From an uncultured Ruminiclostridium sp. (GTDB lineage: Bacteria > Bacillota > Clostridia > Oscillospirales > Ruminococcaceae): 64,000 bases of DNA. This document shows, piece after piece, positions 1-64,000 of the stretch. A program made the translations under genes and the position numbers. Numbering within the stretch: the stretch's first letter is position 1; each line of letters opens with the position of its first letter. The notes beneath the pieces were generated by a model that did no database searches, was not told the origin of the DNA, and saw nothing but the letters and a program-made list of their open reading frames with translations. Where the stretch lies: positions 1-64,000 of the forward strand of contig CANRGJ010000001.1 in NCBI GenBank assembly GCA_947630175.1, read 5' to 3'.

Positions 1-1338
1 GAAGAACTTTGCAATATCTACCATACAGTTGTCCTCGTCCATTACGATAAGTCCGCCTGAACCCATCATCGAACCGATAGCGATAAGGTTATCGTAGTCT
101 ATCTGAACGTCCAGATGCTCGGTAGGGATACATCCGCCGGAAGGGCCGCCTGTCTGAGCAGCCTTGAACTTCTTTCCGTTGGGGATACCGCCGCCTATCT
201 CAAATACTATCTCACGCAGAGTAGTACCCATAGGGATTTCTACCAGACCTGTGTTGTTAATCTTGCCACCTAATGCGAATACCTTTGTGCCCTTGGACTT
301 TTCGGTACCCATTGAGGCGAACCAGTCGGCGCCCTTCAGGATTATCTGAGGAACGTTTGCGTAGGTTTCAACATTGTTAAGAACGGTAGGACGCTGGAAC
401 AGGCCCTTTTCAGCAGGGAAAGGAGGACGGCAGCGAGGCTCGCCTCTCTTGCCTTCGATAGAGGTCATCAGCGCAGTTTCCTCGCCGCATACGAAAGCGC
501 CTGCGCCAAGACGAATGTCAAGGTCAAAGTCAAAGCCTGAATCAAAAATGTTCTTGCCCAGCAGTCCGTATTCACGAGCCTGCTTGATAGCGATCTGCAA
601 ACGCTTTACAGCGATAGGATATTCAGCACGGACGTAAATATAGCCCTGAGTGGCACCGATAGCGTAGCCTGCGATAGCCATAGCTTCAATTACAACGTGG
701 GGGTCGCCTTCCAGAACGGAACGGTCCATAAATGCGCCGGGGTCGCCTTCGTCAGCGTTGCAGCAGACATATTTCTGTCCGCCGTCCTGAACGATTGTGC
801 GTGCGAGCTGCCATTTCTTACCTGTGGGGAAGCCTGCGCCGCCTCTGCCTCTCAGTCCGGAATCCAGAATAGTCTGTATAACCTGTTCAGGGGTCATTTC
901 GGTGAGGACCTTGCCCAGAGCCTGATAGCCGTCAACGGCTATGTACTCGTCGATATTTTCAGGGTTGATAACACCGCAGTTACGCAGAGCAACGCGGTGC
1001 TGTTTCTTGTAAAAGTTAGTGTCGTTAAGCGCTTTAACGCCGTTTGGAGTAACGGTTTCAGTATAAAGCAGACGCTCAACGATCCTGCCCTTGAGCAGAT
1101 GTTCGGAAACGATCTCGGGAATGTCGTCTACCTTTACCATTGAGTAGAAGCAGCCCTCGGGGTAGATTATCATTATGGGACCCAGAGCGCAAAGACCGAA
1201 GCAGCCGGTCCTTACAACGTTTACTTCTTCCTCAAGACCGTTTTTCTTGATTTCCTCATGAAGCTTTTCCACAATAGCGGGGCTTCCGGAGGAAGTACAG
1301 CCTGTACCACCACAGACCAGAACGTGAGAACGATACAT
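1..1338 (-). CDS. hndC: NADP-reducing/electron-bifurcating hydrogenase subunit C (NuoF-like), 3' end missing
   Basis: NuoF-type flavoprotein that passes electrons between NAD(P)H and the hydrogenase in the cytoplasm. The 446 codons visible on the minus strand begin with a thioredoxin-like 2Fe-2S domain (VCGGTGCTSSGS, then RTGCFGLCALGP). The FMN/NADH-binding core follows (GRGGAGFPTGKKW, CNADEGDPGAFMDRS, GAGAFVCGEETALM). The C-terminal SLBB, 4Fe-4S and ferredoxin parts lie beyond the left edge. The start ATG at 1336-1338 has a strong AGGAGGGAG site. It is the last visible gene of hndA-ATPase-hndB-hndC; the catalytic FeFe hydrogenase subunit (hndD/hydA) would be expected just outside the window. 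Family assignment is firm; the NADP versus NAD and bifurcating versus simple roles are inferred. Confidence 0.93.
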   Translation of the reverse strand, partial: MYRSHVLVCGGTGCTSSGSPAIVEKLHEEIKKNGLEEEVNVVRTGCFGLCALGPIMIIYPEGCFYSMVKVDDIPEIVSEHLLKGRIVERLLYTETVTPNGVKALNDTNFYKKQHRVALRNCGVINPENIDEYIAVDGYQALGKVLTEMTPEQVIQTILDSGLRGRGGAGFPTGKKWQLARTIVQDGGQKYVCCNADEGDPGAFMDRSVLEGDPHVVIEAMAIAGYAIGATQGYIYVRAEYPIAVKRLQIAIKQAREYGLLGKNIFDSGFDFDLDIRLGAGAFVCGEETALMTSIEGKRGEPRCRPPFPAEKGLFQRPTVLNNVETYANVPQIILKGADWFASMGTEKSKGTKVFALGGKINNTGLVEIPMGTTLREIVFEIGGGIPNGKKFKAAQTGGPSGGCIPTEHLDVQIDYDNLIAIGSMMGSGGLIVMDEDNCMVDIAKFF

Positions 1339-1357
1339 AAGTTTTTCTCCCTCCTAA

Positions 1358-1732
1358 TTATGATACATCGGAATTTCCGATAGTGTATTCTGCAACCACA
1401 GTACCTCTCATAAGGTGCTGTTCAACCACTTTTTTAGCCTTTTCTGCGGTCATCTTGATGTAGGTGACCTTTTCACCGTCGGGAGTGGTTACCTCAACGA
1501 TAGGTTCATACTGGCAAAGACCGATACAGCCGGTCTGTGTAACAGATACGTCTTGTAATTTATGCTCCTGAACAAGGTCGGAAAAAGCAGTGAGAACAGG
1601 ACGAGCGCCTGCTGCGATACCGCAGGTCGCCATACCTACCACAACTCGTGTTCCCGCATGGGATTCGTTGCGCAGGTCAACCTGGCTCTGCATTTTTTCC
1701 TTGATTGCCTGAAGCTCTGCTAAGGTTTTCAT
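1358..1732 (-). CDS. hndB: Hydrogenase subunit B, thioredoxin-like 2Fe-2S protein
   Basis: Small (124 aa) thioredoxin-fold ferredoxin-like subunit found between HndA and HndC in clostridial bifurcating hydrogenases. An N-terminal helix (residues 1-22) precedes the fold, with ATCGIAAGA (Cys37) and TGCIGLC (Cys69, Cys73). Only three cysteines are visible, so cluster binding may be incomplete or use another ligand. A TTG at 1750 would lengthen the protein, but ATG at 1732 has AAAGGA about 7 nt upstream and gives the family's usual N-terminus. The gene starts 14 nt after the upstream ATPase gene ends, so it is cotranscribed. Confidence 0.85.
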   Translation of the reverse strand: MKTLAELQAIKEKMQSQVDLRNESHAGTRVVVGMATCGIAAGARPVLTAFSDLVQEHKLQDVSVTQTGCIGLCQYEPIVEVTTPDGEKVTYIKMTAEKAKKVVEQHLMRGTVVAEYTIGNSDVS

Positions 1733-1746
1733 AAGCGTATTTCCTT

Positions 1747-2301
1747 TCAAAAAGTTTTGTCCTTGTTGATCTCGTCGGTGTTTTCCCGTAAAAATCCCTT
1801 TATGTACTCAGCCACATCTGGATTATCCAGCGGGATACCTCCGAGCATATCTTTCATTTGCACGGTGTCAAGCTCAAAGCCCTCGCCGTCCACGCTGTAC
1901 TTGTAGATAAAATCAATATCCGTATTGTAAAGCACCAGAGTCTCAACAGTTGACGGCATATCTCCCAGCGGCATACGGTCTATACTGTCAAGCACATATT
2001 CCGCATTGACCTCAGTCCCTTTTCCTTTTTCGGAGGAAATATTGAAATGTCCTCCTGTCATTTCCGCACTCATCTTGAAGAACGGAACTCCAAGTCCCAC
2101 CTTTCTGGTAGTCCTTGTAGTGTAAAAAGGGTCGGTGACCTTGTTAACGGTGTCCTCGTCCATTCCGCAGCCGTTATCCTTAATGGTTATCGTCAGCCTG
2201 TTTTCGGCAGTGGATATATCAACAGATATCTCAATAAGGGAGGCTTTTGCCTTTATGCTGTTCTGAGCTATGTCCAGAACATTAAGTGACAGCTCTGTCA
2301 T
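1747..2301 (-). CDS. GHKL-type ATP-binding protein of the hydrogenase cluster
   Basis: A 184-aa protein with a stand-alone histidine-kinase-like ATPase fold. The N box (LDIAQNSIKAKAS, about residues 9-21), G1 box (DNGCGMDED) and G2 box (GLGVPFFK) are clear, but there is no dimerisation/phospho-His domain, sensor or receiver. Its start codon overlaps the hndA stop by 1 nt (TAATG), so the two are translationally coupled. Such ATPases recur inside clostridial hnd/hyd operons; the role (assembly, regulation or anti-sigma-like kinase activity) is not known to me. The C-terminal 60 residues are unassigned. Confidence 0.8.
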   Translation of the reverse strand: MTELSLNVLDIAQNSIKAKASLIEISVDISTAENRLTITIKDNGCGMDEDTVNKVTDPFYTTRTTRKVGLGVPFFKMSAEMTGGHFNISSEKGKGTEVNAEYVLDSIDRMPLGDMPSTVETLVLYNTDIDFIYKYSVDGEGFELDTVQMKDMLGGIPLDNPDVAEYIKGFLRENTDEINKDKTF

Positions 2302-2801
2302 TATTCGTATTTTGCGAGAATGTCACGAAGCTCCTGCTCGTTGCCCGTCAGCTTGCCGTAAACGTCGTCGTTGACGGTCATAACGGGAGCAAGGCCGCAG
2401 GCGCCTATGCAGCGGCAGTCGTCAAGTGAGAATTTTCCGTCGGAAGTGATCTCACCGCCGCCTATGCCGAGAATCGACTGGAGCTTTTCAAAAACAACTC
2501 CTGAGCCCTTAACATAGCAGGCAGTTCCGAGACAAACGGAAATTTTGTACTTGCCCTTTGGGTTGAGTGAAAACTGAGAGTAGAAGGTGGAGACCCCGTA
2601 AACCTTTTCCATCGGGATACCCATTTTCTGGGAGATCATCTCCTGCACTTCAATGGGGAGATAGCCGTAGATGTCCTGCGCCTTCTGAAGTACGGGCATC
2701 AGAGCGCCGGGATCATCACGATGTTCTTCGATCACGGCCATAAGTTTCTGTTCCTGCTCCGCAGTTCCGGCGAAGGGAACGGCGCATTTTTTTTGAGCCA
2801 T
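2301..2801 (-). CDS. hndA: Hydrogenase subunit A (NuoE-like 2Fe-2S protein)
   Basis: A 166-aa NuoE/24-kDa-type subunit that carries a 2Fe-2S cluster and transfers electrons within the bifurcating hydrogenase complex. The N-terminal helical bundle (residues 15-75) contains the usual LQKAQDIYGYLP stretch. The thioredoxin fold carries the ligands Cys90 and Cys95 (CLGTACYVKG) and Cys131 and Cys135 (CIGACGLAP), all intact. It is the first gene of the minus-strand operon, with an AAGGAGG ribosome site. The upstream strand has a good -10 (TATAAT complement at 2928-2933) but only a poor -35. Confidence 0.92.
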   Translation of the reverse strand: MAQKKCAVPFAGTAEQEQKLMAVIEEHRDDPGALMPVLQKAQDIYGYLPIEVQEMISQKMGIPMEKVYGVSTFYSQFSLNPKGKYKISVCLGTACYVKGSGVVFEKLQSILGIGGGEITSDGKFSLDDCRCIGACGLAPVMTVNDDVYGKLTGNEQELRDILAKYE

Positions 2802-3156
2802 AAGTCAGCCTCCTTATAAATTATCATAAAGCGGTCGCACCGCCTTAAATACGTTATGACAAAGACAAAGCCCTGCGCAAATAACTGTGCAAGGACCCTT
2901 TGGAAGTCAATACCTCATAACATCACAATTATAACATATCCAAGCGAAAAAATCCACACTTTAAGCCTCCAACCTTCCGTAAAATTTATAATATATTTTT
3001 TGTGCATATTGTGCAAAAATCGACAAAAAGAGTACAGTTTTCTCACTGCAATTTGACAAATCAGGAGAATAATGTTAAAATCATTATTGGCTTTTTTACA
3101 GAAAAGTGAGAAATTTATGATATGTCCAGAAAAAGGGCATTTTTCAGGAGGAATTT
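2802..3156. other. Divergent intergenic region between hndA and the GH13 gene
   Basis: No gene is seen. On the minus strand it holds the hndA leader, with a small GCGGT/ACCGC inverted repeat at 2831-2843, and a possible -10 at 2928-2933 lacking a convincing -35. On the plus strand it holds the promoter listed separately at 3053-3081. A near-match to a Spo0A box (ATCGACAAA, 3019-3027) is probably chance. The rest is AT-rich and unassigned. Confidence 0.6.
3053..3081 (+). promoter_or_regulatory. Sigma-A-type promoter of the GH13 gene
   Basis: TTGACA at 3053-3058, a 17-nt spacer and TAAAAT at 3076-3081 sit about 75 nt upstream of the glycosidase start. The -35 is perfect and the -10 is one base from consensus. 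Confidence 0.75.
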
Positions 3157-4467
3157 ATGAACTGGTACGACAAATCGGCATTTTACCACATTTATCCGTT
3201 GGGCTTCTGCGGAGCGCCAAAGGAAAACGACTTTACAAGCGAGCCTCAGCACCGCATATTGAAAGTCCTTGACGTGATACCTCATATAAAGGAATGTAAT
3301 TTCAACGCTGTATATTTCGGACCTATCTTTGAGTCCTCGCGCCACGGTTACGACACAGCCGATTATTTGACACCCGACCGCCGCTTGGGAACTGACGAGG
3401 ATTTCAAAAAGGTTTTTGACGCTTTGCACGAAAACGGCATAAGAGTTATAATCGACGGCGTTTTCAACCATGTGGGCAGGGAATTCTGGGCATTTAAAGA
3501 CGTTCGTCAGAACGGCTTTGGCAGCCGCTATAAAGACTGGTTTCACGTTCGTGACGGCGGAAGTCCCTTTGGCGACCCTTTCTTCTACGAGGGCTGGGAA
3601 GGTCACTATGAGCTTGTAAAGTTGAATCTTTACAATCCCGAGGTAAAAAATTACATAAAGGACTGCATAACCAAATGGCGTGAAAAATACGGCATTGACG
3701 GACTTCGCCTTGACGTTGCCTACTGTCTTGAGGAAAATTTCCTAAAAGAACTCCACGGTCACTGCAAGTGGCTTTCCGAGGATTTCTGGCTTATGGGTGA
3801 AACTCTCCATGGCGACTACAACCGCTGGGCAAATCCGCAAATGCTTGACAGCGTAACGAATTACGAGTGCTACAAGGGTCTGTTTTCCAGCTTCAACGAC
3901 CTAAATATGTTTGAGATAGCCCATTCTCTCAACCGTCAGTTTGGCAGCGAGAACTGGTGCCTTTACCGCGGTAAGAATCTTTACAGTTTTGTCGATAATC
4001 ACGACGTTTCAAGAATTTCAACAATGCTGAAAACCAAAGAGCATTTGCCCCTGATATATTCGCTCCTTTTCACAATGCCGGGTATCCCGTCAGTATATTA
4101 CGGCAGTGAATACGGCTGGGAAGGCGACAAAAACCACGGTGACGACGCTCTTCGTCCCGAATTTCAGCTCCAGCCCGACACCGACCTCACCAAGCATATT
4201 GCGGCGCTTGCAAAGCTGAGAACAAACAGCGACGTGCTTGCTTTTGGCAGCTACAATCAACTCCAGCTCACCAACCGTCAGTACGCCTTTGCCCGCACAC
4301 TTGACGGAAAGCGTGTTATAACCGTCATCAACGCCGATAGTTCAGACTTTACATTCAATCTGAACATAGGTGGAACGTTCATAAATATATTTACAGATGA
4401 ACATACCGATCTTTCTCAACCTTTGACATTAAAGCCATACACTTCATATATATTCGAGGAAAAATAA
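3157..4467 (+). CDS. GH13-family alpha-glucan hydrolase (alpha-amylase/neopullulanase type)
   Basis: A 436-aa intracellular glycoside hydrolase of the alpha-amylase clan with no signal peptide, so it probably acts on imported maltodextrins. All four GH13 signature regions are intact: DGVFNHVG (Asn104-His105), GLRLDVAY (Arg184, nucleophile Asp186), MGETLHGD (acid/base Glu215) and VDNHD (Asp283). A beta-sandwich C domain follows from about residue 360. The length is short for the family, and domain N and starch-binding modules are absent. The start has AGGAGG 5-6 nt upstream. It heads a three-gene operon with a HAD phosphatase and a tautomerase. The subfamily and exact linkage specificity cannot be read from sequence alone. 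Confidence 0.9.
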   Translation: MNWYDKSAFYHIYPLGFCGAPKENDFTSEPQHRILKVLDVIPHIKECNFNAVYFGPIFESSRHGYDTADYLTPDRRLGTDEDFKKVFDALHENGIRVIIDGVFNHVGREFWAFKDVRQNGFGSRYKDWFHVRDGGSPFGDPFFYEGWEGHYELVKLNLYNPEVKNYIKDCITKWREKYGIDGLRLDVAYCLEENFLKELHGHCKWLSEDFWLMGETLHGDYNRWANPQMLDSVTNYECYKGLFSSFNDLNMFEIAHSLNRQFGSENWCLYRGKNLYSFVDNHDVSRISTMLKTKEHLPLIYSLLFTMPGIPSVYYGSEYGWEGDKNHGDDALRPEFQLQPDTDLTKHIAALAKLRTNSDVLAFGSYNQLQLTNRQYAFARTLDGKRVITVINADSSDFTFNLNIGGTFINIFTDEHTDLSQPLTLKPYTSYIFEEK

Positions 4468-4470
4468 TAA

Positions 4471-5130
4471 ATGATACAAGCGTTACTTCTGGATATGGAC
4501 GGGACAGTTCTCGACACCGAGAGGATAAATAAAATTTGTTGGCAGAAAGCGATGTCGGAAACAGGCTATCATTTTGAGGAAAAAGTTTATTTTGATCTTA
4601 TTGGTCTGAACGACAACAGCACCTGCAAATACTTTCAGGATAATTTCGGCTTCACGAAAGAACAGTTTGTTAAAATGCGCGATACCGCCTGCGATTATGC
4701 AAGAGCATATAAAAAGGAACACGGCGTTCCCGTAAAGCAAGGCTTTATTCAGCTTTCCGACTATCTTATTTCCAACGGAATAAAAGCCGCCGCCGTCACC
4801 TCTTCCACCCGCCTTGAGGCACAGCATAATTTTCAAGGCGCAGGAATTGAAGATCGTTTTGACGTTATAATAGGCGGCGACTGCGTGATGGCAGGGAAGC
4901 CCTCTCCCGAACCGTATCTTAAAGCCGCCGAAGCACTGGGACTTTCGCCTGAGGAATGTCTTGCGGTAGAGGACAGCGCCAACGGTATACGCTCAGCTCA
5001 CGCCGCTGGGACAAAATGCGTTTATATAAAGGATATAGCTGATATTTCCGAAGACGCAAAGGCTCTTTCCGCATACCAGACCACGTCCCTTGACAAAATA
5101 ATAAACATTATCGGTGAGCTCGACCGATAA
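4471..5130 (+). CDS. HAD-superfamily hydrolase, subfamily IA (beta-phosphoglucomutase-like)
   Basis: A 219-aa cytoplasmic phosphatase or phosphomutase. The HAD motifs are present: I (LLDMDGTVLDTE, nucleophile Asp8 and Asp10), II (TSS at about residue 111), III (Lys in AGKPSPEPY) and IV (VEDSANG). A helical cap lies between motifs I and II. It begins 3 nt after the GH13 gene, so it is translationally coupled. Position beside a glucan hydrolase fits a sugar-phosphate substrate such as beta-glucose 1-phosphate, but the DGTVLDTE motif does not separate PgmB from general sugar phosphatases. Confidence 0.85.
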   Translation: MIQALLLDMDGTVLDTERINKICWQKAMSETGYHFEEKVYFDLIGLNDNSTCKYFQDNFGFTKEQFVKMRDTACDYARAYKKEHGVPVKQGFIQLSDYLISNGIKAAAVTSSTRLEAQHNFQGAGIEDRFDVIIGGDCVMAGKPSPEPYLKAAEALGLSPEECLAVEDSANGIRSAHAAGTKCVYIKDIADISEDAKALSAYQTTSLDKIINIIGELDR

Positions 5131-5158
5131 AATAAATTTAAAAAAGGAGAAAACAAAA

Positions 5159-5395
5159 ATGCCGCATATCGGAATAAAAATGCTTGAGGGCAGAACCGAA
5201 GAACAAAAGAAAAAAGCCGCAGAGGCAGTAAAGAACGCTCTTGCCGACGCTTTGGGAATGGGCGATCATTACATTACGGTGACTATCGAGGACTTCAATG
5301 CCGAGGAATGGCAGAACGTGTTCAAGACCGAGGTAACCGACAAGTTCGACAAGGTCTACGTCAAGCCAAAGTATGACCCCAAAAGCCTTCTGTAA
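5159..5395 (+). CDS. 4-oxalocrotonate tautomerase-like protein
   Basis: A 78-aa protein starting Met-Pro-His-Ile. In the tautomerase superfamily the initiator Met is removed and Pro1 is the catalytic base, so this start (ATG at 5159, AAAAAGGAGA upstream) is preferred over an in-frame start 45 nt earlier. A long amphipathic helix (about residues 14-33) and a VTIEDF strand fit the beta-alpha-beta 4-OT fold. It is somewhat longer than classical 62-residue 4-OT because of a C-terminal extension. It is the last gene of the GH13-HAD operon; its substrate is unknown. Confidence 0.8.
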   Translation: MPHIGIKMLEGRTEEQKKKAAEAVKNALADALGMGDHYITVTIEDFNAEEWQNVFKTEVTDKFDKVYVKPKYDPKSLL

Positions 5396-5433
5396 GAACA
5401 AAAGGAGCAACTCAGCTACTCCCGCATAAAATT

Positions 5434-5466
5434 AAAAGCAGACGTTCTTCGTCTGCTTTTTGCGTA
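5434..5466 (+). terminator. Intrinsic terminator of the GH13 operon
   Basis: A perfect 11-bp stem (AAAAGCAGACG / CGTCTGCTTTT) with a 5-nt loop, running into a short T tract. It ends the three-gene operon. Confidence 0.85.
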
Positions 5467-5601
5467 TTAAATGCTGTCTTTTTGTTGAACTGTAACTTAA
5501 ACTTTTATAAGAGATTGTATTATGCACGGTTCCTAATATGTTTCGTTAGCTCCCGATTTCTTTTTCACCTGTCTTATCGGTTCATACCCTGATTTTTTGT
5601 C

Positions 5602-6390
5602 TTATTTATTTTTATCTTCCGACGGATCTCCCCGCCTTGCTGTCTGTGCAAAATAAGTCCCCTTCAACATCAGCTTTGATGGCGCCGCCTTTGAGATAAC
5701 AGCCAGCGCTTTTATTTCCGCCTTGGGAATAATCACTGTCTTGCCCTTGAACATCTCCTCAATAGCATATTCTGCAACTTCGGCGGCAGTGGCTCCGCCT
5801 ATGGCAAATTCTGCTCCGGCCACCTTGTTGAATTCCGTATCGACAGGTCCCGGGCACAATGCGCCAACATAAACGTTTTTTCCATCGTGCCGCAGCTCTT
5901 CACCTATCGCCTTTGTAAGCTGCAAAACATAGTTTTTGCTCGCATAATAGGTAGCCATAAGCGGTCCTGCCATAAATCCCGCAATCGACGCCACGTTAAG
6001 GATAAACCCGTAATTTCTCTTTCTGAAATCCTGCAAAAACAGCTTTGTCAGTATATGTACAGCTTTTATATTGGTATCTATCATTTCAAGCTCTCTGTCA
6101 AGTTCTGTTTCGTGGAATTTACCGAACAGCCCGAACCCCGCATTGTTGATGACGATATCCACATTCAGACGCTTTACCTCATCATAAAGCGCCTTGCATT
6201 CCTCTGTCTTTGAAAGATCCTTGCATATCAGCTTTACCTTTACGTCGCTGAAAAGAGCAATCCTGCTTTTAAGCTCTTTCAGCCTGTCCCCACGTCTTGC
6301 CACCAGAATAAGGTTAAATCCCCGACTTGCCAGATTTTTCGCTAGCTCCTGACCAATGCCCGAGCTTGCTCCCGTAATAAGCGCTATCAT
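5602..6390 (-). CDS. Short-chain dehydrogenase/reductase (SDR)
   Basis: A 262-aa classical SDR, cytoplasmic, probably NADP(H)-dependent (ARRGDR after the second strand). The Rossmann motif TGASSGIG (residues 6-13), NNAG, Ser135 and the YxxxK active site (Tyr148, Lys152) are all present. The C-terminus ends in a basic, possibly membrane-associating segment. It lies 17 nt downstream of ogt on the same strand, so it is likely cotranscribed with it. The substrate cannot be predicted; fatty-acyl or steroid-like ketones are common for this subfamily. Confidence 0.85.
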   Translation of the reverse strand: MIALITGASSGIGQELAKNLASRGFNLILVARRGDRLKELKSRIALFSDVKVKLICKDLSKTEECKALYDEVKRLNVDIVINNAGFGLFGKFHETELDRELEMIDTNIKAVHILTKLFLQDFRKRNYGFILNVASIAGFMAGPLMATYYASKNYVLQLTKAIGEELRHDGKNVYVGALCPGPVDTEFNKVAGAEFAIGGATAAEVAEYAIEEMFKGKTVIIPKAEIKALAVISKAAPSKLMLKGTYFAQTARRGDPSEDKNK

Positions 6391-6407
6391 AACATTTTCC
6401 TTTCTTA

Positions 6408-6908
6408 TTATAATAAATATCCTTCATGTTTTAGCAACCGCATTTTTACATCAACGCCCGCCGCATATCCTGTCATTTCTCCTCCCGCACCAAGAACACG
6501 GTGGCAGGGAATTATTATCGAAATGGGATTATGCCCCACAGCGCCGCCCACGGCCTGCGCCGACATTTTCTTTTCGGGAGTATCAAACGCCTTTGCCAGC
6601 TCCCCGTAAGTAACCGTTTTTCCGTATGGAATTTCAAGCAGTATCTTCCACACCTTCTGCCTGAACTCGCTTCCGCAGGGCTTCAGCTCCAGCTCATACG
6701 GCGACGGCTTTTCACCACCGAAATACCTGTCCAGCCAGCTTTTGACGTTTCTGAGCGCCTCGTTTTCTTCAAAAACAGGCTCTTTGCATTCCGCCGTGCT
6801 CATAAAGTATTTTTGCCCGCTGAACCAAAGTCCACTAACAGCGTTATCCTTGCAGGCAATAACTATCTCACCCAAAGGAGAGCAATATTTTCCATATATT
6901 TCTCCCAT
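6408..6908 (-). CDS. ogt: Methylated-DNA-[protein]-cysteine S-methyltransferase
   Basis: A 166-aa suicide repair enzyme that removes O6-alkyl groups from guanine in DNA. The active-site motif IIIPCHRV (Cys135), the asparagine hinge GHNP and the helix-turn-helix region (YGKTVTYGELAKAF) are intact. The N-terminal domain is short, as in Ogt rather than Ada. The start ATG at 6908 has AAAGGCGG upstream. The first gene of a two-gene operon with the SDR. Confidence 0.92.
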   Translation of the reverse strand: MGEIYGKYCSPLGEIVIACKDNAVSGLWFSGQKYFMSTAECKEPVFEENEALRNVKSWLDRYFGGEKPSPYELELKPCGSEFRQKVWKILLEIPYGKTVTYGELAKAFDTPEKKMSAQAVGGAVGHNPISIIIPCHRVLGAGGEMTGYAAGVDVKMRLLKHEGYLL

Positions 6909-6985
6909 AACATGACCGCCTTTCGGAAAATAACAAAAAAATCAGGAACTCCTGAACTGACAGTGACTTATATTGGATTTTCGGC

Positions 6986-7030
6986 ATAAAATAAAATCTC
7001 GGAAACGGCTATATTACGCTGTTTCCGAGA
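6986..7030 (-). terminator. Intrinsic terminator of the tRNA-Met/tRNA-Glu operon
   Basis: On the minus strand CTCGGAAAC (7021-7029) pairs with GTTTCCGAG (6998-7006) across a 14-nt loop, followed by a T-rich tail. A second, weaker hairpin (TCAGG/CCTGA plus seven T) follows at 6940-6958 before ogt. Confidence 0.85.
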
Positions 7031-7038
7031 ATGCTGAA

Positions 7039-7113
7039 TGGTGACCCGTACGGGAATTGAACCCATGTTTCCGCCGTGAAAGGGCGGTGTCTTAACCTCT
7101 TGACCAACGGGCC
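7039..7113 (-). tRNA. tRNA-Glu (UUC anticodon)
   Basis: A 75-nt cloverleaf including an encoded CCA. The acceptor GGCCCGT pairs with ACGGGTC, the anticodon loop CTTTCAC is enclosed by CCGCC/GGCGG, and GGTTCAATTCC forms the T arm. It lies 5 nt downstream of tRNA-Met. Confidence 0.95.
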
Positions 7114-7118
7114 ATAAA

Positions 7119-7195
7119 TGGTAGCGGCAATTGGACTTGAACCAACGACACCCTGGGTATGAACCAAGTGCTCTAGCCAGCTGAGCTATGCCGCC
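7119..7195 (-). tRNA. tRNA-Met (CAU anticodon, elongator type)
   Basis: A 77-nt cloverleaf with encoded CCA. The acceptor is GGCGGCA, the D arm TAGCTCAGCTGG, and the loop TTCATAC is enclosed by CTTGG/CCAGG. The acceptor begins G-G rather than the mismatched C-G of initiators. It closely follows the elongator Met pattern of Firmicutes, so tRNA-Ile2 (lysidine CAU) is less likely. Confidence 0.92.
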
Positions 7196-7235
7196 ATATA
7201 TATTCTCAAGCGAAATGCCGCTTAAGGACTTGATT

Positions 7236-7264
7236 ATTATATCACAAAGGAATGTTATTGTCAA
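7236..7264 (-). promoter_or_regulatory. Promoter of the tRNA-Met/tRNA-Glu operon
   Basis: Minus strand: a perfect TTGACA (7259-7264), a 17-nt spacer and a perfect TATAAT (7236-7241), about 35 nt before the mature tRNA-Met 5' end. Confidence 0.9.
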
Positions 7265-7339
7265 CACCTTTTTTTAAATTTTTTTGTATAGTCTTTCATA
7301 AAGTTTAATGTATAACAGAATGTCAGCCTATAAATATTT

Positions 7340-7373
7340 GAAAAAAATGCGCCCCGACTTTTCGGAGCGCACT
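7340..7373 (-). terminator. Intrinsic terminator of the LRR gene
   Basis: On the minus strand TGCGCTCCGA and TCGGGGCGCA form a GC-rich stem with one mismatch and a short AAAG loop, followed by seven T. It begins about 37 nt after the LRR stop codon. Confidence 0.85.
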
Positions 7374-7409
7374 TAAGGAATACAGCATAACGATAAAGAT
7401 ACGGCTTAG

Positions 7410-9467
7410 TTACTTTCTCTTGCGGTAGATCACGATAGCCGCTGCTGCTGCCGCTGCAATGGCAGCAGTTGTTGTAATTCCAACAACACCTGTGTTGGGG
7501 TTGTCTTTTTCACCGCTGTTATCGGTGTTGCCTGAGTCGTCAGAGCCGCTGGGTGCGGTGGTGTTTTCCGAGCTGTCGGAAGTATCGGTGCTGCCAGAGC
7601 TGCTGCCGCCATTTTCTTCAATCTCGTCTGCGGTAACAACATATGTGCTGAAATGGTCGGTTTCAAATACCAGATAGCCGTCCTCGACTCTTACGTTCAT
7701 CTTCACATACTTGCCGTCCTGCAAATGGTAAACCTTGAGAGTGTCAGCAATGTCAAGCATAGCAACGGGAATGGGTATTCTTACCGTTACTGTGTCGGTA
7801 GGCTCGTACTCTTCGCCGTTATAAGTGAAGTAACAGTTATACGCAATGCGTGTTTCGGTAGAGTTTTCCTCGTCTAAGCGAACAGAGAAATGCGCCTGTT
7901 TGGGAATAACGTCAGGCTTTGCGATTACTTCAATATCTGCCGCCTTGTCATCGCTCTCGTCGGTGAATGTATTTGTTTCGGAAGAAACACTGTTGAATGT
8001 GTAGCCGTTCTCTTTTGCAAATGTTTCTGCATAAGAGCCTTCCACGCCGTTGATATTCTTCAGCAGGGAATCCTCAAAAGCCTGCGGATCAATAACAGTT
8101 ACACTTTCGGGAATAGTTATATCTGTGAGCGCAGTATACTGGAATGCCCACTGTCCTATTTCGGTGAGGGTTTCGGGCAGAACTGCCTCATTCAGCTTTA
8201 TGCACATCGAAAATGCGTCTATCGGCAGCTTTGTAATTGTGTCGGGAATAGTTACGGAAGTTATCTGATTGCAGCCTTGGAATGCGCCCTGCTGGATCTC
8301 CGTTACTCCGTCCGCAAATTTCACCTCGGCTTTTCCTGGAGGGCAAGCAACGAGCTCTTTGCCGTCAGCGGTGTACAATACTCCATCAACCGACTTAAAG
8401 TTTTTATTATCAGGGTCAACATTTATTTCGGTCATAGAAGAAGTTTTGTCAAAGACGGTATCACGAGTAAGTGCAAAAGCACATTTGCCTACTGTTTCAA
8501 CGCTTGCGGGGAGAGTTACGGATTTAAGGTCAAGACAGTCAAAAAATGCTCCTCTTTCGATTTCTTTCAGTCCCTCGTTAAGTTCAATTGATGTCAGACC
8601 ACTTTTGCTAAATGCGCTGTCCCCGACAACAGTAATGCTGGTTGGGAGCTTAATTGATTTCAGAGCTGTACATCTGCCAAATGTACACTCCTCGATAACT
8701 GTCAGTCCTTCGGGAAGTTCCACATCTGCAAGCGAGCGTTGTTCATAAAACGCATATTCGTCCAAAGTTTTCAGCTTTGAACCCTCGACAAATTTTACGG
8801 AAGTCAAAGAATATGTATTTGTGAGATCCTTGTCATTATTAAAACCGCCGACCAGGCTATCATCAGTGTTGCCAAATGCGCCGTAAGCGATAGTTTCAAC
8901 GCTTGCGGGGATAGTAATTGACTTCAGAGAACGGCAGTCACAAAAGCCCCACTTGTCTATGAATTTAAGCTGTGAGTTTTCGCCGAAATGTACTTCTTCA
9001 AGTAAAATATCGCCGTTAAACGCAGCTTGATTTATCTTTGTAACGGTGTCGGGGACAGTTATAGAAGAAAACCCTCCCTCGCGTGCTTTTCTGATTTCAG
9101 TAACGGTATAATTGCCGATCTTTTCGGGAATGGTTATCCTGCACCCCTCATGAGCATATTTATTTCCCACGCTCTCTGTTGTAATGTTGATCGTGCTGTC
9201 ACTCAACACTATACACTTGTAATATGCGGCGTATTCAGAACCTGCAGCTTCGTACACATCAGTAGTAGGTTCGCCGACTACTGCGCCCGTGTTGGGGTCA
9301 AATACTGCATAAAATATATCTCCCACGTTTAAGTCCAAAACGGAAGCGGGATCTGTCGTTGCTGCGCTCACTGCTGTGCCGATAGTGGGAAATGCTCCCG
9401 TCGACGGCGCAATGACAGTCAGCGCAAGTGCGGCTGCTATCACCGCGCTTATTTTCCTTAGTGTCAT
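7410..9467 (-). CDS. BspA-like leucine-rich-repeat surface protein with C-terminal sorting signal
   Basis: A 685-aa secreted protein. The start ATG at 9467 follows AGGAGGAC and opens a signal peptide (MTLRKISAVIAAALALTVIA); a longer in-frame reading to 9563 lacks a signal and is rejected. Residues about 110-480 hold repeated LRR_5 (BspA/Treponema-type) units of the form LxSIxIPxSVxxIgxxAF. A beta-rich stretch and a Ser/Thr/Gly-rich linker follow. The end is NPNTG, a hydrophobic Ala-rich helix and RKRK, which is a sortase-type anchor with Asn in place of the first Leu. It probably functions in adhesion or carbohydrate/host-surface contact. It is a single-gene unit with a long structured leader. 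Confidence 0.88.
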   Translation of the reverse strand: MTLRKISAVIAAALALTVIAPSTGAFPTIGTAVSAATTDPASVLDLNVGDIFYAVFDPNTGAVVGEPTTDVYEAAGSEYAAYYKCIVLSDSTINITTESVGNKYAHEGCRITIPEKIGNYTVTEIRKAREGGFSSITVPDTVTKINQAAFNGDILLEEVHFGENSQLKFIDKWGFCDCRSLKSITIPASVETIAYGAFGNTDDSLVGGFNNDKDLTNTYSLTSVKFVEGSKLKTLDEYAFYEQRSLADVELPEGLTVIEECTFGRCTALKSIKLPTSITVVGDSAFSKSGLTSIELNEGLKEIERGAFFDCLDLKSVTLPASVETVGKCAFALTRDTVFDKTSSMTEINVDPDNKNFKSVDGVLYTADGKELVACPPGKAEVKFADGVTEIQQGAFQGCNQITSVTIPDTITKLPIDAFSMCIKLNEAVLPETLTEIGQWAFQYTALTDITIPESVTVIDPQAFEDSLLKNINGVEGSYAETFAKENGYTFNSVSSETNTFTDESDDKAADIEVIAKPDVIPKQAHFSVRLDEENSTETRIAYNCYFTYNGEEYEPTDTVTVRIPIPVAMLDIADTLKVYHLQDGKYVKMNVRVEDGYLVFETDHFSTYVVTADEIEENGGSSSGSTDTSDSSENTTAPSGSDDSGNTDNSGEKDNPNTGVVGITTTAAIAAAAAAAIVIYRKRK

Positions 9468-9520
9468 TTTGTCCTCCTGTTTCTTTTTACGGTTTGTTTT
9501 TTCTGCGCAAATTTTCCGTA

Positions 9521-9691
9521 AAACAAAAAGTGCGCAGCATGAAGCTACGCACGAAAAATGCATAACTCCGATTGCTGCTACACAACCCCGTTACAACTTT
9601 TAAATAAAGTACACAAAAAAAGAGCATGCACTTTTACCATATGGCAAAAAGCGTATACTTTGCTCGAAAAAATATAATATTGTGTAGCAAC
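9521..9691 (-). ncRNA. Structured leader RNA of the LRR gene (possible riboswitch or attenuator)
   Basis: Minus-strand transcript of about 220 nt between promoter and LRR start. At its 5' end 13 nt (9679-9691) can pair, with three G-U pairs, to 9574-9586. Inside this, 9653-9661 pairs with 9606-9614 (9 bp) around a hairpin made from 9631-9638 and 9643-9651. An alternative GAGCA/TGCTC pairing followed by seven T would give an early terminator. After the enclosing helix comes a 9-bp terminator-like hairpin (9530-9552, loop TTCAT) with TTTTTGTTTT. The hairpin's T tract can itself pair with CCGTAAAA near the ribosome site. The layout, a closed domain then a terminator, resembles a riboswitch; I do not recognise a known class. 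Confidence 0.5.
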
Positions 9692-9695
9692 TTAT

Positions 9696-9725
9696 ATTAT
9701 AGCACATTGCTATTTTATTTGTCAA
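9696..9725 (-). promoter_or_regulatory. Promoter of the LRR gene
   Basis: Minus strand: TTGACA (9720-9725), an 18-nt spacer and TATAAT (9696-9701), preceded by TGC (extended -10). The predicted transcript start is near 9689, at the first base-paired arm of the leader. Confidence 0.8.
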
Positions 9726-9900
9726 TAAATTTTCCCATTTTCTTTTTTGGCCTTGGCTGTATAAATCTTTTATGCTGTAAAAGCAAAAATTTTATATAAA
9801 TCTTTTTTAAGAAACTATGTCAAAAGGCGGCATAAAGCGATTTGCGATGTTTTTCCGTTTTTATGTCAGATTTTTAAAAGCAAATTTTTTAAAAAAACAC

Positions 9901-9929
9901 TTGACAATCAAAAATCGCCGTGATATAAT
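9901..9929 (+). promoter_or_regulatory. Promoter of the tRNA-Thr/tRNA-Tyr operon
   Basis: Perfect TTGACA (9901-9906), a 17-nt spacer with TGA before the -10, and perfect TATAAT (9924-9929), 20 nt before tRNA-Thr. The AT-rich stretch 9726-9900 upstream holds nothing else I can identify. Confidence 0.9.
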
Positions 9930-9948
9930 AAACAGGCGTTGAAATTTC

Positions 9949-10024
9949 GCTGGTGTAGCTCAGCTGGTAGAGCAGCTGATTTGTAATCAGCAGGTCGGGG
10001 GTTCGAATCCGTCCACCAGCTCCA
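9949..10024 (+). tRNA. tRNA-Thr (UGU anticodon)
   Basis: A 76-nt cloverleaf with encoded CCA. The acceptor GCTGGTG pairs with CACCAGC, the D arm is TAGCTCAGCTGG, the anticodon loop TTTGTAA is enclosed by CTGAT/ATCAG, and the T arm is GGTTCGAATCC. Confidence 0.95.
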
Positions 10025-10047
10025 CCTTTACGGAAAATTGAATAATT

Positions 10048-10133
10048 GGGAGCGTTCCAGAGTGGCCAAATGGGGCAGACTGTAAATCTGTTGCTTTTCA
10101 GCTTCGGTGGTTCGAATCCACCCGCTCCCACCA
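10048..10133 (+). tRNA. tRNA-Tyr (GUA anticodon)
   Basis: An 86-nt class II tRNA with a long variable arm and encoded CCA. The acceptor GGGAGCG pairs with CGCTCCC, the anticodon stem GCAGA/TCTGT encloses CTGTAAA, and the T arm is GGTTCGAATCC. It lies 23 nt after tRNA-Thr. Confidence 0.95.
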
Positions 10134-10152
10134 GCCGCTTAGCGGCTTCAGT

Positions 10153-10180
10153 ACGCTCCCGGAACATGGGAGCGTTTTTA
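10153..10180 (+). terminator. First terminator after tRNA-Tyr
   Basis: An 8-bp stem ACGCTCCC/GGGAGCGT with a 7-nt loop, then TTTTT. The stem repeats the acceptor-stem sequence of the adjacent tRNA-Tyr. Confidence 0.85.
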
Positions 10181-10244
10181 TATTTCACTACCCAAAAATC
10201 TTTTTTGTCACGATATTACACCGATGTGATGTTGAAACCCATAT

Positions 10245-10275
10245 GCTCTCAGAAAACTGAGAGCGTGTTTTTATG
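10245..10275 (+). terminator. Second terminator-like hairpin after tRNA-Tyr
   Basis: A perfect 8-bp stem GCTCTCAG/CTGAGAGC with an AAAA loop, followed by GTGTTTTTATG. It may act as a backup terminator. Confidence 0.65.
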
Positions 10276-10304
10276 TTTGCTAATAAAATTTTTATACTAT
10301 ATAT

Positions 10305-10334
10305 ATAAATCCTCTCATACGAGAGGATTTTTTG
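10305..10334 (+). terminator. Third terminator-like hairpin after tRNA-Tyr
   Basis: A perfect 9-bp stem AATCCTCTC/GAGAGGATT with an ATAC loop, then TTTTTTG. It is strong in form. No gene is seen between this and the first terminator. Confidence 0.7.
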
Positions 10335-10842
10335 CAAATGGAAAAGCGCCACGATTTCCATTTTCCTCAGCAATTTTTAATATTGTTATTGCTTCATATT
10401 GTTACATCCATAAAATTTACATTTTCCAATAAACAATAGCAAAATAAAATGCCAATTCTTTAAAAGTTATTTTATTTATTTCACGTTTAATTACACCTAT
10501 ATTAAAAAATGCTGTTTTTGGAACAATTGGTGTATACTCTAAAAATAAAACTCAAAACTATGTAAAAATCAATACGTTTTTGGTTTTATTAAATGCGTAA
10601 GACTTTTTTCGACAAATTACAACACAAAAATTTACACGTCGTTTTTTTGCGATTAGTTTTTCAGTTTTAAAAATTTATAAAATTTAGATACAACAACTTC
10701 TTTTCCTTTTTAGCAAAAGGTTTAAAATATTTTGAAAAAATATTTAAAAAAATTAAAAAATAACTTGAAATATTATTTTGTTTGTGCTATCATTTAATTG
10801 TGACAGACTTCTGCACAATATCCGAAACAAGGAGAGACATTT
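10335..10842 (+). promoter_or_regulatory. Long AT-rich spo0A upstream region with 0A box and promoter
   Basis: No gene is seen in this 508-nt stretch. It contains a perfect Spo0A box (TTCGACAAA at 10608-10616, the complement of TTTGTCGAA). Nearer the gene is a likely promoter: TTGAAA (10765-10770), a 17-nt spacer ending TGTGC, and TATCAT (10788-10793). The 0A box suggests autoregulation from about 150 nt upstream. No clear sigma-H promoter was found. Confidence 0.6.
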
Positions 10843-11640
10843 ATGAGCAGCTCAAAAGTGCTTATCGGAAACGACATTCCCGACCAGGGAATCGCATGGG
10901 CAAATATGTTAAAGACCGCAGGTGCGTTTGCGGTCACAAGAAAACCTAACGGATTAACGTTACTTCAGTACGTCAAGGAATATTCCATGCCCGATATTCT
11001 TATTATTGAAGCAAAAATGCCTGGGCTTGACGCAGTCGGGCTTTTAAGAGAGTTGAGAAAGCTGGGAGAACTCCCCACAGTTATCGTTACCGCAGACCGA
11101 AGCATGCCTTCCGTTGAGGAGGAAGTAATGTACCTGGGAGCGTCCGCATTTATGGTCAAGCCCTTTGAGCCATCTCAGCTGATGAAGAAAATATCCGAGT
11201 CTAAGACGGGAAAGACCTCTGTTGACAATCTTGACCTTGATAATTATATTAAGGAGCCTTCTCCTCAGCAGGACCTTGAGTGCGTAGTCACCGATATCAT
11301 TCATCAGATAGGCATACCTGCTCACATAAAGGGTTATCATTTTTTGCGCTATGCAATAATGCTCTGCGTTGACAACAACGAAATGATAAACAGCATTACC
11401 AAGCTGCTTTATCCCACAGTAGCCGCACAGTTCAAAACAACTTCTTCGAGAGTTGAGAGAGCCATACGCCACGCTATCGAGCTTGCGTGGGACAGGGGAG
11501 ATGTTGATGTTTTGAATTCATATTTCGGCTATACGATCAGGAGCACCAAGGGCAAGCCCACCAACTCCGAATTTATTGCCCTTATTTCGGACAGGCTCCG
11601 CCTTCAGATAAAACGAGGCGACCTTGCTTTAAAAAGCTGA
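10843..11640 (+). CDS. spo0A: Sporulation master regulator Spo0A with Glu at the phospho-acceptor site
   Basis: A 265-aa response regulator. Residues about 5-115 are a receiver domain. Residues about 143-262 are the sporulation-specific DNA-binding domain with the characteristic IGIPAHIKGYHFLRYAI, RVERAIRHAIE and KPTNSEFIA stretches, fully intact. In the receiver the residue matching Bacillus Asp56 is Glu56 (LIIEAKMPG, codon GAA at 11008-11010), and one of the paired acidic residues is Asn10 (GND instead of DD). Thr83 and Lys106 are kept. The identity as Spo0A is firm. Whether Glu56 makes it constitutively active, inactive or differently regulated is open. The gene is monocistronic, ends at a strong terminator, and is not next to spoIVB. 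Confidence 0.93.
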   Translation: MSSSKVLIGNDIPDQGIAWANMLKTAGAFAVTRKPNGLTLLQYVKEYSMPDILIIEAKMPGLDAVGLLRELRKLGELPTVIVTADRSMPSVEEEVMYLGASAFMVKPFEPSQLMKKISESKTGKTSVDNLDLDNYIKEPSPQQDLECVVTDIIHQIGIPAHIKGYHFLRYAIMLCVDNNEMINSITKLLYPTVAAQFKTTSSRVERAIRHAIELAWDRGDVDVLNSYFGYTIRSTKGKPTNSEFIALISDRLRLQIKRGDLALKS

Positions 11641-11671
11641 TTTTTGAGGATTTTGCAATTCTGTAAAATTA

Positions 11672-11704
11672 AAAGGAACACCTTTTGGTGTTCCTTTCTT
11701 TTTT
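11672..11704 (+). terminator. Intrinsic terminator of spo0A
   Basis: A perfect 11-bp stem AAAGGAACACC/GGTGTTCCTTT with a TTTT loop, followed by CTTTTTTTTG. Confidence 0.9.
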
Positions 11705-11759
11705 GTTGAAAAACCTCCGTTTTCTCAACCGCTGGTAGAATTTCTTAACTGTAATTCAC

Positions 11760-11788
11760 TTGTTTTCAACCGTCATATGTGTTATATT
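11760..11788 (+). promoter_or_regulatory. Probable promoter of the XRE-ABC exporter operon
   Basis: TTGTTT (11760-11765), a 17-nt spacer and TATATT (11783-11788) lie about 30 nt before the regulator's start. The -35 is weak. Confidence 0.5.
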
Positions 11789-11820
11789 ATTTTCAAACAG
11801 CAGAAAAGGAGCGAGTAAAT

Positions 11821-12711
11821 ATGGAAAACTTCAATAAAATTCTCAAAGATTTAAGAAAAGCAAACGGCTTGACTCAGGAACAGCTTGCCGAGGCGGTAGG
11901 CGTATCTCCCCAGTCAGTGAGCAAGTGGGAAATATCCTCATATCCCGACCCGTCGCTTCTCCCCGCCATAGCCGACCGTCTTGGCGTTTCAATAGACGAG
12001 CTTTTTGGCAGGAGCAAGGAGGAAGAACCGTTCCTTGACCGCCTTGTTAAGTATATAGGTTCTTTTCCTGCAGAAGAACGCTGCGCTGTGGGAATGAACG
12101 TCTGTCGTGCCATTCCGCTTGCCTTTTGCGGTGCGCCTTTCTTTGACCCGCTTCATGATAATATATATAAGAGACATAACAAATTCGATGCCGCTTACAG
12201 TGAGATAACCACCGATCACGGCTGGTGTCAGTCAAGAAATCAGGAGGATCTTTACTACTTTCTTATAATGGACGAGCCTGAGCAGGGGTATGACGAGGTC
12301 CTCGACTATAAAGAGGAATATGTTGAGCTTTTCAGATTTCTCTCTGTTCCCAACGCCCTGAGAGCGATGTATTTTCTTGAGGGACGTGACGAAACTATGT
12401 TTTTCTCGGTAGAAACTCTTATGCGTGAGCTTGGAACGGACAAGGAAAACGCTGAGGAAATAGTTGAGGGAATGAACAAGCTGGGCTTTCTCTGGAATGC
12501 GGATTTCAACACAGGTGCAAAGAACGAGAGGATATACCAGTATACTGCGGGAAGAAATTTCCTTTCCTTTATCACCTTTGCTCATATACTTCTTCACCGT
12601 CCCCACAACTTTAATTATCAGGGCAATATCCGAACAAGCTCTGCATTTTTCAAAAACGATACCTACAAAAACATTCCGAAATCACAGCGTGAGGAGGATA
12701 AGAAGGATTGA
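11821..12711 (+). CDS. XRE-family transcriptional regulator with large C-terminal domain
   Basis: A 296-aa protein. Residues 5-60 are a classic helix-turn-helix (LRKANGLTQEQLAEAVGVSP, then QSVSKWE). The remaining 230 residues are not a domain I can name; residues about 190-250 look like a winged-helix segment (SVETLMRELGTDKENAEEIV). The start ATG at 11821 with AAAAGGAGCG is preferred over an earlier in-frame ATG. Its stop overlaps the TTG start of the following ABC gene (TTGA), so it is operonic with the exporter pair and probably its regulator. Confidence 0.8.
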   Translation: MENFNKILKDLRKANGLTQEQLAEAVGVSPQSVSKWEISSYPDPSLLPAIADRLGVSIDELFGRSKEEEPFLDRLVKYIGSFPAEERCAVGMNVCRAIPLAFCGAPFFDPLHDNIYKRHNKFDAAYSEITTDHGWCQSRNQEDLYYFLIMDEPEQGYDEVLDYKEEYVELFRFLSVPNALRAMYFLEGRDETMFFSVETLMRELGTDKENAEEIVEGMNKLGFLWNADFNTGAKNERIYQYTAGRNFLSFITFAHILLHRPHNFNYQGNIRTSSAFFKNDTYKNIPKSQREEDKKD

Positions 12712-14564
12712 TACAGTTATTTAAAAAGAAAAAGCCCCAGCCCGAAAACAAACTTCACACCGAATACGGCATACTGAGCAACTGTTTTTTCATTCTTGGA
12801 AGAATAAAAAAATACCGTCCCGTGCTTTTGCCGATCATGGCTATGTGTGCGGTTTTTGCCTCCCTTATGAGCTATATGTGGAGCTTTATCACCAAATTCA
12901 TACTTGACATTCTCGAAACCTCAGGCGGCGATACCGCCCCGCTGATACACCTCTTGCTGATAGTTGCGGCAGTGGAGACCGTAAGTATGTTTCTCAACAC
13001 CATAGCCTGGAACAGAAGCTGGTTTATGATGATAGAAGTCCGTATGCATATGATAAACGACTGTATGGCAAAGCTGCTCACAATGAACTATCAGTCCCTT
13101 GAACAGCCCGATATTCTTGACGTTCATCAGAAAGCGCAGAATTCCTACGGCGGAAACATCAACGGCTGCGAAGGGCTTATGCACGAAATGCAGGATCTCG
13201 CCATAAATTCAGTCACTCTAATAGTGACCGTCACCACCATATTCATTCTCGACTGGCGGCTGATACTTATCATCAGCGCCGTTGCCTTCGGACAGTATCT
13301 TTATTTTCAGCATATCGTAAAAAAGGATAAAAAATGCGTGTGGGACAAGCTGGCTCCCGTCTGGCGCAGGATAAACTATATGGAACGCACCACTCAGGAT
13401 TTCGACTACGCCAAGGACATTCGTCTTTTTGGAATGAAAAAGTGGCTTTGCAAAAAGCAGCGGGAAATTCTGGACAGCAAGCAGGAAAAGGTTTTTTACA
13501 GCAAAAGGCTCTGGTCCTGCTATCAGCTTGCCGTTGAATTAACAAATATGATACCCTCCCTCGCCGCTTATGCAGTCCTTATTTTCGCCGTCATAAACAC
13601 CGATATGTCCATCGGTGACTTCACCCTTTACATAGGATTGTGTGAAACCTTCACAAATTCCCTGAACACATTTCTCCAAACTCTCGGCGAAATCAAGCAA
13701 TGCTCGTTACAGGTGGACGATTACCGCACCTTTATGGACTTGCAGCAAGAGGACGAAAGCGACTGTATCTCCATTCCCAAAACAGACAGATATACCTTTG
13801 AATTTAAAAACGTATCCTATAAATATGCGGGACAGGAAAATTACGCAGTAAAAAATCTCAATCTGACACTTGAGGCAGGAAAACGCCTTGCGGTGGTAGG
13901 GCTGAACGGCGCAGGCAAAACCACCTTCATAAAATTACTGCTCCGACTTTACGATGTCACCGACGGAGAGATACTTCTCAACGGCATAAACATCAAGCGT
14001 TTCCGACGCAGCGAGTATTTCACCCTTTTTGCTCCCGTGTTCCAGAACGTTGAGCTGTACGCCTTTCCCATGAGCGAAAATGTATCTATGAAACGCCCCG
14101 AGGAAACCGATAAAGCGCTGGTCGAAAAATGTCTTGAAAGCGCAGGGCTGGGGGATAAAGTCCGTGAGCTTTCAAGTGGCGTGGATACTCAGCTTTTGAA
14201 GGTGATATACGACGACGGCGTGGACCTTTCGGGCGGGGAACGTCAGAAGCTTGCTCTTGCCAGAGCGCTTTACAAAAACGCTCCCGTAATGGTGCTGGAC
14301 GAACCCACCGCAGCCCTTGACCCTCTTGCAGAATACAATATGTACAGGAATTTTGATGAAACTATCGGCAGCAAAAGCGCCGTGTACATTTCCCACCGCC
14401 TTTCCTCCACCCGCTTTTGCGACAGCATAGCTATGTTCAGGAACGGCGAGCTTATCCAGCAGGGAACTCACGAGGAGCTTTTGGAACAAGGCGGAGCATA
14501 TGCCGAAATGTTTGAGATACAGGCTCAGTATTACAAAGACAAGGAGGCGGCAGTAAATGTCTGA
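12708..14564 (+). CDS. ABC exporter half-transporter 1 (fused permease-ATPase)
   Basis: A 618-aa protein starting at TTG in a 4-nt overlap with the XRE gene. The N-terminal half has six predicted membrane segments. The ATPase from about residue 360 has Walker A GLNGAGKTTF, signature LSGGERQKLALARAL, Walker B VMVLDEPTAALD and the switch His in ISHRLSS. Both catalytic motifs look intact. It very likely pairs with the next gene as a heterodimeric type-IV exporter of unknown substrate (peptide or drug). Confidence 0.87.
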   Translation: MIQLFKKKKPQPENKLHTEYGILSNCFFILGRIKKYRPVLLPIMAMCAVFASLMSYMWSFITKFILDILETSGGDTAPLIHLLLIVAAVETVSMFLNTIAWNRSWFMMIEVRMHMINDCMAKLLTMNYQSLEQPDILDVHQKAQNSYGGNINGCEGLMHEMQDLAINSVTLIVTVTTIFILDWRLILIISAVAFGQYLYFQHIVKKDKKCVWDKLAPVWRRINYMERTTQDFDYAKDIRLFGMKKWLCKKQREILDSKQEKVFYSKRLWSCYQLAVELTNMIPSLAAYAVLIFAVINTDMSIGDFTLYIGLCETFTNSLNTFLQTLGEIKQCSLQVDDYRTFMDLQQEDESDCISIPKTDRYTFEFKNVSYKYAGQENYAVKNLNLTLEAGKRLAVVGLNGAGKTTFIKLLLRLYDVTDGEILLNGINIKRFRRSEYFTLFAPVFQNVELYAFPMSENVSMKRPEETDKALVEKCLESAGLGDKVRELSSGVDTQLLKVIYDDGVDLSGGERQKLALARALYKNAPVMVLDEPTAALDPLAEYNMYRNFDETIGSKSAVYISHRLSSTRFCDSIAMFRNGELIQQGTHEELLEQGGAYAEMFEIQAQYYKDKEAAVNV

Positions 14565-16347
14565 AAAAAAGGAAAATTCCCTCGGCGTTGCGAAGAAGAC
14601 ACTGAAATATTTTCTCCCCATCGCCTGGAAGCTACACAAGGGCTATTTCTTCCTCGGCATAGCAAAAACAGCGTTGAACGCCGTCTACCCTTTTATTTCA
14701 ATACTTATCCTCCCGCTGATAATCCAGGAGCTTTTGGGCGAACGTGATCTTTTTAAAATGCTCCTCTACGTTGTTATCATCGTCGCAGGGCAGGGAATTA
14801 TCAATTTAGCCACTCCGCTTCTTAATATCCAAATGGAAAAATACGACGAGCGCTTTCAGAATTATTTCACTTGTGAAATGAGCCGCAGGATAATGGAGCT
14901 GGATTTTCAGCTGACCGAAAACAAAGACGCCCTTGACCAGGCGGAAAAAGCAAGAACGGGAATGAGCTGGTATTCAGGCGGCGTACACGGTATTTGCACC
15001 GACGTTTTCAACTGCGTTTCCGAAATAATACGTCTTGCAGGCTCTGTTTTGCTTATAGCGCTGAACGCTCCGTTTCTTTTTGTGATAACCCTGACACTCA
15101 CCGCACTGAATGTGTTAAGACAAAACAAGCTGAATAAAATAGAACTGGAAAGCTATCAGAACCTTTCCAAGACCAACCGCATATTCAGTTATCTGGGCTG
15201 GGAGCTTCATAATTTCCGCTACGCCAAGGACATACGTCTTTACGGCGCAAAGGATATGATGGTGGAGAAAGTGAAGTATTACAACGACAAGCAGACGGAC
15301 GAATGGGCAAGAAAAGCAAACGCCACTCTGCCCTTTGAGATGCTTGGCAATGTGTTCAGCGCCGCCAGAGATATCGCCACATATTTTTATCTGGGAATAA
15401 CGGTGATAACAGGCGGAATGACAATACCCATATTCACCCAAATGCTTTCCGTAGGCGGAACATTCCACAATTCCACCCAAAGCCTGATGGACAATATACA
15501 GCAGCTGGTGAAAAACACAAGCTACGCCTACGAATATGTAAAGTTTATGAACTACCCCGCCGCCATAGAAAAGGGCGATCTGCACGTTAAAAACCAACCC
15601 CACACCATAGAATTCAAAAACGTTTCCTTTACCTATCCCAATACTGACGTAAAGGTGCTTGACGGCGTTTCGATAACGCTGGAGCAGGGCGAACATCTTT
15701 CGGTGGTAGGACTTAACGGCGCAGGCAAAACAACTTTTGTAAAGCTGCTCTGCCGTCTTTACGACCCCACGGACGGCGAGATACTCCTTGACGGAATAAA
15801 CATAAAGAAGTATGATTATGAAGAATATATGCAGCTTTTTTCTCCCGTTTTCCAGGATTTCAAGCTGTTTTCCTTTACTCTTAAAGAAAATATCGCCCTT
15901 GACAGCGATTGCGAAAACAGCGAAATAGAGCGCCTTGCAGAAAGCGTAGGCTTAAAGGACAAGCTGAGCTCTTTGGAAAAAGGGGCTGAAACTGTTTTGT
16001 TCAGGGACTTTGACGAAAACGGCGTAGAGCCCTCAGGCGGCGAACAGCAGAAAATCGCCATAGCCAGAGCTCTATTCAAAAAATCTCCCGTTGTGATACT
16101 TGACGAGCCCACCGCCGCCCTTGACCCCATAGCGGAATATGACATCTACCGTCAGTTTGACTCTCTTGTAGGCGGCAAAACTGCGATATACATTTCCCAC
16201 CGCCTTTCAAGCTGTAAATTCTGCGATAAAGTAGCAGTCTTTAACGACGGCAGGGTAGCGGAATACGGAACGCACGACCAACTTGTCGAGATAAAGGACG
16301 GACTTTACGCTAAAATGTTTGCCGCCCAGGCAAAGTATTACAACTGA
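14557..16347 (+). CDS. ABC exporter half-transporter 2 (fused permease-ATPase)
   Basis: A 596-aa partner of the preceding half-transporter, overlapping it by 8 nt. It has six membrane segments (residues about 25-310), then an ATPase with Walker A GLNGAGKTTF, a signature altered to PSGGEQQKIAIARAL, Walker B VVILDEPTAALD and ISHRLSS. The replacement of Leu by Pro before SGG is a mild departure. Both ATPases share an unusually similar sequence after the signature. The substrate is unknown. Confidence 0.87.
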   Translation: MSEKKENSLGVAKKTLKYFLPIAWKLHKGYFFLGIAKTALNAVYPFISILILPLIIQELLGERDLFKMLLYVVIIVAGQGIINLATPLLNIQMEKYDERFQNYFTCEMSRRIMELDFQLTENKDALDQAEKARTGMSWYSGGVHGICTDVFNCVSEIIRLAGSVLLIALNAPFLFVITLTLTALNVLRQNKLNKIELESYQNLSKTNRIFSYLGWELHNFRYAKDIRLYGAKDMMVEKVKYYNDKQTDEWARKANATLPFEMLGNVFSAARDIATYFYLGITVITGGMTIPIFTQMLSVGGTFHNSTQSLMDNIQQLVKNTSYAYEYVKFMNYPAAIEKGDLHVKNQPHTIEFKNVSFTYPNTDVKVLDGVSITLEQGEHLSVVGLNGAGKTTFVKLLCRLYDPTDGEILLDGINIKKYDYEEYMQLFSPVFQDFKLFSFTLKENIALDSDCENSEIERLAESVGLKDKLSSLEKGAETVLFRDFDENGVEPSGGEQQKIAIARALFKKSPVVILDEPTAALDPIAEYDIYRQFDSLVGGKTAIYISHRLSSCKFCDKVAVFNDGRVAEYGTHDQLVEIKDGLYAKMFAAQAKYYN

Positions 16348-16414
16348 AAAATACCGCCCCGCAAATTGTGGGATACCCTTAACAAAGAAATCACGAAAAC
16401 CAAATAGAATAGCA

Positions 16415-16450
16415 AATCGGCGTGTCCAGACGGATACGCCGATTTATATT
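16415..16450 (+). terminator. Probable terminator of the XRE-ABC operon
   Basis: A 13-nt imperfect stem (AATCGGCGTGTCC / GGATACGCCGATT, loop AGAC) with one mismatch and a weak TATATT tail. Confidence 0.6.
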
Positions 16451-16468
16451 GTAAGTGTCCGTGGCTAT

Positions 16469-16866
16469 TTAACCACAGCGGACAATGTTGCAATCGCATG
16501 TAATTTCACTGACAGACGGGGTCATGATAAGGTTTTCACCAATGCAGACATAATTTCTTATTTTTATATGAAATGTAAATCGGATATCGTTCTTTTTATA
16601 GACCGTCATATAGTCGAACAAGCCTTTCTAACAAGGTATCGTGCCACATAGCATTGTTTTTTCAGCGTTTTTATGAACGCACTAATAAACTCGTTCCCTG
16701 CAAGATTGTCGGAGAGCCGCTTTTCGATTTTCTCAAACTCTGCTTTTATTGATTCATAACTGCACACAATTGAAGCATACCGTTTTCTGTATTCCTCCTA
16801 ATTTTGCGCTATATGAGCGTTTGCCGCTATGCAGTCGTTCATTTCCTTACTCAGAACCACCGCTTA
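16469..16866 (-). pseudogene. C-terminal remnant of a large serine recombinase
   Basis: Read on the minus strand from about 16866, the translation gives VVLSKEMNDCIAANAH, then EEYRKRYASIV and a coiled-coil-like EFEKIEKRLSDN. A shifted frame then gives FDYMTVYKKNDIRFTF. These match the coiled coil and C-terminal DYxTVYxKxDIRFTF tail of resolvase/integrase-family large serine recombinases. The reading is broken by an in-frame TAG and at least one frameshift, and the catalytic domain is absent. The rest of the gap to pstS (16867-16920) holds nothing recognisable. Confidence 0.7.
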
Positions 16867-16927
16867 AACAAATTTTAAATAATAAAATAACAAGAATTTC
16901 AGTGAAGCCTGATCCTCCTTTACCGAT

Positions 16928-16987
16928 TTTACATCAATTTTACATTATCGTGATAGAGGATTTGACAATTCCGAGTTATCATATAAT
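16928..16987 (+). promoter_or_regulatory. Pho-box-like promoter of the pst operon
   Basis: TTTACA at 16928-16933 and again at 16939-16944 (5-nt spacing, 11-bp period), with TTGACA at 16962-16967 two further turns on. The -10 TATAAT is at 16982-16987, only 14 nt after TTGACA, so activator binding rather than a normal -35 is likely. The TTTACA repeats fit the PhoP box of Firmicutes; the likely activator PhoP is encoded at 21057. Confidence 0.65.
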
Positions 16988-17031
16988 TGTAACCTCAAGG
17001 ATAACAAAAATCATCAAAGGAGAAATTTAAA

Positions 17032-17841
17032 ATGAAGAAAATATTTTCGCTTATGCTTGCAGCAGTTATGGCGACCTCAATGCTTGGCGGCTGCTCTGAA
17101 AATCAGAAAGGCGGCACCGTCAACACTGACGGCTCCACCTCTATGGCGGACGTTATGGGCGCACTGACCGAGGCGTTTAAGGAGAAAGAGCCTGACATCA
17201 CCGTAAACTACTCAGGCACAGGTTCAGGCTCGGGAATAAGCGGGGTCCTGGACGGAACCTGCGACATAGGGCTGTCCAGCCGAGAGCTTAAAGATGAAGA
17301 AATTGCGCAGGGCGCAGTCGCACATATCGTTGCTTTAGACGGAGTTGCGGTAGTTGTAAACCCGAACAACGCCGTTTCAGACCTTACCTTGGAGCAGATA
17401 GCCGATATTTTCACAGGAAAGATCTCAAACTGGTCGCAGTTAGGCGGTGCGGACGCTCCCATTGCGATATACGGGCGTGAGGACGGCTCAGGTACTCGCA
17501 GTGCGTTTGAAGAGATAGTCGGGGTGGAGGGCGCGTGTGTCTACACAAACGAGTACGGCTCCACAGGCGATGTTATCGGGAACGTTGCGTCAAACGAAAA
17601 TGCCATCGGCTACGCCTCGCTCTCAGCGGTAAGCGACAAGGTCTCTGCCGTTAAGGTAGGCGGAGTTGCGCCCTCCGAATCGACCGTAAAGGACGGAAGC
17701 TACACGATCCAGCGCCCGTTTGTTATGGTCACAAAGGAAGGCACGGCTCTTTCCGAGGCAGCTCAGGCATTTCTGGACTTTGCCATGAGCGCGGAGGCGG
17801 AGGAGTACATAATTGCAGCGGGCGCAGTCTGCCCGAACTGA
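17032..17841 (+). CDS. pstS: Phosphate ABC transporter, substrate-binding lipoprotein
   Basis: A 269-aa PstS anchored outside the membrane, binding phosphate for the PstCAB importer. The lipobox is LGGC (cleavage before Cys20). Phosphate-binding signatures are seen: DGSTSM near residue 34, the GTGSGSG loop and GREDGSGTR. The start has AAAGGAGAAA. It is the first gene of pstS-pstC-pstA-pstB-phoU, with 1-3 nt gaps. Confidence 0.95.
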   Translation: MKKIFSLMLAAVMATSMLGGCSENQKGGTVNTDGSTSMADVMGALTEAFKEKEPDITVNYSGTGSGSGISGVLDGTCDIGLSSRELKDEEIAQGAVAHIVALDGVAVVVNPNNAVSDLTLEQIADIFTGKISNWSQLGGADAPIAIYGREDGSGTRSAFEEIVGVEGACVYTNEYGSTGDVIGNVASNENAIGYASLSAVSDKVSAVKVGGVAPSESTVKDGSYTIQRPFVMVTKEGTALSEAAQAFLDFAMSAEAEEYIIAAGAVCPN

Positions 17842-17842
17842 T

Positions 17843-18715
17843 ATGAAAAGAGCAAGATTAAAGGCGGCGGAGAGAGCTATGCAGCTTCTCTTCACGCTAT
17901 GCGGACTTGCGGCGGTGGGATTTGTTCTGCTCATCACGGTTTACCTTGTTATTTCGGGGATCCCCGCAATACAAAAGATCGGCTTATTCAATTTCCTTTT
18001 CGGGGAAACGTGGGCGGCGAGCCAGGATCAGTACGGTATCCTTCCTCTTATCCTCACGTCTGTATACGGCACGGCGGGTGCAGTCGTGATCGGCGTACCG
18101 ATCGGCTTTTTCACGGCGGTTTTTCTTGCCAAGGTCGCTCCGAAAAAGGTTGCGAATGTAATACGCCCCGCCATAAGCCTTCTGGCAGGGATCCCGTCGG
18201 TGGTCTACGGGCTTGTGGGAATGTGCGTGCTGGTGCCTGCTCTGCGGGATTGGCTCCAGCTTCCCGCAGGAGACAGCTTGCTTGCGGCGATAATAGTTTT
18301 AGCGGTTATGATACTGCCATCTATTATTTCTCTTTCGGAAACCGCTTTGGAGGCAGTGCCGAAGGAATATGAGGAGGCTTCGCTTGCACTCGGAGCGACA
18401 AAGCTTGAGACCTATTTCCGCATTTGCGCACCTGCCGCAAAAAGCGGGATCGCAGCGGCGGTAGTTCTGGGTATCGGGCGTGCCATCGGCGAGGCGATGG
18501 CAATTATGATGGTCGCAGGGAATGTGGCGAATATGCCGTCGCTCACCCGTTCGGTACGCTTTCTTACCACAGGTATTTCGATAGAGCTGAACTACTCTCA
18601 GGACGGCAGCTTACAGCGGCAGGCGCTTTTTTCTATCGGACTTGTCCTGTTCCTGTTTATTATGATGATAAACGCTTTTCTGAACCTGATCCTGAAAAGA
18701 GAAAAGGAGCGCTGA
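17843..18715 (+). CDS. pstC: Phosphate ABC transporter permease PstC
   Basis: A 290-aa membrane subunit with six predicted helices. The binding-protein-dependent transport (EAA) loop is EALEAVPKEYEEASLALGAT. The start ATG at 17843 is 1 nt after the pstS stop; an in-frame upstream start inside pstS is unlikely. It pairs with PstA to form the phosphate channel. Confidence 0.93.
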   Translation: MKRARLKAAERAMQLLFTLCGLAAVGFVLLITVYLVISGIPAIQKIGLFNFLFGETWAASQDQYGILPLILTSVYGTAGAVVIGVPIGFFTAVFLAKVAPKKVANVIRPAISLLAGIPSVVYGLVGMCVLVPALRDWLQLPAGDSLLAAIIVLAVMILPSIISLSETALEAVPKEYEEASLALGATKLETYFRICAPAAKSGIAAAVVLGIGRAIGEAMAIMMVAGNVANMPSLTRSVRFLTTGISIELNYSQDGSLQRQALFSIGLVLFLFIMMINAFLNLILKREKER

Positions 18716-18716
18716 T

Positions 18717-19556
18717 ATGAAACGAAAAATGTATGAGATCGTCGGTCGGATCCTTTTATACGGCTGCACAGGGCTGACGGTGGGGCTGCTGCTTTTTATC
18801 ATCGGCTATATCATTATTATGGGCGTCGGCGGCATAAGCTGGAGCTTTCTCACCACCTCTGAAAGCGTTATAAAAGGCACGATCGGTATTCTTCCCGCAA
18901 TCAAAAACACGCTTTTTGTGATAGTGGTCTCTCTGCTCATATCGCTTCCTCTGGGCGTCGGCGCGGCGGTTTATCTGACGGAATACGCGAAAAACAAACG
19001 GTTCGTGGCAGCGGTCGAATTTGCGTCGGAAACTCTTGCAGGCATTCCGTCAATAATTTACGCACTTGTGGGCGTCATCATTTTCTGTACCGCTTTAAAG
19101 CTGCAAAAAACGCTTCTTGCCGGGTCGCTGACGTTGGTTATAATGATCTTGCCGACGATCATACGCTCAACTCAGGAAAGCCTGAAAACCGTTCCGCAAA
19201 GCTATCGGGAGGGAGCGCTGGGACTTGGCAGCGGGAAATGGCATATGATACGGACCGTTGTTTTGCCCTCGTATGTTGACGGCATAGTTACCGGCTGTAT
19301 TTTAGCGGTGGGACGTGTTATTGGCGAAAGCGCAGTGCTTATGTATACGGCAGGAATGAGCATGGCTATGCAGGATTTTTCGATCGACAGGCTTTCAGGC
19401 GCCTCAGGGGCTACGCTGACCGTCGCACTTTACCACTACGCAAAGGAAAACGCAGATTTTTCAACGGCGTTTTCAATAGCGACGGTGCTTCTGATACTTA
19501 CTGTTATCATAAATTTTTCAGCGGGCTTTCTGGGCAAAAAGCTGAAAAGGAGCTGA
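18717..19556 (+). CDS. pstA: Phosphate ABC transporter permease PstA
   Basis: A 279-aa membrane subunit with six helices and the EAA loop SLKTVPQSYREGALGLGSGK. It starts 1 nt after pstC. Length and motifs are typical of PstA. Confidence 0.93.
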   Translation: MKRKMYEIVGRILLYGCTGLTVGLLLFIIGYIIIMGVGGISWSFLTTSESVIKGTIGILPAIKNTLFVIVVSLLISLPLGVGAAVYLTEYAKNKRFVAAVEFASETLAGIPSIIYALVGVIIFCTALKLQKTLLAGSLTLVIMILPTIIRSTQESLKTVPQSYREGALGLGSGKWHMIRTVVLPSYVDGIVTGCILAVGRVIGESAVLMYTAGMSMAMQDFSIDRLSGASGATLTVALYHYAKENADFSTAFSIATVLLILTVIINFSAGFLGKKLKRS

Positions 19557-19559
19557 ATT

Positions 19560-20318
19560 ATGTCTGACACTATAATTTCTGCAAAAAATCTGGATTTTTA
19601 CTACGGCGAAGCTCACGCTTTAAAGAATATATGCCTTGACATTCCCGAACATAACATAACTGCGCTTATAGGTCCCTCAGGCTGTGGGAAATCCACCTTT
19701 TTGCGGACGATCAACCGTATGAACGATTTGATTGAAGGCACAAGGGTGACGGGTTCCCTGAGCTATCGAGGCGAAGAAATTTACGCTCCCGACCGTGATG
19801 TTACAAAGCTGCGGAAAAGTATCGGAATGGTCTTTCAAAAGCCGAACCCGTTCCCAATGTCGATCTACGACAACGTGGCATACGGTCCTCGCACTCACGG
19901 AATACGCGCAAAAGCAAGACTGGACGACATCGTTGAACAGTCGCTTCGTGACGCGGCTATCTGGGACGAGGTCAAGGACAGACTGAAAAAGAATGCGCTG
20001 GGGCTGTCGGGCGGACAGCAGCAGCGGCTTTGCATAGCACGAGCCCTTGCGATAAAGCCCGACGTTCTTTTGATGGACGAATCCACCTCGGCGCTTGACC
20101 CAATTTCCACCTCCAAGATCGAAGATCTGGCGATGGAGCTGAAGAAGGATTACACAATCGTAATAGTCACTCACAATATGCAGCAGGCGGTGAGGATATC
20201 GGATAAAACTGCGTTTTTCCTTCTGGGCGAGCTGATAGAATTCGGCGACACTGAAAAAATGTTCTCTCAGCCGACGGACAAGCGCACCGAGGATTACATC
20301 ACAGGGAGGTTCGGATAA
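19560..20318 (+). CDS. pstB: Phosphate ABC transporter ATPase
   Basis: A 252-aa ATPase driving phosphate import. Walker [10 protein letters not shown], signature [16 protein letters not shown], Walker [14 protein letters not shown] and the His switch THNMQQA are present. [14 protein letters not shown] is typical PstB sequence. It is preceded by GGAGC and followed by phoU with a TAATG overlap. Confidence 0.95.
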
Positions 20319-20974
20319 TGAGAACAAAATTTGACCAACAGCTTGATACTTTGGGACAGGAGCTTATCAAAATGGGCTCGCTGTGCGAAGAGGTCATTTC
20401 TCTTGCGGCGTCTGCCCTTATCCGAAGGGACGACGCATTGGCGGCGAAGATCGCCCCGCTGGCTCATGAGATAGACGAAAAGGAACGGCAGATCGAAGCT
20501 ATGTGCTTGCGGCTGCTGCTCCAACAACAGCCTGTGGCAGGTGATCTGCGGCAAATATCTGCCGCCTTGAAAATGGTAACGGATATGGAGAGAATAGGCG
20601 ATCAGGCTGAGGACATTGCGGAGATACTTCCGTTGCTGAACGGCAGAACGCTGCCCGAGCATATCCGTATAAGAGAAATGGCAAAAGCCACAATAAAAAT
20701 GGTGACAGACAGCGTGGACGCCTATGTCAGGCAGGACACGGCAATTGCCGAGGCGGTAATTTCCTCCGACGACATTGTTGACGATTATTTCAAAGATATT
20801 AAAAGCAGTCTGATATTTCTCATTGCGCAAAATCCCACCGAGGGAGAATATGCCCTTGACCTTCTGATGGTGGCAAAATATTTTGAACGAATCGGAGATC
20901 ACGCTGCGAATATTGCAGGCTGGGTGCTGTTTTCCGTCACGGGAGAGAAGGACGCGCAGCCGCCGACAGGTTGA
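20318..20974 (+). CDS. phoU: Phosphate-specific transport regulator PhoU
   Basis: A 218-aa protein forming two three-helix PhoU repeats (about residues 10-95 and 115-205). Metal-binding motifs are DMERIGDQAEDIAE and YFERIGDHAANIA. It links the Pst transporter to the PhoR kinase as a negative signal. Its stop codon overlaps the -35 of the phoP promoter. Confidence 0.93.
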   Translation: MRTKFDQQLDTLGQELIKMGSLCEEVISLAASALIRRDDALAAKIAPLAHEIDEKERQIEAMCLRLLLQQQPVAGDLRQISAALKMVTDMERIGDQAEDIAEILPLLNGRTLPEHIRIREMAKATIKMVTDSVDAYVRQDTAIAEAVISSDDIVDDYFKDIKSSLIFLIAQNPTEGEYALDLLMVAKYFERIGDHAANIAGWVLFSVTGEKDAQPPTG

Positions 20975-20999
20975 AAAAAGCGTGGGAATGTGCTATGAT
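20971..20999 (+). promoter_or_regulatory. Promoter of phoPR
   Basis: TTGAAA (20971-20976, overlapping the phoU stop), a 17-nt spacer ending TGTGC (extended -10) and TATGAT (20994-20999). It would allow phoPR to be transcribed separately from pst. Confidence 0.65.
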
Positions 21000-21056
21000 A
21001 AATATATACGGGCAGCTCCCTGCCTGCCTTTCATTCCCTGAAAGGAAGTGAAGCTC

Positions 21057-21725
21057 TTGATATACTGCGTTGAAGATGACAGCGGGATCTGTGATTTAAT
21101 GATATACGCCCTGAACGCCGCAGGCTTTGAGGCAAAAGGCTTTTCGGACGGAGTGGCATTTTATCGGGCGTTCTCCGAGAACGATCCCGAATTGGTCATT
21201 TTAGATATTATGCTTCCGGGCGAGGACGGTATCAGTATTCTGAAAAAGCTGCGGGCTGAAGGCAGCACAGTGCCGATAATTATGGCTACGGCAAAAGGGA
21301 CCGAATATGACAAGGTCATCGGTCTTGACCTGGGCGCAGACGACTATCTTGCAAAACCGTTCGGTATGATGGAGCTGGTGTCAAGGGTAAAGGCGCTTTT
21401 AAGACGCACACGACCGACGGAGGACCGTCAGCTGCTCATTATCGGCGGAATACAGATGGATACGGCGCAGCATATCGTATTGTCTGACGGGAACCGCATT
21501 GAGCTTACATTTAAGGAATACGAGCTGCTCCGAAGATTTATGGAAGCTCCGGGAAAAGTGTTCACCCGCGATCGGCTTCGCAGCAGCGTATGGGGTGATG
21601 AATTTGCCAGCGAGACCCGCACCGTTGATGTTCATGTGGGTACTCTGCGCACAAAGCTGGGGCGCTGCGGCGATTACATCAAAACCGTCCGCGGGGTTGG
21701 TTACCGTTTGGAGGCAGAAAAATGA
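21057..21725 (+). CDS. phoP: Phosphate response regulator (OmpR/PhoB family)
   Basis: A 222-aa regulator with a receiver domain (paired acids VEDD, phospho-Asp in LVILDIMLPGEDG, Lys in LAKPFG) and an OmpR-type winged helix (residues about 128-222, TVDVHVGTLRTKLG). The start chosen is TTG at 21057, giving MIYCVEDD, with AAAGGAAG 8 nt upstream. The GTG at 21048 would sit on top of the ribosome site. The gene is followed by phoR with an ATGA overlap and is likely the activator at the Pho-box upstream of pstS. Confidence 0.9.
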   Translation: MIYCVEDDSGICDLMIYALNAAGFEAKGFSDGVAFYRAFSENDPELVILDIMLPGEDGISILKKLRAEGSTVPIIMATAKGTEYDKVIGLDLGADDYLAKPFGMMELVSRVKALLRRTRPTEDRQLLIIGGIQMDTAQHIVLSDGNRIELTFKEYELLRRFMEAPGKVFTRDRLRSSVWGDEFASETRTVDVHVGTLRTKLGRCGDYIKTVRGVGYRLEAEK

Positions 21726-23386
21726 CAAAACGAATTTTCAGGTCTATCTGTCTTGTGGCAATAGCTGTTTTCGCAGCCTCGGTCCTGCTTTTTTCTTTTG
21801 TACTGTACGATTATTTTTCAGGCGTTCGGCAGGAACAGCTTCGAGTTCAGACCGAGCTTGCGGCTAAAGCCGTCGCCGCTGAGGGCACTGCCTATTTTGA
21901 CGGTCTTGACGCCTCCGAATACCGTATGACCCTCATAGCGCCTGACGGCAGCGTGATTTTTGACAGCCGATCCGATTCTGACGAAATGGAAAACCATCTG
22001 GAGCGTGAGGAAATAAAGGAAGCTCTTGAAAACGGCGTCGGCGAAAGCTCAAGATATTCCGTCACACTTATGGAGCGCGCTTTGTACTGTGCAAAGCGGC
22101 TGCCTGACGGCTCGGTGCTGAGAATGTCCGTCAAGCAAAACACACTGCTGACCCTGCTTCTTGGAATGTCTCAGCCTCTTGCGGTGATAATCCTGATTGC
22201 CATCGCACTGTCTATGTTTTTAGCTTCACGGCTGTCCAAGCAAATAGTAAAGCCGCTTAACAGCCTTGATCTTGACGATCCTCTGTCAAACGAGGGATAT
22301 GACGAATTGTCGCCGCTTCTCAAACGAATTGACGTTCAGCAGCGGCAGATCAAAAATCAGGCTGATGAACTGAGAAAAAGGCAGGAGGAATTTGAAGCTG
22401 TCACGGAAAATATGTCTGAGGGGATAGTTGTCCTTAATACAAAAGGCGTGATCCTCAGTATAAACCGCGCGGCGGAAAAGCTTTTTGACGCTTCCCACAG
22501 CTGCGTCGGGCAGCATATGCTGTCTGTCAATCGCAGCGCCGAAATATCCGCCCTTCTTTCAGAAGCGGAAAAGGGAGTCCACGCAGAGAGAACACTTGAG
22601 CTGAAAGGCAGAAAATATCAGCTTAATATAAGCCCTGTATCGGAGGATAAAAAAGTTACCGGCGCTGTTCTTCTGATACTCGATGTTACGGAAAAAGAGC
22701 AGGCAGAGCAAATGCGCCGGGAGTTCACCGCAAACGTTTCGCATGAGCTGAAAACCCCGCTGCAAATAATAGCGGGTTCTGCGGAGCTGCTGGAAAACGG
22801 CATTGTAAAAGAAGAGGACCGTTTGGGATTTTACTCTCAGATCCGCGGAGAAGCTCGGCGAATGATATGGCTGGTAGAGGACATTATTCGCCTTTCTCAT
22901 CTGGACGAAGGTGCAGACGATATGAAACAGGAGCGTGTCGATCTTTATAAGATGACAGCAGAAACCGTAAGCTCGCTTGTCAGTGAGGCTGAAAGCGCAG
23001 GCGTTTCCCTGAGCGTTGATGGAGAAAGCGCCATAGTGAACGGTATACCGCAGCTTCTTGAGAGCGTTGTTTACAATCTTACGGACAATGCGATAAAGTA
23101 TAACCGACAGGGCGGAGAGGTAAAGGTATCTGTGCGGCGAACTGACGGCGGCGTTTGCCTTTCGGTAGCAGATACTGGGATCGGTATTCCGCCCGAACAT
23201 CAGGAGCGCATTTTCGAGCGATTCTACCGTGTGGATAAAAGCCGTTCCAAAGAGCTTGGCGGCACAGGGTTGGGATTGTCGATAGTCAAGCACGCAGTAA
23301 GCCTGCATAATGCGAAAATCGACCTGCAAAGCACAGAGGGGAAGGGCACGACGATCACAGTCACTTTCCCGACAGCAGAGGATTAA
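21722..23386 (+). CDS. phoR: Phosphate sensor histidine kinase
   Basis: A 554-aa membrane kinase. Transmembrane helices at about residues 9-32 and 145-165 flank a short extracytoplasmic sensor domain. A HAMP-like linker and a PAS domain (about 225-330) follow. The phospho-acceptor His is in VSHELKTPLQII and the ATPase N box is NLTDNAIKYN, with DTGIGIP and GTGLGLSIV. It forms the two-component system with PhoP. Confidence 0.9.
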   Translation: MTKRIFRSICLVAIAVFAASVLLFSFVLYDYFSGVRQEQLRVQTELAAKAVAAEGTAYFDGLDASEYRMTLIAPDGSVIFDSRSDSDEMENHLEREEIKEALENGVGESSRYSVTLMERALYCAKRLPDGSVLRMSVKQNTLLTLLLGMSQPLAVIILIAIALSMFLASRLSKQIVKPLNSLDLDDPLSNEGYDELSPLLKRIDVQQRQIKNQADELRKRQEEFEAVTENMSEGIVVLNTKGVILSINRAAEKLFDASHSCVGQHMLSVNRSAEISALLSEAEKGVHAERTLELKGRKYQLNISPVSEDKKVTGAVLLILDVTEKEQAEQMRREFTANVSHELKTPLQIIAGSAELLENGIVKEEDRLGFYSQIRGEARRMIWLVEDIIRLSHLDEGADDMKQERVDLYKMTAETVSSLVSEAESAGVSLSVDGESAIVNGIPQLLESVVYNLTDNAIKYNRQGGEVKVSVRRTDGGVCLSVADTGIGIPPEHQERIFERFYRVDKSRSKELGGTGLGLSIVKHAVSLHNAKIDLQSTEGKGTTITVTFPTAED

Positions 23387-23400
23387 TAATGTGATATAAT

Positions 23401-23446
23401 AAAAAGGCAAAGACCGCAGTGTTCGAAAGCGGTCTTTGCCTTTTAG
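23401..23446 (+). terminator. Intrinsic terminator after phoR
   Basis: A long stem (AAAAGGCAAAGACCGC / GCGGTCTTTGCCTTTT) with an 11-nt loop. The A/T-rich arms would allow termination in both directions. Confidence 0.9.
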
Positions 23447-23475
23447 CAGTTGTAAGTGTGGCGAAGTGTAGTATA

Positions 23476-23700
23476 TTAACTATGGAAAACAGCCGGTAAG
23501 TTATGCTCCTTTTTCTCAGAAGTTGCCATATTCGAAAAGACCACCTTTTCCGTTTCATCAAAACCGTCATACGAAACCACACTACACTGAAGTTCTTTGT
23601 CAGAAAAGTAATGACCTCCTCAAAGTTCGCCTTCCGGTGACAGCAGATCCCCGGCAACAGAATAATTTTCGGTTTACATAAATCAACAAATTCATAAAAT
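23476..23700 (-). pseudogene. Fragment of an alpha/beta-hydrolase-like gene
   Basis: On the minus strand one frame gives KPKIILLPGICCHRKANFEE then VITFLTKNFSVV. A shifted frame continues VSYDGFDETEKVVFSNMATS to a TAA at 23476-23478. This matches the N-terminal core (LLPG...C, then SYDGFD) of a clostridial alpha/beta hydrolase family. It is broken by one frameshift and lacks the catalytic Ser, Asp and His regions. It lies downstream of the broken membrane-protein gene, possibly as part of the same decayed operon. The gap 23701-23911 shows nothing else. Confidence 0.5.
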
Positions 23701-23911
23701 TTTATGGTATCATCCTTTCGTTTCTTTTCAGCATTATCAACAGTCCTCCAACATTCAGAGATTTCCGAGGTTTATCCAACCGGCTGCCAGTGTTGTTTGT
23801 CAGTGAAATGTTAGGGATCTTCAGGATTACCGCCGCTCATTCCTAATGTGAAAATCCGTGGATATTTTCTTTTTTAAATTATTAAAATCATATACCGGAT
23901 GTTTTTACCAT

Positions 23912-24598
23912 TTACATTACCTTATCCTTTTTGATCGTCCAAACAAGCATTATCCCGAACCAAATAAACATACTTTCACTCATCAGCCCGTTTGTAAATC
24001 CAAGGCGGAACGGCGAATCGGGAAACAACTCTTTTACCACCTGCAAAACTCCGTAGATCACGATAACATTGGTAAAAGCCATCTATTTCGGGAATATCGT
24101 TTTTCCGGATATCTGCAAATAAAACCAATACAAAAACGGTAAGATCATAATTACTTCGCCGATAAAAAATACAGATACAAATTGATCGTACAAGGCCTCT
24201 GCAACAGCAAGAGTTCCTTCATAACCGCTTTGTCTCATCATTCTGAATACATATAAAATGGCAGTGACATAGATATGTATGCACAACCACGGAGTCATTC
24301 CAAAGACAGTCAGATAGTGATAGATTTTCGTTTGCTTTTCACGATTTATAAATTTTTCGATATTAAACAGACCTATCCCATACAAAATAATGTCGGGATA
24401 TACCACAAGTGTTGACAGCAAATTTCTCCAAGCGGGAATTTGCGCCGCGCCTTCCGTCAGCCAAATTACGTCACCGTAATGAGCAGTGTCGCCGTACATC
24501 ATAAGCCAATCGCCGCTGCACATAAAAACGCAACCCAACATTCCGCAGGTCAAAGCGGTGGTCAGTTTTGTTTTATTTGTTATGCTTTTCAATTTCAT
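23912..24598 (-). pseudogene. Six-helix membrane protein gene interrupted by a TAG codon
   Basis: The first 171 codons (24598 to 24086) encode a multi-helix membrane protein (GDWLMMYG, HYLTVFGMTPWLCIHIYV). Reading stops at TAG (24083-24085) after SGKTIFPK. The same frame continues for 56 sense codons, MAFTNVIVIYGVLQVV through MFIWFGIMLVWTIKKDK, to TAA at 23912-23914. The downstream part is hydrophobic and coherent, so the TAG most simply arose from TGG (Trp). The whole reading of about 228 residues recalls a DUF6796-like family of unknown function; this name is from memory and unverified. Confidence 0.65.
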
Positions 24599-24881
24599 TT
24601 TGTTTGCCTCATAATTTACCTCTGTTTTTTGTGTTTGCTAATCCTGCCCATCTATAGGCAATTACCACATATGTTATCCTTTGTTCTCAATTATGCGGTA
24701 TGATCCTCGTCCGGTTCATCTCACCCGACCTCTTTCCAGAACCACCGCGTCTTTTCAAAGGCGTCCATGTAGTTTTTATCGCCAATCATACATCTGTTAA
24801 TTCATTTGAAATCGTCTATAAATTAGTAATAACGAACCGTAATTTCTAAAGAAAACCACTTATAAAAGCAGCAGAAAACAA

Positions 24882-24935
24882 TATTAGTTAGCAACAACTA
24901 ACTAATAACTTACCATAAATCTTTTTGTTTGTCAA
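24882..24935 (-). promoter_or_regulatory. Minus-strand promoter overlapped by a TetR-type operator
   Basis: Minus strand: TTGACA (24930-24935), a 17-nt spacer and TAAGTT (24907-24912). Directly downstream is a perfect 10-bp inverted repeat TATTAGTTAG-N6-CTAACTAATA (24882-24907), a form typical of TetR-family operators. It points toward the broken membrane-protein gene; no TetR gene is seen. Between the operator and that gene (24599-24880) only a short coding-like scrap (DKNYMDAFEKTRWFWKEV) is visible. Confidence 0.55.
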
Positions 24936-24997
24936 GCGTTATTAACAGCTAAAATGACTAAAAACCTTTTTCTATGCAGAAAACCACCTTGACAAGT

Positions 24998-25335
24998 CTC
25001 GTCTCAAAAGCTCATCCTTCAGAAATATGCTGACGAACATAGGTTTTTAAACTGCAAATTTCATTTTGACGATGGATATTTGGGAGCAAGCACTGAGAGT
25101 CCTTCCTATAAGGTAATAACGAACGACGTTGAAAACGAGCGTGTTTTAACCGTTATTGTGAAAGAAACCGGTCAAGGCTTAACAGGGGATTATTTAAATA
25201 CAAGCCTGCTTTATGGAAATCATTTTCCCACAATACGATGTAAGGTTCATTGCCCTCAATGATGGAGTAGATTTAATAAACGGAGTAAACTATTTTGCAG
25301 GTATCAAAAATTATTTCAATGACACCACTGCATAA
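24998..25335 (+). pseudogene. N-terminal remnant of a large serine recombinase
   Basis: The plus-strand reading SQKLILQKYADEHRFLNCKF, then DDGYLGAST and a shifted frame MEIIFPQYDVRFIALNDGVD, then NGVNYFAG, follows the catalytic-domain pattern of clostridial serine recombinases. The region with the nucleophilic Ser is missing, a frameshift lies near 25190-25215, and the reading ends at TAA after about 110 codons. Confidence 0.7.
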
Positions 25336-25394
25336 AACATAATAAAAACATAAGCAGTGCGGTGGTAATCAAAAATCCAAAATATAAAGCCAAA

Positions 25395-25455
25395 CGCCCG
25401 TTTTCGGCGGCTGAAACATATCAGCCGTATCAGAAACGGGCATTTGTTTTTGTCG
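25395..25455 (+). terminator. Large terminator-like hairpin
   Basis: GCCCGTTT...AAACGGGC enclosing an inner CGGCTGA/TCAGCCG stem, followed by ATTTGTTTTTG. It stands between the recombinase remnant and the lipoprotein ABC cluster. The following stretch to 25760 has only a coding-like scrap ending near 25728 (FYFKGVAETPITSVKYTS) that I do not recognise. Confidence 0.6.
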
Positions 25456-25759
25456 CTTACAGAGACTTTTTGCCATAAAATCTACCTTTATTCTTACAGT
25501 AAAATAATATCTCCACCGCAATGATAACAAATGTTCAGTATGATGTACCTATTTCTTTACAATATTTAGACACGGCAAATGGGATAAAATATACACGTCT
25601 TTGGCATAGAAAGCGTCAGACTTCCGGCGGAAAATACAGCGGTATGACAAGTTTCAGAGAAAAGAGACTGCTTTTTATTTCAAAGGTGTGGCTGAAACAC
25701 CCATTACATCAGTAAAATATACCTCTTAGGAATGAATAGCTGTCACTTGGGGATATTTA

Positions 25760-25788
25760 TTGACTTTTTTATGAAAATTGACTATAAT
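25760..25788 (+). promoter_or_regulatory. Promoter of the lipoprotein-ABC cluster
   Basis: TTGACT (25760-25765), a 17-nt spacer and TATAAT (25783-25788), 110 nt before the first lipoprotein gene. Confidence 0.75.
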
Positions 25789-25897
25789 GTATTTAAAGAG
25801 GTGATCTTATTTAATCGCTGATTAAAACAGTACAGCCGATTTTATTTATTATATATTTCGGCTCTTTAGTAATTAAAATCTTTACCTGAAAGATCTT

Positions 25898-27148
25898 TTG
25901 ATATTTATGATGAAAAAGAAAATAAAAAATATGGCTTTAGCTTTTCTGCTTTTGTTTGCAGCAGTAATTTTCACGTCATGCAGCGCGGAAGAAAAGGATC
26001 AGACATATGATAAGCCGTATCCTGTGCCTGTCTATGATATTTCATTTTTTGACAGTGGCTTTGCTTTAAGCTACCCCTGCGGCTCGTATGACGACAACAG
26101 CTATGATTATAATTTGATGTGCTTAGTGGACTATGACGCCAAGGCTGTGATACCAATGTGTTCCCGACCCGGCTGTGGACATACCGGCAGGGAAAACTGT
26201 GCTGCTGTGAAAAATTATCAGGCGTCACTTGTTTATGGCGGGACCTTTTACGGCTTTATAACCGGGGAAGACAAACAGATAGACAGCACCACAAGACGTC
26301 CTACCATTGACATCGTTGCATCTAACATTGACGGCAGCAATGAAAGAAAATTTGCCTCCGTGGAGGGAATGATATTCGGACTGTCCCGTGTTCCCAGGGA
26401 CAGCTCAATGTTTGTTTATCAGGACTGTGCTTATTTTCCCGTATACGTAAGTGATATGATAAACGGCATAGGAAGCGCCTTTGCCGAGTATCACTTTATT
26501 AGGCTTTCGCTGAAAACAGGTGAGATCACCGACCTGGGAATAATTGCTTCAGGCTATGGGGCATTTGTGACCACTTTGGGTGCGACTGCCGAAAAAGTCT
26601 ATTTTAATGCCACATACCGTGAAGAAAATATAGAATTGAGCGATTTCCAGTCAACGGAAGAATATTTTGAGGCAATAGAAAATGCGAAGGTCATCGAAAA
26701 GTTTCTTTGTATGAATCTGTCGGATGGAGCAATATCACAGGTAGCTCTGCCCGGAATCAGCTTCAGCTCTCGCATTGTTGCAAATACATATTTTTACAGC
26801 GATGAAAACGGCTTTTATAAATACGACCTGCTTACGGGTGAAACAAAAAAGCTTCACGAGCATCCCTGCAATGAGATGTACTATGTTACCGACGACCGTC
26901 TGTTCTATACCTGTGATGAGGAGAATATATCCTTCTCCCATGCTCTGACAGATGAAAGCACATCTGTCATACCGAGCCGCACTGATTCAGTAAATTTCAG
27001 ACCATTTAAGTTCAAGGACGGCTGGTGCTACGGAAATGCGGCAGGACTGTTGGATGACAAAGGAATAGCGGTAATGGCTTACTGCCGGGAAGATGATTAT
27101 TTCAGAAAAGAAAACTGCGAGTTAACAGCTGTTTCGTTTAATGACTGA
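25898..27148 (+). CDS. Lipoprotein with repeated-blade (propeller-like) sequence, function unknown
   Basis: A 416-aa protein with a signal peptide and lipobox (FTSCS). Near residue 85 is a cysteine/histidine cluster, MCSRPGCGHTGRENCAA, which could bind a metal. The rest is a series of beta-rich units of 45-60 residues with Tyr/Phe-rich turns (GGTFYGFI, ENGFYKYDLLTGE, DDRLFYTCDEENI), like a six-bladed beta-propeller. It has no obvious enzymatic motif. It is followed 20 nt later by a solute-binding-like lipoprotein and then an ABC ATPase and permease, so it is probably an extracellular accessory of that transporter. The choice between adjacent ATG codons (25898, 25907, 25910) is uncertain. Confidence 0.7.
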   Translation: MIFMMKKKIKNMALAFLLLFAAVIFTSCSAEEKDQTYDKPYPVPVYDISFFDSGFALSYPCGSYDDNSYDYNLMCLVDYDAKAVIPMCSRPGCGHTGRENCAAVKNYQASLVYGGTFYGFITGEDKQIDSTTRRPTIDIVASNIDGSNERKFASVEGMIFGLSRVPRDSSMFVYQDCAYFPVYVSDMINGIGSAFAEYHFIRLSLKTGEITDLGIIASGYGAFVTTLGATAEKVYFNATYREENIELSDFQSTEEYFEAIENAKVIEKFLCMNLSDGAISQVALPGISFSSRIVANTYFYSDENGFYKYDLLTGETKKLHEHPCNEMYYVTDDRLFYTCDEENISFSHALTDESTSVIPSRTDSVNFRPFKFKDGWCYGNAAGLLDDKGIAVMAYCREDDYFRKENCELTAVSFND

Positions 27149-27168
27149 GTGCCTGAGGAGGTATTCGT

Positions 27169-28617
27169 ATGCGGCGTATTTTTTTGATTATAATTTTATG
27201 CTTTACTTTATCACTTTCTGCGTGTAAATCAGGAGGTACGGAAGAAACAAATGTTCCCGACGACTGTGCTGAGCTTGTATATGCAGTACCATCTGTATAT
27301 ATGATTTCCGACAGTGCTTTGCTCAGCATAAACAACTATCTTAAGCAGCAGGGCAAGCCTTATAAGATTAGATTTCTGCCGATAGAGATCGAAGATTTCG
27401 GTTTTCATACCGATTACGCTGAAAAATTGAACGAGCTTTTGCAGACGGATCAAAGCCCGGATATATTTTATACAGGTGATGTCCAAAGCAATTATGACTA
27501 TTTCATAGAAAACGGAAATTTGCTTGATCTGACGGATTATCTGAATTCCGAAGTAGGGAAATCGCTTTACGCTTCACTACCTCCTGACAGATGGCAAACC
27601 GCAGCAAGAAACGGCAGAATTTACGGTGTTTCCGGTTATTGCGGCGGATATATCACGCCCCGCTGTTATCTGGTCAACAGAAGACTCATGGAAAAATATG
27701 GCTTTACCGAGGAGGACTTTAACTGTCCGTTAAGTGATATGGAGGAAATGCTGAAAACGGTCAAGGAGGGCGAAGGCGAATACTTTTATCCCTTGGCAGG
27801 TTCTAATGTATTTGACATCAGCAGTTTTTACAGCATAAGCAGAGCAGTAGGCATAAACCGCAATACAAATACTGCTCAGCTGCTTTCGGATAATCCTGAA
27901 TATATGGCGATAATTAAGTCTATCTATGATTATCTCGCAAAAGGCTATTACAGAGATAATAGTGGTTCTAATATAGACGATTTTCTTGTATATTATACCG
28001 CCGAAACCAATATTCCGATGATACCCGGCTTAGGTAATATGTATTCAGGCGACAGGCCCATTGATGAAAATGACCTTATCGTGATTCCGGCTGATAATGG
28101 GCATTGGTACCAGCTTGACGTAAAACGGTATACCGCTGTCAATGCGAAAACGGAAAATAAGGATTATGCGCTGGATTTTCTGACCACTGCTTTTACTGAC
28201 CAAACAGTTACAGACCTTTTGCTTTTAGGTGAGGAAGGAGAAGATTACACTTTAGAAAACGGCAAGGTGGACAACGAAAATTCAAATATGATAATGGATT
28301 GTGTGTACGGCAACGCATTTATATGTACCCCGAGATTTTTTGAATATGAAAATAAAACCGAATTATATTTTGATTTTCATAACAAGCTGAAGCCCGATCC
28401 GCTTGCAGATTTTGAGTTTGACGCCACAGGGTATGAGGATATAATAGCGGCAGCAGATGAGGCAGTAGGGAAAATAACCTCTATGAAAGACGGTATCGTT
28501 ACCTTTGATGAAATGAAAGCTGCCATAGACGAAGCAATGGAAAATGCGGAAACAGACAAGCTGATAGATGAGATAAACCGTCAGCTTGAAGAGTATATGG
28601 GAGAAAAAGATGAATAA
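27169..28617 (+). CDS. Extracellular solute-binding lipoprotein (family-1-like)
   Basis: A 482-aa lipoprotein (lipobox LSAC, mature start Cys19) with AGGAGG upstream. The fold signals resemble ABC sugar-binding proteins: PDIFYTGD, GNLLDLTDYLNS, a GRIYGVSGYCGGY hinge region and a long helical C-terminus. Unlike importers of that family it is followed not by MalF/MalG permeases but by an exporter-type ATPase and ABC-2-like permease. The ligand is unknown. The ATPase start lies inside its last codons. Confidence 0.75.
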   Translation: MRRIFLIIILCFTLSLSACKSGGTEETNVPDDCAELVYAVPSVYMISDSALLSINNYLKQQGKPYKIRFLPIEIEDFGFHTDYAEKLNELLQTDQSPDIFYTGDVQSNYDYFIENGNLLDLTDYLNSEVGKSLYASLPPDRWQTAARNGRIYGVSGYCGGYITPRCYLVNRRLMEKYGFTEEDFNCPLSDMEEMLKTVKEGEGEYFYPLAGSNVFDISSFYSISRAVGINRNTNTAQLLSDNPEYMAIIKSIYDYLAKGYYRDNSGSNIDDFLVYYTAETNIPMIPGLGNMYSGDRPIDENDLIVIPADNGHWYQLDVKRYTAVNAKTENKDYALDFLTTAFTDQTVTDLLLLGEEGEDYTLENGKVDNENSNMIMDCVYGNAFICTPRFFEYENKTELYFDFHNKLKPDPLADFEFDATGYEDIIAAADEAVGKITSMKDGIVTFDEMKAAIDEAMENAETDKLIDEINRQLEEYMGEKDE

Positions 28618-29323
28618 GCTTCAGCTGAAAAACGTCAGCAAGCATTACAGCTCAAAGCTTGCTTTGGACAATATAAGCTGTGAGTTCTCAGTGGGCATAT
28701 GGGGCTTTCTGGGACCTAACGGGGCGGGAAAATCCACCCTGATGAACATTATTGCGGGGATACTTAAGCCTGACGGAGAAAGCGTCGTTTTATACAATGA
28801 AACGCCTGTGCCGCAGCTTGGAAGATCCTATCGTTCCGTAATAGGATATATGCCTCAGCAGCAAAATGTTTTCAGAGATTTTACAGGAGCACAGTTTCTT
28901 TCTTATATGGCCGCATTGAAAGGGATCGACTCCAAAGCCGCAAGAGTGCAGATATCGGAGTTGCTTCAGCGTCTTGAGCTTACGGATATTGCTCACAGGA
29001 GGATAAGCGGATATTCCGGCGGTATGAAACAGCGCATACTGTTGGCTCAGGCTCTTCTGGGCGCTCCCGAGATACTTATACTTGACGAACCCACCGCAGG
29101 AGTTGACCCTAAGCAGCGTGTGATAATCAAAAATCTGATAAAGGAAATTTCGGAGGATAAAATAATTCTGCTTTCCACTCATATAGTATCGGATATAGAA
29201 AAGCTGGCAGACAGGATAGTTTTTCTGAAGGACGGCAGGATAGTTCAGCAGGGAGCCGCCGATGAGCTTCTTGCGGGGACTGAGCTTGAGAGCCTTTATA
29301 TGCGGTATTTTGGTGATGAATGA
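28610..29323 (+). CDS. ABC transporter ATPase (ABC-2/exporter type)
   Basis: A 237-aa ATPase with Walker A GPNGAGKST, signature YSGGMKQRILLAQALL, Walker B ILILDEPTAGVDP and switch STHIVSDIE. The preferred start is ATG at 28610 (GGGAGAAAAAG upstream), overlapping the preceding stop by 8 nt; an earlier in-frame codon at 28586 is less likely. It is followed by the permease with a 4-nt overlap. Confidence 0.88.
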   Translation: MNKLQLKNVSKHYSSKLALDNISCEFSVGIWGFLGPNGAGKSTLMNIIAGILKPDGESVVLYNETPVPQLGRSYRSVIGYMPQQQNVFRDFTGAQFLSYMAALKGIDSKAARVQISELLQRLELTDIAHRRISGYSGGMKQRILLAQALLGAPEILILDEPTAGVDPKQRVIIKNLIKEISEDKIILLSTHIVSDIEKLADRIVFLKDGRIVQQGAADELLAGTELESLYMRYFGDE

Positions 29324-31545
29324 TGAAACTGTTTTTTTATGAGATACGAAAGCTGTTTAAAGGAAAAGCCCCGCTGATATTTTTGTTGGTTATCCTGTCT
29401 GCGGCGTTATTTTTTGACCTGCGGCAGGAATGGGACAGATATTATCCGTATGAAGCCTACGCAAAATTGTGCAATGATGTTTTATCCCTTCCCGAAGGGG
29501 AAAGGGAAAATTATTTAAAGGAAAATGCAGATAAATATAACGCTTTTTACAGCTTCGAATTGGGAATGATCTCTTCTGATGATGAGAAAAACGCTCAGTA
29601 TATCCTCCAATACGAAAACGGCGCAGAGACAATATACACTGACAGCTTTTTCGCTGAATATTCTCTTTTCAGTGACACGTACGAGCAATATACAGATACC
29701 TACCATTATTCGCAGCATATATCGGACATTCTGGCGCAGGCGGAAAAAATGAGTGAGCTTTCGGTGTTCGGCGGCAAAAATTCCTTTGAGCAAAGGAATA
29801 TATCTGCCGCTGCCGCTGCCTATAAGGCGTTAAACGGTTTGACACCCCGCTTTGCTGACACGGCGGGGTTGAATTTTCTGCTCTCCTTTTCCGCCGACAA
29901 GCTTCTCATTCTCGCAGCTGCAGTTTTCGGTGCTTTCGTTATGGTTATGGACGAGCGCAGAACAGGCTCGCTGCGTATCGAAAATGCGACAAAAAACGGA
30001 AGGACTTTTCTTGCTCTGAGCAAGACAGGCGCTGTTTTTGTGTGGTGCGCAGCAAACAGTATACTTTTATTGGCAGTAAAGCTGATAATTACCGCCGCTA
30101 GGTATGACATCTCTGCTATTTTTCTGCCAATACAGTCTTTAAGCGGATTTGTCAACTGCCCTTATGCACTTTCGACGGCGGAATATATTGCCATAGCCTC
30201 AGCATTAGGCTGCTTTTCGGCATTTGTCTGCGCAATGCTGTTTGCGTTTGTTTTCACTTTAAAAAAATATATCATAGGTGGCGCCGCAGGCGTTATATTT
30301 ACAGTCCTGCAATTTGCCGCATATGAAAGGCTTGACGGTTTAAGCTCCCTTGGCGTGTTCAAGTATTTCAATATTTCCGCCGCACTGCATTTTTCTGAAA
30401 CAGGAATGACGTTTACCACCGTAAACCTTTTTCAGGAGCCTGTGGATACCTTTACAGTATCGGTAACTTTTCTGCTGATTTTTGCCTTACTGTTCTGCGC
30501 TTCTTTTGTGTTTTCCTTTGCAGGCTCATATATGGACTTTCAGGGCATTTCCTTAAACATACGCTCATCCCGCATACCGTCTGCAAATTTGTTTTACAGG
30601 GAAGTGTACAGGGTTTTTATCACAAAGGGCGGCCTGGCTGTGCTTATACTTCTGCTTTGCGTGACTGTTTACGACGTAGTAAATGATGATGTTCATTATG
30701 AAGCTGTTGACGGTTACTACGAATTATATCTGAACGATATTGAACAAATGACATTGTCGGAAACCGCCAGTTTCATAAAAGAAGAGGAAAAACGTCTTTC
30801 CGATTTGCAGAACAAGATGTCTGAGCTTAATGAAAGCTATCAGAATGGTAAGATCGCATCGGGCTCTTATGTGACTGCGGCAACTATAATTCAAAGTGAG
30901 CTTGCGAAGCGCCCTGCTCTCAGGCTTTTGTCGGAGCAGTATAGGTATATTTCGGAGGAAGAACCGTCGGCGAACTTCGTTTATTATAAAAAAATCGATA
31001 AATATATGAATTTTGACAACAGCAAAGATGACATAAAGAGTAGTCTGTACACGCAGCTGGCGTTAGTGTTTGTGATATGCACGCTGTTTTCGGGGCTTAG
31101 CATCGAGGAGCGCCGCCTTATTTCCTGCACAGCGGACGGAAAAGGAAAACTGCTGAGAATAAGAACTTATATCTGCATATTGTCAGCAGTGGCAATTTTT
31201 CTTTGCGCAGCTCTTCCCGAGATGATTACTCTGCTTTCTCACAACAGATCTTCAGATCTTTCTGCTGCCCTCCAAAGCCTGATATATTTCAGGGGACTTA
31301 CCGCAAATATATCCATAGGCTTTTATTTCGTGCTGATGTATTTGCTTCGGCTTGCTTCTGTGCTGTTTACCGCTTTGTTCATAGCTTTTATCGGAATTAC
31401 GGTAAAAGAGCAAAAGACAGTAATTGTTTTATGCTCGGTGATAATTCTCTTACCCACAGCGTCAGCGCTTTTATTCGGTCCCGAAGCATTTCCGCTTATT
31501 TATGAATTGGAAAGCAATGCGCTTTTGAGGCGGTTTCTGATTTAA
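29320..31545 (+). CDS. ABC permease made of two fused ABC-2-like halves
   Basis: A 741-aa membrane protein. Residues 1-405 and about 422-741 have the same plan. Each begins with a basic FFYEIRKLF/FYREVYRVF segment and one helix, followed by an extracytoplasmic loop of about 110-150 residues starting with a Tyr-rich motif. Then comes a helix ending in a cytoplasmic loop (DERRTGSLR at 211; EERRLIS at 596) and four to five further helices. A single chain therefore seems to supply both membrane domains, served by the one ATPase. The substrate is unknown. The gene ends the cluster; no terminator hairpin is evident directly after it. Confidence 0.8.
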   Translation: MMKLFFYEIRKLFKGKAPLIFLLVILSAALFFDLRQEWDRYYPYEAYAKLCNDVLSLPEGERENYLKENADKYNAFYSFELGMISSDDEKNAQYILQYENGAETIYTDSFFAEYSLFSDTYEQYTDTYHYSQHISDILAQAEKMSELSVFGGKNSFEQRNISAAAAAYKALNGLTPRFADTAGLNFLLSFSADKLLILAAAVFGAFVMVMDERRTGSLRIENATKNGRTFLALSKTGAVFVWCAANSILLLAVKLIITAARYDISAIFLPIQSLSGFVNCPYALSTAEYIAIASALGCFSAFVCAMLFAFVFTLKKYIIGGAAGVIFTVLQFAAYERLDGLSSLGVFKYFNISAALHFSETGMTFTTVNLFQEPVDTFTVSVTFLLIFALLFCASFVFSFAGSYMDFQGISLNIRSSRIPSANLFYREVYRVFITKGGLAVLILLLCVTVYDVVNDDVHYEAVDGYYELYLNDIEQMTLSETASFIKEEEKRLSDLQNKMSELNESYQNGKIASGSYVTAATIIQSELAKRPALRLLSEQYRYISEEEPSANFVYYKKIDKYMNFDNSKDDIKSSLYTQLALVFVICTLFSGLSIEERRLISCTADGKGKLLRIRTYICILSAVAIFLCAALPEMITLLSHNRSSDLSAALQSLIYFRGLTANISIGFYFVLMYLLRLASVLFTALFIAFIGITVKEQKTVIVLCSVIILLPTASALLFGPEAFPLIYELESNALLRRFLI

Positions 31546-32608
31546 AGATTATTACGATTCATTAAGCAACCTTATCAATGACTTGAATCTCTACCATAAT
31601 GTTTTATTAAAATTATAAAAGAAAAGATGAGTGATCAGCAAATTGCATTTTACTCGTTTTTCTGTTTGACATTTGTTCTATTTCAGTTAGTTGATTTCTG
31701 TTCAATGGTTAGCTGACATATGTTGATTAAAATAATATTTTTCCCAGTAGTCGTGTCACCCTGCACGGCTGCTCTTTTTCTACGGCGGTAACACTCATTT
31801 GCATCCTAAAAAATATTGGTAGTTTTCATTTATATCAATATACTTAGCACCGCATCTTTGGAACACAAATTCTATGTAATTACAAACCTTGGATACAGTT
31901 ACGATCAAAAAGTGGCAGTTAATTGGTAATCAGTACTCCACCTCTCCTGCTCTAATCAGTTTCTTACGTTCCTGAAATCCGGATTTCTTAAAACCTGCTA
32001 TGCTGCAATAGTCAACAACTTATCGTTTCTTTTTATTTTAAATCTTCATAATGTTTTTTTGCTTTGACTTGCTTCTATATTATTTAATTTCCTAATATAA
32101 TAAATATTTTTCATCATCTGAAGTCCCAAAAATATAATTTGGAGGAATAGTATTCCCAAATTTGTCTTTTTCAACAAGTAAAGCTTTTGCAATTTTATTT
32201 GTATTTCATGAAACTCCTGTAAGCTGTTCTCCAATTATATTAAATATATTACCTCCTACAAAATTGATTAAGGCAGTATTTCCGCATTAAGGAGTCTGGA
32301 AATTTCCACAGCAAATGAAGTTTGAAAATCACGTTCAGGTTCCTGATTTTACAAACAGGTATTTATCCGATCTTTAATTTTTCCAAACAATCAATAAATG
32401 TTGGACAAAGGCGGTGTTTGCTGTCAGCCCCCAAGCCGCAGCGCTTGAATAATTATTTCAAAGACTGTTTTTTATAAAACTTTTGAAATAATTTTAATTT
32501 TTTTATGTAAAAAGCAGAGATTATAAATGTAATTATAAAAGGAACTATTCGTACCGCATACATTTTAATTACTGTATTAACAGCAGTTTATGAAATCATC
32601 TCCCCAAA
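31546..32608. other. Gene-poor AT-rich debris region
   Basis: No intact gene. On the minus strand between about 32290 and 32040 a coherent reading (GNTALINFVGGNIFNIIGEQ, then KALLVEKDKFGNTIPPNYIF and GTSDDEKYLLY) is broken by in-frame TGA and TAG codons; it looks like a dead gene fragment that I cannot assign. At 32451-32505 a 12-bp inverted repeat (AATTATTTCAAA/TTTGAAATAATT) followed by T-rich sequence forms a terminator-like hairpin. The remainder shows nothing I recognise. Confidence 0.5.
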
Positions 32609-33193
32609 ATGGCGCATATCCTCGTCAAGGACATGTTAAGAATCAGCATGGCTTATATTGAAGCCGGCAGATATATGGATTTTGTTTTTCTGTCACTTGG
32701 CTGTCGGTTTATAGCTCTCAATGACGGCGTGGTTACTCAACAGAAAAGCAACGAAATGCTGGTCATAATGAAAAATGTGATGAACGACCTTTACGCACGG
32801 TATACAAGCAACAAAATAATCAAGGCAGTCAAACAATTTACTTTCAAAAGTGGCAAGTATGTTGGCTGCTATGCTTCTCTTGGCTACAAAAAGAGTGCGG
32901 CTGACAAGCACGCTTTGGAAATCGACACGATAACATCTCCCGTAGTAAAACACATTTTCGATATGCACCTGCAAGGGAACGATTTCCGAAAAATTGCGGT
33001 GCAGCTTAACGCTGAGGATGTTCCCGCATCGGGAATATTTTACTATATGGCAGAGGGAAGAGAAAATTCTCGAAGTGAAGCTTCGTATTGAAACGATGTT
33101 ATCATAAAGACAATTCTCCACAAAGAGGTCCATATCGGTCATATGGTTCAGAGCAAGACGGGGACGGTATTTTATTATGCTGATGTGAAATAA
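32609..33193 (+). pseudogene. Internal remnant of a large serine recombinase
   Basis: The plus-strand reading ILVKDMLRIS, YIEAGRYMDF, RFIALNDGVV, YARYTSNKIIKAV, SLGYKKSAADKH, then VVKHIFDMHLQGNDFRKIAV follows the end of the catalytic domain and the recombinase domain. After an in-frame TGA (33089-33091) the same frame continues ILHKEVHIGHMVQSKTGT to TAA at 33193. The Ser-containing N-terminus and zinc-ribbon/coiled-coil C-terminus are absent, so it cannot be active. Confidence 0.75.
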
Positions 33194-33196
33194 AAA

Positions 33197-33684
33197 CTAT
33201 TTTTCCGGATACCTTAAATAATAAATATCATTTCCTTCTAAATAATCTGTTTTCCTGAATTTGTGTTTCAAATAAAATTCTGCCGCCTGTACATTGTCCT
33301 TGTGACATCCCAATGCTATCGGTCTTATGCCGAAATCATTGTAAACCTTGTCTATCGATATTTCCAAAGCTTTACTTCCTATTCCTTTGTTACGGTAATT
33401 TTTATCTATAACAAACCCCATCAGGCGATAAAACGGTTCTTTTTTCATTTCGGGCGGGTCTGTTTCCCAAGGGACGGATTCTCCCAATAAAATCAAACCT
33501 ATATATTTTCCCGAATATTTTATTGCAAAAGTATGACCGATACAGTTATGCAAAATCCCATAGTCTGTGATTTCCATTATTGTATCGGCTTTATCCACAA
33601 AATCTTCGCTGACATCGCTGCGATCAATTTTTACTGACCTCTGCCAGATTATCATGCGTAAGCTCTTCTAATTCGATTTTCATT
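33197..33684 (-). pseudogene. GNAT acetyltransferase gene with a single-base frameshift
   Basis: The main reading (33197-33655) encodes the GNAT core, with MGFVIDKNYRNKGIGSKALE as the acetyl-CoA loop and a conserved YYLRYP end. Upstream, ATG at 33684 opens MKIELEELTHDNLAEVSK, which stops after a run of five A (33629-33633 on the plus strand). Removing one A joins it seamlessly to IDRSDVSEDFVD. The gene is therefore most likely an acetyltransferase broken by one inserted A, or by a sequencing error. An internal start could still make a nearly complete protein. Confidence 0.7.
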
Positions 33685-33697
33685 TTATATTTTTATG

Positions 33698-34090
33698 TTA
33701 CTTCCCTTTGTTTACCGCATCAAAATAAATCTCCGTAAAGCACGAAAACAGCCCCTGCTTATCCTCAGCGGTAAGCCCGTTTCCGCTGAGCAATTCTCTT
33801 GCCTGCGTCAGCAAGTCCATTGCCTTGTCAATATCACTGCTTTCCTCCGCTGCACCGTACAAAAACCGTTCCTCGCTGTTCAGCACAAGATTTTTTCTGT
33901 CGTCCAGCAAAAACTCAGACGTGACCTCAAGTTCCTCCGCCATTCTGCTGAGTATAGCCCGCCTTGGCGTTCTCGCCCCCGAAAGATAGTTTGCGAAGGC
34001 GCGGTATGTTATGCCCATTTTTTCAGCAAACTCCGTTTTCTTGTACCCTTTTCTGTGAAGCAGTATTTCCAGCTTGTCATGGAGATTCAT
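33698..34090 (-). CDS. XRE-family transcriptional regulator
   Basis: A 130-aa repressor-like protein. Residues 4-62 are a Cro/C1-type helix-turn-helix (YKKTEFAEKMGITYRAFANY). The C-terminal 60 residues are helical and acidic, with no known sensor domain. AAAGGAT precedes the start. It lies 13 nt upstream of the frameshifted GNAT gene and has an operator-like repeat in its own promoter. Confidence 0.8.
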   Translation of the reverse strand: MNLHDKLEILLHRKGYKKTEFAEKMGITYRAFANYLSGARTPRRAILSRMAEELEVTSEFLLDDRKNLVLNSEERFLYGAAEESSDIDKAMDLLTQARELLSGNGLTAEDKQGLFSCFTEIYFDAVNKGK

Positions 34091-34107
34091 AACACATTAT
34101 CCTTTCA

Positions 34108-34160
34108 AACGACAAATTTCGTTCATTTATTATTATATCAGTGAACGCTCCAACAGTCAA
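34108..34160 (-). promoter_or_regulatory. Promoter and palindromic operator of the XRE gene
   Basis: Minus strand: TTGACT (34155-34160), a 17-nt spacer and TATAAT (34132-34137). Just downstream of the -10 is an imperfect palindrome (AACGACAAATTTCGTT, 34108-34123), and GTTCA/TGAAC flanks the -10. The layout fits autorepression. Confidence 0.65.
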
Positions 34161-34179
34161 TAAAAAATAAAAAAATTTA

Positions 34180-34276
34180 GAATATGCAAAATATTCACAA
34201 AATATTCAAAATATACTGCATAATATACAATAAACTGAATTAAACCCCTTGACAATCGCGTTAAATGCTGTATAAT
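34180..34276 (+). promoter_or_regulatory. argG promoter with candidate ArgR sites
   Basis: The promoter is TTGACA (34249-34254), a 16-nt spacer and TATAAT (34271-34276). Upstream, GAATATGCAAAATATTC (34180-34196) is an inverted repeat, and AATATTCA recurs at 34201-34208. AT-rich TGAAT/ATTCA half-sites are typical of ArgR operators, and argR is present at 60936, but the spacing does not match the consensus exactly. Confidence 0.6.
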
Positions 34277-34310
34277 GTATAGAGAAAATTTTTTAAACAG
34301 GAGTTTAATT

Positions 34311-35537
34311 ATGGAAAAAGAAATAAAAAAGATCGTACTTGCATATTCAGGCGGACTTGACACTTCAATAATCATCCCCTGGCTTCACGAGAATTATCCC
34401 GGCTGCGAAGTTATCTGCGTTGCGGGAAACGTAGGACAGGATGCTGAGCTTGACGGACTGGAGGAAAGAGCAAAGAAAACAGGCGCCTCCAAGCTGTACA
34501 TAGATGACATACAGGAAGAATTTGTGAACGATTTTATTTTTCCCACGCTGAAAGCGGGCGCAAAATATGAGGGTTATCTTCTGGGAACCTCCTTTGCAAG
34601 ACCTCCTATCGCCAAGAGATTAGTTGAGATAGCAAGAAAAGAGAACGCTGACGCTATCTGCCATGGCTGCACAGGCAAGGGCAACGATCAGGTCCGTTTT
34701 GAGCTTACAATAAAGGCGCTCGCTCCCGATATAAAGGTGATCGCCCCCTGGAGAATATGGGATCTTCGTTCCAGAGACCAGGAAATAGATTATGCCGAGG
34801 CTCACAACGTACCTATTAAAATAACTAGAGAAACCAACTATTCCAAGGATATGAACCTCTGGCACCTTTCTCATGAGGGACTTGACCTTGAGGATCCTGC
34901 CAACGAGCCTCAGTACAACAAACCCGGCTTCCTTGAGCTTGGCGTATCCCCCGAAGCCGCACCCGACAAGCCTACATATATCACTATTTCCTTTGAAAAG
35001 GGAATACCCGTTGCGCTTGACGGAGAAAAAACAGACGGCGTAACTCTTATCAAAAAGCTGAACAAGCTGGGCGGCGAAAACGGCATAGGAATTTTCGACG
35101 TAGTTGAGAACCGTCTTGTGGGAATGAAGTCAAGAGGCGTATACGAAACTCCCGGCGGCACTATCCTTTACCACGCTCACGAAGTCCTTGAAACCATCTG
35201 CCTCGACAAGGAAACTCAGCATTACAAAGCGGGACTTGCCCAGAAGTACGCTGACCTTGTATACAACGGCCAGTGGTACACACCGCTTAGAGAAGCTATG
35301 GACGCATTCGTTGACAAAACACAGGAGACCTGCACAGGCGAAGTAAGACTGAAGCTTTACAAGGGCAACATAATCAACGCAGGCGTAACTTCTCCCTACA
35401 CTCTTTACAGCGAGGATTTCGCCTCCTTCGGCGAGGACGATGTATACGACCATAAGGACAGTGAAGGCTTTATCAACCTGTTCGGTCTGCCTATCAAGGT
35501 AAAAGCGCTGCTTGATGCTGAAAGAAACAAAAAATAA
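34311..35537 (+). CDS. argG: Argininosuccinate synthase
   Basis: A 408-aa enzyme joining citrulline and aspartate (ATP-dependent), step 7 of arginine synthesis. The N-terminal PP-loop is [26 protein letters not shown], a citrulline-binding segment and the usual length follow. The start ATG at 34311 has CAGGAG; an earlier in-frame ATG inside the promoter is rejected. It is separated from argH by a terminator. Confidence 0.97.
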
Positions 35538-35540
35538 GTT

Positions 35541-35573
35541 TTTAAGCGGAGGCTTCTCCGCTTAAACTTTTTT
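35541..35573 (+). terminator. Terminator between argG and argH
   Basis: A perfect 11-bp stem TTTAAGCGGAG/CTCCGCTTAAA with a GCTT loop, followed by CTTTTTTG. It lies inside the arg cluster, so argH and later genes need read-through or their own promoter. Confidence 0.85.
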
Positions 35574-35612
35574 GAAAAATTATCTACCTTTTATAATGAA
35601 AGGAACACAGCT

Positions 35613-36992
35613 ATGTCAGAAAAAATGTGGGCGGGCAGATTTTCCAAGGAAGTGGACAGCGGTGTAAACGCTTTTAACTCTTCCGTTTCCTTTGACAGCA
35701 GAATGTACAGGCAGGACATAAAGGGCAGTATCGCTCACGCCTCAATGTTGGGCAAAGCGGGTATAATTTCCGCCGAGGACAGAAAAAAGATAGTAGCAGA
35801 GCTTGAAAATATCCTTGCCGACCTTGAAAGTGGAGCGTTAGAGATAGACCCCACCGCCGAGGACATTCATATGTTCATAGAGGCTGTCCTCACACAGCGT
35901 ATCGGCGAAACAGGAAAACGCCTGCATACCGCCCGTTCCCGCAACGATCAGGTAGCTCTTGACGTTCGCCTTTATCTCCGTGACGAAACGGAAGAAATAA
36001 AGGCTTTGCTGAAACAGCTTATAATCGTTCTCTCTGACACTGCGGAGCAGAATACCGATACGATAATGCCCGGCTATACTCATCTCCAGCGTGCTCAGCC
36101 CATAACCTTCGGACATCATCTTATGGCATATGCTCAGATGTTTTTACGTGACATAAGCCGCCTGAACGACGCCGCCCGCCGTATGAATCAATGCCCCTTG
36201 GGCAGCGGAGCTTTGGCGGGAACGACCTATCTCATAGACCGACAGCTCACGTCACAGCTTTTAGGTTTCGACTGTCCTACTGCAAATTCCCTTGACGGAG
36301 TTTCTGACCGTGATTTCTGCATAGAGCTTGCAAGCGCCATCTCCATAATAATGACCCACCTTTCCCGCTTTTCCGAGGAGATAATTTTGTGGTGCAGCTG
36401 GGAATTTAAGTTTATTGAGCTTGACGACGCCTTTGCGACGGGCTCCAGCATAATGCCCCAGAAGAAAAATCCCGACATAGCTGAGCTTGTAAGAGGAAAA
36501 TGCGGACGCGTTATCGGCGACAATATGACCCTCCTCACAATGATGAAAGGGCTTCCTCTTGCATACAACAAGGATATGCAGGAGGATAAGGAGGCGATTT
36601 TCGACGCCATAGACAACGTAAAGCTGTGCCTTTCCACCTTTATCCCCATGCTTCAGACTATGACCGTTTACAGGGATAATATGAGGAACGCCGCCGCAAA
36701 AGGCTTTATAAACGCCACCGACTGCGCCGATTACCTTGTTAAAAAGGGAATGGCTTTCCGCGACGCATATAAGATAACAGGCGGACTTGTCGCACTTTGC
36801 ATAGAGAAAAAGACCGACCTTGAACACCTTCCCATAGAGGATTACCTCTCCCGCAGCGAGCTTTTCGACACTGACGTGTACGACGCTATAAACCTTGACA
36901 CCTGCGTGAACAGCCGCATTTCCTACGGCGGACCTTCCCCTGAAAGCGTGAAAAAGCAGATAGAAGATGTCAGAGGAGCGCTTGATGAATAA
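35613..36992 (+). CDS. argH: Argininosuccinate lyase
   Basis: A 459-aa fumarase-superfamily enzyme that splits argininosuccinate into arginine and fumarate. The signature loop is GSSIMPQKKNPD. TARSRNDQVALD and GYTHLQRAQPI are present. AAAGGAACA precedes the start. It is the first gene of argH-pfkB-argC-argJ-argB-argD-GNAT-argF. Confidence 0.97.
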   Translation: MSEKMWAGRFSKEVDSGVNAFNSSVSFDSRMYRQDIKGSIAHASMLGKAGIISAEDRKKIVAELENILADLESGALEIDPTAEDIHMFIEAVLTQRIGETGKRLHTARSRNDQVALDVRLYLRDETEEIKALLKQLIIVLSDTAEQNTDTIMPGYTHLQRAQPITFGHHLMAYAQMFLRDISRLNDAARRMNQCPLGSGALAGTTYLIDRQLTSQLLGFDCPTANSLDGVSDRDFCIELASAISIIMTHLSRFSEEIILWCSWEFKFIELDDAFATGSSIMPQKKNPDIAELVRGKCGRVIGDNMTLLTMMKGLPLAYNKDMQEDKEAIFDAIDNVKLCLSTFIPMLQTMTVYRDNMRNAAAKGFINATDCADYLVKKGMAFRDAYKITGGLVALCIEKKTDLEHLPIEDYLSRSELFDTDVYDAINLDTCVNSRISYGGPSPESVKKQIEDVRGALDE

Positions 36993-37875
36993 CTTTATCT
37001 ATATGTACGGAATGATAATTTCCACACAGAGTTTTTTGCTGAAGGGTAGCTTTCCTGCTCCTGACAGTGAAGCGGAGATAAAGGAGAAATATCATCTTGT
37101 AGGCGGAGAGACGGGAACAGCCGCTGCAGTTTGCTTATCGCTGGGGCTGAACGTAAAGTTAGGCGGAACTCACCTCGGCTCACTTAATAAAGATATCATA
37201 TTGAATTATTTTGGCAGCAAAAACGCCGACATCTCAGAGCTTGTAACGAAGCCTTTTGACGGCGTTACCGACTATATAATCATAGACAAGAACACCCGAA
37301 CCTGTTTTGGAGAATGGGAAAAACTGTTCGGCAGCGGAAAACCTTTCTATGAGCCGCCAAATGAAGCGTCAATAAGAGATTGCGAATGTGCGGGGATAGA
37401 CCCATTCTTTTACCCAGAAATATCCGCAGAGCTTTGCCTGAAATACAGCAAACCTTACGCCACGATAGATTGTACTTATGACAGCGTTATGAACCGTCAC
37501 TGCGCAATAAACGCCGTTTCCCACCAATTTCTGAAAACCTGTTATGGCAACACCGACCTTGAGGAGCTTTTCAGATTATACACCGACAATACTGACGGGC
37601 TTGTGATTTTTACAAGAGGAGAAAAAGAGCTTATATATGGCAGAAAAGGTCAAAAGCCAAAATACTTCAAGCCTTATTCTCTTGGTGTTATCTCTACTCT
37701 CGGTGCAGGAGACAGCTTCAAGGCGGGAACGATATATGCTCTTTATAACAAAATGAGTGACGAAGACACAGTAAGATACGCCAGTGCAGTGGCAGGACTT
37801 GCATGCACTAAATTTCCCATAGCTCTTTACCCACCGACTGTTAAAGAAGTGGAAAAATTGTTACAACAAAAATAA
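36985..37875 (+). CDS. PfkB-family carbohydrate kinase embedded in the arg operon
   Basis: A 296-aa ribokinase-type kinase. The catalytic motif STLGAGDSFKAG is near residue 240, the N-terminal GGETGTAAAV and LGGTHLGSL fit the sugar-binding side, and FTRGEKEL precedes the ATP site. The start ATG at 36985 with GAGGAG overlaps the argH stop by 8 nt. It has no role in arginine synthesis known to me; the tight coupling suggests a real link. The substrate is unknown. Confidence 0.8.
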   Translation: MNNFIYMYGMIISTQSFLLKGSFPAPDSEAEIKEKYHLVGGETGTAAAVCLSLGLNVKLGGTHLGSLNKDIILNYFGSKNADISELVTKPFDGVTDYIIIDKNTRTCFGEWEKLFGSGKPFYEPPNEASIRDCECAGIDPFFYPEISAELCLKYSKPYATIDCTYDSVMNRHCAINAVSHQFLKTCYGNTDLEELFRLYTDNTDGLVIFTRGEKELIYGRKGQKPKYFKPYSLGVISTLGAGDSFKAGTIYALYNKMSDEDTVRYASAVAGLACTKFPIALYPPTVKEVEKLLQQK

Positions 37876-37888
37876 CGGAGAAAATGAA

Positions 37889-38833
37889 ATGACAAAAATA
37901 TTCATTGACGGCAAAGAGGGAACAACGGGACTGAAAATTTATGAGCGTTTTCAGAACCGTACAGACCTTGAAATACTTGAAATAGACGAGGAAAAGCGCA
38001 AAGATCCTGCGGAACGCGCCAAGCTGATAAATTCGTCCGATTTCACATTTTTATGTCTTCCCGACGCGGCGGCAAAAGAGACGGTGTCTCTTGTGACAAA
38101 CCCGAACGTCAGAATAATCGACGCCTCCACTGCTCACAGAACAGATCCCAATTGGGCATACGGCTTTCCCGAGCTTTCACCCACTCACCGTGAGAAGATA
38201 AAAAATTCCAGGCGCGTAGCAGTTCCGGGTTGCTATGCAGGCGGATTTGCGGCTCTTGTTTATCCTCTCGTGGCGAACGGCTTTATCGCTCCCGATTATC
38301 CCGTTACCTGCTATGCGGTTTCAGGGTATAGTGGAGCAGGAAAGAAAGCGATAGCGGTTTACGAGGGAGAAGACAAACCAAATGAATACAACAGCCCCCG
38401 TCAGTACGCCCTCACTCAACAACACAAGCACCTGCCAGAAATGCAGCAGATAAGCGGACTTGCGGAAAAGCCTGTGTTCATTCCTCTCATCTGTGATTTT
38501 TACAGCGGAATGACCGTTACCGTCCCTCTTTATTCACGCCTTATGAAAAAGCGCTATACACCCGCCGACATTTTGGAAATGTACAAAGCCCATTACGCAG
38601 GTCACCCTATGATGAAGGTCGCCGCCCTTATGGGAGAAGATCTTCTCCCTGACGGATTTCTTGCGGCAAACACCCTCAGCGGTAAAAACATAATGGAGAT
38701 ATTTGTCTGCGGCAACGAGGACAGGATAGTCCTCACCTCCCGCCTTGACAATCTGGGCAAGGGAGCTAGCGGCGCCGCCGTTCAGTGCCTTAACATAATG
38801 CTTGGCATAGACGAGACCACAGGCTTGCTGTAA
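37889..38833 (+). CDS. argC: N-acetyl-gamma-glutamyl-phosphate reductase (type 2)
   Basis: A 314-aa NADPH-dependent reductase of the short type 2 class. The N-terminal motif is DGKEGTTGLKI and the catalytic cysteine is in VPGCYAGGF (Cys115). HLPEMQQISGL and LTSRLDNLGKGASGAAVQC follow. It lies 13 nt after the kinase gene. Confidence 0.95.
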   Translation: MTKIFIDGKEGTTGLKIYERFQNRTDLEILEIDEEKRKDPAERAKLINSSDFTFLCLPDAAAKETVSLVTNPNVRIIDASTAHRTDPNWAYGFPELSPTHREKIKNSRRVAVPGCYAGGFAALVYPLVANGFIAPDYPVTCYAVSGYSGAGKKAIAVYEGEDKPNEYNSPRQYALTQQHKHLPEMQQISGLAEKPVFIPLICDFYSGMTVTVPLYSRLMKKRYTPADILEMYKAHYAGHPMMKVAALMGEDLLPDGFLAANTLSGKNIMEIFVCGNEDRIVLTSRLDNLGKGASGAAVQCLNIMLGIDETTGLL

Positions 38834-38847
38834 AGAAGGGAAACAAA

Positions 38848-40080
38848 ATGGTACAGTATAAGGATTTTAAATATACAGACGGCGGGATCTGCGCCGCAAA
38901 AGGCTTTTCAGCCGCAGGCACAAACGCTCACATAAAACCGAACTCCACCAAAAACGATATGGCGCTTATTTACTGCGACGTAAAATGCACCGCCGCCGCC
39001 CTTTACACTCAGAATAAGGTACAGGGCGCACCTATAACGGTGACAAAACAGCATTTAACAGACCACACCGCACAGGCTGTCATAGTGAACTCAGGCAACG
39101 CCAACACCTGCAATTCCAACGGCATCGAGATAGCTCAGCAGGTTTGTATAATTACTGCAAAGGCGCTGAACATTCCCGCCGAAGACGTTATCGTAGCGTC
39201 AACAGGCGTTATCGGACAAAAGCTGTTAATAGAGCCTTTTGAGCGTTGCATACCCGTTCTTGCACAGTCCCTTTCCGACAAGGGAAACGACGACGCCTGC
39301 ACTGCCATAATGACCACAGACACAAGACAAAAGCAGTTTGCGGTGGAATTTCAGCTTGACGGAAAAACCTGTCATTTAGGCGGAATGAGCAAGGGCAGCG
39401 GTATGATAAATCCCAATATGGCTACCATGCTCGCCTTTATAACAACAGATGTTTCAATAAACGCCAAAATGCTTGAAAAAGCGCTGAGAGAAGTAACCGA
39501 CATCACCTACAATATGGTGAGCGTAGACGGCGACACATCTACCAACGATATGGTAACTCTTCTTTCATCAGGCCACGCGGGAAATACCGAAATAACCTCG
39601 GAAAACAAGCTTTACTCACAGTTTAAGGACGCGCTTTATGCCGTGATGATGAACCTCGCCCGTGAGACCGCCCGTGATGGCGAGGGCGCAACAAGGCTTA
39701 TGGAATGTAAGGTGAAAAACGCTCACGACGATAAAACGGCGAAAACCGTAGCAAAATCCGTAATAAACAGCTCACTTCTTAAAGCGGCTATATTTGCCGC
39801 CGACGCCAACTGGGGACGCATTTTGTGCGCCATAGGCTACGCCGACGCTGATTTTGACATCTCAAAAGTATCGGTGGACCTTGTTTCCCGTGCGGGAAAA
39901 ATCCGTGTATGCGAAAACGGCTCGGGAACGGACTTTTCCGAAGACACAGCCTTTAAAATACTGTCGGAAGACGAAATAACCATAGAGATCGACCTTGCGG
40001 AAGGAAACTGTGAGGCGACCGCATGGGGCTGCGACCTTACATACGATTATGTAAAGATAAACGCCGAATACAGGAGCTGA
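38848..40080 (+). CDS. argJ: Bifunctional ornithine acetyltransferase/N-acetylglutamate synthase
   Basis: A 410-aa enzyme recycling the acetyl group in the cyclic arginine pathway. The self-cleavage site is NMATML, with nucleophile Thr193 after Ala192. NSGNANTC and ANWGRILCAIGYAD are conserved. Its presence explains why no argA or argE is needed here. Confidence 0.96.
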   Translation: MVQYKDFKYTDGGICAAKGFSAAGTNAHIKPNSTKNDMALIYCDVKCTAAALYTQNKVQGAPITVTKQHLTDHTAQAVIVNSGNANTCNSNGIEIAQQVCIITAKALNIPAEDVIVASTGVIGQKLLIEPFERCIPVLAQSLSDKGNDDACTAIMTTDTRQKQFAVEFQLDGKTCHLGGMSKGSGMINPNMATMLAFITTDVSINAKMLEKALREVTDITYNMVSVDGDTSTNDMVTLLSSGHAGNTEITSENKLYSQFKDALYAVMMNLARETARDGEGATRLMECKVKNAHDDKTAKTVAKSVINSSLLKAAIFAADANWGRILCAIGYADADFDISKVSVDLVSRAGKIRVCENGSGTDFSEDTAFKILSEDEITIEIDLAEGNCEATAWGCDLTYDYVKINAEYRS

Positions 40081-40093
40081 GAGGAGAATAAAG

Positions 40094-40939
40094 ATGAAGC
40101 TTGACAGAGCGCAGATATTAAACGACGCGTTGCCCTACATACAGCAGTATTCGGGCAAGACCGTAGTTGTAAAATACGGCGGCAACGCTATGACAAACGA
40201 CGCATTAAAGCAGGCGGTAATGTCCGATATCGTCCTTTTGTCCCTTGTCGGAATAAGGATAGTCCTTGTCCACGGCGGCGGACCCGAGATAAACGCTATG
40301 CTGAAAAAAACAGGCAAGGAAAGCAGATTTGTAAACGGTCTGCGTTACACCGACGAGGAAACTATGGACATTGTTCAGATGGTCCTTTGCGGCAAGGTGA
40401 ACAAGGACCTTGTTGACCTCTTGCACCTGCACAAGGGCAAAGCGGTAGGACTTTGCGGACTTGACGGTCATATGATCGAGGCTGAGCAAAAAGACCCCGA
40501 GCTTGGACTTGTGGGCGAGATAACAAAAGTCAATCCTCAGATGATAAACGACGTCCTTGACAAAGGCTATATCCCCGTTATATCCACCGTTGCCTCGGGC
40601 GGCGACGGACAGGTCTACAACATCAATGCCGATACCGCCGCCGCAAGGATAGCTGCTGAAATAAAAGCGGTAAACCTTATCCTTATGACCGACATTGCAG
40701 GACTTCTTGAAAACAAGGACGACGACAGCACCCTCATTCATACTGTGGGAGTGAGCGAAGTGCCTTACCTCAAGCGTCAGGGAATAGTTTCAGGCGGAAT
40801 GATACCCAAGATAGACTGCTGCGTTGAGGCAGTGCGCCGAGGCGTTTCCAAAGCAAACATAATCGACGGCAGAATACCTCACTCAATTTTGATAGAGCTC
40901 CTCACCAACGAAGGCGCAGGAACAATGATAATCAGCTGA
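40094..40939 (+). CDS. argB: Acetylglutamate kinase
   Basis: A 281-aa amino-acid-kinase-fold enzyme. Motifs VVKYGGNAMT, VHGGGPEINAML, NINADTAAARIAAE and LTNEGAGTMI are intact. An N-terminal helix of about 20 residues precedes the core, as in arginine-inhibited forms, but inhibition cannot be read from sequence alone. Confidence 0.96.
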   Translation: MKLDRAQILNDALPYIQQYSGKTVVVKYGGNAMTNDALKQAVMSDIVLLSLVGIRIVLVHGGGPEINAMLKKTGKESRFVNGLRYTDEETMDIVQMVLCGKVNKDLVDLLHLHKGKAVGLCGLDGHMIEAEQKDPELGLVGEITKVNPQMINDVLDKGYIPVISTVASGGDGQVYNINADTAAARIAAEIKAVNLILMTDIAGLLENKDDDSTLIHTVGVSEVPYLKRQGIVSGGMIPKIDCCVEAVRRGVSKANIIDGRIPHSILIELLTNEGAGTMIIS

Positions 40940-40962
40940 GAAACGAATGGAAAGGACGCAAA

Positions 40963-42129
40963 ATGAACACCATAGAACAGTTCAACAAACACGTTATGCC
41001 CACCTACGGCAGATACGACCTTGTTCTGGAAAAAGGCGAAAACCGCACAGCTACCGATGAAAACGGAAAACAGTATATAGATTTCGGCTCAGGCATAGGC
41101 ACCAACAGCCTCGGCTTTTGCAATGAAAACTGGGTGAACGCCGTCTGCGGGCAGGTAAAAGCCATACAGCACACCTCAAACTATTATTACACCAAAGTCC
41201 AGGCTGATTTTGCCGAAAAGCTCTGCAACGTAACAGGTTACAGCAAGGTCTTTTTCGGCAACAGCGGCGCCGAGGCAAACGAATGTGCCATAAAGCTTGC
41301 GAGAAAATACAGCTTTGATAAATACGGCAAGGGCAGACACAATATAATAACTCTTGTGAACAGCTTTCACGGCAGAACGCTCTGCACCCTTTCCGCAACG
41401 GGGCAGGACGTTTTCCACAACTATTTTTTCCCATTCGTTGAGGGTTTCATATACGTCAACGCCAACGACGTAGACGATTTAAAAGCAAAGCTGGACGACA
41501 CCGTGTGCGCCGTGATGTTCGAGTATATTCAGGGCGAGGGCGGAGTCGTGCCGCTGAGTCAGGATTTTGTAGATGAAATTTTTGACCTTTGTGCAAAAAA
41601 AGACATTCTGACAATCGCTGACGAGGTGCAGACAGGTGTTGGTAGAACGGGAAAATTCCTTGCAGGGGACAACTTCGGTCATAAAGCCGATATATCCACC
41701 TTAGCAAAGGGAATCGCAGGCGGCATACCGATGGGCGCCTGCCTTGCGGATGAAAAATGCGCCGACGTTCTGGGAAAGGGAACTCACGGTTCCACCTTCG
41801 GCGGCAATCCCATAGCCTGCGCAGGCGGAAACGCAGTCCTTGACTTTATCTCCGATGAAAAAAATCAGAAAGAGGTAGCCGAAAAAGGAAAATACCTCCG
41901 TGAAAAGCTGCTTGAAATATCCGAAATAACTTCAGTCGACGGAATGGGACTTATGCTTGGTGCAGCGTTAAAAACAAAGTCAGCGGCAGACGTTGTGAAA
42001 GCCGCCCTTGACAAAGGACTGCTTCTGCTTACCGCAAAGGAAAAGGTGCGATTCCTTCCCCCTCTTACAATAACCTATGAGGAAATAGACAAAGGAATTT
42101 CTATCCTTAAAGACATACTTGAAAAGTGA
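40963..42129 (+). CDS. argD: Acetylornithine aminotransferase
   Basis: A 388-aa class-III PLP aminotransferase. The PLP lysine is in TLAKGIAGGIPMG. FGNSGAEANECAIKLAR, SFHGRT, ADEVQTGVGRTG and GSTFGGNP are conserved. It starts 23 nt after argB with GAAAGGAC upstream. Confidence 0.95.
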   Translation: MNTIEQFNKHVMPTYGRYDLVLEKGENRTATDENGKQYIDFGSGIGTNSLGFCNENWVNAVCGQVKAIQHTSNYYYTKVQADFAEKLCNVTGYSKVFFGNSGAEANECAIKLARKYSFDKYGKGRHNIITLVNSFHGRTLCTLSATGQDVFHNYFFPFVEGFIYVNANDVDDLKAKLDDTVCAVMFEYIQGEGGVVPLSQDFVDEIFDLCAKKDILTIADEVQTGVGRTGKFLAGDNFGHKADISTLAKGIAGGIPMGACLADEKCADVLGKGTHGSTFGGNPIACAGGNAVLDFISDEKNQKEVAEKGKYLREKLLEISEITSVDGMGLMLGAALKTKSAADVVKAALDKGLLLLTAKEKVRFLPPLTITYEEIDKGISILKDILEK

Positions 42130-42136
42130 GATAAAA

Positions 42137-42571
42137 ATGATAAAATACAGAAATCTGCTCATCTCTGACTATGACGAAGTGTCGCTTTTATGGAACAGCA
42201 TAGACGGAATGGGACTTCGCAGCCTTGACGACAGCAGAGAGGGAATCGAGAGATACCTGAGAAGAAATCCTTCCACCAGCTATGTCGCAGCAGATGGCAG
42301 TAAGACCGTCGGCTGCATTATGTGCGGTCACGACGGACGTCGGGGATATATTTATCATACCTGCGTCCTACCGCAATACAGAGGGCAGGGAATAGCCTCC
42401 CGCCTTGTACAGCTCGCCTGCGAAGCGCTTAAAGCTGAGAATATAAACAAGTGCGCTCTTGTCTGCTTTACATCTAACGAGTTGGGAAACGCATTCTGGC
42501 AGTCAAGCGGCTGGGAACAGCGCACGGATCTGAATTATTTCAACCTGTCACTTGAACAAAATAACAAATAG
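42137..42571 (+). CDS. GNAT-family N-acetyltransferase in the arg operon
   Basis: A 144-aa acetyltransferase with the acetyl-CoA loop LPQYRGQGIASRLVQ and a C-terminal NAFWQSSGWEQRTDLNYF typical of small GNATs. The preferred start is ATG at 42137, 7 nt after the argD stop; a TTG reading from 42119 is less likely. The substrate is unknown. It may acetylate an amino acid or peptide, and it does not resemble classical ArgA. Confidence 0.82.
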   Translation: MIKYRNLLISDYDEVSLLWNSIDGMGLRSLDDSREGIERYLRRNPSTSYVAADGSKTVGCIMCGHDGRRGYIYHTCVLPQYRGQGIASRLVQLACEALKAENINKCALVCFTSNELGNAFWQSSGWEQRTDLNYFNLSLEQNNK

Positions 42572-42584
42572 AAAGGAAAATACA

Positions 42585-43487
42585 ATGAAACACCTGTTAA
42601 AGCTTCAGGATCTCACCACTGAGGAAATAATCGACATTTTAAATCTTGCCGACCAGCTCAAATACGAGCAGAAACACGGCATACCCCACGATCATCTTAA
42701 AGGAAAAACTCTCGGAATGATTTTCGAAAAAGCCTCCACCAGAACCAGAGTCAGCTTTGAAACTGGAATGTATCAGCTTGGCGGCTATGCGCTTTTCCTG
42801 TCCTCAAACGAGCTTCAGATAGGCAGAGGCGAACCTGTTCAGGACACAGCGAGAGTCCTTTCAAGATACCTTGACGGCATTATGATAAGGACTTTCGCTC
42901 AGAAAGAGGTGGAAGACCTTGCCGAATACGGCTCGATACCTATTATAAACGGACTTACCGATTACTGCCACCCCTGTCAGGTCCTTGCCGACCTTATGAC
43001 CGTAAGGGAGTACAAGAACAAGCTGGACGGACTTAAAATGTGCTATATCGGCGACGGCAACAATATGGCAAATTCGCTGATAGTAGGCTGCTTAAAGGTA
43101 GGAATGGACGTTTCCATCGCTTGCCCCGAGGGCTATTATCCCGACAGCACCGTTCTTGATTTTGCAAAAGCTTACCCCAACTTCAAGCTTGTAAACGACC
43201 CAAAGACCCCCGCCGAGGGCGCGGACATCCTTTTCACAGACGTCTGGGCGTCAATGGGACAGGAAAGCGAGGCGGAAAAAAGAAAGATAGCCTTCAAAGG
43301 CTATCAAATAAATGACGAAGTTATGTCCGCCGCAAAGCAGGACGCAATGGTAATGCACTGCCTTCCCGCCCATCGCGAGGAGGAGATAACCGCCAAGGTA
43401 TTTGAGGCTCACGCAAACGAAATATTTGACGAGGCCGAAAACCGTCTCCACGCTCAGAAAGCCGTAATGGTAAAGCTGATGAGCTGA
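42585..43487 (+). CDS. argF: Ornithine carbamoyltransferase
   Basis: A 300-aa enzyme making citrulline. The carbamoyl-phosphate loop is STRTRVSFE, and HPCQVLAD and HCLPAHREEEI (ornithine side) are present. The start ATG at 42585 has GAAAGGAAAA; a longer reading into the GNAT gene is rejected. It is the last gene of the arg operon. Confidence 0.96.
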   Translation: MKHLLKLQDLTTEEIIDILNLADQLKYEQKHGIPHDHLKGKTLGMIFEKASTRTRVSFETGMYQLGGYALFLSSNELQIGRGEPVQDTARVLSRYLDGIMIRTFAQKEVEDLAEYGSIPIINGLTDYCHPCQVLADLMTVREYKNKLDGLKMCYIGDGNNMANSLIVGCLKVGMDVSIACPEGYYPDSTVLDFAKAYPNFKLVNDPKTPAEGADILFTDVWASMGQESEAEKRKIAFKGYQINDEVMSAAKQDAMVMHCLPAHREEEITAKVFEAHANEIFDEAENRLHAQKAVMVKLMS

Positions 43488-43500
43488 TTTGATTTTAAAG

Positions 43501-43541
43501 AAAAACTTCCGTAGTTTAGCACTGCGGAAGTTTTTGTTTTA
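43501..43541. terminator. Bidirectional terminator between argF and the peptide-binding lipoprotein
   Basis: AAAAACTTCCG and CGGAAGTTTTT form a stem with a short inner AGT/ACT extension. A and T tails on both sides serve the convergent genes. Confidence 0.85.
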
Positions 43542-45161
43542 TCAGTCAAACCTTTTTGCTTTCTCAAAAATCACCGTATCCGTAAACGGGTTATAAATAA
43601 TATCCTCGCAGTCCTCCCCGAAGAATGCGTACTTGCTCTGCTCCAGCAGTGGTATGAACGCCGCCGAACCCGTCACGTTCTTTTCCGCCTGCAAATAAAG
43701 CTCAGCCCCTTCATCAACAGTTTTTGCACTTTCTGCTCTTGACATCAGCATATCAAACTCTCCGTTTGAGTACCCGCCGTAATTCCCGCCGCCGTTGGAG
43801 ATAAACGAGGATAAATAAGCATACGGACTGTTAAAGCTGCCCGAAATATCGGTTACTATCATATCAAAATCGCCGCTTTTCAGCACACTGTCATATTCGC
43901 CCTGCTCAAGCCTTTTTATATTGCAGTAAAATCCAAGTTCAGCCTGCCACTGCTGAGCCACCGAGGAAACATAATCTTCAACAGCGTCGTTATCTGGAAT
44001 ATACAGCGTAGTCCCCGACATACAGGAACGGTCGATATGCTCCAAAGCACTTTGTATCGCCGTGTCTGCCGCCTTTCTGTCATAGGTGAGCGCAGAGCTT
44101 TCCTTTACTATATCGCGGTATGCTTCGTCACCCAATTTTATCGAGGAGGGAATAAGGCTTTGCGCCTTTTCATAACCGTCAATCTCCAATTCTATTTTTG
44201 CGGAATTTATGCTGTAAGCCAAAGCCTTTCTCAAATCAGCGTTTCTGAAATTTTCGTTCTTTGTATTAAAAAGCACGCCTATAGTTCCGTTTTTATTTTC
44301 GCTGTAAGAATATCCCATTTCAAGCAGCTTTGCGGCTTCGTTGCCCGAGGTGATATAAACGTGGCTCTGCTCGTCAATGAAATTTTGAAATCTATCAGGT
44401 TCCTCTATAAAAAAATTCAACCCGTAGGGACAAACCTCGCCGTTTTTGTTATTTTCGGGATTTACCCGCAGAATGACGTAATTGTTGTCCGTACTCCAAT
44501 AATCATAGCTCCATTTATAAAGATAAAACGCCCCGTTTGATGCGATAGCATCGCTTGTCAGCCCGTATTTTCCGTCGGTGCTGTAATAATATTCCTCGTT
44601 ACAGGGCATTGCGGGAGTGGTCGTCAGCATAATGGGAAATGACGGATTAGGATATTCCAGCGTTATCTCAAGCGTAAAATCGTCCTCAGCCCTTACGCCC
44701 AATTGTGATAAGTCCGTCAAAACTCCCTTATTCACCGCCTGCGCATTTTTTATGCAGAAAAAATCCCCTGCGTTGACCGATTTGGTAGCAGGCTTTAACA
44801 GCCTCTGAAACCCGAACACAAAGTCGTTTGCTGTGCATTGTGCCTTGAACTCTTTGCCGTCCGTCCAGAAAATATCTTCTCTAAGCTTAAACGTGTAGAC
44901 CAGTCCGTCGTCGCTCACGTCATAGCTTTCCGCGGCGGCACATTCCACATTTCCCTCACTGTCGGTCTTCAGAAGCCCCGTGAACATATTTGCGATTATT
45001 TCAAGCGAAGAGCCGTCATAAGCAGTCTGCGGGTCCAGAGTAGCGGGATTTGAGGGAATATCGTACTTGAAAACATATCCCGTTCCGTCGCTTTCCTGAC
45101 AGCCGCTTACCGAAAGGCACAAAGCCGCCGACAACAGCAAAGCCGTAAATCTATATCTCAA
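43542..45161 (-). CDS. Oligopeptide-type ABC solute-binding lipoprotein
   Basis: A 539-aa SBP_bac_5 (OppA/DppA) family lipoprotein with lipobox VSGC (Cys21). Typical stretches are PATLDPQTAYDGSSLEIIAN, FKLREDIFWTDGKEF and RKALAYSIN. The start is TTG at 45161 inside the nrdG coding region, with GGGAGAG 9 nt upstream. No cognate permease or ATPase is nearby, so it is an orphan binding protein or uses a shared transporter. The ligand is unknown. Confidence 0.85.
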   Translation of the reverse strand: MRYRFTALLLSAALCLSVSGCQESDGTGYVFKYDIPSNPATLDPQTAYDGSSLEIIANMFTGLLKTDSEGNVECAAAESYDVSDDGLVYTFKLREDIFWTDGKEFKAQCTANDFVFGFQRLLKPATKSVNAGDFFCIKNAQAVNKGVLTDLSQLGVRAEDDFTLEITLEYPNPSFPIMLTTTPAMPCNEEYYYSTDGKYGLTSDAIASNGAFYLYKWSYDYWSTDNNYVILRVNPENNKNGEVCPYGLNFFIEEPDRFQNFIDEQSHVYITSGNEAAKLLEMGYSYSENKNGTIGVLFNTKNENFRNADLRKALAYSINSAKIELEIDGYEKAQSLIPSSIKLGDEAYRDIVKESSALTYDRKAADTAIQSALEHIDRSCMSGTTLYIPDNDAVEDYVSSVAQQWQAELGFYCNIKRLEQGEYDSVLKSGDFDMIVTDISGSFNSPYAYLSSFISNGGGNYGGYSNGEFDMLMSRAESAKTVDEGAELYLQAEKNVTGSAAFIPLLEQSKYAFFGEDCEDIIYNPFTDTVIFEKAKRFD

Positions 45162-45651
45162 TTTCCACTGCTCTCCCTTGCTTCAGGCTCTCCTGCACAT
45201 CGATAGTGCGCTGATTTCTGCTCCCTTTGTATTTCAGCTCCAGACTACGCTGAGAGAGAATGAATTTTCCATCTATGATAACGTCCATCAACCCCAGAAA
45301 CTTTTTAACATCGCTGTTTTTTTCGCTCATCTCCAGAAGCTGTTCAAAGGTGAAGCCCGTATAGCTCATAAGATGATAGTCCTTTTTCAGCCTTTCCGCC
45401 ATATAAGCGCAGGCTTCAGGCTGACAGAACGGCTCTCCTCCCGAAAAGGTCACGCCTTTTGTCAGCTTGTTTTCGTGTATCTTTTCAATTATTTTATCGC
45501 AGTCGGCATATCTTCCACCCTCAAAATCGTGGGTCTGCGGATTGTGACAGCCCTCGCAGTGATGAGGACACCCTTGTGTGAATATAGTAAAGCGAAATCC
45601 CGGTCCGTCAACAATGGAATCCGACACCAGCCCCGCCAATTTTATTTTCAT
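45151..45651 (-). CDS. nrdG: Anaerobic ribonucleotide reductase activating protein
   Basis: A 166-aa radical-SAM activase that installs the glycyl radical on NrdD. The cluster motif is CPHHCEGCHNP, and VTFSGGEPFCQ is the SAM-binding GGE region. AAAGGAAA precedes the start. No nrdD is in the window. It overlaps the downstream binding-protein gene by 11 nt. Confidence 0.93.
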   Translation of the reverse strand: MKIKLAGLVSDSIVDGPGFRFTIFTQGCPHHCEGCHNPQTHDFEGGRYADCDKIIEKIHENKLTKGVTFSGGEPFCQPEACAYMAERLKKDYHLMSYTGFTFEQLLEMSEKNSDVKKFLGLMDVIIDGKFILSQRSLELKYKGSRNQRTIDVQESLKQGRAVEIEI

Positions 45652-45695
45652 AACAATTTCCTTTCAAATCAAAATGCTTATATCTTCCGTAATCA

Positions 45696-45724
45696 AGTAT
45701 ACTTAATTTCCCTCAAAAAATCAA
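45696..45724 (-). promoter_or_regulatory. Promoter of nrdG
   Basis: Minus strand: TTGATT (45719-45724), a 17-nt spacer and TATACT (45696-45701), about 45 nt before the start. The -10 lies within the palindrome AAGTATACTT. Confidence 0.7.
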
Positions 45725-45738
45725 TACCGAAATTATGA

Positions 45739-46563
45739 TTATTTTCTTACAACGCTTTTTATTTTTCCGACCAGTGTACAAATAAGGAACGCCGCCAGAT
45801 CCACCACCACAATGCACGCTCCCGTTGGAACAGGCAGATAAAAGGTTATCACCAGTCCAGTTATAAAGCAGATTATCGAAATGACAACGGAAAATACCGT
45901 CACTCCCCGATAGCTTTTGCATACTCTCATCGCAGTAAGTGAGGGGAATATCACCAAGCTTGAAATAAGCAGCGCTCCCATAAGCCTCATTCCCACTACG
46001 ATGACCACAGCGGTGAGCAGCGCTATAAGCCCGTTGTAAAGCCCTGTTTTTATTCCCGTAGCCTTTGAAAAGCTCTCGTCAAATGTAACACTGAATATTT
46101 TATTGTAAAACAGTATATAAAGCACTATCACCGCCAGAGAAGATACGACGCTCACCGCAACGTCCTCCTGCTGCAAAGCAAGGATACTTCCGAACATATA
46201 GCTGTTTACGTCTATATTCACTTGAAAAACCGAAATGATTATCATTCCGATAGCCAGCGCACTACTTGAAATGATAGCGATAAGCGCATCTCCTTTGAGT
46301 CTACTGTTCTGACTTAATCTCAGCAGGAAAAACGCCGCCGCCACCACCACGGGTATCGCCACATAAAGCGGCGCTAGGTTAAACGCCGCCGCAAACGCCA
46401 GCGCACCGTAACCCACATGGCTCAGTCCGTCGCCTATCATTGAATATCTTTTCAGCACAAGGCTCGACCCCAGCAGGGAAGCGCACAGCGACACAAGCAG
46501 TCCTACCAACAGCGCCCTTAAAATAAAATCATATGACAGCATTTCAGCAAGAATATTTTCCAT
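45739..46563 (-). CDS. znuB: Zinc/manganese-type ABC permease
   Basis: A 274-aa ABC-3 family membrane protein with about eight predicted helices. Conserved segments are SLLGSSLVLKRYSMIGDGLS, HVGYGALAFA and GMRLMGALLISSLVIFP. GGAGG precedes the start. It overlaps the ATPase gene by 20 nt and is the last gene of the fur-VOC-SBP-ATPase-permease operon. Confidence 0.9.
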   Translation of the reverse strand: MENILAEMLSYDFILRALLVGLLVSLCASLLGSSLVLKRYSMIGDGLSHVGYGALAFAAAFNLAPLYVAIPVVVAAAFFLLRLSQNSRLKGDALIAIISSSALAIGMIIISVFQVNIDVNSYMFGSILALQQEDVAVSVVSSLAVIVLYILFYNKIFSVTFDESFSKATGIKTGLYNGLIALLTAVVIVVGMRLMGALLISSLVIFPSLTAMRVCKSYRGVTVFSVVISIICFITGLVITFYLPVPTGACIVVVDLAAFLICTLVGKIKSVVRK

Positions 46564-47263
46564 CGTTCCCGCCTCCCGTCATATTTTTGTAAAAATCGGT
46601 GCGGACATATTCCTCGGCAGTGCCGAAAAAGCTGTTTCCCGCCGAAAGATGCAGCACCTTGTTCGCGTATTTCAAAGCATTTGCAATATCGTGTGAGATC
46701 ATTATTATAGTAGTTTTGTGTACCTTGTTCAAATGCTCCGTAATATCGTAAAGCTCTGCCGTCATAACGGCGTCAAGCCCCGTCACAGGCTCGTCCAGAA
46801 GCAGCATTTTATCTGTTGCGCAAAGCGCTCTTGCTATCAGAACTCTCTGCTGCTGACCGCCTGACAGATCGCGGAAGCTCTTTTTTCTTATATCCTCCAG
46901 ATGCAGGTGACGAATGCTTTTATCCGTCGCCTGCTTTTGTTTTTTTGTATAAAAAGGGCAAAATCCTCCTGCTCCCAAGCAGCCCGACAGCACCACCTCC
47001 TGAACGGTGGCGGGAAAATCCTTTTGTATAGCGTTTTGCTGAGGAAGATAGCCTATCTGCCTCGGAGTTATCTCATTAAAAGCGATCTTTCCCGCCGACG
47101 GCTCCTTAAGTCCCAGTATTCCCTTTACCAGTGTGCTTTTTCCTGATCCGTTCTCTCCCAGAATAAGCAGATAATCTCCGCTTTCCACCGAAAAAGATAT
47201 ATCTCTGAACGCCGCAACGCCCTCATAAGACATTGAAAGCCTTTCACATTCAATTTGTTTCAA
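46544..47263 (-). CDS. znuC: Zinc/manganese-type ABC ATPase
   Basis: A 239-aa ATPase with Walker A GENGSGKSTL, signature [16 protein letters not shown], Walker B MLLLDEPVTGLD and ISHDIANAL. The start chosen is TTG at 47263, preceded by AAAGGGGG at 7 nt. In-frame TTG codons further upstream (to 47290) lie deeper in the binding-protein gene. The overlap with that gene is 14 nt. Confidence 0.9.
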   Translation of the reverse strand: MKQIECERLSMSYEGVAAFRDISFSVESGDYLLILGENGSGKSTLVKGILGLKEPSAGKIAFNEITPRQIGYLPQQNAIQKDFPATVQEVVLSGCLGAGGFCPFYTKKQKQATDKSIRHLHLEDIRKKSFRDLSGGQQQRVLIARALCATDKMLLLDEPVTGLDAVMTAELYDITEHLNKVHKTTIIMISHDIANALKYANKVLHLSAGNSFFGTAEEYVRTDFYKNMTGGGNDGKYSC

Positions 47264-48209
47264 CTCCAAGCCCCCTTTCAAGAACCTCAAGATTTCCTCT
47301 CATAAGCTGTTCGTAGGTAACTCCGTTTTCAAAATCCTCTTTTGAAACAGTGTGGCAGGAATGAAACAGTAACGCCTGCGCTCCCGTTTCCTCCGAAATA
47401 ACCTCCGCCACTTTCCCTGCGCTGAACTCAACATAATACACAGCAGGGATTGACAGCTCCCTCACCTTATTTATAAGAAACGACACCGTGACGGCGCTGA
47501 CGTCGGTGGAGGTACTGCACCCGGGGAACGCGGCGTAATATTCCAGCCCGTAATCCCTGCACAAATACCTGAACGGAAATCTGTCCCCAAACACAAGAAC
47601 TTTATTTTTTGCTTTTTCAACAGCTTTTTCGTAATCCTTGTCCAGCTCATTCAGCCTTTTTATATACTCGTCGGCGTTTTTTCGGTAAATTTCCGCATTC
47701 TCGCTGTCATCTTCCGCCATTTTCCTGCAAATAACGTCTGAAATAATTTCAGCGTTCCTTATAGAGGTCCAGACGTGTTCGTCGTATTCCGTTTCTTCTC
47801 CGTGAACCGAAACGCCCTCCGTCATTCCCTCGGAATGTTCCTCCTCCACGGTTTCAACGCAGTCCATCATACTGATAACGTCAATATCCTCACTGCCTAT
47901 CGCAGAAAGTATCTTTCCCGTCCATACATCCGACTCACCGCCTGAGCAAATAAAAATATCGCAGTTTTTCACCGCCGTTATATCCTGCGGCGTAGGCTCA
48001 TAAGCGTGACTTTCTCCGCCCGGGGTAACCAGCATAGTTATTTCCGCTTTATCTCCGCCTATCTGCCTTGCAAAATCATAAGGCGGGAAGATCGTGGTAA
48101 CTATTTTGAGCTTTGTGCTGTTTTCATCTCCGTTGTCGGTGGAACAGCCGCAAAGTCCGATAAACAGCGATAATATCAATACTGATAAAATAATTTTTAT
48201 TTTTTTCAT
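47250..48209 (-). CDS. znuA: Zinc/manganese-binding lipoprotein
   Basis: A 319-aa cluster-9 metal-binding protein (lipobox LCGC). The expected ligand-bearing segments are GGESHAYEPTPQD (His near residue 68), EHVWTS (His near 145) and VYYVEFS. A His/Glu-rich loop (residues about 125-143) is present but short, which is more typical of zinc than manganese forms. It is controlled with the Fur-family gene at the operon head. Confidence 0.88.
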   Translation of the reverse strand: MKKIKIILSVLILSLFIGLCGCSTDNGDENSTKLKIVTTIFPPYDFARQIGGDKAEITMLVTPGGESHAYEPTPQDITAVKNCDIFICSGGESDVWTGKILSAIGSEDIDVISMMDCVETVEEEHSEGMTEGVSVHGEETEYDEHVWTSIRNAEIISDVICRKMAEDDSENAEIYRKNADEYIKRLNELDKDYEKAVEKAKNKVLVFGDRFPFRYLCRDYGLEYYAAFPGCSTSTDVSAVTVSFLINKVRELSIPAVYYVEFSAGKVAEVISEETGAQALLFHSCHTVSKEDFENGVTYEQLMRGNLEVLERGLGVETN

Positions 48210-48211
48210 CT

Positions 48212-48595
48212 TTATACCGTAATTTCTACTAAATTCCCCTCAAAATCGCATATACAGCTTTCGTAATATCCGTCTCCCGTTGTTCGCGGACCGCTTACGA
48301 CCTGATATCCGTCAGCTCTGAGCTTTTCTGTTAATTGACGGACGTTTTCCTCGTTTCCTACGCTGAAAGAAATATGGGCATAACCAAAATGGTTGCCTTT
48401 TTCGCCGTCACTGCTCATATTCGGCTTATTCATTATTTCAAGCCTTGCTCCTCCGTCAAACGTCAGAAAATAAGAGCGAAAGCCTGCACTGACATTATGG
48501 TATCCGTTATTTGAAACGGCGTTGAAATATTTCACAAAAAAATGCTTTGCTTTTTCAATATCACTGACATACATTGCAATATGTTCAATAGTCAT
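48212..48595 (-). CDS. VOC/glyoxalase-superfamily protein
   Basis: A 127-aa single VOC fold with beta-alpha-beta units starting IEHIAMYVSDIEKAKHFFVK and ending CDFEGNLVEITV. Metal ligands typical of glyoxalase I (His5, Glu near residue 53 and Glu near 124) seem present, so a lyase or dioxygenase-like role is possible. It overlaps the fur gene by ATGA and precedes znuA by 2 nt, which ties it to metal homeostasis. Confidence 0.8.
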   Translation of the reverse strand: MTIEHIAMYVSDIEKAKHFFVKYFNAVSNNGYHNVSAGFRSYFLTFDGGARLEIMNKPNMSSDGEKGNHFGYAHISFSVGNEENVRQLTEKLRADGYQVVSGPRTTGDGYYESCICDFEGNLVEITV

Positions 48596-49011
48596 TTCTT
48601 GTCACCTTTCTTCCCGCACTCCTCGCAAATGCCGTAAAGAACCGTCTTTGTGTTGTCAACTCTGAACCTGTGATGTTCAAAAACGTGATTTTCAAGCTGT
48701 GTCAGATGTTCGCATTTTAAATGTATCAGCTTCCTGCATTCCACGCATTTGAGATGAAAATGCTGTTCGCAGTGTCCCTTGTCATCAACATACTGAAAAC
48801 AGGCGCTTTTTCCCTCTTCGCTGATATATTTTCTCACCCGCCCCTCAGCAACTAGTTTTTCCAGCGTGCGGTAAACGGTGGTTTTTCCCACGTTAACGCC
48901 CTGCTCCTCAAGCCGCCGCACTATCTCATCGGCAGTCATATGCTTTTCGCTGTTGCTTATAAGACAGTCAAGCACTTGCGTCCTTTGCTTTGTGTTATAT
49001 GTTTTCTGCAT
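48592..49011 (-). CDS. zur: Fur-family metalloregulator (probably Zur)
   Basis: A 139-aa Fur-fold repressor. The winged helix (VNVGKTTVYRTLEKL) and the HFHLKC metal site are followed by structural-zinc pairs CVEC and CEEC. The start ATG at 49011 has AGGAG; in-frame codons up to 49068 lie over the operator and promoter. As the first gene of the zinc-uptake operon it is most likely Zur; PerR or Fur are the alternatives. Confidence 0.88.
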   Translation of the reverse strand: MQKTYNTKQRTQVLDCLISNSEKHMTADEIVRRLEEQGVNVGKTTVYRTLEKLVAEGRVRKYISEEGKSACFQYVDDKGHCEQHFHLKCVECRKLIHLKCEHLTQLENHVFEHHRFRVDNTKTVLYGICEECGKKGDKK

Positions 49012-49031
49012 TTTATAACAGCTCCTAAATT

Positions 49032-49082
49032 TGAAATTGAATTTCATTTTCATATTATACAGCCGCAAGAAACTTTTGTCAA
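49032..49082 (-). promoter_or_regulatory. Fur/Zur-box and promoter of the zinc operon
   Basis: Minus strand: perfect TTGACA (49077-49082), a 17-nt spacer and perfect TATAAT (49054-49059). Directly downstream (49032-49052) is a 21-bp palindrome whose halves TGAAAATGAA and TGAAATTGAA differ at one base. Position and form fit repression by the adjacent Fur-family protein. Confidence 0.75.
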
Positions 49083-49102
49083 TACCGCGGCGGGAATTTC
49101 CG

Positions 49103-49131
49103 TCATATATTTTTCATTTTGAACATAATTA
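49103..49131 (+). promoter_or_regulatory. Candidate sigma-E promoter of the spoIIIA operon
   Basis: TCATATA (49103-49109) differs at one base from the -35 form KMATATT. After 14 nt, CATAATTA (49124-49131) partly matches the -10 CATACANT. It lies 32 nt before spoIIIAA, whose Bacillus counterpart is sigma-E controlled. Confidence 0.45.
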
Positions 49132-49162
49132 TAGACAAGCGTAAAACAAGGGAAGTGATAGA

Positions 49163-50020
49163 TTGATAAACGCCAGAATATGTGGCGGCGAAAGCGTCCT
49201 GCCTTATCTGGGGAGCATAGGTGAAATAATCTCTCGCTCCGACCACCGCATAAGAGATATATGTGAGATACGCCTGCGGGCGGGAATGCCCATAACGCTT
49301 GAAACACTGAACGGGCGCTTTACACTGGGACATAAGACCGCAGTTGAGGAAATAAACGAGTGCATAAAGAGCTTCTGCCGTTTTTCCCTCCACAGCTACG
49401 AAAGGGAACTGAAGGAAGGCTACATAACCCTTAAAGGCGGTCACAGAGCAGGCTTTTGCGGCAGCGCCGTAATAAAGAACGGCGTTATGGAAACGCTGAA
49501 AAACATCAGCAGTATCAATATCAGAATAGCAAGGGAGATCACAGGCTGCGGCGAACAGCTTTCTCCTATCGTTTTTTCCGATACCTTCACAGGCCTTGTT
49601 ATAGCGGGAAAGCCGATGAGTGGGAAAACCACTCTTTTGCGGGATCTTTGCCGAATAATAGGCGGCAGACACAAATTAGCGGTAATAGACAGCAGAGGCG
49701 AGATTGCCGCCTCCTATTGCGGACTTCCACAGAACGACGTAGGCGTTTTCACCGACGTTCTCAGCGGCTATGACAAGCGGGAGGGGATAGAGATAGCCAC
49801 CCGTGTCCTTTCCCCCGAATACATAGCCTGCGACGAAATAACAGGCGACCGTGAGATAACCAAAATGTGCCTTGACAGCGGCGTAAAAATGATCTTCACA
49901 CTTCACAGCGGCACGATGGAACAGGCAAAAAGCTCGGAAATTGCCAAAAGCGGAGCGATAAGCCACATCGCCTTTTTAGGCGGAAAAACAGGACAGGTCA
50001 CCGAAAGGGCGGTGCTTTGA
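49163..50020 (+). CDS. spoIIIAA: Stage III sporulation protein AA (ATPase)
   Basis: A 285-aa secretion-type ATPase thought to power the SpoIIIA-SpoIIQ channel between mother cell and forespore. The Walker A is AGKPMSGKTTLLRDL; DSRGEIAAS, DEITGDRE and FTLHSGTMEQA follow. It starts at TTG with GGGAAGTGA upstream and is the first gene of the complete eight-gene operon. Confidence 0.95.
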   Translation: MINARICGGESVLPYLGSIGEIISRSDHRIRDICEIRLRAGMPITLETLNGRFTLGHKTAVEEINECIKSFCRFSLHSYERELKEGYITLKGGHRAGFCGSAVIKNGVMETLKNISSINIRIAREITGCGEQLSPIVFSDTFTGLVIAGKPMSGKTTLLRDLCRIIGGRHKLAVIDSRGEIAASYCGLPQNDVGVFTDVLSGYDKREGIEIATRVLSPEYIACDEITGDREITKMCLDSGVKMIFTLHSGTMEQAKSSEIAKSGAISHIAFLGGKTGQVTERAVL

Positions 50021-50518
50021 ATGAACATTGTTTTTTCCCTTATCGTGATTTTCCTTGGAGCATTGGCGGGTCTGCATTTTTCCCGACGCTTAAAGGAGCG
50101 TGAACGCCTTATCTCCGTCATAATGCTTCTGGTAAAGGAATTAACGGTAAAGATAAGCTACACCAACACCGAGATAGGCGATATGCTGAGATACGCCTCC
50201 GAGGAACAGACATACAGCGACCTCTTGTTTGTAAAAAACTGCTCTCTGATACAGGAAAACGGCGATTTTCACAGCGAATGGGAAAAAGGCGTCAAGGAAC
50301 AGCCTTTCCTTGATACAAGGGACAGAGAGCTACTTTTCGCCTTGGGAGAAAAGCTGGGAGAAACAGACGGCGACGGGCAGCTTTCTTTTCTTGAAATGAC
50401 CTTGGAAATGCTTGAAAAACAGCACGAACAAGCGCTTGAGGATTACCGCCGAAAGGGCAGGATGTATCGCTCGGTAGGCGCTTTGTGCGGACTTGCCCTC
50501 GGAATAATGGTTTTGTAG
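50021..50518 (+). CDS. spoIIIAB: Stage III sporulation protein AB
   Basis: A 165-aa protein with N-terminal and C-terminal hydrophobic helices around a helical core similar to GspF-type domains (LVKELTVKISYTNTEIGDML). It follows spoIIIAA with no gap. Confidence 0.9.
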   Translation: MNIVFSLIVIFLGALAGLHFSRRLKERERLISVIMLLVKELTVKISYTNTEIGDMLRYASEEQTYSDLLFVKNCSLIQENGDFHSEWEKGVKEQPFLDTRDRELLFALGEKLGETDGDGQLSFLEMTLEMLEKQHEQALEDYRRKGRMYRSVGALCGLALGIMVL

Positions 50519-50527
50519 GAGAAGAAT

Positions 50528-50722
50528 ATGGATGTGGATCTTATATTTCAAATCGCGGCGATAGGGATAGTGGTCGCGGTGCTGAATATGCTGCTCCAGC
50601 GCTCAGGCAGGGAGGAGCAGGCAATGATGACCACGATAGCGGGACTTATAGTGGTGCTTATGATGATTATCACACAGATAAGCCTGTTGTTTGATACGAT
50701 AAAGCAGGTCTTCAACCTTTGA
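50528..50722 (+). CDS. spoIIIAC: Stage III sporulation protein AC
   Basis: A 64-aa protein with two membrane helices (residues about 4-24 and 32-55), typical in length and sequence (FQIAAIGIVVAVLNMLLQRS). Confidence 0.92.
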   Translation: MDVDLIFQIAAIGIVVAVLNMLLQRSGREEQAMMTTIAGLIVVLMMIITQISLLFDTIKQVFNL

Positions 50723-50737
50723 TATGCGAGGAAGAAT

Positions 50738-51127
50738 ATGAACATAGTCATCATAGCCTCCACTGCGCTTATAGCCTGCGTACTTTCTATTGTCCTCCGC
50801 CAGTACAAGCCCGAATACTCGCTTTTCATCTCAATAGCGACAGGCATTCTGATTTTTCTTGCAGTATTTGCAGTGATAGGACCCTTGCTGGATTTTGTGA
50901 AAAACCTCACCGAAGGGGCAGGACTGGACGGCATATACGCTCAGGTGCTGATAAAATCTCTTGCTGTCTGCTATATAACTCAGCTTGCCTGCGACTGCTG
51001 CGTGGACTCGGGAGAAACCGCGATAGCGGGAAAACTCCGTATAGCGGGAAAGATCGCCGTTTTGCTGATTGCGCTTCCTATGTTTGAGGGACTTGTCCAA
51101 ATAGTAAGCGACCTTATAGAAATTTGA
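50738..51127 (+). CDS. spoIIIAD: Stage III sporulation protein AD
   Basis: A 129-aa protein with about four membrane helices. It resembles AC in its first half (ALIACVLSIVLRQYKPEYSL) and is followed by SLAVCYITQLACDCC. It is a predicted membrane component of the channel. Confidence 0.92.
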   Translation: MNIVIIASTALIACVLSIVLRQYKPEYSLFISIATGILIFLAVFAVIGPLLDFVKNLTEGAGLDGIYAQVLIKSLAVCYITQLACDCCVDSGETAIAGKLRIAGKIAVLLIALPMFEGLVQIVSDLIEI

Positions 51128-51144
51128 CATAAAAACGAGGAATT

Positions 51145-52257
51145 ATGAAGAGAAAAGGAATTTTAAAGCTGACAACAGGATTTGTCTGCGCATTTATTCT
51201 TTTTTCATCAGGCGTTTGCGCCGAAGAAGAGTATGATTTTGGCGCAGATGAAATATACGATGCTCTTCCCGATGGAACGGCGGATACCCTGGACAATCTG
51301 GGAGTTACCGTAGAAAACGGCGGAGGCGGTCTGACAGCGGAAAACATTTTTTCCTATCTTTGGGATATTGTGGCGAGCAGTTCCGCCAAGCCGCTTACAA
51401 TGCTTGCTTCGGTAGCGGCGGTTATTATGCTATGTTCTGTTACCAACGCTATGAATACTGATAACGGCGAGCTTAACGGGGTTTTCGGCACTGTGGGGAT
51501 ATTGGCGTGTTCGGGACTTATCTGTACAGGCTTTGCCTCAGTGCTTGAAACGTCTAAGACCGCCGTGGAATCATTGTCCGCCTTTCTTTCAGTATACATT
51601 CCCGCCTTTGCGGGAATTATGGCGATAAACGGACAGACTGCTACCGCCGCAGCTTATAACGGCACCGTCATAGTTGCCACACAGCTTTTATCGCAGATAT
51701 TTTCAGCGATCGTCTTTCCCCTGACCTCCTGCATAATGGGAATCTCCGTAGCAGGAGCAGTAGACCCCGATTTAAAAATAAGCAATTTGTCAGAGGGAAT
51801 AAAAAAACTGATAAATTGGGGACTCGGGTTGATAATGACGATCTTTGCAGGTCTGCTTTCAGTTCAGAGCTTTGTGGGAGCAGCGTCTGACACAGTATCT
51901 ATGAAAGCGGTCAAGTTCACCGTTTCAGGTGCGATACCGATAGTAGGCGGAGCAGTCTCAGACGCCCTTTCTACCGTAAAAAGCAGTCTTCACCTGCTGA
52001 AAGCCGCAACAGGATGCTTTGGTATAATTGCTTCAGCGGCGGTGATATTGCCCGTTCTCATATCCGTCGTACTTTTAAGAATATCAATGATGATATGCGC
52101 TTCTCTCAGTGATTTATTCGGAACATCAAGGCTGACTCCTCTTTTGAAAAGCGCAGAAAGCGTTCTGGCAATAATGATCGCCGTTATCGTATCCTTCTGG
52201 ACGATAGCCGCCGTATCCACAGCGCTTATCCTTGCCATAAGCGGAGGCACGGTATGA
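51145..52257 (+). CDS. spoIIIAE: Stage III sporulation protein AE
   Basis: A 370-aa multi-helix membrane protein with an N-terminal signal sequence (residues 1-25) and a short extracytoplasmic region rich in Asp/Glu. Conserved stretches are SVYIPAFAGIMAINGQ and VGGAVSDALSTVKSSL. It is the largest membrane subunit and overlaps spoIIIAF by 4 nt. Confidence 0.93.
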   Translation: MKRKGILKLTTGFVCAFILFSSGVCAEEEYDFGADEIYDALPDGTADTLDNLGVTVENGGGGLTAENIFSYLWDIVASSSAKPLTMLASVAAVIMLCSVTNAMNTDNGELNGVFGTVGILACSGLICTGFASVLETSKTAVESLSAFLSVYIPAFAGIMAINGQTATAAAYNGTVIVATQLLSQIFSAIVFPLTSCIMGISVAGAVDPDLKISNLSEGIKKLINWGLGLIMTIFAGLLSVQSFVGAASDTVSMKAVKFTVSGAIPIVGGAVSDALSTVKSSLHLLKAATGCFGIIASAAVILPVLISVVLLRISMMICASLSDLFGTSRLTPLLKSAESVLAIMIAVIVSFWTIAAVSTALILAISGGTV

Positions 52258-52724
52258 GAGAAACTATTTTGTCGATTGCTCTTACCGCCATTGCCGCAGG
52301 AATATTCAAGCTGCTTATGCCCGACAGCAGTTTTAAAAAACAAATAGCCTTCCTGACAGCGTGTTTTTTTGTTATAAGCTGTATAAATCTTATAAGCGGT
52401 GGTTTTGATTTGTCTGAACTTGAAGCCTTTACACATGATGAAGGAGCATACGTTGATTTTTCTGTCGAGGCATACAGGCTGACCCAGACTGAAATAGCCA
52501 ACGAGCTGGCAAGAGATTTGAAAGAAAAACTGCGTGAAAAACAAATATCCGTTGATGAAATTTATGTTATCATTGATATTTCGTCATCATACAGCATATC
52601 TATTAAGCAGGTACGGCTTGCCTTTTCCTCAGATAACGCATCATATTCAGCTGCCGCCGAGGAGCTTGTCACAAAGGAGGTAGGAGATGATATCGAGATA
52701 ATTACCGAAATAAAGGGAAGATGA
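52254..52724 (+). CDS. spoIIIAF: Stage III sporulation protein AF
   Basis: A 156-aa protein with two N-terminal membrane helices (residues about 5-22 and 30-48) and a soluble C-terminal domain resembling ring-building motifs. It overlaps AE (ATGA) and AG. Confidence 0.88.
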   Translation: MRETILSIALTAIAAGIFKLLMPDSSFKKQIAFLTACFFVISCINLISGGFDLSELEAFTHDEGAYVDFSVEAYRLTQTEIANELARDLKEKLREKQISVDEIYVIIDISSSYSISIKQVRLAFSSDNASYSAAAEELVTKEVGDDIEIITEIKGR

Positions 52725-52735
52725 AAGGAATAAAG

Positions 52736-53170
52736 ATGAAAAAGCTGTCGGAATTGTTGAAAAGCGAAAAAGGAAACAAAATAATTTTTGCCGCAGGTAT
52801 TTTCCTTATCGCAGTTATATTCCTGCTGAGCATTACAGGAAGCGGCAGTTCAAAGCAGCCTGAGAAAGAGGAGAAAAACGTCATTTCTCAGGTGGAGGAA
52901 TACGAGCAGCGGCTTGAACAGCGGCTCACAGGAATAATAAACAGCATTGAGGGTGCAGAAAACGCAAAGGTAATGATAACTCTTGAGCGCACGGAAGAAA
53001 ACATATATTCCGACAGAGAAACCTCTGTGACGGCAACAGTCACGCCTACCGTCCGTGGGGCGGTGGTGATATGCGGCGGAAGTGAAAGCGCAGTGGTAAG
53101 GCAGAAAATTTCAGACGCAGTATGCAAGGCGCTGGGTATCAGCGCCGCAAGGGTCTGCGTGACCTATTAA
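52736..53170 (+). CDS. spoIIIAG: Stage III sporulation protein AG
   Basis: A 144-aa ring-forming protein of the mother-cell-forespore channel. One membrane helix (about residues 20-38) is followed by an EscJ/PrgK-like ring domain (KVMITLE, AVVICGGSESAVVRQKI). It is shorter than the Bacillus protein (about 229 aa). ATG at 52736 is preferred to the ATG at 52721 because AAAGGAA lies 7 nt before it. Confidence 0.88.
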   Translation: MKKLSELLKSEKGNKIIFAAGIFLIAVIFLLSITGSGSSKQPEKEEKNVISQVEEYEQRLEQRLTGIINSIEGAENAKVMITLERTEENIYSDRETSVTATVTPTVRGAVVICGGSESAVVRQKISDAVCKALGISAARVCVTY

Positions 53171-53191
53171 ACTTGAAAGAGGGAATTTTTT

Positions 53192-53785
53192 ATGAAAAGA
53201 AGAAGACTTAATCTGATAATCGGAAAAAAGCAGATAATCATCGTCGGTCTGACGCTGATACTCGGCGTAGCCGTTTACGTCAATTTCCTGGTGGGGAGCA
53301 AAATGACCGAGGATAAACCCACTTCCGCTTATGATGAGGACGACAGCAAGAACGTGGGAAATTACGGCGACCAGCAGTTTGTTTCTTCAGGCGGAAATTC
53401 ATCGTCGGGAAGCCAGAACGTATCCAACACCAACGCAGATGAATTTTTTGCTCAGGCGAGACTGGATAAAGAGGCAAGCCGTGCCGAGGCTGTCGAAGTG
53501 CTTCAGAGCATTTACAGCGGCGGAGACGCTACCGAAAACGAGCTTGCGGTATTTGCTCAGGACGCAGCAAATCTCAGCGGCTACATAGAGAGTGAAAGCA
53601 AGATAGAAAACGTGCTTAAAGCTCAGGGTTTTTCTGACGTTTTGTGCTATCTTTCAGACAGAGGAGCCAGCATTATCGTAAAAACAGAGGGACTTGATGC
53701 GGCTCAGGCGGCGCAGATAAAGAGTGCACTTTTGTCCGAGGTGAATATCCCTGCTGAAAAAATAACAATTCTTGAAATAAAGTAG
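53192..53785 (+). CDS. spoIIIAH: Stage III sporulation protein AH
   Basis: A 197-aa protein with one N-terminal membrane helix (residues 12-31), a Ser/Gly/Asn-rich linker and a C-terminal YscJ-like domain (EVLQSIYSGGDATENELAVF, SIIVKTEGLDAAQ). It partners SpoIIQ across the intermembrane space. It is the last gene of the operon. Confidence 0.92.
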   Translation: MKRRRLNLIIGKKQIIIVGLTLILGVAVYVNFLVGSKMTEDKPTSAYDEDDSKNVGNYGDQQFVSSGGNSSSGSQNVSNTNADEFFAQARLDKEASRAEAVEVLQSIYSGGDATENELAVFAQDAANLSGYIESESKIENVLKAQGFSDVLCYLSDRGASIIVKTEGLDAAQAAQIKSALLSEVNIPAEKITILEIK

Positions 53786-53887
53786 TTGTTTATTTTTACA
53801 TTTTGTGGTATAATGTTCTAAGAAGTGTGTCCTGATATTCAAATATCTTTTTTGAACTCAGGATACGGGAACATTATACCTTTTTTC
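53786..53887 (+). terminator. spoIIIA terminator overlapping the promoter of the next gene
   Basis: A perfect 12-bp inverted repeat, GGTATAATGTTC (53807-53818) and GAACATTATACC (53869-53880), followed by TTTTTTC. Inside are nested TCCTGA/TCAGGA and TTCAAA/TTTGAA stems. The left arm also holds TATAAT (53809-53814), with TTGTTT 17 nt upstream (53786-53791), a plausible promoter for asp23. A transcript from spoIIIA would fold the whole hairpin; one starting near 53821 would lack the left arm. Confidence 0.65.
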
Positions 53888-53939
53888 TTTGTCCGCTGAT
53901 AGCTTTTGTGAAAGAAAAATATATTCGGAGGAATATCTA

Positions 53940-54305
53940 ATGGATAAACAATCTGCATCATCTGGGAGCATAAAGGTCTCCAACGACGTTATCGCAAGGA
54001 TAGCTCTGCTTGCGGCGGCAGAAATATCAGGAGTTGCCCTTGACGACGAGGGAAGACTCCTTACAGCGCAGTCAGGCATCTTAAAGCCAAAGCTCTCAAG
54101 ACCGGTAGTAAAAGTCACCGTTGCAAAGGAAGCCGCCGTTATCGACATCTCTATAATCACCGAGCAGGGAAGCAAAGCGGTCAACGTTGCTGCTCAGGTA
54201 CAGGAGAGCGTAAAATCTTCCGTTCAGAGTATGACGGGCGTCCCTGTTTCCAAGGTGAATGTGAACATAGTCGGGATAAAAATGCTCAGGGAAGAACATC
54301 AGTGA
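53940..54305 (+). CDS. Asp23/Gls24-family envelope stress protein
   Basis: A 121-aa Asp23 (DUF322) protein with the typical core VIARIALLAAAEISGV and a long C-terminal helix (QVQESVKSSVQSMTGVPVSK). The start ATG at 53940 has GGAGG 8 nt upstream; an earlier in-frame codon at 53889 is rejected. Proteins of this family associate with the membrane under cell-envelope stress. It is followed by nusB 46 nt later, a common gene order. Confidence 0.9.
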   Translation: MDKQSASSGSIKVSNDVIARIALLAAAEISGVALDDEGRLLTAQSGILKPKLSRPVVKVTVAKEAAVIDISIITEQGSKAVNVAAQVQESVKSSVQSMTGVPVSKVNVNIVGIKMLREEHQ

Positions 54306-54351
54306 TCGTCTCCGCACCGCAGGACACATTATTAACAAACTGGAGAATAAA

Positions 54352-54756
54352 ATGACAAAACACGAAATGCGAGAGGCAGCTTTTATAATTTTATATCAGA
54401 TGGAGCTGACGGGACAGACGGCGGAGGAAATAGCCGAAACCTCAAACGAGGCTTTTGAACTTCCCGTAAACAAAGCTGTCCTCAGACTTGCTCAAAGCGT
54501 ATGGGAAAAAAAGGACGAGCTGGACGCCGCAATAGGAAAATACAGTCCGTCAAGAGCCGTCGCCAGAATATCAAAGGTAGATCTTGCTATCCTCAGAATT
54601 GCGGCGTACGAGCTTATGTTTGACGGGAACAACGTCCCCCCAAAGGTCGCCATAAACGAAGCCATCGAATTGTCAAAGGCATACGCCCAGCAAAATGACA
54701 AAGCGTTTATAAACGGTGTTTTGAATTCATTGTTTAAGGATATTCAGACAAAATGA
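54352..54756 (+). CDS. nusB: Transcription antitermination factor NusB
   Basis: A 134-aa all-helical RNA-binding protein for rRNA antitermination and processing. The conserved segments EMREAAFIILYQME and VPPKVAINEAIELSKAY are present. CTGGAGAA precedes the start. It overlaps xseA by 4 nt. Confidence 0.95.
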   Translation: MTKHEMREAAFIILYQMELTGQTAEEIAETSNEAFELPVNKAVLRLAQSVWEKKDELDAAIGKYSPSRAVARISKVDLAILRIAAYELMFDGNNVPPKVAINEAIELSKAYAQQNDKAFINGVLNSLFKDIQTK

Positions 54757-55934
54757 GCCTTATCGTAACAGTATCCGAGGTCGTAGAGCATCTTGCCGTT
54801 CTTCTTGACAGCGACAGATTGATAAGAAATATTTCCGTCAGGGGCGAGATATCAGACTGCACGGATAAAGGAAACATATTTTTCACCCTTAAAGAGGGCG
54901 ATTGCAGTATAAAAGCCGTAATGTTCAGAAGCTATGCGGCAAACTTGACTTTTGAGCCGCAAAAGGGTATGAACGTTATAGCAAACGGTTCTGTCCGCCT
55001 GTATAAAAGGGACGGCGTTTTTCAGATCTACGTTACTGAACTTATTCAGGACGAAGGCATAGGTGACGGACTCCTTTCCTTTGAACAGCTTAAAAATAAG
55101 CTGAACAGCGAGGGCTTGTTCGACAGAAAACGTCCCATACCGCCAAATCCCCGCACAGTATGCGTTGTGACCTCTGAAACAGGCGCAGCCATACAGGATA
55201 TAAAAAACGTTATCTCCCGCCGAAATCCGTTTGTAAAGCTTATCCTTGTGCCTGTACTGGTACAGGGTACAGATGCTCCCGCCTCAATAACAGCGGGAAT
55301 TGAAAAGGCGCAGAACACAGACAGCGACGTTATAATTTTCGGACGGGGCGGCGGTTCTTCCGATGATTTGTCGGCATTTAATGCGGAAATAGTCGCCCGT
55401 GCAGTATTCAACAGCCGTATCCCCACAATTTCTGCGGTGGGGCATGAGATAAACCGCACCATAGCCGATTTTACAGCGGACAAATATGCGCCCACGCCAA
55501 GCGCCGCCGCTGAGATAGCAGTTCCCGACATAAACGAGGTCAGAAAATATATTGTGGGCACCAAAAGCTACTTATACGGCAAATTGCAGAACAGACTTAA
55601 AAGCGCCGAGGGAGAGCTTAACTCTCTGAAAAAGCTCATCTCTCTTCACGACCCTTTTCTGAGAATTGAAGAAGAACGTCGCTCACTGAAAAACATTTCT
55701 TCCGTTTTGAAGAGGGAAATGCTTGCGGTGATAAACGCAAAAAGTACACAGCTTGTTTCCGCAGCAGAATTGTTGAACGCCTTGGACCCTATGCAGACTC
55801 TTTTGCGTGGGTATTCGGTAGTTTATAACGAAAAGGGCATTGTTTCTTCTGTCAAATCGGTAAAGGCAGGAGAAAAAATAACGGTAAAAATGTCAGACGG
55901 AGAGTTTAACGCCGTCGTTGAAAAGGAGCAGTAA
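54753..55934 (+). CDS. xseA: Exodeoxyribonuclease VII large subunit
   Basis: A 393-aa nuclease subunit. It opens with an OB-fold (VRGEISDCTDKGNIFFTLKE). The catalytic domain contains VVTSETGAAIQDI, FGRGGGSSDDLSAFN and AVGHEINRTIADFTAD, and a coiled-coil region follows. The length is normal. xseB starts immediately after. Confidence 0.95.
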   Translation: MSLIVTVSEVVEHLAVLLDSDRLIRNISVRGEISDCTDKGNIFFTLKEGDCSIKAVMFRSYAANLTFEPQKGMNVIANGSVRLYKRDGVFQIYVTELIQDEGIGDGLLSFEQLKNKLNSEGLFDRKRPIPPNPRTVCVVTSETGAAIQDIKNVISRRNPFVKLILVPVLVQGTDAPASITAGIEKAQNTDSDVIIFGRGGGSSDDLSAFNAEIVARAVFNSRIPTISAVGHEINRTIADFTADKYAPTPSAAAEIAVPDINEVRKYIVGTKSYLYGKLQNRLKSAEGELNSLKKLISLHDPFLRIEEERRSLKNISSVLKREMLAVINAKSTQLVSAAELLNALDPMQTLLRGYSVVYNEKGIVSSVKSVKAGEKITVKMSDGEFNAVVEKEQ

Positions 55935-56108
55935 ATGACTTACGAATCGGCGCTTGAGCGTCTTAATGAAATAACATCTCAGATGGAAGACCCTGAAATT
56001 ACGTTAAAAAACGCCGTTGACCTTTATGCAGAGGCGAAAAAGCTGATAGAATTCTGTACGAAATGCATTGACGAGGCCAAGCTGGAAGTGGAGAAGATAG
56101 GGGAATGA
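55935..56108 (+). CDS. xseB: Exodeoxyribonuclease VII small subunit
   Basis: A 57-aa protein reading MTYESALERLNEITSQMEDP through LEVEKIGE. It is the all-helical XseB family that binds the coiled coil of XseA. AAAAGGAG lies 6 nt upstream, the start directly follows the xseA stop, and the stop overlaps ispA by 4 nt. It is short (the family is usually 60-80 aa) but complete. Confidence 0.92.
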   Translation: MTYESALERLNEITSQMEDPEITLKNAVDLYAEAKKLIEFCTKCIDEAKLEVEKIGE

Positions 56109-56989
56109 CCTTTGAAGAAACTACGGCGTACTACAAAAACGCCGTTGACGAAAAGCTGAAGGAATATATGCGATCTCCATCCTGCCCACAGGACAGGCTG
56201 ATACAAGCTATGGATTACAGCCTAAACGGCGGCGGAAAGCGCATAAGGGCGATACTTACCCTGCAATTTGCCGTGCTGTGTGGTGGAAACGAAAAGGCGG
56301 CAATGCCTGCAGCCTGCGCTATTGAAATGATGCACGCCTTTTCCCTGATACACGACGACCTTCCCTGTATGGACGACGATGATATGCGCAGAGGACGCCC
56401 CAGCTGCCATAAAGCCTTTGACGAGGCAACAGCCTTGCTTGCAGGCGACGCGCTGGAGCTTTATCCATTCGTATTGCTCTCTGACAGCGTGAAATGCGGC
56501 GTTTCTCCCGAAAATGTCGTAAAGATGATAAGAACTCTTGCATTATACGCGGGGCACGAGGGAATGACAGGCGGTCAGGAGATAGACACCTTTCCCTCCG
56601 CCGAGCCAATGAACGCCGAAACGATACTAAAAATGTATGAGCTTAAAACCTCCCGACTTTTGCAGGCGGCTGCCGCAATGGGCTGCCTCTCTGCAGGAGC
56701 AGATGAAAAAACAGTGCAAACGGCGGAGAAATATGCTCTTAAATTAGGACTTGCTTTCCAGATAGTTGACGACATACTTGATATATGCGGCGACGAAAGC
56801 GTTCTGGGAAAGCCTGTCGGCAGTGACGCACGGCAGGGGAAAAGAACCTATGCCGAAACGGTTGGAGTTGAACAAGCCCGCCTTGACGCAAAGCGATTGA
56901 CAGACGAGGCGCTTGAGCAGTTGAAGAGATTTAACGGAAGCGATTATCTCAGACAGCTCACGTTCAGTCTTTTAAACAGAAATAAGTAG
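56105..56989 (+). CDS. ispA: Polyprenyl (farnesyl) diphosphate synthase
   Basis: A 294-aa all-helical prenyl transferase joining IPP and DMAPP units. The first aspartate-rich motif is DDLPCMDDDDMRRGRP and the second is DDILD in FQIVDDILDICG. GGGKRIRA marks the IPP site. Chain length (C15) is inferred from the xse-ispA-dxs context and the motif insertion CM. Confidence 0.93.
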   Translation: MTFEETTAYYKNAVDEKLKEYMRSPSCPQDRLIQAMDYSLNGGGKRIRAILTLQFAVLCGGNEKAAMPAACAIEMMHAFSLIHDDLPCMDDDDMRRGRPSCHKAFDEATALLAGDALELYPFVLLSDSVKCGVSPENVVKMIRTLALYAGHEGMTGGQEIDTFPSAEPMNAETILKMYELKTSRLLQAAAAMGCLSAGADEKTVQTAEKYALKLGLAFQIVDDILDICGDESVLGKPVGSDARQGKRTYAETVGVEQARLDAKRLTDEALEQLKRFNGSDYLRQLTFSLLNRNK

Positions 56990-56999
56990 GTGAAAATTT

Positions 57000-57488
57000 G
57001 TGAAGGAATATGTAAATGTAGTGCTGCTCGTCTCCGTTATAAGCTGGGCAGTAGCTCAGTTGATAAAAGCGGCGATATACGCTGTGAAATACAAGACGTT
57101 CAGCCCTGAGCGATTGTTCGGCTCAGGGGGAATGCCATCGTCACATTCCTCAACGGTCTGTGCGCTTGTTATCACGGTTTACCGCCTTGACGGATTTAAC
57201 TCGGTGACCTTCGGCCTTGCGGCGATACTTGCGATGATAACGATGTATGACGCAATGGGCGTTCGGCGCGCCGCAGGACTGCACGCACAACAGATAAACC
57301 GTTTAAGGCATATCGTTGACGAACTGGACGAGGAAATGCTGGATAATATTGACGAAAAGGTGGACGATGACCCTGAGGACACCAAAGAACTGAAAGAATT
57401 TCTGGGACATACGCCTTTGGAGGTTATTTTCGGCGCACTGCTGGGCATACTTATAGGTATAATTTTTCCTACCGATTATTTTATGTGA
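57000..57488 (+). CDS. yuiD: Divergent PAP2-family membrane protein
   Basis: A 162-aa protein with about four membrane helices and a motif GSGGMPSSHSSTVCAL like acid phosphatases of the PAP2 class. It starts at GTG with AGGTG upstream. Its place between ispA and dxs suggests action on polyprenyl phosphates; the biochemical role is unproven. Confidence 0.82.
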   Translation: MKEYVNVVLLVSVISWAVAQLIKAAIYAVKYKTFSPERLFGSGGMPSSHSSTVCALVITVYRLDGFNSVTFGLAAILAMITMYDAMGVRRAAGLHAQQINRLRHIVDELDEEMLDNIDEKVDDDPEDTKELKEFLGHTPLEVIFGALLGILIGIIFPTDYFM

Positions 57489-57517
57489 TAAATGTTTAAT
57501 GTTAGGGGCGAAAAGTA

Positions 57518-59341
57518 TTGATATTATCACCTGATATATCTCCCGAAATGATAAAAAAGCTGTCGCTTGCCGAAAAGGAGCAGCTTTGCTCCGAATTGAG
57601 GGCATATATAATCGACGTCGTTTCAAGCACCGGCGGGCACCTTGCGTCAAGCCTCGGAACGGTGGAACTTTGTGTTGCCCTTCACAGCGTTTTCAACACC
57701 CCTGACGACAAGATAATTTTTGATGTGGGACATCAGGCTTACGCCCATAAAATTATTACGGGCAGATACACAGATTTTCGCAGTTTAAGAGTAAAGGGCG
57801 GTATTTCAGGCTTTCCAAGACCTGACGAGTCTGAGCATGATGCATTTATTGCGGGACACGCTAGCACATCTATCTCAGCGGCATTGGGCATTGCCAGAGC
57901 CATGGAGCTTCAAGGCGACGACCACACCGTTATATCCGTTATCGGTGACGGAGCGCTTACAGGCGGCGAAGCCTATGAAGGGCTTAACAACGCCAGCAAG
58001 CTGAAACGTCGGTTTATCGTCATACTTAACGACAATGAAATGTCAATTTCCAAAAATTCGGGAGCGATAGCGGCATACCTTTCACAAATGCGTTCATCTA
58101 CCAAGTATTTCGAAACAAAAAAGCGTGTAAAGGACGCTTTGTCCAAATCAGCGATAGGCAGAGAGCTTGCGAAATCCGTAAGCGGAACCAAGGAGCTTGT
58201 AAAATTTGCGATATTCCAAAGCAACATTTTTGAAAATCTGGGTTATAAATATCTTGGACCTATAAATGGCAACAACCTTGCAGATATGATAGACGTGCTG
58301 AACGTTGCAAAGCAGTACAACGAGCCCTGCATAGTACATATAAAGACAAAAAAAGGAAAAGGCTATCTTCCCGCAGAGCAGAATTCGGGCGAGTATCACG
58401 GGCTTTCAAAGCGCCCGCTTATAATGTCGTCGGAAAAGTACGACACCTATTCCGAAACGGCTGGAAAATACATCTGCGAGCTTGCGGGACAGGACGACAG
58501 GATATGTGCGGTCACTGCCGCTATGAAATACGCAACGGGACTTCAGCATTTCGCAAAAGCGTTTCGCTCCCGCTTTTTTGATGTGGGAATTGCGGAGGAG
58601 CACGCCGTGACCTTTGCGGGCGGTCTTGCGTCGCAGGGAATGTTGCCTGTATTCTGCGTTTATTCAACTTTTTTGCAGCGCTGTTACGACCAGATAATTC
58701 ATGACCTTGCAATAGAAAAAGAGCATATCGTTCTGGCTGTCGACCGAGCTGGAATGGTGGGCGAGGACGGCGAAACTCATCAGGGACTTTTTGACGTTGC
58801 AATGCTCGCGTCTATCCCCAACACCGTTATATACTCTCCATCAAATGATAAAGAGCTTTGTTCCTGTCTGCATAAGGCGTTTTACGATTGCGACGGAATA
58901 GCTGTTGTGCGCTATCCGAAGGGTATCGCTTGCCACTCCTCAAATAACTTTGATGATTCAGATATACATTTTTATCCCAAAGGCGGAAAAGCTCTCGTTG
59001 TCACCTACGGAAGAACGGTTAACAATGCTGTTGCCGCATCGGAAAAGACAAATGCGGATATTCTCGCTCTTACAAGGATATACCCTATTCCTAAAGAGGC
59101 AGTAGAAACCGCATTGAAATATCAAAAGGTAATTTTCTTTGAAGAGGGGATAAGTTCTGGCGGTATAGGTGAAAAGTTTGCTTTCGAGCTTATGAAAAAC
59201 GGCTGGAACGGAAAGTACAGGCTTTGCGCCGTAGACGGAGAATTTGTTTCATATGACGATACCGACAGCCAGCTTGCACGGTATTTTCTCGATACCGACG
59301 GAATAATAAAGATAACCGGAGAAACTCTTGAACAGACTTGA
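57518..59341 (+). CDS. dxs: 1-deoxy-D-xylulose-5-phosphate synthase
   Basis: A 607-aa thiamine-diphosphate enzyme joining pyruvate and glyceraldehyde 3-phosphate, the first step of the DXP isoprenoid pathway. Motifs are GHQAYAHKI, GDGALTGGEAYEGLN, the catalytic Glu in FDVGIAEEHAVTFAGGLA, and DRAGMVGEDGETHQG. It starts at TTG with AGGGG 9 nt upstream. It overlaps tlyA by 14 nt. Confidence 0.96.
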   Translation: MILSPDISPEMIKKLSLAEKEQLCSELRAYIIDVVSSTGGHLASSLGTVELCVALHSVFNTPDDKIIFDVGHQAYAHKIITGRYTDFRSLRVKGGISGFPRPDESEHDAFIAGHASTSISAALGIARAMELQGDDHTVISVIGDGALTGGEAYEGLNNASKLKRRFIVILNDNEMSISKNSGAIAAYLSQMRSSTKYFETKKRVKDALSKSAIGRELAKSVSGTKELVKFAIFQSNIFENLGYKYLGPINGNNLADMIDVLNVAKQYNEPCIVHIKTKKGKGYLPAEQNSGEYHGLSKRPLIMSSEKYDTYSETAGKYICELAGQDDRICAVTAAMKYATGLQHFAKAFRSRFFDVGIAEEHAVTFAGGLASQGMLPVFCVYSTFLQRCYDQIIHDLAIEKEHIVLAVDRAGMVGEDGETHQGLFDVAMLASIPNTVIYSPSNDKELCSCLHKAFYDCDGIAVVRYPKGIACHSSNNFDDSDIHFYPKGGKALVVTYGRTVNNAVAASEKTNADILALTRIYPIPKEAVETALKYQKVIFFEEGISSGGIGEKFAFELMKNGWNGKYRLCAVDGEFVSYDDTDSQLARYFLDTDGIIKITGETLEQT

Positions 59342-60050
59342 CATTGAACTCACCGAGCGTATGCTGGTGAAAAGCCGCAGCACCGCCCAGAAGCTGATAA
59401 AAGACAACGCCGTCAGCGTAAACGGCAAGATAATTTCCAAGCCCTCATACGAAGTATCACCAGACGATGAGATAATCCTGACAGGCGAGCTCCCCAGATA
59501 TGTCGGCAGGGGCGGACTTAAACTGGAAAAGGCTTTGGAAAAATTTAAAATTTCTTTGAACGACCTTGTATGCATTGACGCAGGCGCGTCAACAGGCGGC
59601 TTTACCGACTGTATGCTCCAGAACGGCGTAAAACGAGTCTACGCCGTAGATGTTGGAACTGCCCAGCTTGACAAAACGCTGAAAAAAGATGAAAGAGTTG
59701 TTTCTCTTGAAAACACCGACATCAGAAAAGCCACTGAAAAGATACCCGAAAAAGCAGATTTCATCAGCGTTGATCTTTCTTTTATCTCCCTTCGCCTTGT
59801 TCTGCCTTATATAAAAACTCTTATGAAATCGGCAGGGACCGCCGTCGTATTGATAAAGCCCCAGTTTGAAGTAGGAAAAAGCGGGCTTGGCAAACACGGT
59901 ATAGTGAAGGACGAAAAGCTGAGAACCGCCGCCGTTGAGGAAATAAAACAGTTTGCAGAGCAAACAGGCTTTTCGGTAAACGGACTTATTCAGTCCCCCA
60001 TAACAGGTGGCGACGGAAATATCGAATATCTTATGTATCTTTCGCTCTGA
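59328..60050 (+). CDS. tlyA: TlyA-family rRNA 2'-O-methyltransferase/hemolysin-like protein
   Basis: A 240-aa protein with an N-terminal S4 RNA-binding domain (residues 2-60, RLDIELTERMLVKSRSTAQK) and an FtsJ-like methyltransferase core (DAGASTGGFTDCML, DLSFISLRLVLP, LIKPQFEVGK). It starts at TTG inside dxs. Family members methylate ribosomal RNA; hemolytic activity is historical. Confidence 0.92.
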   Translation: MNRLDIELTERMLVKSRSTAQKLIKDNAVSVNGKIISKPSYEVSPDDEIILTGELPRYVGRGGLKLEKALEKFKISLNDLVCIDAGASTGGFTDCMLQNGVKRVYAVDVGTAQLDKTLKKDERVVSLENTDIRKATEKIPEKADFISVDLSFISLRLVLPYIKTLMKSAGTAVVLIKPQFEVGKSGLGKHGIVKDEKLRTAAVEEIKQFAEQTGFSVNGLIQSPITGGDGNIEYLMYLSL

Positions 60051-60058
60051 GGTGAATT

Positions 60059-60922
60059 ATGAAGGTTTTTATCTGCGCAAATCTGAATAAGGAAAAGACT
60101 GCGGAAGTCTTTTCACAGGTCATTTTCGCCCTTAAAGCAGGCGGAATGACCCCTTTGGCTGAAAGCAGATTTTCAAATATATGCAAAAGTATGAACATCA
60201 GCGGCATATCCTTCGGAACAGCTGAGCAGAACGCTGCCGACTGCGACCTGTTCCTCACCATAGGAGGTGACGGGACTATTCTCCGCTGGGGAAAAAAGGC
60301 GGCGTCAGCGGACAAGCCCTTGCTGGGAATAAACACAGGTCGTCTTGGCTTTATGGCGACTCTTGAAAAGAACGATATATCAAAGCTGAAAAACCTTTCC
60401 AAGGGAAAATATAAGATAAGCTCTCGAATGATGATAAACGTCATTTTGAACTCCAACGGCGAAACAAAACGTTTTCTTGCCCTCAACGATGTTGTTCTTT
60501 TCAAAGGCGTTAGGTCAAAGCTCCCCGAATATGTTGTTTCCTGCGGGAACACCGAGGTGACAAGGATCCGCGCCGACGGACTTATAATAAGCACCCCCAC
60601 AGGCTCCACCGCATACTCTCTTTCTGCAGGCGGACCTATCATTGATCCAAAAATGTCCTGCTTTGAGGTCACTGCTTTGTCACCTCACACCCTTTTTTGC
60701 CGCCCTATGATTTTTTCTACGGAAATGCCCCTCAAAGCCCAGTATGTTGCATATGAGAACAGCAACGTGTTTATATCGGTGGACGGCGGCGACTCAACTG
60801 AAATGTTTCCCGAGGACACCGTAACGGTCAAACGCTCAAAATTGAGATTGAAACTGATAGACATAGACGGCAACAGCTTTTACGGTTCAGTACACAATAA
60901 GCTGATGACGCCAATAAAGTAA
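60059..60922 (+). CDS. nadK: NAD kinase
   Basis: A 287-aa ATP/polyphosphate-type NAD kinase. The motifs LTIGGDGTILRWG, NTGRLGFMAT and DGLIISTPTGSTAYSLSAGG are intact. GAGGTG precedes the start. It is part of the dxs-tlyA-nadK-argR-recN run found in many Clostridia. Confidence 0.95.
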   Translation: MKVFICANLNKEKTAEVFSQVIFALKAGGMTPLAESRFSNICKSMNISGISFGTAEQNAADCDLFLTIGGDGTILRWGKKAASADKPLLGINTGRLGFMATLEKNDISKLKNLSKGKYKISSRMMINVILNSNGETKRFLALNDVVLFKGVRSKLPEYVVSCGNTEVTRIRADGLIISTPTGSTAYSLSAGGPIIDPKMSCFEVTALSPHTLFCRPMIFSTEMPLKAQYVAYENSNVFISVDGGDSTEMFPEDTVTVKRSKLRLKLIDIDGNSFYGSVHNKLMTPIK

Positions 60923-60935
60923 CGGAAATTTTATT

Positions 60936-61370
60936 ATGAAGAAAAAAAGACAGGCTGAAATTCTTTCCTTGATAAAGGAGCGCCCTATCGAAAATCAGGA
61001 AATGCTGATAGAGGCTCTTGCCAAGCGCGGCTATAAGGTGACGCAGGCGACCGTTTCCCGAGATATGAGCGAACTCAACATTGAAAAGGGAATAAATGCC
61101 GAAGGCATAAACTGTTATTCACAGGCAGCGCAAAACAAAAAGAACTTTGACACCATATTTCAGCAGGCGATAATCAGCGTAGACCACGCTATGAACATTG
61201 TTTGCATAAAATGCCATTCAGGGCTTGCAAACGCCGCCTGCGCCGCCTTTGATATTATGAATCCCAATTACGTCGTTGGAACGATAGCGGGCGACGACAC
61301 AGTCTTTATCCTTGTTAGAACTGAAAACGATGCAAAAACTCTCTGCGAAAAGCTAAAAAAGATGTTCTGA
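60936..61370 (+). CDS. argR: Arginine repressor ArgR
   Basis: A 144-aa hexameric regulator with an N-terminal winged helix (QATVSRDMSELNIEK) and a C-terminal arginine-binding core (GLANAACAAFDIM, VGTIAGDDTVFIL). It probably controls argG and the argH-F operon in this window. In gene order it sits, as usual, just before recN. Confidence 0.95.
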   Translation: MKKKRQAEILSLIKERPIENQEMLIEALAKRGYKVTQATVSRDMSELNIEKGINAEGINCYSQAAQNKKNFDTIFQQAIISVDHAMNIVCIKCHSGLANAACAAFDIMNPNYVVGTIAGDDTVFILVRTENDAKTLCEKLKKMF

Positions 61371-61401
61371 ATTTATTTTTACCGAAAGGAGTTGAAATAG
61401 C

Positions 61402-63069
61402 TTGCTTAAAGAACTTGATATCGAAAATCTTGCCGTTATAGAAAAAGCGACTATTTCCTTCTGCGATAAATTCAACGTCTTTTCAGGCGAAACAGGTGCG
61501 GGCAAAAGTATTCTTGTCGGCGGCATAAACGCTGTTTTAGGCGGAAGGACCGACAGGAGCATAGTCCGCACGGGAGAGAGCAAAGCGGTGATATCCGCCC
61601 TTTTTGACGAAATTCCCGAAGCAGTATCAAAAAAGCTGGAGGACAACGGCTTTGCCTGCGACGGCGAATTGCTTTTACAGCGTGAAATTTCCGCCGATGG
61701 AAAAAGCTCCGCCCGCATAAACGGCAGGATAGCCACCGCCGCCGTTTTAAAGGAAATTGCGTCGGGACTTATAGACATACACGGACAGCACGACACCACC
61801 ATTTTAATGAGCATTGAAAATCAGCGCCGTATCCTTGATTCATATGCAGGACTTGAGGACAGGCTAAACGATTACCGCAGCCTGTTCCACGAGTTTTCAC
61901 AGCTCAGCAGGACAGTGAAAAATCTTCAACTTCAGGCAGCGGAAAAAGAAAAACGCATTTCAGAGCTGACTGAACGGATAGAGGACGTTTCAAAATTCGA
62001 TTTGCAGCCCAACGAAGAGGACGACATCACCCGCCGCCTTGAAGCCGCCCGCAATTCCGAGCATATACAGACCTCTCTTTCCTCTGCCTACAACAGCATA
62101 AGCGGCTTTGACGACGATGAAAATGCAGTCAGCCTTATAAGAAACGCCGCTTTAAAGTTGGAGGGAATTTCCTCTGTTGCCAAGGACATAGGAGAGCTTT
62201 CCGAACGCCTTTCGGAAATACTTATCGATCTTGAAGACATAGGCAGCGAAATAGCAAAGCAGTTAGGCGACGGATATTCAGCTGAAAGCCTTTCTCAGCT
62301 CGAAGCGAGAAAAAGCGATATACTTATGTTAAAGCGCCATTACGGAATGGACGCCGATACGCTTTTGCGGGAGCTTGAAAGCTGGAAAAGGGAACTGAAC
62401 GATTTAAAAAACAGCGACGATGTTCTCGAACAGCTTACCGAGCGCCGCAGACAGCTTGCGGAAGAGGTAAAGGAAAAGGCACAGGAAATAAGCGATATAC
62501 GAAAACAATATGCTGAAAAGTTAGTGGGCGAGATAACAAAAGAGCTTGAATTTCTGGATATGCCCAACGTAAAGTTTGTATTTGACTTTCAGCGTGATAA
62601 AATAACCGCAGCAGGTATGGACAGTGTGGAAATGCTGATCTCCGTCAACAAAGGCGAGGAGCCCAGACCAATGCACAAGATAGCGTCAGGTGGCGAGCTT
62701 TCCCGCATAATGCTTGCGATAAAAAATGTCCTTGCCTCATCAGACGACATTCCCACAATGATATTTGACGAAATAGACACTGGAATAAGCGGCCGTGCCG
62801 CCAGAAAAGTGGGGATAAAGCTGTCTGAGATAGCGCAGAAGCGCCAGGTCCTCTGTGTCACTCATTTAGCGCAGATAGCGGCAAACGCCGACAGACATCT
62901 GCTCATTGAGAAAAGAAGCGACGACAAAAGGACATATACAGGAGTCAAAAGCCTTGATTACGAGGAAAGGAAGCACGAGCTTGCCCGTATCATTTCAGGC
63001 GACCCTGATAGCGAAGCGGCTATGCAAAGCGCCGAGGAGCTTCTGAACCGCAAAACTGATACAATCTGA
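61402..63069 (+). CDS. recN: DNA repair protein RecN
   Basis: A 555-aa SMC-like ATPase for double-strand-break repair. Walker A is GETGAGKSILVGG, long coiled coils occupy about residues 150-360, and the signature/Walker B are IASGGELSRIMLAIK and TMIFDEIDTGISG. It starts at TTG with AAAGGAG 10 nt upstream. It is followed 14 nt later by ahcY rather than spoIVB. Confidence 0.96.
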   Translation: MLKELDIENLAVIEKATISFCDKFNVFSGETGAGKSILVGGINAVLGGRTDRSIVRTGESKAVISALFDEIPEAVSKKLEDNGFACDGELLLQREISADGKSSARINGRIATAAVLKEIASGLIDIHGQHDTTILMSIENQRRILDSYAGLEDRLNDYRSLFHEFSQLSRTVKNLQLQAAEKEKRISELTERIEDVSKFDLQPNEEDDITRRLEAARNSEHIQTSLSSAYNSISGFDDDENAVSLIRNAALKLEGISSVAKDIGELSERLSEILIDLEDIGSEIAKQLGDGYSAESLSQLEARKSDILMLKRHYGMDADTLLRELESWKRELNDLKNSDDVLEQLTERRRQLAEEVKEKAQEISDIRKQYAEKLVGEITKELEFLDMPNVKFVFDFQRDKITAAGMDSVEMLISVNKGEEPRPMHKIASGGELSRIMLAIKNVLASSDDIPTMIFDEIDTGISGRAARKVGIKLSEIAQKRQVLCVTHLAQIAANADRHLLIEKRSDDKRTYTGVKSLDYEERKHELARIISGDPDSEAAMQSAEELLNRKTDTI

Positions 63070-63083
63070 AAGGAACATTCACA

Positions 63084-64000
63084 ATGCCAAGCGAAATAAG
63101 AGATATAAATTTATGGGAAAGCGGAAAACGCAAAATAGAATGGGTAAAGAACAATATGCCCCTGCTCAGGAGCATAGAGGAGGAATTTTCCGTTTCAAAG
63201 CCCTTCACAGGGATAAAAATAGCCTTATCCGTACATCTTGAAGCAAAAACCGCGTATCTTTGCAAGGTTTTTGCCGCAGGAGGAGCAGAAATGTTCGTCA
63301 CAGGCAGCAACCCTCTTTCAACGCAGGACGATGTTGCGTCGGCGCTTGTACACGATGGATTAAACGTATTCGCCTGGTATAACGCCACCGAGGAGGAATA
63401 TCATCGCCACATCTCCGAAGTTATAAAAGCCGCCCCCAATATAATAATCGACGACGGCGGCGATCTTGTTCACCTTATCCACAGCGAATATCCTCAGCTT
63501 ATCGGAAACGTTATCGGCGGCTGTGAGGAAACCACCACAGGAATACACCGCCTTCGTGCTATGAACGAGGCGGGAAAGCTGAAATTCCCCATGATGCTTG
63601 TAAACGACGCCGACTGCAAGCATTTGTTCGATAACCGTTACGGCACAGGACAGTCCGTATGGGACGGCATAAACAGGACCACAAACCTTATAGTTGCAGG
63701 AAAAAACGTAGTTGTCGCAGGCTACGGCTGGTGCGGCAAGGGCGTTGCTATGCGAGCAAAGGGACTGGGAGCCTCAGTTATAATCACCGAGGTGGATCCC
63801 ATAAAAGCGATGGAAGCAGTAATGGACGGCTTCAAGGTGATGAAAATGACCGAAGCCGCAAAGCTCGGCGACTTTTTCATAACCGTGACAGGCTGCCGTG
63901 ACGTCATCTGCGAGGACAGCTTCCGCGTTATGAAGGACGGAGCGATATGCTGCAATGCAGGGCATTTTGATGTTGAAGTAGATGTGGCGGGACTAAAAAA
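63084..64000 (+). CDS. ahcY: Adenosylhomocysteinase, 3' end missing
   Basis: The first 305 codons of S-adenosyl-L-homocysteine hydrolase, which clears the by-product of methylation. Conserved are LHLEAKTA-like SVHLEAKTAYL, DDGGDLVHLIH, EETTTGIHRL, NDADCKHLFDNRYGTGQS and the NAD loop VVVAGYGWCGKGVAMRAKGL. AAAGGAACA precedes the start. It continues past the right edge. Confidence 0.94.
   Translation, partial: MPSEIRDINLWESGKRKIEWVKNNMPLLRSIEEEFSVSKPFTGIKIALSVHLEAKTAYLCKVFAAGGAEMFVTGSNPLSTQDDVASALVHDGLNVFAWYNATEEEYHRHISEVIKAAPNIIIDDGGDLVHLIHSEYPQLIGNVIGGCEETTTGIHRLRAMNEAGKLKFPMMLVNDADCKHLFDNRYGTGQSVWDGINRTTNLIVAGKNVVVAGYGWCGKGVAMRAKGLGASVIITEVDPIKAMEAVMDGFKVMKMTEAAKLGDFFITVTGCRDVICEDSFRVMKDGAICCNAGHFDVEVDVAGLK

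Follow-up and report, generated by a model that had tools for sequence, protein, structure and literature searches.

Recurring loss of phosphorylation chemistry in the sporulation regulator Spo0A of an uncultured Ruminiclostridium species and its relatives

Spo0A of an uncultured Ruminiclostridium sp. and its relatives displays a recurring loss of phosphorylation chemistry that is specific to this regulator and occurs in a lineage that keeps its sporulation genes. The species, a gut bacterium, is known here from genomes alone, and its spo0A gene lies in the stretch of DNA that we analysed, the first 64,000 nucleotides of contig CANRGJ010000001.1 (assembly GCA_947630175.1), which we call the window. 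The standard view has phosphorylation of a conserved Asp as the step that activates Spo0A (available sections of PMC11210211 and PMC3533761). Most likely, the window's protein is a phosphorylation-independent Spo0A that is set by its amount or by a partner, the main rival being that Glu at the acceptor position mimics phosphate. The features discussed are as follows, by position in the window.

10843..11640, plus strand: spo0A, 265 aa, the sole Spo0A_C protein found in the genome (TIGR02875 233.2 bits, cut-off 200)
10870..10872, plus strand: codon 10, AAC, Asn, first of the acidic pair, with Asp11 retained (codon reading, alignment)
11008..11010, plus strand: codon 56, GAA, Glu, the phospho-acceptor position (codon reading, alignment)
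11014..11016, plus strand: codon 58, Lys, acceptor +2 (alignment)
11092..11094, plus strand: codon 84, Ala, in the conserved Thr/Ser column, with Thr83 as the preceding codon (alignment, profile, model)
11158..11160, plus strand: codon 106, Lys, the conserved catalytic Lys, retained (alignment)
11287..11598, plus strand: Spo0A_C DNA-binding domain, intact (PF08769)
10608..10616, minus strand: exact 0A box TTTGTCGAA, beginning 235 bp upstream of the spo0A ATG
10765..10793, plus strand: weak promoter-like TTGAAA-17-TATCAT with TG ahead of the second hexamer (motif scan)
11672..11697, plus strand: terminator-like stem-loop and T run 3' of spo0A (sequence scan)
49163..53785, plus strand: spoIIIAA-AH sporulation operon (Pfam)

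The protein is a Spo0A by sequence, with its receiver recognised as such (PF00072 54.8 bits, cut-off 30.2) and Spo0A_C matched over 104/104 positions (PF08769 150.2 bits, cut-off 25). Several matches put the DNA-binding domain at 56-58% identity to solved Spo0A C-terminal domains. A first-pass annotation of the window, made from the letters alone, had reported Glu56, Asn10, and retention of Lys106, Thr83 and the whole DNA-binding domain. Codon counting and alignment agreed with all of these except Thr83: the column of Glu56 is Asp in 67 of the 68 Spo0As sampled from the phylum outside the order, but gap-free alignment puts Thr83 in a Leu column (Leu in 65/68 phylum sequences), and the Thr/Ser column (T in 60, S in 8 of 68) is filled by Ala84. 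A profile built from phylum receivers likewise sets Ala84 on the conserved Thr, and Ala84 is the final residue of strand beta-4 (79-84) as modelled by AlphaFold2. A contrary register was given by phmmer: aligned to a designed CheY-like protein, Thr83 falls on the Thr by way of a gap in alpha-4. In Foldseek, the model as a whole (mean pLDDT 86.5) finds many receivers as well as the Spo0A C-terminal structures 1lq1 and 1fc3, and its pTM of 0.50 arises because the two domains are not fixed relative to each other.

Of the five catalytic residues, three are therefore altered (Asn10, Glu56, Ala84) and two retained (Asp11, Lys106), which leads us to describe the window's Spo0A as an aspartate-less pseudo-receiver on an intact DNA-binding domain. 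Pseudo-receivers are defined in PMC12632262 as recognised receivers in which one or more of the five residues is missing, and here three are; aspartate-less receivers are those with no Asp at the acceptor (PMC4395418), as with Glu56. The residue set of a phosphorylation-activated Spo0A (Asp, acidic pair, Thr/Ser, Lys) is broken at N10, E56 and A84. Loss of the normal phosphorylation target, which the annotation had claimed for Glu56, thus goes deeper than was proposed, and the options that it listed as remaining (regulation through amount, through a partner or through neither) are reasonable, given that two catalytic residues out of five survive.

Compared with known systems, the protein resembles Bacillus and Clostridium Spo0A (TIGR02875, PF08769) in domain order, in its DNA-binding domain (with 1lq1 and 1fc3 as the best solved matches), in receiver fold, in the exact 0A box upstream and in its link to sporulation genes, and differs from them by the changes of Asp56 to Glu, Asp10 to Asn and Thr to Ala. 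In missing the Asp and other pocket residues it is like the pseudo-receivers ChxR, RitR, HP1043, FrzS and GlnR (available sections of PMC4395418 and PMC12632262), and it shares with aspartate-less receivers the Glu replacement and the retention of Lys and an aromatic residue (Phe103); unlike in those five proteins, the output domain here is Spo0A_C. Spo0A appears nowhere in the text of PMC12632262, and the available parts of PMC4395418 mention it twice, once in the title of reference 36, and name no Spo0A as a pseudo-receiver. A literature search that covered few subscription papers listed none on a Spo0A without a phospho-acceptor. Pseudo-receivers are a known kind, whose switching is called a mystery in the available part of PMC12632262; what is new here is the place of one on the sporulation master regulator.

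We compared 302 Spo0A frames (1 from the window's genome, 63 from the genus, 80 from named relatives, 90 from the order and 68 from the phylum outside the order), which came from searches of 71 genus, 197 order and 199 phylum genomes. The order and phylum sets combine the 30 best-scoring loci per search with 60 and 40 picks, respectively, at about one per genus or family, and these picks were drawn from the listed best rows and are therefore high-scoring rather than random. One sequence from the phylum draw was reassigned to the order, and one from each set was left out (L207 for the phylum; L222, broken by a stop, for the order). Residue counts for the genus omit 7 of the 70 frames at 68 loci, which have fewer than 101 residues ahead of the C-terminal domain, and the named relatives (Oscillospiraceae, Ruminococcaceae and Ruminiclostridium among them) overlap the genus set, as with L032/G067.

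Alignment of relatives, which the annotation had proposed as a check, indicated that the altered acceptor is not confined to the window's protein. The acceptor column holds 67 Asp and 1 Gly in the phylum sample (n=68); 69 Asp, 12 Glu, 7 Asn, 1 Trp and 1 Ser in the order (n=90); and 35 Glu, 19 Asp, 7 gaps and 2 Ser in the genus (n=63). Pseudo-receivers, meaning sequences with one or more of the five residues missing, make up 2/68 phylum and 61/90 order sequences (one in each set merely without its N-terminus), 55/80 named relatives and 61/63 genus frames. Lys58 is found in 52/63 genus frames vs 0/68 phylum sequences. Phosphorylation may persist in many relatives, because Asp56 is kept in 69/90 order and 19/63 genus sequences.

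The named isolates L045, L053, L058 (Anaerotruncus), L083, L085 and L066 keep Asp56, but their Lys106 has given way to Met, Val, Ile or Ser, and they have either a broken acidic pair or Asn10. Of the seven isolates checked, six are pseudo-receivers and all seven have Asp56, so there is no cultured example of Asp56 loss in this sample. Faecalispora jeddahensis JCD (L083) combines Asn10 and Val106 with a retained Asp56, and this strain, as Clostridium jeddahense JCD, is described as spore-forming in the available part of PMC4148971.

On a tree of 93 rows from which the active-site columns were excluded, a quick build with 31 of 89 inner branches open, residue 56, scored as Asp, Glu or other, switches state 13 times or more, and 7 times within the 64 rows of the genus and the window's own protein. 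The window's clade comprises 15 rows, all with Asn10 and 13 with Glu56, and the two Asp56 species (G063, G019) are nested inside it. In five species of another clade (G064, G066, G069, G036 and G065) the main Spo0A is without residues 56-58; second Spo0A_C frames from four of the five have no acceptor Asp or no full-length receiver. Several genus genomes of the L036-type deletion (L141, L142, L147, L148) carry extra Spo0A_C proteins with an unusable or wholly eroded receiver, and an exact 0A box lies some 200 bp upstream of L141, L142 and L147. Across 53 genus rows, residues 56 and 106 occur as Glu/Lys in 34, Asp/Arg in 15, Asp/Lys in 4 and Glu/Arg in none. This pattern suggests a fixed charge pair that may stand in for metal and phosphate, and we offer it only as a suggestion because it comprises 2 independent contrasts on supported branches, a number too small for a phylogenetic test.

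These distributions bear on the idea, also raised by the annotation, that Glu56 is a built-in phosphate mimic, which paired with Lys106 would hold the protein constitutively in its active form so that only its amount is regulated. Glu is the commonest acceptor replacement in aspartate-less receivers, at 26% (available sections of PMC4395418), and can mimic phosphate (PMC4395418 and PMC12632262, in part), and the near-constant length of the 56/106 pair in the genus, with Glu/Lys in 34 and Glu/Arg in none of 53, would fit such a design. Yet the Thr that the mimic would contact is Ala84, Asp-to-Glu by itself is described in the available text of PMC4395418 as insufficient to activate Spo0A, two Asp56 species sit within the Glu56 clade, five species without any residue at 56 keep SpoIVA, a SpoIIE-like protein and SASP, and the pair pattern reduces to the same two contrasts. 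Mimicry by Glu56 is possible in itself, although the data do not require it, but the Asp56 reversions, the 56-58 deletions and PMC4395418 make it insufficient as a full account, and we consider it a rather unlikely explanation of the whole.

Sporulation genes are present in the same genome: SpoIVA scores 708 bits, SASP is found, a full-length SpoIIE-like protein reaches 254.7 bits vs a cut-off of 490.8, and the SpoIIAA-SpoIIAB-SigF and SpoIIGA-SigE-SigG gene sets are in place. Several early proteins score below curated cut-offs (SigF 193/321, SpoIIAA 76/115, SpoIIGA 134/210), so the wider sporulation module is divergent. In the window's spoIIIA operon AA, AB, AC, AD, AE and AH exceed their Pfam cut-offs, and AF and AG, assigned by position, fall below theirs. 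Downstream of the operon, within 49163-63069, lie ORFs encoding a polyprenyl synthetase, DXP synthase, an FtsJ/S4 methyltransferase, NAD kinase and a RecN/SMC-like protein. Genes spoIVB and spo0A often come after recN; among the ORFs of 120 aa or longer that follow the recN-like gene (L344), neither was recognised by eye, so spo0A seems to have been relocated, to a site about 50 kb away.

For the genus we tabulated SpoIVA, SpoIIE and SASP in the 54 of 71 genomes that have a full-length Spo0A, leaving out the other 17, filtering by completeness (at least 90%) alone and scoring SpoIIE present at E < 1e-30, although 0/71 genomes reach its curated cut-off. All three markers occur in 19/22 Glu56, 5/5 deletion and 11/14 Asp56 genomes, and in 24/27 of the genomes without Asp56. 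Two Glu56 genomes (G007 and G042) have none of the three, so Spo0A can persist without sporulation markers. Conversely, G046 (98% complete) has SpoIVA, SpoIIE-like and SASP matches and no good Spo0A match (best E 1.6e-23), as a result of either an assembly gap or true absence. Among 197 order genomes, Spo0A_C was found in 188 and SpoIVA in 187, with both missing from 6, Spo0A_C alone from 3 and SpoIVA alone from 4; the joint absence gives a Fisher value of 2e-7 that ignores kinship, four of the six genomes being from one genus. Each of the 21 aspartate-less Spo0As of the order sample lies in a SpoIVA-positive genome, 16 of them as the sole Spo0A_C protein.

The two halves of Spo0A have evolved at different rates. 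For the DNA-binding domain, mean pairwise identity is 0.72 in the genus, 0.72 in the order and 0.70 in the phylum; for the receiver it is 0.43, 0.30 and 0.55, respectively. The receiver of the window's clade is nevertheless under purifying selection: dN/dS is 0.03 between the window's receiver and its 98%-identical relative, and over the 12 pairs with usable dS, most others being saturated, the medians are 0.11 for the receiver and 0.019 for the DNA-binding domain. That the receiver or sporulation itself is being lost, with Spo0A kept for another task or by inertia, could account for the faster receiver, for the low scores of several early sporulation proteins and for G007 and G042; selection on the receiver, the full spoIIIA, spoIIA and spoIIG gene sets of the window's genome and the conserved 0A boxes upstream speak against such decay, and we regard it as improbable.

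We also considered the other signalling proteins of the genome. It has 28 receiver matches, of which we inspected 15 besides Spo0A. All 13 that were fully readable keep all five residues, and the visible residues of 2 further, partly covered ones are canonical, so the erosion is, as far as seen, specific to Spo0A, and decay of receivers across the genome is rejected. The annotation had called for a survey of the phosphorelay; for its Spo0F part, the 28 matches include no stand-alone receiver of Spo0F size, the smallest open frame being 209 aa. The 24 ATPase matches comprise 10 plain kinases, 6 hybrid kinases, 1 SpoIIAB and 7 unclassified matches. Each of the 10 plain kinases has a response regulator 1.0-1.7 kb away, so that none of them is seen to be an orphan, the type that usually activates Spo0A in clostridia. 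This arrangement is like the clostridial activation of Spo0A directly by kinases without Spo0F or Spo0B in having no Spo0F-sized receiver, and unlike it in that the acceptor Asp is required there and absent from the window's Spo0A (available sections of PMC11210211 and PMC3533761).

Spo0A could in principle still be phosphorylated on Glu56, Thr83 or another residue, given that Lys106, Asp11 and the fold persist and that the genome has many two-component kinases. With the acidic pair and the Thr/Ser position broken and no plain orphan among the ten plain kinases (6 hybrids and 7 unclassified ATPase matches remain), we judge this very improbable.

The annotation had also named findings that would have changed its reading, and each came out in its favour. 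The genome (2.70 Mb, 46 contigs, estimated completeness 100%) holds a single Spo0A_C match, so a second canonical Spo0A is rejected, and so is an alternative Asp at the acceptor site, as the alignment has none in that column. A sequencing error at codon 56 is excluded because Glu56 and Asn10 recur in other genomes of the clade, one 98% identical; with Glu56 in 35 of 63 genus frames of other genomes, the chance that the draft state (46 contigs) produced an artefact of sequencing or assembly is negligible.

The DNA around spo0A offers some indication of how the gene may be controlled. Using the 0A box consensus, we identified TTTGTCGAA as the only exact 0A box in the window, against a chance expectation of 0.93. 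In the 400 bp upstream regions of the genus, exact boxes occur in 18/54 (0.3 expected from single-letter shuffles) and 0A cores in 38/54 (2.6 expected), mostly 200-260 bp ahead of the start. Asp56 relatives also have 0A boxes upstream of spo0A, and four of the five deletion species have none within 400 bp; the box is therefore no proof of control by amount. The upstream boxes show that the DNA target has been kept and make autoregulation likely, but they do not show what replaced phosphorylation. In the stretches examined around spoIIA, spoIIG, spoIIE and spoIVA there is no exact box, and we have rejected boxes elsewhere as proof; 7-base cores were found before spoIIGA and inside the spoIVA stretch, one in each. 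The promoter-like site is weak because 7 such sites occur in the region vs 4.8 expected.

Further upstream of spo0A, beyond tRNAs, the window encodes a 717-aa BspA-type leucine-rich-repeat surface protein (7410-9563, minus strand) and a 184-aa protein (1747-2301, minus strand) in which Pfam recognises a HATPase domain alone, without a kinase dimerisation part, and which may be anti-sigma-like or a kinase remnant. Two ORFs without a Pfam match, 25898-27148 (416 aa) and 29320-31545 (741 aa), flank a solute-binding protein. A plasmid search returned 4 records, all below 60% identity.

Together, these data lead us to favour, with moderate confidence, a Spo0A that has been freed from aspartyl phosphorylation and whose DNA-binding half serves sporulation, set by amount, by a partner or by both. 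In this model, activation by aspartyl phosphate would have been lost with the change of the acceptor to Glu, of one metal-binding acid to Asn and of the Thr/Ser to Ala, leaving an atypical aspartate-less response regulator that may still serve the sporulation programme through its DNA-binding half. The receiver would persist as a folded domain whose role is probably dimerisation or the binding of a partner, and activity would come mainly from the amount of Spo0A, by autoregulation through the upstream 0A box, and/or from a partner protein. Because the acceptor and its pocket have been lost while the sporulation genes are kept, the lineage probably triggers sporulation in another way.

More tentatively, we propose that across the order Spo0A is being released from aspartyl phosphorylation yet still starts sporulation, with its acceptor repeatedly replaced (the 13 or more state changes) and deleted in one clade. 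In the genus, a charge pair of fixed, constant length (Glu56-Lys106 or Asp56-Arg106) together with Lys58 would replace metal and phosphate, and sporulation would be decided by amount or partner and not by a phosphate signal. In the available parts of the literature, the accepted decision point for sporulation in endospore formers is the phosphorylation of Spo0A at a single conserved Asp. If our reading is true, that decision would be possible without the acceptor Asp, the lineage would provide natural experiments on how pseudo-receivers work, and genome-based prediction of sporulation in gut commensals would change.
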